Origin: a virus
IMG/VR virus record: IMGVR_UViG_3300010883_000144
Location: 1 to 37,048 of that record
Direction: 5' to 3' (one strand)
DNA: 37,048 bases
The position numbers were made by a program, and so were the translations under genes. The notes beneath the pieces were generated by a model. The model did no database searches and was not told the DNA's origin. It worked only from the letters and a program-made list of their open reading frames with translations. Position 1 is the first letter of the stretch; the number at the start of each line of letters is the position of its first letter. Shown here one piece after another: positions 1-37,048 of this stretch.

Positions 1-738
1 AAGCGCGGTATATTCGTCACCATCCTCGATCTCAGAAATCAGCTGCGGATCGAAATCTAAAAGACGAAGATCTTGACCCGAAGCAGTCAGCAATTGGGGC
101 TTTGCCCCGCCGGTGTGTGCCGCCCAAGTATCATTCGAACCGAAAGCGCCGAGCTTAAGCAGCGTTGCGGCTGATTGGGACCCATCGCCGGCATCGAGAG
201 CTGTTTCAGCTAACTGCACAGCTAACTTTTCAACACGATTCTTAGAGTAACCGGTACCAGTAAGATCGTGCTGACCACCGACACCAGTTGCACCACCGTT
301 CTTACCCGGATTAACTGGGCCACCGTAGATGGAATCACCCTGCGAGTAAGCATTAGTGGCTGCTTCGCCAATGTCACCACCGACGTCTGAACCATACGTG
401 TAATCCAGATAGAAGAGCAGGCCTGACGGCAGGCTCATCGGCTGGATCGAGACAATCTCGTTGGCGATCAAACCACCGAAGACTCGACGGACGATCGGAA
501 ACGCGATATTCGTGAAACCACGAATATCAGCGCCAGCACCATCACCACCAAGTGTTGATGCTTCGCGCAATGCCTGACCCGCTTGGTTCTCCAAGAGGGT
601 GGCCATGTTCTCGCGGTTAGTCCCCTCAAGGCCGCGAAGGAGACCAGTACGGCCCCACTTTTCTAACAGTCGACGATTTCCAGTACCAACATTGCGTGCT
701 TTGATACCCTCCGTCAACTGACTTAATGAAAAACTCAT
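1..738 (-). CDS. Major capsid protein, gp23-like (N-terminal 246 aa; truncated by window edge)
   Basis: This is the main building block of the phage head shell, a HK97-fold protein of the T4 gp23 family. The frame is open from ATG at 738 to base 1, so the C-terminal half lies outside the window. A strong ribosome site (AAGGAG) sits about 10 bases before the ATG. Residues about 60-115 match the family signature: a Gly-Gly-Asp turn, then IVRRVFGGLIANEIVSIQPM and LPSGLLFYLDYTYG, which parallel the T4 IVxxQPMxxPxG region. LREA at residues 57-60, just before LGGDG, lines up with the T4 maturation site LTE/A, so residues 1-59 are probably a propeptide. Codon use is biased to GGT, CGT and GAC and the gene looks more GC-rich than its neighbours, as expected for the most abundant protein. 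It follows the scaffold gene by 35 bases. Identity is sure; the exact cleavage point is inference. Confidence 0.95.
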   Translation of the reverse strand, partial: MSFSLSQLTEGIKARNVGTGNRRLLEKWGRTGLLRGLEGTNRENMATLLENQAGQALREASTLGGDGAGADIRGFTNIAFPIVRRVFGGLIANEIVSIQPMSLPSGLLFYLDYTYGSDVGGDIGEAATNAYSQGDSIYGGPVNPGKNGGATGVGGQHDLTGTGYSKNRVEKLAVQLAETALDAGDGSQSAATLLKLGAFGSNDTWAAHTGGAKPQLLTASGQDLRLLDFDPQLISEIEDGDEYTAL

Positions 739-773
739 TATATTTTTCTCCTTTTGTTCATTAAATAAGTTGG

Positions 774-2420
774 TTATTTTCTAATGCCAGCCAATGTTGC
801 CCATCGCTGTGCCACTGTATCCTCATTAAGAGAGGCGGAACCCCTCCGAGTTGACTTGCTGGCGGACGACAACAGTTTCCGACTACCCGCGGACTCGTTC
901 ATCTTACGATTACGAGTTCGCTTAACTAAAGACTTTGCAAGTCCCTGGTAAAGGAACTTAGCCTCACGAATGGTCTTGGCATTATCTAGAGCCTCGACAA
1001 TGGCACGCTGCTGCTTCTGTGTCACATTAGTGTTTTGCATAAGTTTATTCACATATAAAAGCTTGGCGTTAAATAGATTCATCTCTGTAAGCTGCTTGCG
1101 CAACTTCTTGTTCTCAGTCTGTATCTGAGCGCTTCGACGCTGGTTAGCCCGAGGCGCATGATTTCTGCGACGCGGTTGCCGGCGGCGGCGGTTTTCGACT
1201 GTCGGGGCAGGTGCATCACCTAGCTCGTCAGCCAAAGCATTCAACAGATCATCTTCGTCAACGTCGACGAACATGTCTCCCTCATCGGATCCACCACCAA
1301 AGTTATCTAAAACTCCGGGGTCGACGCCATCACTCTCTCGAAGTTTGCGAAGACGACGGATTTCACGGCGAAGGATGTTTTCATCGATCTCGTAAACCTC
1401 GTCAGTTGCTTCTGCGTCATCGGCCTCATCGACCTCTTCTTCATCAGCTTCGCCTAAGTGAATCTCTCCGAGATCAATCTCTTCCTCTTCACCGTCTTCT
1501 TCCACTTCTTCCTCTTCTCCCTCTTCTCCCTCTTCACCGACGACAACGTCGAGTCCAAGAGCGGTGCCCAAGTCTTCAAGTGCTGTAGATGCGGCATCGA
1601 CGTCAACGTCTTCAGCGGCAGCTTCTTCTTCGCCACCAAGCTCGTCGTCGTCAAATTCCTCATCTTCTTCTCTCATCCCATAAATTTCGTCTACATCTCC
1701 GTCGTCAATTTCGAACAGTCGGCGGAATATAGCGCTGCTTCTTCTAGTCATTTCTTTGATCTCCTTTATCGTTTTTATGTAAGAAGTAGTTAATCGATCG
1801 TTTGCCCCTTCTTTGAGGAGCAGCCTCTTAATCAACAAAGCCTCAGAAAGCAATTCCTGATATGCTTTTTTTATCAGAGTCCGTTGCTTTTCATTAAGCT
1901 TATTGAACTGGAGGCCTTGAAGCATTGCATCCATCCTTTTCGCCTGGCGTCTTACAGAATTACACGTTTCCCTAAGATTTACTTTGCCTGACACTGCGGT
2001 TGAACGAGTTCTTGTCCCAAGAGCGCGGCGTCGGCCGCGACCTTCAGCAACGGAAATATTAACATCCCCCTGCGCATTTACCGTCACGGTCGTATTTTCG
2101 TCTTCTTCATCGAACGACTCGTCTTCTGGTGCGGGGGGTTCTAGTAGCTCATCTTCTGGAAGAGGTTCCATCATCTCATCTTCCAGATCAAGTAGAATAG
2201 TGGCATCAACTTCACCTTCGTCTTCCAACGAAGCTAAATCAACACCAGTCAGTTCTTCATCTTCAATGGGTTCATCTTCGACACCCATTATCTGTGCTTC
2301 GATCAAAGCCTTTATTCGGGGCGTTACTGCCTCGATAATTTTGTTCTTAGCGTTCTGTTCCGCCATCTCTCGAAGCTGTTTTGCTTCAGCTATGGCTTCT
2401 GCATATAAGTTGTTTGACAT
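774..2420 (-). CDS. Prohead core scaffold protein, gp22-like (548 aa)
   Basis: This is the likely internal scaffold on which the capsid assembles before being digested by the prohead protease. The call rests on position directly upstream of the capsid gene and on composition. Residues 1-45 form a charged helix, residues about 45-110 are acidic and Pro/Glu-rich, and a basic patch (RGRRRALGTRTRS) lies near 130-142. A helical, coiled-coil-like segment covers about 150-240, a very acidic tract about 240-345 contains Glu-rich repeats, and a basic helical C-terminal domain covers about 410-548. It ends in QRWATLAGIRK, a short Trp-Ala-Thr-Leu-Ala peptide also found at the end of the 135-aa protein. 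Many (L/I)xE sites suit the gp21-type protease, such as LIEA near residue 40. At 548 aa it is about twice the length of T4 gp22 (about 270 aa). ATG at 2420 has AGGTGG upstream. The scaffold role is inferred, not shown by a catalytic motif. Confidence 0.8.
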   Translation of the reverse strand: MSNNLYAEAIAEAKQLREMAEQNAKNKIIEAVTPRIKALIEAQIMGVEDEPIEDEELTGVDLASLEDEGEVDATILLDLEDEMMEPLPEDELLEPPAPEDESFDEEDENTTVTVNAQGDVNISVAEGRGRRRALGTRTRSTAVSGKVNLRETCNSVRRQAKRMDAMLQGLQFNKLNEKQRTLIKKAYQELLSEALLIKRLLLKEGANDRLTTSYIKTIKEIKEMTRRSSAIFRRLFEIDDGDVDEIYGMREEDEEFDDDELGGEEEAAAEDVDVDAASTALEDLGTALGLDVVVGEEGEEGEEEEVEEDGEEEEIDLGEIHLGEADEEEVDEADDAEATDEVYEIDENILRREIRRLRKLRESDGVDPGVLDNFGGGSDEGDMFVDVDEDDLLNALADELGDAPAPTVENRRRRQPRRRNHAPRANQRRSAQIQTENKKLRKQLTEMNLFNAKLLYVNKLMQNTNVTQKQQRAIVEALDNAKTIREAKFLYQGLAKSLVKRTRNRKMNESAGSRKLLSSASKSTRRGSASLNEDTVAQRWATLAGIRK

Positions 2421-2443
2421 ATTACCACCTATGATCTACTAAT

Positions 2444-2476
2444 TGGTAAATATCGACGAGAAATCAAAATTTACCA
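2444..2476 (-). promoter_or_regulatory. Hairpin in the leader of the scaffold gene
   Basis: The 81-base gap between the 185-aa gene and the scaffold gene holds a perfect 8-base inverted repeat (TGGTAAAT at 2444-2451 against ATTTACCA at 2469-2476) with a 17-base loop. It is the largest gap in the window. No U-tract follows on the transcribed strand, so it is not a classic terminator. It could be a leader structure, an RNase processing site or a pausing site. The stem is AT-rich, so stability is modest. Confidence 0.4.
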
Positions 2477-2501
2477 TTTTTCAATTATTTTATTAAAAAA
2501 A

Positions 2502-3059
2502 TTATCTTTCACTATCAAGCATTTTCTTGATAACCATCCTCACGCGTACCATTGGTAACGCATCAATATCTTCGATGCCTTTGATATCATCGTACGTTAT
2601 ATCCCTATCTGGGCCCATAGACCGGTGCGGATGGCTATATCCTATCGTACTTCCCAATTGCTGTAAACTGCTGGGTGAAGACGAAGTTGGTTCTAGCGTA
2701 CCACCACCGACTTGAATTCTTTTTTTATAAAGACTTGGAATGGGTGATATGCTTTTTCCTGTTACTTTCTCGCTAAGTTTGCTATTACCAGCAGCATAAT
2801 AAAAAGGATCAGTACCCTTCATCGCAAGAAAATCGCTAGCTAAATAACCGTTAATTATTTTCCTTAATTTATTCTGAATTTCGATTGGTATATCGGAAAT
2901 ATCTTCGTCTTCGTAAACGTCAGGAACAGGATAGGGAAACCGAGAAGATTTTTGGCGTGATTTGTGGAACCGGAGTTCTTTTTGGCTATAGCCAAGGCCG
3001 GCCCGATCATTTGGGCCGGCCCCGGGCCTGCTGTTACCAAGAGAAGCAGGTTGAGTCAT
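2502..3059 (-). CDS. Head-region protein of unknown function (185 aa)
   Basis: Not recognised. It lies between a Pro/Gly-rich protein and the scaffold, so a minor head or core role is likely by position. The first 25 residues are Gly/Pro/Ala-rich and encoded by unusually GC-rich DNA containing a strong hairpin (2996-3021). Residues about 45-75 contain an acidic turn (VYEDEDISDIP) and a helix, and the middle (about 110-145) is Gly/Ser/Pro-rich and probably disordered. The C-terminus (about 150-185) is a charged helix, DDIKGIEDIDALPMVRVRM followed by a basic end. No membrane segment or signal peptide is seen. ATG at 3059 lies 6 bases after the previous stop with only a weak ribosome site (GGTAAG), so translational coupling is possible. 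Confidence 0.75.
   Translation of the reverse strand: MTQPASLGNSRPGAGPNDRAGLGYSQKELRFHKSRQKSSRFPYPVPDVYEDEDISDIPIEIQNKLRKIINGYLASDFLAMKGTDPFYYAAGNSKLSEKVTGKSISPIPSLYKKRIQVGGGTLEPTSSSPSSLQQLGSTIGYSHPHRSMGPDRDITYDDIKGIEDIDALPMVRVRMVIKKMLDSER
2996..3021. repeat. Perfect 9-bp GC inverted repeat inside the 185-aa gene
   Basis: GGCCGGCCC (2996-3004) is followed by an 8-base loop (GATCATTT) and its exact complement GGGCCGGCC (3013-3021). The stem is entirely G/C in a locally AT-rich genome. It falls at roughly codons 13-22 of the 185-aa gene, where it encodes Arg-Pro-Gly-Ala-Gly-Pro to Ala-Gly-Leu. The transcript would form a very stable hairpin soon after the start codon. Confidence 0.8.
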
Positions 3060-3065
3060 AGTAAA

Positions 3066-3539
3066 TTACTTACCGACACCCTTGCCCAATTTATAATCCC
3101 CAAGCGTGTGACGTGCTTGCTTTTCTGATGTCCCTTTTGGACTCTCTAAAGCTCCCACACCGGTAAATGGAGTAGAACTTGGCGTTTGACCGTAACCATC
3201 AGGAGGGGGAGGCTGATTGGTTGGATCAGATCCTTCTCCTGGGGAAGTGATATTCGGAACCCAAGGACTGGCTGGGAGTCCTCCTCCACCGGTCTCAACT
3301 TCTTCCATATTTGGGGCATCGGAATAGTCTACGTCATGAGTTCCAAAAGTATGACCCCCATCATTAATCTGTCCACCAAGACAGCGCGCTTGAAAATCTT
3401 TTCTTACGTCCTCGTCTTTCATATCATGTAAAGGCGAGCCTGGAAAGGCTGCCTTCAAAGTCAAATCATCTCGAGCTCCTAGCGAACGTGAACTAGGTTC
3501 TCCTTTAATTTCTACAACACCTTGTGTGTGAGTTGGCAT
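3066..3539 (-). CDS. Pro/Gly-rich putative virion protein (157 aa)
   Basis: No function can be assigned. The protein is low in hydrophobic residues, with a Gly/Pro-rich centre at about 80-125 (SPWVPNITSPGEG, then a Pro-rich QPPPPDGYG), followed by Ser/Thr-Pro repeats and a basic end (DYKLGKGVGK). It looks mostly disordered. Similar short Pro-rich proteins with a PWVPN-like segment occur, as far as I recall, near capsid genes of other T4-like phages, but no role is known to me. ATG at 3539 has a strong AAGGAG site, suggesting good expression. It sits inside the head-gene run between the 91-aa and 185-aa genes. A capsid-associated or internal head protein is the best guess. Confidence 0.75.
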   Translation of the reverse strand: MPTHTQGVVEIKGEPSSRSLGARDDLTLKAAFPGSPLHDMKDEDVRKDFQARCLGGQINDGGHTFGTHDVDYSDAPNMEEVETGGGGLPASPWVPNITSPGEGSDPTNQPPPPDGYGQTPSSTPFTGVGALESPKGTSEKQARHTLGDYKLGKGVGK

Positions 3540-3551
3540 CTACATATCTCC

Positions 3552-3827
3552 TTATTTAGAAAGCTTTTTTAACAAGTACTTTTTCTTTCCCATGATCTTT
3601 GCAAGAGTTTTACGAATCTTTGATTCTGAAATCTTTAAAGCTTTCAAGTGATCGAGATCTTTCTCAAGAGCACCCGCTAAATTCTCAGCTTCAACTTCTT
3701 CGGCATTAACTTTGGCTGGGTCTTCTTCGCCCTGTTCAAGTGTCTCAGAGATACGAGCATGCTCTACTTGAATCATCTTACGAATAATCCTGGGGGTTAA
3801 CTTAACTGACTTTCTTGACTTTCTCAT
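3552..3827 (-). CDS. Small basic helical head-region protein (91 aa)
   Basis: Unrecognised. The N-terminus is strongly basic (RKSRKSVKLTPRIIRKM), the middle is acidic and helical (about 27-58), and the C-terminus is a Lys-rich helix (MGKKKYLLKKLSK). The protein is almost wholly predicted helical with no Cys and no membrane segment. Size, charge pattern and place between the core protein and capsid genes resemble the small prohead core proteins of T4 (gp67/gp68), but no sequence match is claimed. ATG at 3827 is preceded by GGAG at normal spacing. DNA contact or core packing would both fit. Confidence 0.75.
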   Translation of the reverse strand: MRKSRKSVKLTPRIIRKMIQVEHARISETLEQGEEDPAKVNAEEVEAENLAGALEKDLDHLKALKISESKIRKTLAKIMGKKKYLLKKLSK

Positions 3828-3858
3828 AAACGTACTCCAAATAAAACGCTCTATATTA

Positions 3859-4266
3859 TTACTTATGTTGCCCGGGCAGATTCTTTTCTGAAAATGCTAA
3901 TGTTGCCCAGTTGTTTGCAGCTTCACTGAACATATCGGTGGGATCATTCTGGTCTACTGCTTGCGAAATAGCATCTCTAGCTAATACCCGGGGATTGCTT
4001 TCAGCGTTAGTCTGTTCTTGTAGCGTTGTCCTAGCGGTATCAGCAAAGATGCTCTGCATCAGTGGATCATCCGTCAAACCCTTGATAGTCTCGGGTATCA
4101 CTTTCTTTTTAGCAACCGGTTTCTTACGACGAACTGGTACTTTCTTCGCTGCTACTTTTTTTGATTCGTGTATTTTATTGTTAGATCCGACCAAGCCCTC
4201 GCTTAGGATCTCGACCAAACACTCTTTTACCAAACTCTTCAAAACTGATCTACTTACTTTAGACAT
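3859..4266 (-). CDS. Putative prohead core protein (135 aa) with C-terminal WATLA motif
   Basis: The start is placed at ATG 4266 rather than the upstream in-frame GTG at 4278, because this ATG follows the preceding stop by one base (TAA A ATG) and has AGGTG about 10 bases upstream. Residues 1-25 form an amphipathic helix (SVLKSLVKECLVEILSEGL) containing LSE/G, a plausible gp21-type cleavage site after residue 23. Residues about 38-60 are very basic with repeated KKVP/KKP blocks. The second half is helical, and the end carries ANNWATLAFSEKN, sharing Trp-Ala-Thr-Leu-Ala with the scaffold C-terminus. The shared tail and location suggest a second core component that contacts the same partner as the scaffold. 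The function is inferred. Confidence 0.75.
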   Translation of the reverse strand: MSKVSRSVLKSLVKECLVEILSEGLVGSNNKIHESKKVAAKKVPVRRKKPVAKKKVIPETIKGLTDDPLMQSIFADTARTTLQEQTNAESNPRVLARDAISQAVDQNDPTDMFSEAANNWATLAFSEKNLPGQHK

Positions 4267-4267
4267 T

Positions 4268-4630
4268 TTACGCAGCACCTATGCCCGGTAACCCAGTAAT
4301 ATCTGGAAAATCTGATGCAATTACGTTTGTTAACCCAGCTAAAACTGTAACTGGACCAGTAGAAGTTAACCAAAGCCCTTTGCATTTAATCTCTAGCCGA
4401 CCAGAAGTTGTGCCGGCGGGGATTATAAAATAACGATTATTCCCTATTCCATTAGAAGCAAATGCAACGTGAACATCGTGCGTCGTGGCAGAAATAAAAA
4501 CAAACCTTGTCGAATACGGAAACGTAACAGACGTATTTGCACCGCTAGCATACCTAATATGCCATGGAATAGAACTTTGTTGGTATTCTGCCGCGTGGCC
4601 ATGGTGAGCGCGGGGGTTATCTAAAGACAT
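4268..4630 (-). CDS. Small beta-rich putative head decoration protein (120 aa)
   Basis: Unrecognised by family. After a short His-containing N-terminus (residues 1-20) the chain alternates hydrophobic beta-like stretches (VTFPYSTRFVFISAT, VHVAFA, RYFIIPAG, RLEIKCKGLWLT, VTVLAGL) with turns, as in a small beta-sandwich. The C-terminus is Gly/Pro-rich. No catalytic motif, signal peptide or membrane helix is visible. ATG at 4630 overlaps the protease stop by one base (TAATG) and the end of the protease gene supplies a strong GGAGGATGAG ribosome site, implying high and coupled expression. A capsid-surface decoration or stabilising protein would fit the fold and position, but this is inference only. 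Confidence 0.75.
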   Translation of the reverse strand: MSLDNPRAHHGHAAEYQQSSIPWHIRYASGANTSVTFPYSTRFVFISATTHDVHVAFASNGIGNNRYFIIPAGTTSGRLEIKCKGLWLTSTGPVTVLAGLTNVIASDFPDITGLPGIGAA

Positions 4631-5238
4631 TACTCATCCTCCCAAGAAAGGATGTCGTTAAACACCCTATCTATTCTATCGGACTTATTAAAGAATGTAT
4701 TCAGCTCATTCTCGTTAATCTCTTTTCCCTCGCTCATCATGAATGCACCAGGAGTTGAAGGTTCTGAAACGAAATCCCAACAGATCAACTGAAAATCATC
4801 TTGGACGACTTGGTGGTCGCCGCTCTTTTTGGTAGAACCGACACCTCGTGACGAGATGCCGAGCGTGACACCTGACTCAACAAGACTTTGAAGTATCTTT
4901 CCGGCGGGAGTGTCCAGCAACTCGACAGAGCCGTAAACAGTATCACCTTCTATAGTAGCTTCCCTGATAATGTGAGAAACATTCTTCAGTTCAACGACGC
5001 TGCTATCGGGGTGGTCACATTCACCAAGAGCTCGATTCTCTTGAATGAATTTCTGGTAATTCCTGATCTCTCTTTCTAAGATCGGTTTAGGATAGATTCG
5101 ACCGTTCTGATTCAACGTTCCAGCTTTTTGAAGTACACCTCTTAGAACGATTTTGCCGGCGTTCTCAAGCCGAGATTCGTTCACCATTTCAGAAGTATAC
5201 TCAAACTGAGACCAATTTGTCAATAATTTTCTACTCAT
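4630..5238 (-). CDS. Prohead maturation protease, gp21-like (202 aa)
   Basis: This is a serine protease acting inside the prohead to digest the scaffold and trim capsid proteins after (L/I)xE sites (family knowledge from T4 gp21). The sequence shows the herpesvirus-assemblin-like fold of this family: VLRGVLQKAGTLNQNGRIYP at about 31-50, the histidine motif GECDHPDS with H76, and the serine motif TLGISSRGVGS with S129/S130. A downstream WDFVSEPSTPGA completes the conserved core at about 153-165. Length agrees with T4 gp21 (about 212 aa). ATG at 5238 has AAGGA upstream and follows the preceding stop by one base. It sits, as in T4, between portal and scaffold genes. Likely substrates in this window are the capsid protein, the scaffold and the 135-aa protein. 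Confidence 0.93.
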   Translation of the reverse strand: MSRKLLTNWSQFEYTSEMVNESRLENAGKIVLRGVLQKAGTLNQNGRIYPKPILEREIRNYQKFIQENRALGECDHPDSSVVELKNVSHIIREATIEGDTVYGSVELLDTPAGKILQSLVESGVTLGISSRGVGSTKKSGDHQVVQDDFQLICWDFVSEPSTPGAFMMSEGKEINENELNTFFNKSDRIDRVFNDILSWEDE

Positions 5239-5239
5239 T

Positions 5240-6073
5240 TTAATTCCTTAGCTCGTTGCTTAGCTTCATGACGGTCAAGTAACGAGAGACGATGTCATCA
5301 TCGATATTCTCAACGGGAAGACCCTCAACTCTTTCTTGGACCAATTTGATCTTTGATTTAACTATATCGCTATCGCATGAAGTAGAGTAAACTCTTAGCT
5401 CTCTCAAGCAATCCCTTTTCCTGTTCTCAAAAATCTTTGCGACTTTTTCTTCTTGGTCCATTGAGAAGATGTAATCTTGCAATAAGTTAGTTTGCTCTGG
5501 CAAAAGCTCATTCGTAAAAGCATCGTTAAACTTCCTAGTCATGATATTAACAGTTAAATTGTTAACGTCTTCTGTTTTTAACTCTTGCAAGTTAACAGCT
5601 TTTTTCTCTTGAACTAGCCAATTGTGCAGTTTAGCTTCATAGATTGCTTGAGAATCAATAGATGACTCATTTGATCGCCAACTATCAAGCAGCCGTTGAA
5701 TAGTCGCCAAAGTCTTATAACTAGAAACCCTTTGGCTATAAAATTTCAGATCATTAAAAGAGTAATTGATTTCGTGAATCAACGAAGACTTCTCTTTGTG
5801 AAGTTTTGCAGAATCGAAAGTGTTAGCAGCGGCCTTTGCTTCTCCGATAATCCTAGTCGCTAGACTTTCCGATGGCATTGTTGTGCTGTATAGCGCATTG
5901 AACAATCGATACTCTTTGTAGATCTCGGTACCGGGTTTGAAATACTTATTCGTAATCTTTAAAACTTTTTCTACTTTAATTTGATCGTTTTCAATTAAAG
6001 CAGAAGATGCGTAACGTACCAATTGCTCAAATATGATACCCACGTTTCTTTTCTTATTGTGACTTCTTGTCAT
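5240..6073 (-). CDS. Conserved-looking head-region protein, unknown function (277 aa)
   Basis: The start is set at ATG 6073 because AAGGA lies 7 bases upstream and the gene then follows the portal stop by 19 bases; an in-frame ATG at 6124 would overlap the portal. The protein begins with a basic tip (MTRSHNKKRN) and is otherwise almost entirely alpha-helical: VGIIFEQLVRYASSALIEND, a middle with ATIQRLLDSWRSNES at about 145-160, and a charged C-terminal helix. No Cys cluster, catalytic motif or membrane helix is seen. It lies between portal and protease, where T4 carries the core genes 67 and 68, but it is much longer than either and I do not recognise it as homologous. A core or portal-associated role is a positional guess. 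Confidence 0.8.
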   Translation of the reverse strand: MTRSHNKKRNVGIIFEQLVRYASSALIENDQIKVEKVLKITNKYFKPGTEIYKEYRLFNALYSTTMPSESLATRIIGEAKAAANTFDSAKLHKEKSSLIHEINYSFNDLKFYSQRVSSYKTLATIQRLLDSWRSNESSIDSQAIYEAKLHNWLVQEKKAVNLQELKTEDVNNLTVNIMTRKFNDAFTNELLPEQTNLLQDYIFSMDQEEKVAKIFENRKRDCLRELRVYSTSCDSDIVKSKIKLVQERVEGLPVENIDDDIVSRYLTVMKLSNELRN

Positions 6074-6092
6074 TATATTTCCTTCGTCAAAT

Positions 6093-9000
6093 TTAACTCG
6101 AACCCTCATCAACATCAGGCTCAATAGAGTCGCTTAACTCATTTAAGATCAACTTTTTACTATTAAATAATCTAGAATTATCGATATTTCTTAAAATGCT
6201 TAAAATACCTGGCGACATAGAAGGAGAATTTCCAGAGTTCTCAACTTTTTTGTCAATCTCACGCTCAAAAGCTTCGAAAGAAGTAAGGCTCTTAGAACCA
6301 TAAGGTTTTCTCATCGAGTCTTGGCTGCGCTTATTCATCGTCATATTACCAAAATTGGGCATGTGATGAGATGCTGCTGTTTTTTTATCAGATTTCTTCT
6401 TCATATCTTGACCCCACACATTCTTCATCCGGGCTTGTGCTTTAACTGGGGCATCGTCGTCGTCGATAGAGAGCAACAAATCTTCTTCTTCTTCATCATC
6501 ATCATCTATCTCATTAAATTTAGAGGGTTCTGAACTAGGATCTATAGGCATTCCGTCAAGTAACTTAGAGTCATCTCCCTGGTCAGCAGCAAAAAGACCG
6601 CCTCCCTCTTCTTCATCTCCGGTGTCTCCACCATCTTCTCCGCCGGCTTCGCCACCAGCTGCTTCGATCTCAGCATCATCCAGCTTATCTTGCTTCAAGC
6701 CCTCAGTGATGCCCTCAATATCTTCCTCAGTTAGACCAAGCACGTTCTTTCTAACCCACCCACGATTTAGCATACCTTCGGGCACTTTACCTGCAATATC
6801 AAAGCGCATACTAATTAACTCAAGTTTTTGTAACTGAGCTACTGAAGACGGGTTTGATAACCTCAAATCGAAATCGAGCAGTTCTTCAGCATCGTAACCG
6901 TGAGAGTATAAGTGAATCATCGCTAGTTTATTAAGTTCGGAGATGACTGTTTTTTGAATCCTCTGAATCGAACGAGAAAACCTGATATCTTCTTGCGCGA
7001 GGGTTGCTTTTGCACCAATATCTTCATCATAGCCTAGATAAGCTTTCGGGATTTTTATCGCAGCGAATAGTTTCTTCTGAATGTACTCTACGTCTTCTAT
7101 TGCTGTGGCATTTGTACCACCAGCTAACGTATCAATCTTTGTCCCACTATCGCCACCGCGAACTGGGATGTAGTAATCTTCATCTACAGCCATCGGATTG
7201 TATCTTAGATCTGCTTGGCCAGTAGAACTACTAGCTACTACACTTTTCTTAAGTGACGACTTCGCTTGCTCTACATATGACGCAACATCCTCAGGCGGAA
7301 CGTTACCAACATCTATGTAAAAAACCCTTCTTTCGGGTGCCCTTATGATCCTATACACGAGCATCGCGTCTTCAATAAGGATCAACTGGCGCCAGATTCG
7401 TCTAGCTGACTCTAAAACTGATGTTCCGTAGGGCAAAAACGCGTCGTTTGCTAACAGCCTAAAGTGAGTTATCTGCCAGTTCTCTAAAATTGTGTTTCCT
7501 TGAGTTATCCAACGAAACCTAACAGCGGCTGGATTATCCGGATCAAAACCCTCTTCCCTCTCTATCTCAGTAATCGGTATTGGGTAAGCATTGATGACGC
7601 CATATTCGGGATGGATATCATTAAAAAGGAAAAAATCGCCATATTTGACAAGATTCCTAACCCACATGACGAGATTAAACTCAACGTTTAGGGTATCATG
7701 AAAAAGCGTGTTTAGCAGCTCTTGTTTTTGGGGATCTTCGGAGTATATGTGCAAGACCCTTCCATTCTCATCTGAAGAAACTGTCTCTTCAGAGTATATG
7801 TCCAAAGCAGACGCTAGTTCGGGTGTTGCTTCCATCTCAGAATTTGAAACAAAGCATATTCCCTTACGAGTATTGCTATCGCAGACAGCAAAATTATGAG
7901 TTTTTGTAACTGTTATATCATAAACCGGCTCAGGCACTCCAGTATTTACGACACTTATAATTTTATGATTGACATAATTTTCCTTGAAATCAGAAAACGT
8001 TTGATAACCTTTCCACTGCAATCTTTTTCGAATCTTACCGGTTGATACATTTAATTTATCCGACAGCGATTTGAGCGTATCTTTCTTGTTATATACGTTG
8101 CAGATCACCTGGAAGTTTAAAGTCCTGTCTGCGTTAGCATTCTGTAATCTTTTTTGATCTTTCCTACTTTTGTTTCCAATACCCGGAGGGTTTGTCTTGT
8201 TTCTTAAGATTGTTGCAGCTACGTTTTTCCTATATCCGTCTGTTAGCTTTGTTTTCTTAAGATTCTTCTTTTGATTTTTGCGAAGGTCACCCGTCTCTGA
8301 CCATCTTAATGACATATAGGCTGATTGCTTTTCTCTTTCCTTTGGATCTTCGAACCGCTTATTATTAATTCTAGCATGCATTGCTAAATGCTCTTTAGCA
8401 TCCATCAACTCAAGATTTTCTATTCTATTATCTTCTTTGATAAAATTTTTGTGATGAACATGTAACCCATCTAATTTTTTTATTAAACGATTATTTGAAT
8501 ACTCTGCAATTAATACATGTTCTGGCTTCCAGCCCCTAGAGAACCCATAAATCCATCGATAGTTTCCTTTCGTGACTTTGGATTCAAACTGCTTTCTATA
8601 AAATGGCATTACAGCAGTATTTGGCTGTATTTCATCTGTTCTACAGTACTCGCCATTTCGAAGCATTATTGGGTGATTTCCGGTGCATCTAATCGTTGAT
8701 CCATCGTCAAACGTAATTTCATAAATTTCATCTTCTACAGTTTGCCACGCATTTTCTACCGGGGCCAGAACCGTTGAATCAGTCTCTTTATTATATGAAA
8801 AAACGTATACTGTTTCTCCGTTTTCAAACTTATTAACAATATCTTTGATAGCAATGACACCCTCTTCTGTGTTTGTTGCTATTAGAGTATCTCCAGTTAA
8901 ACAGAAATCGCTATACCTCGCCATCCTATCAAAAGCACCATAAGCGCTTAATGTAGAATTATAGATATCGCTGTGAGCTCTTTTGAAAAGCTCTACAGCA

Positions 9001-9107
9001 GATGATTTTGCACTGCTAGCTTTTCCAGCAATTTTACGCTTGACCACTGGGCCGGTACGAAAAATCCTAGTCAGCCTTTGGAATAAACTTTTTTCTTTTT
9101 CTGCCAT
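6093..9107 (-). CDS. Portal protein, gp20-like, interrupted by an intein (1004-aa precursor; about 650 aa after splicing)
   Basis: The portal is the dodecameric ring at one head vertex through which DNA enters and to which the tail attaches. Residues 1-68 are the basic N-extein. The family core starts again at residue 423 with SEMEATPELASALDIYSEE, followed by WVRNLVKYGDFFLFND, INAYPIPITEIERE and DAMLVYRIIRAPERRVFYID, and then the helical stem and crown region (RISRSIQRIQKT-like helices). Residues about 820-900 are Glu/Asp/Gly-rich and probably disordered, giving about 125 residues more than T4 gp20 (524 aa) once the 354-aa intein is removed. ATG at 9107 has only a modest site (GAGTG) and lies behind a hairpin. 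Neighbours are terminase upstream and the head genes downstream. Portal identity is strong; active splicing is inferred from intact motifs. Confidence 0.93.
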   Translation of the reverse strand: MAEKEKSLFQRLTRIFRTGPVVKRKIAGKASSAKSSAVELFKRAHSDIYNSTLSAYGAFDRMARYSDFCLTGDTLIATNTEEGVIAIKDIVNKFENGETVYVFSYNKETDSTVLAPVENAWQTVEDEIYEITFDDGSTIRCTGNHPIMLRNGEYCRTDEIQPNTAVMPFYRKQFESKVTKGNYRWIYGFSRGWKPEHVLIAEYSNNRLIKKLDGLHVHHKNFIKEDNRIENLELMDAKEHLAMHARINNKRFEDPKEREKQSAYMSLRWSETGDLRKNQKKNLKKTKLTDGYRKNVAATILRNKTNPPGIGNKSRKDQKRLQNANADRTLNFQVICNVYNKKDTLKSLSDKLNVSTGKIRKRLQWKGYQTFSDFKENYVNHKIISVVNTGVPEPVYDITVTKTHNFAVCDSNTRKGICFVSNSEMEATPELASALDIYSEETVSSDENGRVLHIYSEDPQKQELLNTLFHDTLNVEFNLVMWVRNLVKYGDFFLFNDIHPEYGVINAYPIPITEIEREEGFDPDNPAAVRFRWITQGNTILENWQITHFRLLANDAFLPYGTSVLESARRIWRQLILIEDAMLVYRIIRAPERRVFYIDVGNVPPEDVASYVEQAKSSLKKSVVASSSTGQADLRYNPMAVDEDYYIPVRGGDSGTKIDTLAGGTNATAIEDVEYIQKKLFAAIKIPKAYLGYDEDIGAKATLAQEDIRFSRSIQRIQKTVISELNKLAMIHLYSHGYDAEELLDFDLRLSNPSSVAQLQKLELISMRFDIAGKVPEGMLNRGWVRKNVLGLTEEDIEGITEGLKQDKLDDAEIEAAGGEAGGEDGGDTGDEEEGGGLFAADQGDDSKLLDGMPIDPSSEPSKFNEIDDDDEEEEDLLLSIDDDDAPVKAQARMKNVWGQDMKKKSDKKTAASHHMPNFGNMTMNKRSQDSMRKPYGSKSLTSFEAFEREIDKKVENSGNSPSMSPGILSILRNIDNSRLFNSKKLILNELSDSIEPDVDEGSS
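7842..8903 (-). mobile_element. Intein with HNH homing endonuclease inside the portal gene (354 aa)
   Basis: This is a protein-splicing element. It begins at Cys (codon 8903-8901) with CLTGDTLIAT, the usual intein block A, and has the block B TxxH as CTGNH at intein residues 73-77. It ends with block F (VYDITVTKTHNFAV, about 327-340) and block G CFVSN, followed by Ser as the first C-extein residue. The penultimate residue is Ser instead of the usual His. Residues about 145-180 carry an HNH motif (GLHVHHKNFIKEDNRIENLE), and residues about 275-305 look like a helix-turn-helix DNA-binding unit (LKSLSDKLNVSTGKIRKRL). The element keeps the portal frame open at both ends and seems more AT-rich than the exteins. 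Boundaries were checked at codon level. Splicing and endonuclease activity are not proven. Confidence 0.93.
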
Positions 9108-9120
9108 TTTATCACTCTAT

Positions 9121-9142
9121 GTTATAATATTAGTATTACAAC
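9121..9142 (-). promoter_or_regulatory. Hairpin in the leader of the portal gene
   Basis: In the 46-base gap between terminase and portal, GTTATAATA (9121-9129) and TATTACAAC (9134-9142) form an 8-of-9 dyad around a 4-base loop. In the transcript (minus strand) the odd pair is a G-U wobble, so a full 9-pair stem can form, ending about 13 bases before the portal start. No U-tract follows it. It may modulate terminase/portal message processing or translation. AT-rich dyads arise by chance, hence low confidence. Confidence 0.35.
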
Positions 9143-9153
9143 TTTCTTTAAAA

Positions 9154-10758
9154 TTAAATTAGCCACTTAAACTCTGGATCGATACTACCTGAAAAATGTC
9201 CGGAAATCACATCATAAGGAACTAAATGCCTCGAATTAATAACTTTCTTTAAATATTCACTTCCACCGAAAGAAGAACCTAAAGAACCATGAAAAACGTT
9301 AGAATTCGTAGAAAACCCAGCCAGCATCGCTTTATTTAGGTTAGCTGAGCTTTTTGAGTGAAAATTGGAGGTATCATACAACCAAACACCAATAGCTAGT
9401 GACATAACTAAGTCATCGTGCTTGCTACGCATGGCCTGAGGCTTAGAACCCTTCCAAATAAACGTTTTCATCTCCTCATAGAACCTAGCAGAGTATATTT
9501 TGATCTGTTTGTTCCTTATTACTTCTTCGAGCTTCGTAAGTATCTTTGACCTTGAGGGTCCTTGCGTTGAAAAGCCACCTTTACCAATAGGACCGTCACC
9601 ATAAAGGGCTGAGATGCGATCTTTCTCCTTCTCAAAGTAGATATCTTGGCATTTTAGCTCTTTAAGCTTCATCAGAACTGCATACCCATATGTATTGCTC
9701 TCTGGGCATATAACAGCATTGTTATACCTCTTGCTGGCCTCCATCAAGACGATAGCAAATTGATCTGGGGGTACTTTTCCCTTAAACTCACATACTACCT
9801 CAGATTCGTTCGTATCGATCACATGGAGAGCCGAAAAGTCAGCGCCATCTCCTCGAGAGATGTCGGCAGAAATGACATATTTGTTCTCTGGCAAGGAATA
9901 TTTCCAAACCCAGACGTTGTTACCAGGACCCCACCGTTCAATAGGGTTCTTGATCCCCATCATTAGGGATTCTATGTCTGATTGCGACAAAAACGTCTCA
10001 CCCGATGACTGAAAGTCACAAAGCAGCTCTTGCGCAATCTGACGCCGGGTCATATTTTTGGTCTCTTTATCAAACCACTCATCACCGCGCTCTGGGTGAA
10101 CATCCCACGGGAGCTTTATTGCGTGAAAATCATTATCTCCGGATTCTGCTTGCGTATATATGTCATAATACTGACCACCGACGCCATTTGGGGTAGATAG
10201 AACAATTGCACGACCACCAGTTGACAATGTCGGATACAAACCCATCCACAATTCATCAAAATTTCTAACAAAAGCCGCTTCATCAACGATTAGGAGTGAT
10301 AAGGCCTCGGAACGACCAGCATCTTCTGATGTCGGAATAGCTTTTACGATAGAACCGTTAGAAAATTCCAAAGATTGCTTGTTATTAGAGACAATTTCTG
10401 GCATTATAAGCCACTTGGGCAAGTGGCGAATGGCGAATTTCACTTTCCTGATAAAGTTTTGGGCAACAGCAAGTTTAGTCGCAATGACTAAGATGTTTTT
10501 ATCTTTATAAAAAATAGCTAGCCAAGTAGCGTAAGCAGCGACTAACGTAGAAAGCCCAAGTTGTCGACTCTTGACGATCACATTAAAACGGTTAGCATTA
10601 AAATCAGTAACGCAGTCATCTTGAAATGGATATGTATCAAAAGATAACGTTCCACGCGTAGCATGCTGGATTTTTACGTATTTATTGAAAAAATAAGACG
10701 GATCTTTACCGCACTTAACGATCTCTTTAACTTGACGCTGCTTAGTTGATGGAGGCAT
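9154..10758 (-). CDS. Terminase large subunit, gp17-like (534 aa)
   Basis: This is the packaging motor: an N-terminal ATPase drives DNA into the prohead and a C-terminal RNase H-fold nuclease cuts the concatemer. ATPase motifs are KSRQLGLST at 63-71 (Walker A of deviant type, with Leu where the usual Lys would be and a Lys at the front), LLIVDEAAF at 155-163 (Walker B) and LSTPNG at 187-192 (coupling motif). Nuclease acids are D299 (ISADISRGDGADFS), E353 (CPESNTYG) and D448/D449 (KHDDLVMSLA). Length is somewhat below T4 gp17 (610 aa). The start is set at ATG 10758, which overlaps the previous stop (TGATG), rather than an in-frame TTG one codon earlier. No small terminase subunit was recognised in the window. 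The upstream resolvase and Mre11-Rad50 genes suggest coupling of branch removal to packaging. Confidence 0.95.
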   Translation of the reverse strand: MPPSTKQRQVKEIVKCGKDPSYFFNKYVKIQHATRGTLSFDTYPFQDDCVTDFNANRFNVIVKSRQLGLSTLVAAYATWLAIFYKDKNILVIATKLAVAQNFIRKVKFAIRHLPKWLIMPEIVSNNKQSLEFSNGSIVKAIPTSEDAGRSEALSLLIVDEAAFVRNFDELWMGLYPTLSTGGRAIVLSTPNGVGGQYYDIYTQAESGDNDFHAIKLPWDVHPERGDEWFDKETKNMTRRQIAQELLCDFQSSGETFLSQSDIESLMMGIKNPIERWGPGNNVWVWKYSLPENKYVISADISRGDGADFSALHVIDTNESEVVCEFKGKVPPDQFAIVLMEASKRYNNAVICPESNTYGYAVLMKLKELKCQDIYFEKEKDRISALYGDGPIGKGGFSTQGPSRSKILTKLEEVIRNKQIKIYSARFYEEMKTFIWKGSKPQAMRSKHDDLVMSLAIGVWLYDTSNFHSKSSANLNKAMLAGFSTNSNVFHGSLGSSFGGSEYLKKVINSRHLVPYDVISGHFSGSIDPEFKWLI

Positions 10759-11126
10759 CAAGCAACTTTCAAATGAACATTCATTCGGTAGTAAGCTAAC
10801 TTGCGGGGAGCATAAGCTGAGACATTTACTAGCTCAACATCAATGTCCCTGTCTTCTTCAGTAACCTTTATAGCTCTTCCGACCCTTTCTTTAAAACTAG
10901 ACTTCATCTGGCTAAGGGCATCAGATATAACATCATTAGCTTCTTTCTCGTATTTTGGTATCTGCTCCTGCATCGATTCTTCTCCGACAAGCTGAATCAC
11001 CGCAATGTATTTCAAAACCAGGCTATCTCCGTGTAAAGATGAGGTCACTTTCATCGTATCACTAGAATACCCAAAAGTATGGTTGAATATCTGGCCCAAA
11101 GCGCTCACTTCATTTGCATCTAACAT
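10758..11126 (-). CDS. Unknown small protein directly upstream of terminase (122 aa)
   Basis: Not recognised. Residues about 15-50 and 90-120 look beta-rich (MKVTSSLHGDSLVLKYIAVIQLV and DIDVELVNVSAY followed by RMNVHLKVA). A charged helix lies between them at about 55-85 (QIPKYEKEANDVISDALSQM). No Cys or catalytic motif is visible. The start has an ideal AGGAG site that overlaps the preceding stop, and the gene ends by overlapping the terminase ATG by one base, so the two are probably translated together. The position invites a small-terminase-like or packaging-accessory role, but the fold pattern does not look like the mainly helical T4 gp16, so no function is assigned. Confidence 0.75.
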   Translation of the reverse strand: MLDANEVSALGQIFNHTFGYSSDTMKVTSSLHGDSLVLKYIAVIQLVGEESMQEQIPKYEKEANDVISDALSQMKSSFKERVGRAIKVTEEDRDIDVELVNVSAYAPRKLAYYRMNVHLKVA

Positions 11127-11135
11127 TTTCTTCTC

Positions 11136-11396
11136 CTAAAAGAACTTATACATGGGATTGTACTGTTTATTTTTCCTTAACAGCCAATCGTCAATCTCTT
11201 CCTTGTTTGGTTTCCAGCTATCTCCGTTAATATTTCTGTTGGGTTCTATAAAACAAACAAAACAATCACAGCAAGCACCCTTATTGTAAGCACTAAATGT
11301 ATCTTCTAAAGTTTGTAAGATCCCGCCGCATATTTCGCACACAGATGGAATATTTTTCTCTCTTTCGTTAATATAAATATCAATAAAATCACTCAT
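11136..11396 (-). CDS. Small Cys-rich, probably zinc-binding protein (86 aa)
   Basis: The start is taken as ATG 11396, which overlaps the end of the Mre11-Rad50 gene by 8 bases; an in-frame TTG lies two codons earlier. Two cysteine pairs stand about 18 residues apart: C20-x-x-C23 (VCEICGG) and C42/C43 with C45 and C48 (ACCDCFVC). This pattern fits a treble-clef or ribbon zinc site. The C-terminal third is charged with Trp and Tyr (KPNKEEIDDWLLRKNKQYNP) and could be an interaction tail. Overlap with the nuclease/ATPase gene suggests a part in the same DNA-processing set, for instance an adaptor, but no family was recognised. Confidence 0.75.
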   Translation of the reverse strand: MSDFIDIYINEREKNIPSVCEICGGILQTLEDTFSAYNKGACCDCFVCFIEPNRNINGDSWKPNKEEIDDWLLRKNKQYNPMYKFF

Positions 11397-14300
11397 AAAC
11401 AACTAAAGAATTCTTTCCTTTACTCCTGATATCTAAAACATTGTCAACGACGTCTTTAATAGCATCGATATGTGATATAACCAAGATACACTTAAACCAC
11501 TTCTTTAGAGAGATAAGAAGCCGGCTACAAGCTTCTATGTTCCCATCATCCAAAGTACCGAATCCCTCATCAATTATAAGCAAATCTGACTTTGGTAAAT
11601 TAGAAACATTGATAAGAGCAACTCTGATAGCTAATGATGCTATCATCTTCTCCATGCCAGATGCACACTCAATAATCCTTTTTGAATCGCCATAGTCAAT
11701 AAATACATCTAGCGCGTTCGTTTTATATTCGGCCTCGATCTCTATAGTGAACTCAACAGCACCTTGCAATATTTTGTCTATTTCTGAGTTTATCAATGGA
11801 AGCTGTGCACTCATTATTTTTAGTGGAATACCTTTTTTATCAACTGCTTGCAAAAAAGCATTATAAGCATTCCATTTCTTTTTTAGCTCTGAGAATTTCT
11901 CTCTTTCTTCTTCAGAGTCAGTCAGCTGTTGTTGAGTTAAACCAATCTTTTCGCTTAAGCTCAACCTATCAGCATCTAAAAAGTTAGCCCCCTCAGTTAG
12001 TGATTTTAATTTATTTTTTAGCCTAGTTATCTCCGTTGCTTCAGAGCTTTGAGTCGCATTTAGCCTCATTTTAGAAAGCTTCTTTTTTGCTTCTGCTATA
12101 TCTTGGTTAATACTAGCATCTTCGACTTCTAATTCTCTTAAAGAAACTAAGATGCTGCTTTTCTCCAGCTTAGAGTCTGATTCTTTTTTCAAAATATCTT
12201 CGTATTTCTTAACTTTATCTTCCAAAGCTTCACCCAGAATCTTTTTTAAGTTACGCTTAATAGCTGAGCAATTAAAAGATACTTCTTTCACTTTTGTTTC
12301 TTGTTCTGGTATCTTGCTTTTTGCTACATGAGAATCCCTAATGAACTTACACGTCGGAAAAGAGTCTCCGCACGGCACGACCTCTAATGTACTAGCACAC
12401 TTCTTTTGATTTTTCAAAAGGGTCTTCTCTTTTTCTAACGCGTGCTGTATTTCTTGTAAGTTAGTTTCGATCTCTTTCTGCTGGTCGAGGTTTTCCTTTA
12501 ATTCTTCTATTGGAAACTGTTCTCTGATTTGCGAAATCTTCGATAAATGAGACTCTATATCAGATATCTTATCCGATACAGATATTATCTTTTCCTGCAT
12601 TGATTTGCTTCTGTTAGTCAGCAATTGTATCAGTTTTTTCTGGTCATCTATCTCATCTTCGGTAAAAGCTTCAGAATTTTCGTGCGTTGCCAAAAGCAAT
12701 TTTATACTGTCTATTTCTTCACGAATATTTTTCGACTGCTCTTCAACCTCAGTCCTCTCGCTAACTAACATTTCTAAATCAACTCGTTTGTTCCTAATGA
12801 TTGTTGCCCAATCACGATCGGGAGCCGATTTCATAGAACCCTTAAGCTCAGAAAATTCGTTCTTCGCTATGTTCAGCATATTATCAAAAACACTGAGATC
12901 AAGAAATTTAGTCAAGATCGATTTTCGAACAGTAGCACCGTTTTTAATAAAGTTGTTCATTCCGCCCTGGCTTGCAAGGGATGTAAGCAGAAAATCCTCT
13001 GCGGTACCGACCAGTGTCTTGAGATCTTTATCAGTTTCTCGGCGCTGTTCACCGCTTAGATCCTCTAAACTGTTTCCATCGGGATCTAGTTTCCACATGT
13101 TTAAGCTAGTCGATGCAGAAGTTTTTCCAGCTCTGTTTGTGTGTTTAGCTGAATGTCTCTCTATCCTATAAGGTTTTCCATTGACGGCCAGGTCGATCTC
13201 TACTTTACAAAAACCCTTCCTTGAATTTATGATGTGCAGATTCTTTATTGAACCGCGATCTGTCGTGTTGAAAAGACCGTACATTAAGGTACCCGGAATT
13301 GATGACTTCCCGATCCTATTCTTTCCAAATATACCGGTGATGCCGGTGATCTTATCAAAATCTATAACATTCCCGTTACCGTAACCGAAAGTGTTATCAA
13401 ACTTAAGCTTCTTCAATGACCAGCTGAGATTCTTTTTACTCTCATCTCTAGAAGCTTCAGATGCTACCCTTTTGGTCATATCTTCTAAGATATCTCTTTC
13501 ATCGTCAGTTAACACAAAAGTCTTTGTGTACTCTATCATGAGTTTCGTATGAGTTGCTGGATTTGAGAGATCACCCTTATCTAGAATAGTATCTCCAATA
13601 CTAATCTTTTCTTCTTTTTTATCTTCTATATCCCATTTGAAAACAACTTCGGTAGCTTTATATATTTCTCTCACTTCATTAAAAAGTTGTTTTATCTCGC
13701 TTTGTGGAATCACTGTTGAAGATCTAAAACGAAAACGACCATAAATCATACTTTCATCGATATTTGAAAGCGTTGATTCTACATCGCCCTCCCAGCTGAT
13801 CGTATAAAATGATCTCTTGTTAGCTACCGGAAAAAACTCGACGGTAAAATTATCTCTATCTTCTATATCCCAAACTAAGAAACCCTTCTCTATATCTTCT
13901 CCGTAATTCTGCTGAATGATTGAACCCGGATAAGCTATCCTCTTGTCATCAACCAAAAATTGTTGCTTGTGAATATCACCTAAGAAAGCAAAATCATACT
14001 CTTTAAAAAAATCTGACTTTATCTGATCAAACTCAGTTATATCCCAATCACTATCTATTTTAGAGCCCTGAACAGGACCGTGGAAGAGGGCGATAGAGAT
14101 GTTCTCTGGGTCTGGCTTAAGATCTGCCCATGATTCTTCATCAAAGCAAGAAAAAACGCACCAGCTAACATTGTGGCCCGTTAGAGGGTAAACTCCGGAT
14201 TGTTTGTAGAGGTGCAACCTATCGTCGCCAATTGCTTCAATAACTGGGGTGATAGCATCTTGTCTGTCTTTGTTGAGTATTAACCCGTCATGGTTACCCA

Positions 14301-14538
14301 AGATAATATGCGTAGGTGCAATCGCAGCTAGTCCCTTAAACCACCAGACAAGTATCTCGATCAACTCGGGTGATATTCCCTGCGTCTTCGAGTGTACTAT
14401 ATCACCACCCACAAAAATAGCATCGAGGTCCATCTCTCTAAGCGACTCAAAAATATCCTCAAACACTTCGCGATACTCTTCGTGCCTAGATAAACCACGA
14501 AAATGTATGTCAGCAAAATGTGCACACTTAAAACTCAT
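11389..14538 (-). CDS. Single-chain Mre11-Rad50 (SbcD-SbcC; gp47-gp46) fusion, recombination nuclease (1049 aa)
   Basis: This nuclease/ATPase processes DNA ends for recombination-dependent replication and can open hairpins and branches (family knowledge). Residues 1-340 are an Mre11-type phosphoesterase: DIH at 10-12, GGD at 44-46, GNHD at 81-84, FHGP near 152 and GDIHKQQ at 187-193. Residues about 365-1049 are a Rad50-type ATPase: Walker A GKNRIGKSS at 405-413, coiled coils at about 585-720 and 740-890, signature ASGMEK at 959-964, Walker B LLIIDEGFGTLDD at 986-998 and SHID at 1022. The tip of the coiled coil has C723 and C730 (VPCGDSFPTCKF), a Cx6C hook rather than CxxC. No stop or start separates the halves. 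In T4 and most bacteria these are two genes. ATG at 14538 has GAGG upstream. All motifs look intact. Confidence 0.93.
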   Translation of the reverse strand: MSFKCAHFADIHFRGLSRHEEYREVFEDIFESLREMDLDAIFVGGDIVHSKTQGISPELIEILVWWFKGLAAIAPTHIILGNHDGLILNKDRQDAITPVIEAIGDDRLHLYKQSGVYPLTGHNVSWCVFSCFDEESWADLKPDPENISIALFHGPVQGSKIDSDWDITEFDQIKSDFFKEYDFAFLGDIHKQQFLVDDKRIAYPGSIIQQNYGEDIEKGFLVWDIEDRDNFTVEFFPVANKRSFYTISWEGDVESTLSNIDESMIYGRFRFRSSTVIPQSEIKQLFNEVREIYKATEVVFKWDIEDKKEEKISIGDTILDKGDLSNPATHTKLMIEYTKTFVLTDDERDILEDMTKRVASEASRDESKKNLSWSLKKLKFDNTFGYGNGNVIDFDKITGITGIFGKNRIGKSSIPGTLMYGLFNTTDRGSIKNLHIINSRKGFCKVEIDLAVNGKPYRIERHSAKHTNRAGKTSASTSLNMWKLDPDGNSLEDLSGEQRRETDKDLKTLVGTAEDFLLTSLASQGGMNNFIKNGATVRKSILTKFLDLSVFDNMLNIAKNEFSELKGSMKSAPDRDWATIIRNKRVDLEMLVSERTEVEEQSKNIREEIDSIKLLLATHENSEAFTEDEIDDQKKLIQLLTNRSKSMQEKIISVSDKISDIESHLSKISQIREQFPIEELKENLDQQKEIETNLQEIQHALEKEKTLLKNQKKCASTLEVVPCGDSFPTCKFIRDSHVAKSKIPEQETKVKEVSFNCSAIKRNLKKILGEALEDKVKKYEDILKKESDSKLEKSSILVSLRELEVEDASINQDIAEAKKKLSKMRLNATQSSEATEITRLKNKLKSLTEGANFLDADRLSLSEKIGLTQQQLTDSEEEREKFSELKKKWNAYNAFLQAVDKKGIPLKIMSAQLPLINSEIDKILQGAVEFTIEIEAEYKTNALDVFIDYGDSKRIIECASGMEKMIASLAIRVALINVSNLPKSDLLIIDEGFGTLDDGNIEACSRLLISLKKWFKCILVISHIDAIKDVVDNVLDIRSKGKNSLVVYE

Positions 14539-14545
14539 CTTAACC

Positions 14546-15517
14546 TCAAAATATCGAACCCGACTTAATCGAAGAGATCAAGTTAAGCAACCTATCATCG
14601 GTACCAAATGATTTCGCATCACTTAACCGTGACATAAATTCTTCTTTCGACATCGTGCCGACATCTTCGTACCCCGAACAGTCAAGCATCCTCACACTTA
14701 TCCCATAAGATGACAACAAATGTGCTATGTTATGCGTCTTATCTATCACATCCGGATCAAGAGCTAAACAAACGGGCGTATTATTTTCAACTATTCTTTT
14801 AAATAAGTTCTGGCCTTCTTTTAAAGTACATCCCAACAAGCAAGTTGCGTTATCGTTAGCTTTTATCAGATCAAAAGGACCCTCGACTAAAGTCAACTCT
14901 TCATCCCAATCAATATTGATCTCGTTGAAAATAACGTTCTTTCTTGGAACTTTAGAGTTGATATACTTCATCTTAGAATCTTTAAAGATAGATCTTGCAA
15001 CGTAATAGTTTAATTCTCCGTCCTGATCAAATGATGGCATTATCACCCTTTGTCTAAATCGACCTCGAGTGACTGCTCCCAGCTTAAAATACCAAAAATC
15101 ACGTTCTGACATGTTTCGAGACTTGGCATAAGATATTGCAGATTTTATATCTGGATCGATAATATTTTTTGATTCAGCTAAGAAAATAAAACCCCTCGGA
15201 AGATCAACGACAATATCTTCCTCTTGCCCCGCTACGGGCTTCTCACTATTTCCCAAACTCCTGAAAATTCTTTCGGCCTCAGTATATAAAGCAGGAAAGT
15301 AACGGTTGATTAGCTTTCTAACACCAATACCAGAATTCCCACAAACCCAACAATTATACTGCTGCGTATCTATCTGAATAACTAGCTTTAATTTTCCTTC
15401 GCGAAAAGATTTGCACTTCTTGTTTGGGCAAAGCACTTCAATATTAATATTATCAGGAGTTGGCCGAATTTTCTTAAAAGATTTTCTTAAAAAATTTATT
15501 TTTTCTGTTCTAGACAA
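14546..15517 (-). CDS. DNA primase, zinc finger plus TOPRIM (gp61-like, 323 aa)
   Basis: It makes RNA primers for lagging-strand or recombination-primed synthesis, normally with a DnaB-type helicase that is not in this window. Residues 30-59 hold a zinc-ribbon with C30-x4-C35 and C56-x2-C59 (YNCWVCGNSG). Residues about 150-200 carry the RNA-polymerase-like part with FRQRVIMPSFDQDGELNYY. The TOPRIM fold follows, with E212 in LVEGPFD and D254/D256 in ALDPD. Length is close to T4 gp61 (342 aa). The start appears to be TTG at 15517, overlapping the resolvase end by 22 bases; no ATG or GTG lies before the first zinc Cys, so a rare start is needed. The ribosome site is weak (GGGA). A T4-type gp61 assignment over another DnaG-like primase is by size and phage context. 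Confidence 0.85.
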   Translation of the reverse strand: MSRTEKINFLRKSFKKIRPTPDNINIEVLCPNKKCKSFREGKLKLVIQIDTQQYNCWVCGNSGIGVRKLINRYFPALYTEAERIFRSLGNSEKPVAGQEEDIVVDLPRGFIFLAESKNIIDPDIKSAISYAKSRNMSERDFWYFKLGAVTRGRFRQRVIMPSFDQDGELNYYVARSIFKDSKMKYINSKVPRKNVIFNEINIDWDEELTLVEGPFDLIKANDNATCLLGCTLKEGQNLFKRIVENNTPVCLALDPDVIDKTHNIAHLLSSYGISVRMLDCSGYEDVGTMSKEEFMSRLSDAKSFGTDDRLLNLISSIKSGSIF

Positions 15518-16059
15518 GTTTTTTCCCGTAAATGAGCACTAGCAGCCACTATATAAGCATCTGCCATATCATAACACTCATTTATCAAAACTACATTTCC
15601 TCGGCGTGGACCAGACTTCATGACCTTCGTTGGCCACTCAATACTTGGCTCGAGAGCACGCACAAAGTCTAGCACTTGTTCCTTTGTATTTTTCTTATCT
15701 TTTCTGTCTTTCTTAAAACCGACTAACTTACGAGCAGAGTTGACGTTAACAAATTCTGGATCAAAACCAAAAACTTCGGAAGTTATGTAAGAGCAAATAC
15801 CATTAAACCTTGCGAGACTAACGATCGTCTTAGCGCTTGATAGCCCAGGCCTGAATGCTTGAAGGTTTTCTTCTATCACAACCTTTCCGATGGAGAAGCT
15901 ATCTTTTATCATAGAAATTTCTTGGCGAAAATAAGCTGCTTTCTCAAAAGGGGATTTTTTTTTCTTTAAATCGATGAAACTAACGTGCTTCACTTTGTCA
16001 GCATCGTCAATCAAGCAAATCCCGATAGCTGACGTTGATATGTCTAATCCTAAAGTCAT
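15496..16059 (-). CDS. RuvC-like Holliday junction resolvase (187 aa)
   Basis: It is predicted to cut four-way DNA junctions. The RNase H-fold acidic residues are present: D6 in LGLDISTSAIGI, E63/E64 in KVVIEENLQAF, and D164/D167 in YDMADAYIVA. Length matches RuvC (about 170-190 aa). The start is set at ATG 16059 because it precedes the first motif by five residues as in RuvC; an in-frame ATG at 16104 would overlap the upstream gene and add a non-family leader. Neither start has a clear ribosome site. T4 uses an unrelated resolvase (endonuclease VII, gp49), so this is a functional replacement. A run of nine T on the plus strand (15955-15963) lies in the Lys-rich segment at residues 32-35. It stands directly before primase and Mre11-Rad50, consistent with branch clearance before packaging. 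Confidence 0.88.
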   Translation of the reverse strand: MTLGLDISTSAIGICLIDDADKVKHVSFIDLKKKKSPFEKAAYFRQEISMIKDSFSIGKVVIEENLQAFRPGLSSAKTIVSLARFNGICSYITSEVFGFDPEFVNVNSARKLVGFKKDRKDKKNTKEQVLDFVRALEPSIEWPTKVMKSGPRRGNVVLINECYDMADAYIVAASAHLREKTCLEQKK

Positions 16060-16075
16060 TAAAGAATTATAAAAG

Positions 16076-18616
16076 TTAGAAGTCCATCTTAAACTTGAAC
16101 ACATACTTGTCGTTATCTTTTCTAACGATCGGGCGAGCGAGGTTTACTTTACCGATAACATTGAGGTTTTCATCGTGAATAAACATATTAGTGATTAAAT
16201 TACACCCCATGCCCTCATCAGCCGGTAAGTTAGTCGGACTTAGATCTTGAAATGTCGGGTTAGAAGAACTAACAGCTTCATCGGCGGATATCGGCACCCT
16301 CATCTCCATGACATGCACATTTCTATCGCCCTGGAACCAAGTTTCGAAAGAAATTTTGCCGAAAGGCGGGATCGTTGGGTCAACCAAACATGCCAAACCC
16401 TCTTCATACAACAAGTGTCCCACCGAAGACCATGTTGGATGACTTCCCGTAGCATCGCACCGATAAAGACTACCATAACCGTTGTCTCTAAAAGTTAAGC
16501 TTATCTTACCGGCCGAACCCGTCACAAAAATATCTCTAAGGTAAAACGATTCACCATTAATTGAATCACCATAAAACATATTCGAAATATCTAAAAACGT
16601 AATTTCGTTAGAGTTGGCATCTTGAGTCCTGTTTAGGACAGTGAGATCGATCTGACTTCCGGAACCTGCGCCGTAGACATCATTATATTGCAGAGTCACT
16701 GGATTGCCCGTGGCGGTATCTATTATACCAATGACATTGGGATCCGGCAACAAAGCATTTGCTATCGAATCGGGATTTTGATCTTTAAAATGCAAGACTT
16801 CGTGTGTCTGTGAAAAAGATATCATGTCTTGCATGTTAACGTGACCAAGTTTAGTATTACCGCTATCGTCAAGCATAGATCTTGGGATGTTATCATCTTT
16901 TATGTTTGCTATTAGCTTAATTCTTCTATCTAAACGACTAAATTGTGGGTATAAATCACCGTTATCGCTGGGTAGTATTGTGAGGTTTCTTTTTCTGTTT
17001 TGCGGCCTTAGGTAAAGGGCATCAGTAGCAGAAACATTGAAGAAATCTTCTGAATCAAAATCTGTTATTGAGCCCGCCGCGGCGGTCTCTTCTAGCATGA
17101 AACACCTAGCTTGCGTCTTATTCACAAAATCATACGCAAAATTTTCAAGATTTATCGATCTCCCGCCAAGACCAAATGATAAGTCTAAGTTAAATGGGGT
17201 ATGACTGCTTGATAAAACACTTTGAGACGGTGTCTTGAGAACTAACCGTTGAGAACTTGATGGCACAAATGCAGGAGGTAAATAAAACAGAAAATCAGAA
17301 TCACTGTAGTTTTGGTAGCCTATTTTAGCAGAAGCATTTATTTCGGTATCAGTTCGAAATCTAGAAAATATTTTTAATTCTTGAACTTCGGCATTTAGCG
17401 GACAGTTAAAATCGTGAACGACATTAGAGCTTTGGCTACCGGTCAGAACTTCTTCAACACCAAAGTTCTTTGCTTGAAGTGAATCGAAAAGATAGCTTAT
17501 CTTGATTGCCCTGTTATCTCCTGATAGATCTAAGTCATCGGCAGTATTGTTAACAGTATCGTTCGACGCTTCGTAACGATTACCAACAACTAGGCCGGTC
17601 GGGATATCATTTACGTTCGAGAAGCTAGATGACAAAGCTAGCGTATCTTCAATAACAAATTCACCAGCATTTTGACCATCTATGTAAAAACTACCAGTGT
17701 AATTATTTTGGTTTTTTCCACCCCATCTTATAGCACAATGGCTCCAAATATCTCTTTTGAGAAAACTATCCGAAGAAATGAAGATTCTTTGATCTTGGCT
17801 GCCTGTGGCTTCAGACGTATCGGGTTTTATCGAAGATGGTAAAACCTGGGCATTGTTTCCCAATTGAAACAGCAAACGAAAAGTATTGGGTCGACCCAGA
17901 GAATCTTTACCAGATCCAGATATCATAGAAACGCAGTAAGCGTTTGGTAAGTGAAGTATGGTGCCCGCTCCGTAGGTATCAGCAGACGTATCTGTAGTAT
18001 ACCTAGGGTTTATATAGAACTCAAATGAAAATGACGCAGAGGGATAATATCGTGATGGAACTCTTCTAGAGATCGGGTTCGGAAACACTAAAGCAGAATC
18101 GCTTGGAACACCGGACGGGTATGCGGCAGATGAAGTAAAAAAATTTAAACTATGGTAATTAGTAAACCCAAAATTAAGTGGGTTATCATATTGCATCTGG
18201 TAAAACGGCAATAAGTTATTAATAAAAATAGATTTTCGCACTGTATTTTGATTAAACTCGTGCGGCATATCAAACCGATAAACTATAAGCTTTTTTTGGT
18301 TATCAAGAGAACCAGCAAGGGAGTTAACACTATCTAAGTAATTTGAAATGAAACTGCTTATATTAAAACGCTCAGAACCGGGCATTACTCCCTTGACAGC
18401 AACAGCGCCGGCTGGTGTCGGGGAAACAAGCGATAAAATATCATTCCTGTATTCTGTTAAATCATTTGTAATGTTTTTAAGCGTATTGCTTCTCTCAGCA
18501 AAAAGAAAAACGTCGCCGACAATTCCACCGCTTGAAGAAGACTTAAAATGTTGCGTCGGATGAACTCTTACAGAGCTTACCTTAAAATCTTCCGGAAGTA
18601 TGGGGATTAGAGCCAT
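16076..18616 (-). CDS. LamG-domain putative virion protein (846 aa)
   Basis: The family is not named with confidence. Residues about 190-400 form a concanavalin/LamG-like jelly roll: SASFSFEFYINPRY at the start, AGTILHLPNAYCVSM, RDIWSHCAIRWGG, TGSFYIDGQNAGEF, and a later EVQELKIFSRFRTDTEI. Such domains bind sugars or serve as structural beta modules in phage tails and capsids. The region 400-740 is mixed and beta-rich. The last about 75 residues (SSNPTFQDLS to NLARPIVRKDNDKY and a final KMDF) match in pattern the end of the neighbouring 441-aa protein. ATG at 18616 has AGGGGG upstream. Position after a run of virion genes points to a tail, baseplate or fibre part; host-receptor binding is possible but unproven. 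Confidence 0.8.
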   Translation of the reverse strand: MALIPILPEDFKVSSVRVHPTQHFKSSSSGGIVGDVFLFAERSNTLKNITNDLTEYRNDILSLVSPTPAGAVAVKGVMPGSERFNISSFISNYLDSVNSLAGSLDNQKKLIVYRFDMPHEFNQNTVRKSIFINNLLPFYQMQYDNPLNFGFTNYHSLNFFTSSAAYPSGVPSDSALVFPNPISRRVPSRYYPSASFSFEFYINPRYTTDTSADTYGAGTILHLPNAYCVSMISGSGKDSLGRPNTFRLLFQLGNNAQVLPSSIKPDTSEATGSQDQRIFISSDSFLKRDIWSHCAIRWGGKNQNNYTGSFYIDGQNAGEFVIEDTLALSSSFSNVNDIPTGLVVGNRYEASNDTVNNTADDLDLSGDNRAIKISYLFDSLQAKNFGVEEVLTGSQSSNVVHDFNCPLNAEVQELKIFSRFRTDTEINASAKIGYQNYSDSDFLFYLPPAFVPSSSQRLVLKTPSQSVLSSSHTPFNLDLSFGLGGRSINLENFAYDFVNKTQARCFMLEETAAAGSITDFDSEDFFNVSATDALYLRPQNRKRNLTILPSDNGDLYPQFSRLDRRIKLIANIKDDNIPRSMLDDSGNTKLGHVNMQDMISFSQTHEVLHFKDQNPDSIANALLPDPNVIGIIDTATGNPVTLQYNDVYGAGSGSQIDLTVLNRTQDANSNEITFLDISNMFYGDSINGESFYLRDIFVTGSAGKISLTFRDNGYGSLYRCDATGSHPTWSSVGHLLYEEGLACLVDPTIPPFGKISFETWFQGDRNVHVMEMRVPISADEAVSSSNPTFQDLSPTNLPADEGMGCNLITNMFIHDENLNVIGKVNLARPIVRKDNDKYVFKFKMDF

Positions 18617-18628
18617 TTTATCCCCCTA

Positions 18629-19954
18629 TTAGAAGTCTAATCTTACTCTTATGGTCAAATCTTTTTCATCGTTCTTTTCAATCGGACGAGAAAGCTTTGC
18701 AACAGCTAACAATTCATCTGAATCTCCGTACAACCCCACGGTAGTTACATAAGAAAACGGTTTCCTAAACTCAGATTCGTTAAATGGGTTAACTCTAATT
18801 GCTCCACCATCAGTATAGGTCGGATTCGACGAGTAATTAAACTCATCTGGTAAAGCTCTGATAAAATATATAGAAGAGTTTATCTCAGTCTTATTCTGAA
18901 AAGTTATTGCAGTTCCAGCGTCAGAACCAAATCTGGTTGAACACACATGATTAGCAATATCATCGATTGAAGCGCTTGTGAAAAAATACGGGTAAATCAT
19001 ACCACCCGTCGTTACTGCAGTTCCGGGCGTTTCTCCGTTGACTTGAAAGGTTAATTCGTTGCCCACCTCGTGTCCAGGGCCGAAGAGCACCTTTCCTGGA
19101 GGAACGTCTCCATCTTGACCATAGACACTGTTTGCTGTACCAGCCTTAGTAGATACATCACTCATCCCAGAGATCAGACCGTGCCCAACATCGCTTCCCG
19201 ATAAAACTTTCTCTGCATCTAAGACGATAGTACCATGATCATAAAAAATCAAACCCACAGTTTCGGTCGTTTTATCAGCTCGAACTATATTACCAACAGA
19301 ACCACCAGCTGCCAAAGGCTGAAACGTTGACGAACCAAAATCAGTGTAAATTCTTTCCTCAGTTCCCTGGACTTGAAACAAGTTGTCTTGAAATTTGTTG
19401 CTACTATCTTTAGACAGAGCCATCTTGAACTTCATCCTCATCGCAAACGTTTCTCGCTTTATCCCATCTCGAACGAAGAGACGATGAAACGTAAAAAACA
19501 AAGCTGAATTTATAGATGTAGCATTGTTTTGGCCATAGGGAATCTTGAAAGATGTCTGTGCGTTTCCCAAAAGGTTAGCAGCAAACTGCTTATAAATATC
19601 CACTTTCTCTCTCATCATCATCGATGTCGATTGGTATCGTGGTTTTAAAGATGAATCTAAAGCAATGAAAGCTTTTGGGGCAGTTGATGCTGACGAAGCC
19701 GGGGTCGAATCTATGTGGAGACCAAACGTTAAATCAAAAAGGCTGTTAGCTGTTTGTAAGCTAAAATCTTGATCATAAACGGTTTGATATAGGGATGACG
19801 TAACGCCTGGACCCACGCTTGAAGTCACGAAAACTTCGTAACTTTTTCTTGAATTAGAACCCGAAATATCTTCACGAACTATATCAACTAACTGATTTAG
19901 AACAGATTTCGTGTTACTAATATCACGGCTTAACAAAGATTTAAAAACAGCCAC
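18629..19954 (-). CDS. Putative virion structural protein (441 aa), shares C-terminal module with the 846-aa protein
   Basis: No named family. The start is GTG at 19954 with GGAG at normal spacing. The N-terminus (1-40) is helical (SRDISNTKSVLNQLVDIV), and the rest is Ser/Thr/Gly-rich and beta-like, with segments such as VGLIFYDHGTIVLDAEKVL near 230-250 and a Gly-rich loop near 270-310. The C-terminus SYVTTVGLYGDSDELLAVAK followed by LSRPIEKNDEKD and a final RLDF forms a compact module that I associate with structural proteins of other large T4-like phages, where function is unknown to me. It is the twelve-base neighbour upstream of the 846-aa gene, which ends alike. A baseplate or tail-associated part is likely by context only. 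Confidence 0.78.
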   Translation of the reverse strand: MAVFKSLLSRDISNTKSVLNQLVDIVREDISGSNSRKSYEVFVTSSVGPGVTSSLYQTVYDQDFSLQTANSLFDLTFGLHIDSTPASSASTAPKAFIALDSSLKPRYQSTSMMMREKVDIYKQFAANLLGNAQTSFKIPYGQNNATSINSALFFTFHRLFVRDGIKRETFAMRMKFKMALSKDSSNKFQDNLFQVQGTEERIYTDFGSSTFQPLAAGGSVGNIVRADKTTETVGLIFYDHGTIVLDAEKVLSGSDVGHGLISGMSDVSTKAGTANSVYGQDGDVPPGKVLFGPGHEVGNELTFQVNGETPGTAVTTGGMIYPYFFTSASIDDIANHVCSTRFGSDAGTAITFQNKTEINSSIYFIRALPDEFNYSSNPTYTDGGAIRVNPFNESEFRKPFSYVTTVGLYGDSDELLAVAKLSRPIEKNDEKDLTIRVRLDF

Positions 19955-19993
19955 TTATAAACTCCAAATAACTAAATTATAATTTCTCACACT

Positions 19994-20689
19994 TTACGTT
20001 GATGGTCCCTGCAACGTTATACTAATATTGTGTGAAATGCCAGTTAGCAACCCAGTCACAATCACGTTAGTGTGTATATTATTCTGACTATCTCCAAAAG
20101 TAGCATAAACTGTATTGCTTAGAGATGCATGACCAAATGTCAAATTTAACTCATTCCCTACTGTTCTAGCCCTATACATCCCCATCCTATCTCTCTCAGT
20201 GGTATACACTGCTGGTAGATTAGTAGCCTGAGTAGATACTACCAAAAACCTAGACGATGCCCGTACCATGTAAACGCTCTCTCTTAGATCGACCGGAACA
20301 GAAGTTGCTTGAGATATTTTTTGCTTTAAACGCACAGAAGCGTTAGATTGGTAAAGAATATTCAAAGTAGAATGAGTTGCATCACTCTGGCTAAGATTAA
20401 CTAACTGGGGTAAAACTGTCTCTATCTGGCTCGATAAGCTGATCAGTTTGTGTTTAAGCCCAAGGGAAGCGCTAGTCTGTGCTTCAAAAACCGGTGTATT
20501 CTTCTCTATCTTTTCTCTTCCGACCGTTAAACCAAATTTAGAAATAATCTCATAGTTGACTTCATCATCTCCCAAAGCAAACTTAACAACTGAAAACGAT
20601 CCATCGTTCGCAGCTAAGCGGCGCCTTCCAAGATCAGTTAAAACAGCATCAACAATAATATTATTCGTGCTGTGATCTAAAAAACCCAT
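19994..20689 (-). CDS. Putative virion protein with conserved N-terminal motif (231 aa)
   Basis: Residues 1-50 carry a distinctive motif, NIIVDAVLTDLGRRRLAAND then SFSVVKFALGDDEVNYE, which I recall from structural proteins of several marine and large T4-like phages without a known role. Residues about 60-130 are helical and Ser-rich, and the C-terminal 80 residues are beta-like (NELNLTFGHASLSNTVYATF, VIVTGLLTG, HNISITLQG). No catalytic residues are seen. ATG at 20689 has a good AGGAG site after the 69-base gap 20690-20758, the second-largest gap in the window, so this may start a transcript or a strongly translated unit. Neighbours on both sides are virion proteins. Confidence 0.8.
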   Translation of the reverse strand: MGFLDHSTNNIIVDAVLTDLGRRRLAANDGSFSVVKFALGDDEVNYEIISKFGLTVGREKIEKNTPVFEAQTSASLGLKHKLISLSSQIETVLPQLVNLSQSDATHSTLNILYQSNASVRLKQKISQATSVPVDLRESVYMVRASSRFLVVSTQATNLPAVYTTERDRMGMYRARTVGNELNLTFGHASLSNTVYATFGDSQNNIHTNVIVTGLLTGISHNISITLQGPST

Positions 20690-20758
20690 AATATTCTCCT
20701 ACTCTACACTTAAATATACAAACTTCACAAAAAACAGTAAAATTTATGATCTATAAAC

Positions 20759-23065
20759 TCACTCACGACCCAATTGTCGTTTTGTTACCCCAAGCTGCTT
20801 AGCTACTTCTAGCAAATCTTCTTCCGAACCAGCGGTTCTATAAGTATCATCTACCTGGTATTTTAAAACTACGTCATTTGCCCTGTCGGAATTTAAAATC
20901 TGTATAAAATAATGATTTTGTGAATTTCCACCGTCTTCTTCCCGTGTACCCTTGACTATATCGATTGTTCTTGAATCTGCATCTGGGCCTTTTTTAACTT
21001 TCTTGTACTCGGGTCGAAAAAGTATTCTTGCTTTTCGATAGCGGCTAGCTCTAGCGACATCTTGAAACACTTTAGTCTTTAAAAACCAGTTCGGAAAAAC
21101 TAATGGTGCGCCTGGAGGGGATACTTCTTTAAGAGAAAGCTTGTTAGTCCTAGAATCTAACCGCACTTCCACTTGCGAGCTGTAATTTGACATCTGGCCG
21201 TGCGCGTCTATAGAGCAAACAGCGTATATATAGTCGGTGTTTGCTTCAATATTATCACCGTACGAAGCAAAAGAATCATCTGGTCCCATCCTCTTCACTT
21301 TACTAGTAATATCGTACCCGGCCCGCGGGCGATCATCACCTTCAAGCCTATCGCCCATGTCGAATGGGCGGTCAAGCACTATCTTTAGTTCAGATATGCT
21401 ATCACCGGGAGATAAAGAGTAGTTAAAATCGTTAACTTGAAGCAACTGAAATGGTTCATAGATAGATTTTCTTCTGAAGATAGCGAAATATGTTGTGTCC
21501 CGTTGGGAACTAACTGGAAAAGCCCAATGAAACACAAACTCCTCAGTATTAAAATCGTAAAACCCGTCTAAATCTCGAGGGTATGATGGAGGATTTATCT
21601 CTTTTGTCTCTAACCTTAAAACGCTAGAATGGGGTGAATTCACAAAATACTTAAACTTGTGAGACTGATCACCGCCGTCAGGTATGGTTATCTCTAAGTG
21701 ATAGACAGACTTTATGGTGTACCTATATACCACACCATAATTTATAGCAGCATCAACGTAACGTATGGGAATGAACCCTAACTCGTTAGTAGCTGAAACT
21801 GAATCACATGATAAAAACATTAAGGGAAATTTTTCTGACGTTTCTTCATCAGTATTAGCATTCTTAATTTGCTCTTTTTCAATAACAAACCCAACTAGCT
21901 TCGGATGAGACATATCGGCTTGGGCAGCAGAATCAAAAGTCTCTACCAGATAGGGGTTACTCGTCATTAAGATCTGTTCTAATGGGCCGGGAGGGGGAGC
22001 ATCAGCGCTTGCTAAAGCTTGCCGAATTATATCAAACTTTTTCTCTTTTGTTCCGTCGCTTAAGCTTAATAGATACTCATCATTATATATGATGTTTCTA
22101 ACTCTAGATTGCATCCCAAGGATGTTTCCGGAAGACGCTACTCCTGACCTAGCCACGTTATTAGAAAACCTAGAATTTAATATTAAAGTAATTTCCTCAG
22201 CGGGTTCTTTTATGTTAGGGTAAGCGGGCTGTTCTAAAAGATCGTTATCTTTCATGGCAGGAGAGGGCATCAATGCTCGGGGAACGTTTGGATCCCGACC
22301 AAAGACTGAGTTATCATCTGTAATTTCCGCGTAGCTGGAGCAAGTCTCATATTTTAGCTTAAAACAATTCTTATAACCCTTAGATGAATCATCACCGATT
22401 ATCATGTCCCACAAAAACCTCTGTCTTTCTTCGGTATACGAAGAATCAATCTCATCAGCAAACCATGGGTTAGCAATTTGGTCACCAAGAAAGTCTACGT
22501 GCGAAAACATGTCCAAATATTCATTGCTAATAGAAATCCACCAGCGCTGCATGACTTCAAAATTTTCTTGCTTCTTCCATATAGAGTTAACAGGGTAAGG
22601 CCACTGATTTCCACCCTCAAATTGGTGGTCTTCTTCTCCTTCTTCAATTAAACCAGTTAAAACTTCAAAATCCCTTATTGCGTCTGAATTTGCAACTTCT
22701 TTTATCGCACCTTCGGATAGTTTCCAAGCCAATCTAATGTAAGAGGGGAACTGTCGAGCAACTCCAGACGATCTAGTTAGATCTCCTGGGTTATCGCTAA
22801 ACATGAATTTACCGTTAATATCCCTTAGCCATGTAGTATCAAAATTGGGATTGTTAAAATTGTAATTACCCCTCTCACTCTGAGTGTAATAATTATAAAT
22901 AAAAATATTGTTAAAATTTATCCCCTGTACAGTGGGAGAGTTCAGCCGATTGTGGCTTTCCCAGATAGGAGGATTAGTAACTAGCATAACTACAGCCCGA
23001 GACGAGTTAGTCTGGGTACCTGCAGCTGATTTTACCTTAAGATCATGTCTGTTTAATACTGTCAT
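20759..23065 (-). CDS. Putative virion protein with FN3-like domains (768 aa)
   Basis: The first about 480 residues are unrecognised, aromatic- and Asn-rich (NFNNIFIYNYYTQSERGNYN) with no membrane segment. Residues about 490-640 look like one or two fibronectin type III/Ig folds: a PPSYPRDLDGFYDF opening, FVFHWAFPVSSQRDTTYFAI, a DTTYFAIFRRKSIYEPFQLL strand pair, and ADTDYIYAVCSID-type strand with a Ser-Asn-Tyr-Ser end. Residues about 650-730 are basic and beta-like, and the last 25 (EEDLLEVAKQLGVTKRQLG) resemble a small helix-turn-helix. ATG at 23065 overlaps the giant gene upstream by four bases (ATGA), so both are likely co-translated. FN3 folds are common in phage tail and baseplate proteins, where they bind carbohydrate or act as spacers. 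Role inferred. Confidence 0.8.
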   Translation of the reverse strand: MTVLNRHDLKVKSAAGTQTNSSRAVVMLVTNPPIWESHNRLNSPTVQGINFNNIFIYNYYTQSERGNYNFNNPNFDTTWLRDINGKFMFSDNPGDLTRSSGVARQFPSYIRLAWKLSEGAIKEVANSDAIRDFEVLTGLIEEGEEDHQFEGGNQWPYPVNSIWKKQENFEVMQRWWISISNEYLDMFSHVDFLGDQIANPWFADEIDSSYTEERQRFLWDMIIGDDSSKGYKNCFKLKYETCSSYAEITDDNSVFGRDPNVPRALMPSPAMKDNDLLEQPAYPNIKEPAEEITLILNSRFSNNVARSGVASSGNILGMQSRVRNIIYNDEYLLSLSDGTKEKKFDIIRQALASADAPPPGPLEQILMTSNPYLVETFDSAAQADMSHPKLVGFVIEKEQIKNANTDEETSEKFPLMFLSCDSVSATNELGFIPIRYVDAAINYGVVYRYTIKSVYHLEITIPDGGDQSHKFKYFVNSPHSSVLRLETKEINPPSYPRDLDGFYDFNTEEFVFHWAFPVSSQRDTTYFAIFRRKSIYEPFQLLQVNDFNYSLSPGDSISELKIVLDRPFDMGDRLEGDDRPRAGYDITSKVKRMGPDDSFASYGDNIEANTDYIYAVCSIDAHGQMSNYSSQVEVRLDSRTNKLSLKEVSPPGAPLVFPNWFLKTKVFQDVARASRYRKARILFRPEYKKVKKGPDADSRTIDIVKGTREEDGGNSQNHYFIQILNSDRANDVVLKYQVDDTYRTAGSEEDLLEVAKQLGVTKRQLGRE

Positions 23066-26000
23066 GATTGTTCGTAGACCCTTTTAACTTTAACCCTAAG
23101 CGCTAAGGGCCAGTTATTCTCACGCTTAACTTGATACCTGAGTACTCCGTCGACTGTAACCTGCTCTAAATATCCCAGCTCTTGGGCAAAGTCGTAAAAA
23201 TTGTCTAATTTTATATTGGAGTTGCTAAAGTCGATTAAATCACTCGCATTTGGATTCTTATTGGCATATTGCGAAATCCTTGGGTCATCTACTAGATGCA
23301 AGTTAGTCCCGATACCATCGAGCTTGCTTCTAAGCGCAGTTTTTAACTTAAACTCGTTCAAAGAATACGGAATAGCCAAAATCATATCAAAAGCAAAACC
23401 ATCGTGAAAATCACTCATGATTTCTTCAAAATTTGATTTCGCTTCATTTATAGACGTCAACACTTCGCTAGCTCTCAATGAACCCTTATCGATCGGTTGG
23501 TTAAACCTGAAGGGGTGAAACCACGATTTATCACCGTCTTCGTTGTTGATGAAGGCATCCTTGGAAAAGAGAGAAAAATCGTTGCCAGAAACATCGACAA
23601 CTTTGCTTCTTCCGTAAGAGTCAAACTCCCTATATTCCAGGCGTCCGGTCTCATCATTAGATATTGCGGGAACGTAAGTTCTGTCAAAGAAGTATTTTAA
23701 AATGTGCCTCGCTTGTCCCGTAGATGAATCTTGATGTGCCCTTAAGTAATCTACAATGCCTTTTGTGTGAGTCCTTAACTCTTCTCGGTAGTTCCTCTCA
23801 TCAGAGAATAGATCGTCGTTTGTCACGCTGCTTAGCATTTGGTGATTGTATTTTTTTGGAATTAAGTATGAATAAAAGTCTAAACCGATAACTTTGCTAA
23901 TATACGTTTTTAAAAACGTGTTAAGAGAAAATTTAATGTTGCTAGCTTCTGGTGTTTGAGCTAATCCGTCGGGGTGGTTGGGATCTTCAGTATTGTTCCA
24001 ATTTTTGAGTATCCCGTCGGTCTTTCGATCGGGATCAATTATCCAAGAAGATAACTTAGACATCACTGTTCGATGATTAATGCTTTCGTGGGATATTGAC
24101 TCCATTTGTGCTGTCCACCAAGCTAAGTTGTAAAACCTATAAGCTTTCGATCGAGGATATATCATGTCTGTCAAAGCGAGTCGTGGGATATGCTCAAAAA
24201 CCAACCACGGTCGGAAATAATCAACCATCTCAAATTCAACTTTGATTTTGTAATTGCTTCGAGAAGAGACAGAAAAATTGGTTAAATCGTTTTCAGCGGT
24301 GGAAAATGTCTGATTAGCCGAAAGTATTTTATCTAACTGTCCTGATTCTATTCCGAAAACGCAAACTCTATCCCCGGGTGTCAAGGCATTTTGAGACATA
24401 AAATTTCTCTCTATCTTCAAGAACGGCGCAATCGCTCCATGAGCTCGAATTGAATCAGAAGGCTCTTGAGTTTTCTCAATATCATATGGACTTAACTTAA
24501 ACAGCGTTGGAAAATGTTGCAGGCCGTCGAAGACAGCAATATTGTCGTCTTGGAGTTTGAGTTGATCTTGGGCAGAGATAGTTTTACCGTAATGAAGGTT
24601 CTGGGTGGGATCGAGACCCTGTAGTACACCGTCAACGAGATATGAAAACGCGGCGCTGGGCAACGTTGCTGGGCTGGGCGAAATTAGTTGGTGAAGGTTG
24701 TGGTTACCTTGCTTTCCCTCTTGAACCAGCATACGCAAACTACAAAGATTATCTAAAACGTCTGGAGTTACATTGATAATTCCAGCACGCTGGATGAAAT
24801 CCAATACCCAATTGGGAGCGTTATCGTAAATGCCAGGGCCATGTTCGCCGGTCCCAGGAATTTGGCTAAGATTCGAAAAAGCTCCAGCGTAACCCGAAAC
24901 AAACACTTCCCAAGCCGCAGCATACGTTTCAAGATAAGCTTTTAGCGTATACAAGTACTCAAGGTACTGGCCCTCTAGAGATTCGATGTTACGAATTAGG
25001 GCTAAATCAGTTTTTAATTTCAAATCGTGGCTCTGACCCGGGGCAGGCTGTAGTTGAAAGTTCGCAAATTTCAATAAATTTAATTCAAAGATTGGGTTAT
25101 GAGCATCGACTACGGCAGTGTCTATTTGCCTGTAAAAATCTACGTCTAAAGACGGATATTCGATGGTCCAATGTTTAAAAAACGGCATATTGGAAATAAT
25201 AAGCCTATTTCGTCTTGCATCATTGTTGGGCACATTGTAAGTGTCGTTATAACCCTGAGTAGCTATCAAAGCCTGCCTAAAGAAAATTAGGGCTTCGTTC
25301 TCAGCCTCATTCTGTTTGGCTTTCTGACTTTCTGCCAAGTGCCCTTGAAATGACGTTTTATTCAAACCGACAATTTCGAATTCGCTTACTGAATACGCCA
25401 TGGAGTTGAGACCCTCAGGCGTGCTTATACGACGAAAATTAAAGTTTTGGTCTGGTATACCTGATATCCCACGAGCAGCCATCGAATCCCTGATATTTTT
25501 ACCGATTTGAAGATCGATAGTCAGTTGTTGAGATGTCCACCCGTCTTGACCCTCGAAATCGGGCGGGTTGTTAAAGTCGGATTCGTCACCGGCTATTTTT
25601 ACCCGCTTTACGTAAGAATCAAGCTCTGACATGAGTCTTAGTGAAGATCTCTGTGTCCTGTTGATCTGACTAAATTCTTCGTAGACGGGCTCTTCGCTCC
25701 ACCATGTTATCGGTCTAGTTGGTTGAGAGTCGTCCCTGACAAGCCATATATTAAACTCGACAATATGAGCATCAGCTACTGCGGGGTCGACTCCGACGTT
25801 GCGTACCGGTCCGTCAACAGTACGGGTAATAGACTCACCGCGATGCAAGGTATCCATCTCGGGCCGAAGATGCCTGATAAAATCCGGGTCATTCTCCACT
25901 GCTTCTTCGCTTACGCTAATCACGGTACGATCAGCCTCGGCATTCGGAGCGTAAGCCATCTCAGGTGGAAGCTTATGTTGTCTACCAACAATATCCTCTG

Positions 26001-29000
26001 TCCAGCCACCGAACACTTGGCGAGCGTGGGAACATGGGACCATGTGGGTGAAAGCTGTGGCTCGCTGGTATGTACTCGTGGCGGGGTTGTGAATCCAATA
26101 ATCGTTGAAGCTAGATAAAGATTCATCAGTGGGGTCTAAGCCGGCCTGAGGACGACGATCTACTCCTGAGCCACCCCAACTTGCCGGTTGGGTTTCATTC
26201 TGACCCGGATAAGCTATGTAAGAAACGTGCCCTTGATCCTCGAAGTGGCTTGGTTTTCCGGTCCAATTGATCAAGGAGCGTGTCACTGGATCAAGCCCAT
26301 AAATTACATCATTCGTGATAGATGCTGCGATGGCGTTATGATTAAGACCGTATTTGTTAAAATTTCTAGGAGCTAATCGATGGCCCCACCTAAACGTGCG
26401 TTGATCAAAACGGTCGATAGCTTGCTTAGCAGTATATGCATGCTCGTGCCCGATTTTGTCGGTATTCGGATTTGTGCCGCCTCCGGATTCATTCGGTACC
26501 GACCAGCCGTCCATTAGCGTCTCGAGGGAGTGGGGCCAATTTACGTTATTATAATCGTGGGGTCCAGAGTCGTTTATCTGACCTTGAGAGTGTTCTGTAG
26601 ATGCTCCGCTATGATAATAAAACATCATCTCTTCGTAGAACTCTTGCGATGTTGGAGGTACGTACTGCCAGTAACCGCTTAACAGACCGCCTAGGCCGAA
26701 TTCGCCCTTTGAATCAACCATTCCTGGATGGCAGCCAAAGCCTTTGATGTTGTGGCTACCGTATGATGGCCAACCACCAGCAATATTCGGTGCTGAGCTC
26801 TTCCAGTAGGTGCCATCATCGTTGAGGAGTGGTTTTGTTCGAGACAATTTACCGCCGGATTCACGGTTGTACGGTGGGTTTATGTATTGCTCAGCGTCAC
26901 TGGGCAATGGTAAGACAGATGCTTTATCATCCGATAACCTAATAAAAAACGCTTTCGCCATCTGGAAATTCTTGATCCAGGCTATATGGTTTATCGACGA
27001 CAACCAATTCTTCAAGTCGACTCTGGATTGACTACTATATTCATAATACTGAATAACATCAGCTAACCTAGAAAATGAGTTTGGTTGAGTAAGGAAACCA
27101 TTTGCACCGTCTTTCCATTTACTAATTCCAGTTATCTCTCTCAAATCGAGCATGTGATTCGCAGCGATGCCGACGCCAAACGCTCGCTCACACCAGCCAA
27201 TAATGTGCGCTGCAGGTTCGTCGATATTTGCGTTGGCTGTTCCCGCCCAGCGGTATGCCGAGGGGCTGAGTGGGTAGTGAAGCACCCCATCTACGGGAGG
27301 GGTATTATCTACATTTTGCCAGTGGTCAGTCGGTACCGGGAGGTTGCACTGATATGCTTCGAAAAAATTGTATGTTGCCTTCTTTAGTCGAACTCGAATC
27401 GTCACCTTGTGGCGATGAAGTTCCACATCTGAAACCGCTGAATCTGAAATGACCCTGGGCCTAAAAAACCAACTTTGTGACTGGTTATCTAAGTTGCTCT
27501 GCCTATTACTTGCAGCAGAATTGTCCCAATAAATCTTCTCCCTCTCTTTTAACGTGGGTGACCTCTCGTAAAGCATAGCATACCAATGAGGAGGGAGACC
27601 GACGATATTTCGCTTATAAAAAGCGTCTACAGCTTCTAGATCTCGAGAATTAAAAATTCCGCGATCTTCATTAGACATGTTGTGTACACCGTAGTTGTAG
27701 CCAACGGGGCCGCTCTGCCCCGCACCACCCGCTGCCGATCCAAGGTCCCCGCCAAGGCCGCCCTCGGACCGGGCGTTCACGGTTGAATATGGGCGGTGAG
27801 AGTATCCAAAGAAAGTTAAAACTCTTTGGTAAGAGGTGTTGTTTTCGGTTCGGTTGTTAGGATGCGTAAGATAGACCCTGATTGCTTCTGTGGGCATGCC
27901 GGAGTTGATAAGTTCTAGTAAATCTTCCGATATGCCAACTTCCTTAGCAACTACACCCATAAAATGTGAATCGTAACTAGGTCTCTGTTGCACACCAATA
28001 GTTTTACTGTCTCTGCTATTAAGTAAGAGACGAGTTGAGGCCGATGAGGAGACGTAGTCTTCGAGAAGATCATTGGCGTTCATTCCAGCAGTAGCTACGA
28101 TCCCTGCGATTTTTTTATCTAGAAAATCGCTAGTCAAAGATACGTGCGGTAAAAACCCAGATTTTGTTGCTCTTGCTATAACTTCCACATCGGGGGTGGC
28201 GTCGTTTAAATTATTGTCATTTTTAATAGACAAAAAGAAGCTGGGATTTATTGTTAAACGTTTCTCAGCAGCTTGAAAATATTGGTTAGTCCTTGCTACA
28301 AAATCGTTCAAGCGACGTGCAACTTCTTGCCGCATCCCAAATCCGTTGTTACCCGCTAAGTCATCGCGTGTGTAACCGTTGAGCGCGTTGGACCGCAAAG
28401 CATTCAAGCTGCTCTTGATCTCTGTATCATTCTCATTGCTATCGGTTCGAAACTCTTGAAAGTAACTGTGTCTTTCGTTATCCTCTAACAAAAATGTGTT
28501 GTTTCCTACAGCGTCTGTCGTAGCTAACTGAAACTGGGGTTTTACTCGAGGTAAATCATTGCATATCTCAGAAGCAATTTCAACGTATTCCCAAACGCAG
28601 CGAAATATCTCTTGAGCTGACATTTTCAGGGTATGTTCTCCCGCTCCCCCCTCAACTCTGCTTACTAACCCAAGACCAGTTAAAATCCCTATCTCGTTTT
28701 TTTGAAACCTCGATCTTGACCACGTTTTTTCAAAATCATCGCCCAAATTATCAAAACCGTAAAAAAGTTGAGCACAGATATTTTCTGATAGCGCTACTAA
28801 GATATTGGTGTCTCTATTTAAATTTAAAAACCTAGATTTGTAATCTTCTGCAACCCACTCACTTACAGCCGATCGGGAACTTCCGCCGAGGCCGCTGAAA
28901 CCGGCATGGCCCGTAGCACCCCCAGCACCAACACCGAAAACTCCGTAAACTTGCACACCACCCAACTGGCTCTGATCTCCCTGGCCTCGCTGAGAAAGGT

Positions 29001-32000
29001 TGTACTGAGAACCTGCAGCATCAAGTGTGACACGTCTCAGTTCGTCATCGTGACCAACCCATGATTCAGAACCGGTACCTGTGGAATCGCCGTTGGCGTT
29101 GCTACCCCCACGCCGTTCTCCTGTGCGGCCACCGAACAACCTTCTTCTGTGCCTGTACTCTTCAACCCGACCACGAGCTTGAGCGGCGTGGATTTCTGCG
29201 TCTCCGGCGCCACCACCAGCAACAGTGGATTGGAACCGATAGGTTTGTTCTGGTCGAAAACCCGGGGATGAGCTGTAACTTCCGGACTCTTCATCGTAAA
29301 AAAAGTCTCTGATAACATCTTCGTATAACCCGTAAGTTTCTTCACCTCCACGATTTTCAAGACCCCCGTAGAATTCACTTAACTTAGTTGACCACCCGTT
29401 ATCTCCCGGTTTCAAATCATACACTTTGTAAATAACATCAGAGATAGTTTGGCGATAAAGAGTTCTAACGTTGTTGATCTCTGAGGGTAAGCCTGCGTTG
29501 TAGTCCATGGTTGCGAACAAATCGCCCGTTAAAAACCTCATGTTCTCATCAGTCATGACGTTATTTCTAATCTGCGTTATTGTTTTCTGCATAGATTCTA
29601 CAGCGTCGGCTAAGAGCAGACCTGTAAATGGTTGGTTGAGTGCTTCGGAAAACGATAAACCCTCAAGCATTTTTACGTTGTGACGAAATTTATGAAAATA
29701 CTCGCCGTATAAGGCATTGGCAACCCCACGAAACTTCTTATTAATTCTACTAAAATATGGAAAAGTTGGAATGTCACTGTCGGGAAGCTCTATTCCCAAT
29801 TGAAATAGAACAGACAAAAATATAAACTTTTTCCTAAGGCCGGTATTGAGCTGTGCTATATAGCTGCTATTTATCATCGTTACAACATCGTTAGATATCG
29901 TACCCCCAACGCCAGCTAGCGTGCTACCACCGCTATAAGCAGATACCCCAGTACTAGTCTCAAATGACCTTAAGCTAGTATCAGCACCGTGATCATTTGT
30001 CATTTTTGTGCGTATATCTTCTTCATTAATGTTGCTTAATGATCTGTTTTGGTGAAAAAACTTCAAAGCGTACTGAGAATGCTGGGCGTTTATCATCATC
30101 CCGGGGAGATAAAAACACTTAGTCAAAGCAGATTCAAAAATCAAACGACCGACTCTTCTCTTAGTAATATGAGCCACTATATTTCTTGGATCTAATAAAA
30201 CTAAAGAAACCTGTTCTTGTCTCGTAGGCGCTTCGGTGCTAATCGGACAAATCATCCGGATAAGATGATCAACTAGTTTAGACAAATTCGATGGGCCGTA
30301 CTCAAAAGGGAACGGAAGCATATCTTCAAATTTCTGTTGCAACAGTGCGGGTCTTTCACCAGTGTTGCCAGTTCTAGCTTCACTGATAATTTTGAATAAT
30401 TGAACTTTTTTTATCTTAATAAGATCTCTTAGCGTCATGAAAAACGTCATCTTGTTATTGTCATGCTGTTCTATATAATCGTTAGTAAGATACGGGCAAA
30501 TAACTATGTTAGTTTGACTCGATTCTGTGTCACCGCTTCTTATTTTGATATGTCTTGCTAAAAGTAGCTCTAATGCATCACCGACACCCTGCGAATTAGA
30601 TCCGGGAGGACGTATTAGCAATTTACCAGCGGCACTATGTTGCGGGGCTATGCGAAGAGTAAATTCGTGTCGGCTTAACAAAGCTGCTTTTAAAATGGCA
30701 TCCCTAATTATAAAAGCATGTTTATATAACTTGCTTTTGTCTCCGTGACTATCGTTTAGCAAGTTAACGCTATCATACTTCTCTGAATAGCCGCTTGGAT
30801 TATGAATGTTATATGCATCATCATCTAATTCACCATCAATCTCATGGTAGTGAAATTCTTTGACTATAGAATTTAAATAAGTGTGAATATTTCTTAGTGA
30901 TTCTATCGTATTTTTTGGGCGCATGTTGACTGAGCTATTTAGCCTATTAGCCGGGCGACCGCCGAGATATCGAAATTTAAATTTATAATATTGATTATCT
31001 AAACCTGTTGCTTTAAACCTATCAGCTTTATTGGAGGGAGCGGCGCCACCATCTGCATAAGTTTCAGAAAAACGAGAGGGGTGGTAATATCTTTTAACGC
31101 TCTCCCAGCGGGTCGGGTTCTCTTGAGAAAAATGTGACATAGACGCGGCGGCGGGGGCTTGGGTTTCGTGTCCGATATTGTCCGAGTTGGGAGTGCGCTC
31201 ATCAGGAGACCACTCTCTGGGAAAGTTATTAGTAGCAGCAATTAGAAACTTATCACACTGATAAAGTGTTTTGTAAAAATCGATGATGTGACTCAATTTC
31301 GTTGCTGTGTCATCTAAATCATCTCTAATATGTCTGAATGGGCCTCCCGGGGCAAGACTAATGGTGCTAAGATTAGGAGATTTATTCGAAGGATTGGGGG
31401 GTTTGAAACTGAATCCGGCATGACCGTCAACCCACTTGTTTAAATCCGTACCGTTAAGAAAAGATTGACCCAAATCAACGAATCCGTCATTGGTGCCGGA
31501 GTGAATGGATCTTCCAAAACCATCAGCATTTTCAGAGTTCCTCAAATTGTTATAATCTTTTAACTCGGGACCAATAGCATACTCTAAAAACAAGCAGTTA
31601 GCAGCCCAGTCTCGCCAACCCTTAGAGTCGGAATTTCTTCTCCACGTTTTTGCAACCCTAGATTCGTTAGCTGCTTCTCCGGTAAGGGCGGTGGGGTCAC
31701 CGTCTGCTGCGATAGAATGCTCTGTGTTTAATGCAACGTAGTTAAAATCTGCTAATATGTGTGCAGGAGATCGAGCTAGCTCGCCAGCTAACAGCAACTC
31801 TAAAAAAGAATCTCCGTTCTCGACCAAGTATTCGTCAGTAAAATTTACAGATTCTTGAAATTGTTTCAGTATATCGTCAGAAACTTCTCCCTTAAATATT
31901 TGGTTAGCATTAAAAACTGTAGTTCTAGAAGGGCGTAAAACAGACACAACACCCAGCCGGTCCAGGCGCCGAGTTTTTGATTCTTCGCTAATATTAGCGA

Positions 32001-32079
32001 GGGGATCACGAATTCTAGAAACTCTACGACCGTGATCCCCAATGTTTCCGACAGCGTCAGCATCTCGATTACGTCCCAC
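23062..32079 (-). CDS. Giant putative virion protein (3005 aa)
   Basis: No family was recognised. This 9-kb frame has no internal stop and takes up a quarter of the window. The start is GTG at 32079, three bases after the previous stop, with GGGAG about 13 bases upstream. The first 30 residues are Arg/Asp-rich. The bulk is polar and rich in Asn, Ser, Asp and aromatics, with many mixed helix/strand segments. Two Gly-rich, GC-rich linkers stand out at residues about 940-1070 (GVGAGGATGHAGFSGLGG) and about 1430-1463 (GGLGGDLGSAAGGAG), which may separate three large domains. No signal peptide, transmembrane helix, long coiled coil or obvious tandem repeat is visible, arguing against a tape-measure protein. 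Flanked by virion genes and overlapping the FN3 protein, it is most likely a large tail, baseplate or fibre component. Confidence 0.85.
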   Translation of the reverse strand: MGRNRDADAVGNIGDHGRRVSRIRDPLANISEESKTRRLDRLGVVSVLRPSRTTVFNANQIFKGEVSDDILKQFQESVNFTDEYLVENGDSFLELLLAGELARSPAHILADFNYVALNTEHSIAADGDPTALTGEAANESRVAKTWRRNSDSKGWRDWAANCLFLEYAIGPELKDYNNLRNSENADGFGRSIHSGTNDGFVDLGQSFLNGTDLNKWVDGHAGFSFKPPNPSNKSPNLSTISLAPGGPFRHIRDDLDDTATKLSHIIDFYKTLYQCDKFLIAATNNFPREWSPDERTPNSDNIGHETQAPAAASMSHFSQENPTRWESVKRYYHPSRFSETYADGGAAPSNKADRFKATGLDNQYYKFKFRYLGGRPANRLNSSVNMRPKNTIESLRNIHTYLNSIVKEFHYHEIDGELDDDAYNIHNPSGYSEKYDSVNLLNDSHGDKSKLYKHAFIIRDAILKAALLSRHEFTLRIAPQHSAAGKLLIRPPGSNSQGVGDALELLLARHIKIRSGDTESSQTNIVICPYLTNDYIEQHDNNKMTFFMTLRDLIKIKKVQLFKIISEARTGNTGERPALLQQKFEDMLPFPFEYGPSNLSKLVDHLIRMICPISTEAPTRQEQVSLVLLDPRNIVAHITKRRVGRLIFESALTKCFYLPGMMINAQHSQYALKFFHQNRSLSNINEEDIRTKMTNDHGADTSLRSFETSTGVSAYSGGSTLAGVGGTISNDVVTMINSSYIAQLNTGLRKKFIFLSVLFQLGIELPDSDIPTFPYFSRINKKFRGVANALYGEYFHKFRHNVKMLEGLSFSEALNQPFTGLLLADAVESMQKTITQIRNNVMTDENMRFLTGDLFATMDYNAGLPSEINNVRTLYRQTISDVIYKVYDLKPGDNGWSTKLSEFYGGLENRGGEETYGLYEDVIRDFFYDEESGSYSSSPGFRPEQTYRFQSTVAGGGAGDAEIHAAQARGRVEEYRHRRRLFGGRTGERRGGSNANGDSTGTGSESWVGHDDELRRVTLDAAGSQYNLSQRGQGDQSQLGGVQVYGVFGVGAGGATGHAGFSGLGGSSRSAVSEWVAEDYKSRFLNLNRDTNILVALSENICAQLFYGFDNLGDDFEKTWSRSRFQKNEIGILTGLGLVSRVEGGAGEHTLKMSAQEIFRCVWEYVEIASEICNDLPRVKPQFQLATTDAVGNNTFLLEDNERHSYFQEFRTDSNENDTEIKSSLNALRSNALNGYTRDDLAGNNGFGMRQEVARRLNDFVARTNQYFQAAEKRLTINPSFFLSIKNDNNLNDATPDVEVIARATKSGFLPHVSLTSDFLDKKIAGIVATAGMNANDLLEDYVSSSASTRLLLNSRDSKTIGVQQRPSYDSHFMGVVAKEVGISEDLLELINSGMPTEAIRVYLTHPNNRTENNTSYQRVLTFFGYSHRPYSTVNARSEGGLGGDLGSAAGGAGQSGPVGYNYGVHNMSNEDRGIFNSRDLEAVDAFYKRNIVGLPPHWYAMLYERSPTLKEREKIYWDNSAASNRQSNLDNQSQSWFFRPRVISDSAVSDVELHRHKVTIRVRLKKATYNFFEAYQCNLPVPTDHWQNVDNTPPVDGVLHYPLSPSAYRWAGTANANIDEPAAHIIGWCERAFGVGIAANHMLDLREITGISKWKDGANGFLTQPNSFSRLADVIQYYEYSSQSRVDLKNWLSSINHIAWIKNFQMAKAFFIRLSDDKASVLPLPSDAEQYINPPYNRESGGKLSRTKPLLNDDGTYWKSSAPNIAGGWPSYGSHNIKGFGCHPGMVDSKGEFGLGGLLSGYWQYVPPTSQEFYEEMMFYYHSGASTEHSQGQINDSGPHDYNNVNWPHSLETLMDGWSVPNESGGGTNPNTDKIGHEHAYTAKQAIDRFDQRTFRWGHRLAPRNFNKYGLNHNAIAASITNDVIYGLDPVTRSLINWTGKPSHFEDQGHVSYIAYPGQNETQPASWGGSGVDRRPQAGLDPTDESLSSFNDYWIHNPATSTYQRATAFTHMVPCSHARQVFGGWTEDIVGRQHKLPPEMAYAPNAEADRTVISVSEEAVENDPDFIRHLRPEMDTLHRGESITRTVDGPVRNVGVDPAVADAHIVEFNIWLVRDDSQPTRPITWWSEEPVYEEFSQINRTQRSSLRLMSELDSYVKRVKIAGDESDFNNPPDFEGQDGWTSQQLTIDLQIGKNIRDSMAARGISGIPDQNFNFRRISTPEGLNSMAYSVSEFEIVGLNKTSFQGHLAESQKAKQNEAENEALIFFRQALIATQGYNDTYNVPNNDARRNRLIISNMPFFKHWTIEYPSLDVDFYRQIDTAVVDAHNPIFELNLLKFANFQLQPAPGQSHDLKLKTDLALIRNIESLEGQYLEYLYTLKAYLETYAAAWEVFVSGYAGAFSNLSQIPGTGEHGPGIYDNAPNWVLDFIQRAGIINVTPDVLDNLCSLRMLVQEGKQGNHNLHQLISPSPATLPSAAFSYLVDGVLQGLDPTQNLHYGKTISAQDQLKLQDDNIAVFDGLQHFPTLFKLSPYDIEKTQEPSDSIRAHGAIAPFLKIERNFMSQNALTPGDRVCVFGIESGQLDKILSANQTFSTAENDLTNFSVSSRSNYKIKVEFEMVDYFRPWLVFEHIPRLALTDMIYPRSKAYRFYNLAWWTAQMESISHESINHRTVMSKLSSWIIDPDRKTDGILKNWNNTEDPNHPDGLAQTPEASNIKFSLNTFLKTYISKVIGLDFYSYLIPKKYNHQMLSSVTNDDLFSDERNYREELRTHTKGIVDYLRAHQDSSTGQARHILKYFFDRTYVPAISNDETGRLEYREFDSYGRSKVVDVSGNDFSLFSKDAFINNEDGDKSWFHPFRFNQPIDKGSLRASEVLTSINEAKSNFEEIMSDFHDGFAFDMILAIPYSLNEFKLKTALRSKLDGIGTNLHLVDDPRISQYANKNPNASDLIDFSNSNIKLDNFYDFAQELGYLEQVTVDGVLRYQVKRENNWPLALRVKVKRVYEQS

Positions 32080-32081
32080 TT

Positions 32082-34982
32082 TTAAACACCGTCTCCCACG
32101 TCACGACCATTAAACCTTATGTCAGAAACGACATGCGCTGCTGACATGCCAGCCGGTCGGAGGTTAAAATCGCTATTAACGATATAAATTTTAAACTTTA
32201 CGCTCCGGCAGACGCCCAAAAAAGAGCATGTTCTTACTTTATATACATCAAGCGTCTCAATAAACGGAAACGCTGTAATTGGTACTTCTAAATCATTAAT
32301 AACAGCCGTTATGATAAAAAAGTCAGGGTACCAACCTCTCTCTCTAGACCTACCATCTAGTAAAAGCTGCCAACTTAACAAAAAATCTCCAGTATCGTAA
32401 CAGAACTGAGCAGTAAATGCTGAAGCCGTAGTCGTTGAACTTTCTGGTGTTAAAACGCCTATGTCTAGAATACCACCAGTACACACTAAATTAGAAAACG
32501 AAATTCCTGCAGAAATATCACTATTAACATAAATTTCGCGGCCGTCGCCTGTTTTTACAGTTGCGGGTAAATCACCGGACAACTTTATCGCGGAACCAAA
32601 ATACTTGCTAGTTTTTCTTTCAAAAAAAGTTTTAGACTCGAGATTAGTAACCTGCTCACTTAAGTTCAATTCATCAAGCGGGTTATTTATGATTAAATTC
32701 CAATTCATAATTAAATCTAAAGTCGTGTCTGGCATACCGATCCAAAACCTCCAACCAATGATTGGGGGAGAGCTGGCCGGGTTCTCGGCACCTGCTGGCG
32801 GATCTGGCACATCACCTAAGATCGCTTCGGGCTGAAGTATCGTATGGTGTGTTCGGGCGGGTCCCGGGGGATAACTCACAAAATTTCCCGATTTCTTATC
32901 GTAAAACTCTACCTTTAGCTCAAAAGTATTTCCCAAAGATGATAAATCTCTATTCAAGGCTGTTTCTACTGGATTAACAAAATTTGCATACGTATCATCT
33001 GTAAAAATAGATTTTAAATTATCTACTATCCTGTTAGCTATTAGTGACATTTGATCAACAGGAATATCAACGCTAGTCCAATATCCTCCCCCATTGGGAC
33101 GTTGGGTTGGTAAACTTGGCGCTGTAAGGTTTACTTGAAGGTAATCTTCTGGGAGTGTTATTATTTTTACGCTTATCACCTTAGTGAATAAATTACCGAG
33201 ATCGTCAGCGATTTGAAAATCATACCGGTATGCAACGCCCGGAATCGGATCTGCATGAGCTATAGTATCACTAGGACTTGAGGGAATGGGCATCCTGAAA
33301 CTTTCAGCACTACCGATCGAGTGACAAAACATTTTAAACACCCTAAAACCTTCGGGCATATTGCATATTTTTATTACGTTTGCAGGTTTGTATGCAGAGG
33401 GATCACCTTGCCCTCGTTCTCCCGCCGCTGGATGGGGTATTGGGCGAGGAAGTCCATCGCCTCTTAGGCCTTCTTCTTCATTCAAGCTAATAGAAAAACC
33501 AAAGACGCTTATGGTACTAGCTAGTTCTTCATTTGCAGAATAGTTTTCTAACCTGAAATATTTTCCTATCTTATCGTTCAACGTTACTTGAGATTTTATA
33601 AAATTCTCTCCGGTGTCATCATTGATTATAATATTTCTGCTTATCGTCTTGGGAGCAGAAACGTCTATTTCATCTTGTGTGTCAATGTCAAGACGACCAT
33701 CTAGGTTTATGCACTTAAAAGGAGTGTTATTAACTTTGTTTAGAGAAACTGTTCTGTGGCAGAAAAAATGTTTTAAACTGGTATCTGCAGCTTCTAGATC
33801 ATCTACAATAAACTCTTTTTCGTACGGATTATACATATTAGAAAAATGCATTGGAAACTTTGGATCTCTTCTTAAGTGTTTGGAGGGAATTGCAGAGCTG
33901 ATAGATGATCGCCACGATTCACTAATATCGTTTCTCACAATGTATTTCTGGACTGTGACTGGTGGGCCGTCGATTTGTGGTATTACTTCTCTATTCAACA
34001 ACCTGATTTTAAAATTAGCCGGCTCGACATAAGAGTGAAAAAATAAATCAAAAGAAATTCTTTTAAAGTTTGAATAAATCGTCTTCTCTACTATGTCAGA
34101 TTGGATTTTAATTTTATCAACGAAACCCCTTTCGATGGGCTGGGAAATTGCCGCAAAGAAATACATTAATAGCTTTTTCTCTTCATCAGAAAGATTGTAA
34201 AAATTTTCAGTATAGCTTGAATTAATGAGATTACTTCTAGCAAAAACGGTCATAGGATCTATTTTATCTAAAATTAATTTATGACAATGTTCTCGAAAAT
34301 TTTTATGACCGGCTTGAGGAGTAGCAACGCTCATGTGCTCTAAATTTTCGAAAATACCGTAAGCAAGAGGTAAGTAGTTAACGGGTAAGCCAGCTTGAAG
34401 ACTCGAAAAAACTTGGTGAGAATAAAGGTATATTTTTCCTTGCCTATTATTCAATTCCGGAAAATTTTTAAGAAGTTGAGCAAAGAAGTCCGAGGAGTTA
34501 GCATTAAATGAAGTCCCTTTGATTCCATCAAACGACAAAGAAGAATTTTTTGTTCTGCTTATTTCATATTTGTGAAGCTCCCTATCATTTTTTTGGCACC
34601 AGCTTAAAAACCCACGAATGCTATTGATAATCTGCTGTTCTCTTACAGATAATTTTTCTTCTAAGCACACAGTTTTTAGTTCAATTAACCCAAGCTCATC
34701 GCCACCGTCGTAACAAAATTGTAAGTTATTAATTCCCAAAGCGAGAAGAATTACGTTATAGTGAACATTAACGCTGTACGACGTAACTAGCTCGTTATCA
34801 TGGAAGGCATTCAGATCTGAGACTGCTGTTAATCTTGCAAAATCGCGTTTTAGCAAGATTGAAATATCACCGTCTTGCCACAGAGTATCGGGCAACGTTG
34901 ATGGGTCTATGACGCTTGGTCGATTGGCTTTATCAAGCTTTAGCCGGCTAAAAAGACCATCAGGTACATAAATTGCACTCAT
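32082..34982 (-). CDS. Putative virion protein with Ig/FN3-like part (966 aa)
   Basis: No family is recognised. Residues 1-480 are mixed, with long helical stretches in the first half (REQQIINSIRGFLSWCQKND near 112-131). Around 500-530 is a Gly/Pro-rich, GC-rich insert (LPRPIPHPAAGERGQGDPS). After it, a beta-rich Ig/FN3-like unit follows (IPGVAYRYDFQIADDLGN, then KVISVKIITLPEDYLQVN, about 575-620). A second Pro-rich linker lies near 705-740. The C-terminal 200 residues are beta-like (SFSNLVCTGGILDIGVL, FLLSWQLLLDGRSRERGWYP). ATG at 34982 overlaps the upstream stop by one base (TGATG) with GGGGA before it. It is placed between a LamG protein and the giant protein, so all three may form one assembly. 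Function unknown. Confidence 0.82.
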   Translation of the reverse strand: MSAIYVPDGLFSRLKLDKANRPSVIDPSTLPDTLWQDGDISILLKRDFARLTAVSDLNAFHDNELVTSYSVNVHYNVILLALGINNLQFCYDGGDELGLIELKTVCLEEKLSVREQQIINSIRGFLSWCQKNDRELHKYEISRTKNSSLSFDGIKGTSFNANSSDFFAQLLKNFPELNNRQGKIYLYSHQVFSSLQAGLPVNYLPLAYGIFENLEHMSVATPQAGHKNFREHCHKLILDKIDPMTVFARSNLINSSYTENFYNLSDEEKKLLMYFFAAISQPIERGFVDKIKIQSDIVEKTIYSNFKRISFDLFFHSYVEPANFKIRLLNREVIPQIDGPPVTVQKYIVRNDISESWRSSISSAIPSKHLRRDPKFPMHFSNMYNPYEKEFIVDDLEAADTSLKHFFCHRTVSLNKVNNTPFKCINLDGRLDIDTQDEIDVSAPKTISRNIIINDDTGENFIKSQVTLNDKIGKYFRLENYSANEELASTISVFGFSISLNEEEGLRGDGLPRPIPHPAAGERGQGDPSAYKPANVIKICNMPEGFRVFKMFCHSIGSAESFRMPIPSSPSDTIAHADPIPGVAYRYDFQIADDLGNLFTKVISVKIITLPEDYLQVNLTAPSLPTQRPNGGGYWTSVDIPVDQMSLIANRIVDNLKSIFTDDTYANFVNPVETALNRDLSSLGNTFELKVEFYDKKSGNFVSYPPGPARTHHTILQPEAILGDVPDPPAGAENPASSPPIIGWRFWIGMPDTTLDLIMNWNLIINNPLDELNLSEQVTNLESKTFFERKTSKYFGSAIKLSGDLPATVKTGDGREIYVNSDISAGISFSNLVCTGGILDIGVLTPESSTTTASAFTAQFCYDTGDFLLSWQLLLDGRSRERGWYPDFFIITAVINDLEVPITAFPFIETLDVYKVRTCSFLGVCRSVKFKIYIVNSDFNLRPAGMSAAHVVSDIRFNGRDVGDGV

Positions 34983-37048
34983 CAGTTATCCCCACTGGCA
35001 GCGGCGGCAGCGGCGGCAGCGGCAACGGCTAACAACTGAGCATCTTCATCTGACACATCTGAAAACTTTTCACTGCTCAAAGTTTCTCCAGTCACGCTGT
35101 TATCAATTAAAAACTCTATAACGAATATTGGCGTAAAATATATGTCCACGCCTGGGTTATTTTGAGACTTATCAGTGATTAATTTTCCGAAAGCAAAAAC
35201 ATGTACTAGTTCACCCACGTTCTGACGGTGGTTAACGTCACTATTCTCAGTACTTGCTACTTGGTTACTTGATTCTAAATTTTTAAAACTTCTAGTGGGA
35301 CGATATTCTTTTTGATTTGTAGTTTTCTTCCTAAAGACTCCCAAATCTCTAATCGCAAGTTTTTTAAATTTAGCTTTACCTTCGTCTAAGGAACTCTCAA
35401 ATACCTGAACAAATGTATGATTAAACTCGCTAGTCTCAGTAAATTCTATTTCTTCATCAAATTTTCGTAAATGATCAAACTGAATAGTGTTATTGTGAGG
35501 GGCACCCAAAGAATTCACAGTTCTTGTTAGGTATTGGACCATCTTATAGTTAGAATCATTAGCGCTTGGATTTAATTGATTGACAAATCCTCTTAAAACG
35601 CTTTCGGGAAGTATCGACTTAAAATTAAGATTTAACTCAGAAACATAATTATTCACGGTAGCGGCGGGGTCATTTTGATGTTCTAATTTCCAATAGAGCT
35701 TTTCTAAAGTTTGCATAAAGCCACGGTTTTCGGGATCTTCATTATCAAAGATAAAATCTTCTTTAGCGATAGGTGGCAGAAAAACGAAATTGGGAAGTCG
35801 AGTGCTAGACACGGTTAGAGGATCTTTATCTAAATCGTTATCTAAAACTTCTCCCAAATTAAAAACTGTTGCTTCATTCATAAAAAATCGACCTGCAAAT
35901 GGGCTAGGAGTTTTTCTAGATATATGATCAACTTCGCCACGGTAGTAATTTTTTCTACCGTAAACAGTTTCGATCATTGGCCACACATCATACCTAGTCT
36001 TTAAAAGGGTTGTGCCGTTGGGATCTCTTTCGTCACTCCTGCTATCATTATCATTAAGACCCCACCTTCTCACTTTAAACCCCTGCTCGTTGTTTAAAAC
36101 GTTTAGATCTAAATGACCCAGAAGCTGCAAATCTTTGTACGACTCAACAGTACCAGACATCACTAATTGAGAATTTTCTATCAACTCGTCAATCGTCAGT
36201 CTCCTAGCGCCCCGGACGAATGGAGTCTCTTTTACGTACGCCTTTAAAGAAATCGCGTAATACAGGGCAGCTTCACCGTGTATGGGATAAAAGTTGATCC
36301 ACTGCCTGGTTACCGGGTTGGCCTCTACGAGAGACGGATTCGGTGTTATGCTCGGATCGCTAAAACTATAATATAAGTTATTAGCGTCTTCTTGAAGGTA
36401 ACCGTTAATGTCATCTATCCAAAACGAATTGCCATCGCCGGAAGGAAGGGCTAGTCTTGATACTAAGTTGTAATATTCAACAAAATCATCGAAAAGACCG
36501 GAGGGAGTGTCGAAAACTGGAGGTTGATGGTCACCATCGAACGATGTCAAAAAATACTGAAACTCTTGCAAATACCCGTCGAGCCAAGTGTTGTTAGAGA
36601 ACGTAGCATCCGGCCCAGTTTCGTCTAAGTCAGTAATATCGTTTCCCAGTATCACGTCTGATATAAACTTGGGAACGAAACCTACTGGGGTTGGGTCTAA
36701 ACGTATAGATTTCTCAAGGGTTCCATCTAGGACTAAAATTATATGATTTCTATTCATTGCTAAAGAAACCCTGTGCCACTTGTTGTAAGATATATGACCC
36801 ACTATCTTGGGCTCAGCTCCATCAACCTGATAGGCGGTCGGTGATGCGGCGTTATCATAAAGAAAAAATATAAGATCAGACGCAATAGTTACGATTTTAA
36901 ACTTTTGTTTTTTGCCAGAATTCTCGTGGATGCGCCATCCCTGCATGATGGTGTTAGTTTTTGCGCCGGCTTCTTGCCTGACGTAGAACCAAGTTGAGAA
37001 TTGGTATGAATATTTTTCCTCTAAGCGTTGTCCTAAATTAGTACCTAA
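34982..37048 (-). CDS. LamG-like putative virion protein, 5' end outside window (at least 688 aa)
   Basis: The frame is open to the right edge: 34 more codons (QFSTWFYVRQEAGAK among them) precede the internal ATG at 36946, so that Met is not the true start. The visible N-terminus is a LamG/concanavalin-like jelly roll over roughly the first 150 residues: YQFSTWFYVRQ, FKIVTIASDLIFFLYDN, KWHRVSLAMNRNHIILVLDG, and WLDGYLQEFQYFLTSF, the classic strand order. The remainder is mixed and unrecognised, with a Tyr- and Asn-rich middle. The C-terminus ends in a run of nine alanines followed by SGDN, encoded by three perfect 9-base repeats. It ends by one-base overlap with the 966-aa gene. A carbohydrate-binding or structural tail/fibre role is inferred from the fold. 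Confidence 0.8.
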   Translation of the reverse strand, partial: LGTNLGQRLEEKYSYQFSTWFYVRQEAGAKTNTIMQGWRIHENSGKKQKFKIVTIASDLIFFLYDNAASPTAYQVDGAEPKIVGHISYNKWHRVSLAMNRNHIILVLDGTLEKSIRLDPTPVGFVPKFISDVILGNDITDLDETGPDATFSNNTWLDGYLQEFQYFLTSFDGDHQPPVFDTPSGLFDDFVEYYNLVSRLALPSGDGNSFWIDDINGYLQEDANNLYYSFSDPSITPNPSLVEANPVTRQWINFYPIHGEAALYYAISLKAYVKETPFVRGARRLTIDELIENSQLVMSGTVESYKDLQLLGHLDLNVLNNEQGFKVRRWGLNDNDSRSDERDPNGTTLLKTRYDVWPMIETVYGRKNYYRGEVDHISRKTPSPFAGRFFMNEATVFNLGEVLDNDLDKDPLTVSSTRLPNFVFLPPIAKEDFIFDNEDPENRGFMQTLEKLYWKLEHQNDPAATVNNYVSELNLNFKSILPESVLRGFVNQLNPSANDSNYKMVQYLTRTVNSLGAPHNNTIQFDHLRKFDEEIEFTETSEFNHTFVQVFESSLDEGKAKFKKLAIRDLGVFRKKTTNQKEYRPTRSFKNLESSNQVASTENSDVNHRQNVGELVHVFAFGKLITDKSQNNPGVDIYFTPIFVIEFLIDNSVTGETLSSEKFSDVSDEDAQLLAVAAAAAAAAASGDN
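34997..35023. repeat. Three tandem 9-bp repeats encoding a poly-Ala tail
   Basis: GGCAGCGGC is repeated three times without mismatch on the plus strand (GCCGCTGCC on the coding strand). It encodes Ala-Ala-Ala per unit within the nine-residue alanine run at the very end of the LamG-like protein. The block is GC-only except for one base per unit, in AT-rich surroundings, and can change length in frame by slippage. Confidence 0.85.

Follow-up and report, generated by a model that had tools for sequence, protein, structure and literature searches.

A fused Mre11-Rad50 gene with a C-x6-C hook motif in a putative large T4-like phage and its relatives

The fused gene and its genomic setting

The window, the whole 37,048-base virus record analysed here, carries on its minus strand an uninterrupted frame encoding both Mre11 and Rad50 (Table 1). 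The protein matches Pfam Metallophos at residues 4-191 (E 7e-11), the PHROG SbcD family at residues 1-368 (E 4e-31) and the PHROG SbcC family at residues 243-1048 (E 6e-55). Its Mre11 part holds the phosphoesterase motifs (DxH, GD, GNHD/E and the later histidines) as ADIH (9-12), GGDIVH (44-49), GNHD (81-84), LFHG (151-154) and GDIH (187-190). Its Rad50 part holds five ATPase motifs, namely GKNRIGKS (Walker A, 405-412), SGMEK (signature, 960-964), LLIIDE (Walker B, 986-991), GTLD (D-loop, 994-997) and ISHID (H-loop, 1021-1025), which are split by a long coiled coil, as seen from the motifs, the structural model and the Foldseek matches. Both domains are complete within one chain with Mre11 at the N-terminus, the arrangement of fusions of the Mimivirus R555 type. 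Fifteen catalytic positions are identical in all 73 aligned relatives, namely D10, H12, D46, N82, H83, H153, D188 and H190 in the Mre11 part and K411, S412, S960, G961, D990, E991 and H1023 in the Rad50 part, indicating that the motif matches are not due to chance. The preliminary description of this DNA had placed Mre11 and Rad50 in one 1049-aa frame, which the frame, Pfam, PHROG and motif evidence confirms; its motif positions agree with our motif scan, and the strand, minus, is added here.

Table 1 Positions of the fused gene, its parts and two neighbouring genes in the window
Feature	Coordinates	Strand	Details and basis
Fused Mre11-Rad50 gene	11389..14538	-	1049 aa; ATG at 14538, stop at 11389; uninterrupted frame
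Mre11 phosphoesterase (nuclease) domain, aa 1-240	13819..14538	-	Pfam Metallophos, motifs, model, E. coli SbcD structural match
Mre11 motif positions	14503-14514, 14392-14409, 14287-14298, 14077-14088, 13969-13980	-	
Mre11 capping region, aa 241-320	13579..13818	-	model; PHROG SbcD match extends to residue 368; lower confidence at ~305-314
Helix-loop-helix, aa 325-363	13450..13566	-	model; Rad50-binding motif assigned by position
Mre11/Rad50 linker, ~aa 364-371	13426..13449	-	model and alignment of 73 relatives
Rad50 N-terminal ATPase lobe, aa 372-548	12895..13425	-	Walker A GKNRIGKS at 13303-13326; PHROG, model, motifs, Foldseek
Ascending coiled-coil arm, aa 549-720	12379..12894	-	model
Hook loop cysteines C723-x6-C730 (VPCGDSFPTCKFI)	12349..12372	-	model and relatives
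Descending coiled-coil arm, aa 734-899	11842..12339	-	model
Rad50 C-terminal ATPase lobe, aa 900-1049	11392..11841	-	Pfam, model, motifs, Foldseek
C-terminal lobe motifs	signature 11647-11661, Walker B 11566-11583, D-loop 11548-11559, H-loop 11464-11478	-	
DnaG-like primase	14546..15517	-	upstream neighbour, same strand; Pfam, PHROG
RuvC-like Holliday junction resolvase	15496..16104	-	neighbour; PHROG

The window appears to be part of a large T4-like phage genome, and the phages carrying the fusion are large and mostly marine. Downstream of the fused gene lie two small frames, followed by a T4-type terminase and a T4-type portal gene. The portal gene (6093-9107, minus strand) carries an intein with an HNH endonuclease domain at about residues 69-422, for which both the N- and C-terminal intein models score over their cut-offs; the 656-aa portal frame of one relative (L006) has no intein. 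A 3005-aa frame at 23062-32079 (minus strand) has no Pfam match at E 0.001, and the same holds for five of its neighbours and for positions 774-2420. A RecA-family recombinase is present in 14 of 14 contigs tested, an observation made in relatives, the window being a 37-kb fragment.

Predicted structure, linker and hook

An AlphaFold2 single-chain model was built from 73 sequences, with a mean pLDDT of 84 and a pTM of 0.47, the latter leaving the position of the nuclease relative to the heads unfixed by the model. The nuclease extends to about residue 240 and the cap to about 320, followed by helices at 327-340 and 345-363 and the first Rad50 strand at 372; a tip loop (721-733) lies between the two coiled-coil arms. 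Foldseek matched the model to Rad50/SbcC of the Chaetomium, E. coli and human MR complexes and to E. coli SbcD. Among full-length structural matches, predicted proteins of Tupanvirus, Harvfovirus, Yasminevirus and Catovirus rank first, with those of Tenacibaculum phages next.

According to the model, the putative Rad50-binding helices are kept in the fusion and the linker is only about 8 residues long. Since the helix-loop-helix is present at 327-340/345-363 and the Rad50 strand begins at 372, the linker is placed at 364-371, rather than at about 340-370 in place of the Rad50-binding helices as previously proposed. Across the 73 relatives, the stretch 363-373 is 10-12 residues long and is the least conserved part of the protein, with an identity to the commonest residue of 0.32, compared with 0.67-0.73 for the nuclease and heads. 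It has been estimated that 9-12 residues are enough to span the 28 Å between the chains in the Thermotoga complex (PMC3175470). Taken together with the length of this stretch, the geometry is what would be expected of an ordinary complex whose chains have been linked. A covalent link could affect the choice of head to which a nuclease is tied, the folding of the two parts together and their inheritance as a unit; in a dimer, each nuclease may dock on its own head (cis) or on that of the partner (trans). Since Mre11 and Rad50 form a 2:2 complex even as separate proteins, a fixed 1:1 ratio, earlier put forward as a benefit of the fusion, would gain little.

In Rad50, the tips of two chains are joined by zinc bound at a CxxC motif (PMC9569753). 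The coiled-coil tip of the window's family instead reads VPCGDxFPxCKFI, with C723-x6-C730 in place of CxxC. This C-x6-C motif occurs in 80 of the 82 best relatives, L067 and L089 being the two that differ, and the hook loop has an identity of 0.73 versus 0.37 in the surrounding coiled coils among the 73 relatives. CxxC was found in T4, A511, two T5-like phages, phiM12, S-SSM7 and E. coli, as well as in Mel-JY01, LR756501, pT24, MA9V-1, PAU and GN1; the exception among the comparators is Moorella phage MTATph1, whose tip is C-x7-C. On the tree of nuclease and ATPase lobes described below, the distribution can be explained by a single change on the branch leading to the window's family, with C-x6-C later lost in L067. 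The C-x6-C tip may bind metal and, lacking the canonical CxxC, may join hook to hook in a different manner. No paper on a C-x6-C hook was found in a literature search that had most subscription journals outside its reach.

Continuity of the frame and relatives with a split nuclease domain

IMG/VR was scanned with a profile, which yielded more than 500 relatives and favours full-length matches. All of the 82 best relatives, most of which come from other metagenomes and three of which are full-length loci of bacterial or archaeal genome bins, hold both domains in one open frame of 1038-1054 aa where the ends could be placed. A second scan was seeded with the hook motif only and was hence blind to the Mre11 half. 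Among the matches listed, it gave 56 complete frames, of which 48 have the standard Mre11 motifs and 2 more have variant ones, while the remaining 6 comprise 5 frames of a split form and 1 short fragment; the counts from both scans concern the matches listed and are not frequencies. No whole Mre11 gene separate from Rad50 was found for the window's family among the matches listed in both scans. Moreover, 12 long related contigs (123-289 kb) have all their strong SbcC and SbcD matches in one same reading frame, and none has a second full Mre11; one contig has a marginal second SbcC match (E 2e-4) and another a weak second SbcD match (E 1e-5). The preliminary description had treated the fusion as exceptional, which does not hold: fusions of this kind have been in print since 2011 (PMC3175470), and in this phage group they are the norm, being routine throughout the 82 best relatives, a finding that it had itself listed as a refuting one.

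An assembly in which a missed stop or a frameshift joined two normal genes would give the same appearance, and an artefact of this kind exists. The apparent fusion of Listeria phage LMTA-57 (L099, 3995-7024) is rejected as a true fusion, because a single nucleotide of an A-run is deleted compared with A511; the ribosome site and start of its second gene are still in place, and the one-base difference is probably a sequencing error or a fresh mutation. For the window, a check for such an error near the linker suggested none: the frame continues across the same junction in all 82 best relatives, most of them from other metagenomes, the linker stretch is stable in length, and no Shine-Dalgarno sequence with a start was found around the linker in the window, nor there in 77 of the 82 relatives. 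An artefact therefore has next to no likelihood. It is also conceivable that the chain is made whole but works as two, with a protease or an internal start freeing Rad50 and making the fusion mechanically meaningless. The low conservation of the linker and the fact that T4 and others function with separate subunits favour this possibility, whereas the constrained linker length, the lack, in the window and those 77 relatives, of an internal start preceded by a ribosome site and the absence of RNA structure in the region (z -0.6) argue against it, making it very unlikely. Programmed structure or re-initiation at the linker was likewise rejected, with no RNA structure and no ribosome site in the window.

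Fourteen distinct relatives have a frame that is interrupted within the nuclease domain, directly after GDIH and ahead of the YPGS...QQN segment. Loci split in this way include L119, L140, L185, L193, L221, L228, L235, L247, L267 and L297, along with L003 (5001-9169). The first half, located upstream in 12 of the 14 by script and in L247 by hand, closes with a conserved tail, for example ELEIDEADLSNHPGAEVIG; the second begins MSKRIRIRTKKPWIAYPGS and runs on into Rad50, to which it is still fused. In seven loci (L140, L185, L193, L221, L228, L235 and L297), the stop codon apparently overlaps the following start as NTGA, and the halves overlap by 8 bases in L119/L282. In L247, a 289-aa frame that matches phage endonuclease families lies between the halves. 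The distant LR756508 has a 305-aa endonuclease-family frame at the same place; no intron was found in its split gene at the Rfam gathering threshold, a result compatible with a spliced or an unspliced gene. In a quick tree, the split state requires at least 4 changes; L241 and L240, of which one is split and the other whole, are closely similar in the part that they share. Homing endonucleases made the genes-in-pieces of Aeh1 nrdA and T4 gene 60 (PMC2988022), which the split relatives resemble; the pieces of Aeh1 NrdA were shown to co-purify in active form (PMC2988022).

Predicted function and relation to known systems

The gene very probably encodes a single-chain phage Mre11-Rad50 complex (SbcCD, T4 gp47/gp46), most likely acting in end resection for recombination-dependent replication and repair. 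Established knowledge of Mre11-Rad50, together with the 15 conserved catalytic positions, points to ATP-controlled trimming of DNA ends, and the fused protein is predicted to have nuclease and ATPase activity. Two copies would dimerise via their nuclease domains, ATP-bound heads and coiled-coil tips, and ATP binding and hydrolysis would open DNA ends to the nuclease. During infection, the putative complex would trim and tether broken or replicated phage DNA ends, letting a phage RecA-type recombinase start recombination-dependent replication and repair on the processed ends. T4 gp46/gp47 act in recombination-dependent replication (PMC3175470).

The main task might instead lie outside phage recombination, for example in host DNA breakdown or in countering host defences, given that the T4 record links gp46/gp47 to host-DNA degradation besides recombination and that the Rad50 half matches the Lamassu protein LmuB in a defence library (E 8.5e-23). 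However, LmuB is an SMC relative, so this match is expected for any Rad50, and the neighbouring primase and resolvase, as well as RecA in every long relative tested, speak for the recombination role; a different main task is thus considered unlikely. The fused protein is not identified as LmuB, which it matches through the shared ATPase family, and no LmuA or LmuC partner genes were found beside the fused gene, where the neighbours are primase, resolvase and terminase.

A tree was built on the nuclease and ATPase lobes, with Staphylococcus phage ZCSS1 left out because of a missing motif. In this tree, 24 fused proteins form one clade with long branches (support 100/98), comprising the window's family, Mel-JY01, the Nitrosopelagicus-bin locus, LR756501, pT24, MA9V-1 and PAU, and the T4, T5-like and Herelleviridae pairs lie outside it. 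Yersinia phage GN1 also has a fused protein, whose annotation seems to use a late start, and this one is placed elsewhere. As judged from these sequences, a single origin of the fused clade is likely rather than proven because of the long branches. Loci of the window's family were also seen in MAG contigs named Halobacteriovorax, Methylococcaceae and Nitrosopelagicus (L087, L088 and L089); L087 and L088 probably represent phage contigs that were binned with bacteria.

More tentatively, and with slightly less than even confidence, we propose a widespread aquatic phage lineage that would perform resection with a single-chain Mre11-Rad50 whose tips are joined by a new C-x6-C metal site, including several sublineages in which a mobile endonuclease would have cut the chain after GDIH, the enzyme reassembling from an Mre11 N-half and an Mre11 C-half-Rad50. 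The C-x6-C hook and the split nuclease seem less familiar than the fusion itself. One gene could supply Mre11-Rad50 in ready-made form to structural studies, where the cis link would restrict the movement of the nuclease; the altered hook offers a test of whether Rad50 tips need CxxC geometry for joining; and relatives with a whole or a nuclease-cut protein form a natural test of what covalent links are worth.

The fusion itself has been known since 2011, and the window's family adds a well-sampled phage branch. The paper of that year reported Mre11/Rad50 fusions from a moss, algae and slime moulds, from Mimivirus R555 and Bacillus phage 0305phi8-36 and from plasmids of Clostridium kluyveri and Deferribacter, and described relatives as numerous among aquatic viral metagenomes (PMC3175470). 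Our literature search, which had the same bounds as above, turned up no further paper devoted to these fusions. Like R555-type fusions, which are abundant in aquatic viral metagenomes, the window protein has Mre11 before Rad50, keeps the capping region and helix-loop-helix and has a short linker, and mimivirus-like proteins are its best full-length structural matches, albeit at only 16-22% identity. Unlike R555, it belongs to a phage host group and has about 1050 aa versus 1351. The two domains are fused in the same order in Microcystis phage Mel-JY01, Tenacibaculum phages pT24/PTm1, Chryseobacterium phage MA9V-1, Sphingomonas phage PAU and the huge-phage assembly LR756501, whose proteins are annotated as "AAA", "DNA repair", "metallo-phosphoesterase" or nothing. 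Whole-chain identity to the window protein is about 31% for Mel-JY01 and about 26% for LR756501, with pT24/PTm1, MA9V-1 and PAU more distant, and the fused proteins of Mel-JY01, pT24, MA9V-1, PAU and LR756501 have a CxxC hook, unlike that of the window. As the preliminary description held for T4 and nearly all cells, two genes are the usual arrangement in most phages and cells, seen here in T4, T5-like phages, A511 and E. coli. T4 gp47/gp46, T5-like D12/D13 and E. coli SbcD/SbcC share both domains, all motifs and the expected chemistry with the window protein, but are encoded by two genes and carry a CPTC/CPLC hook.
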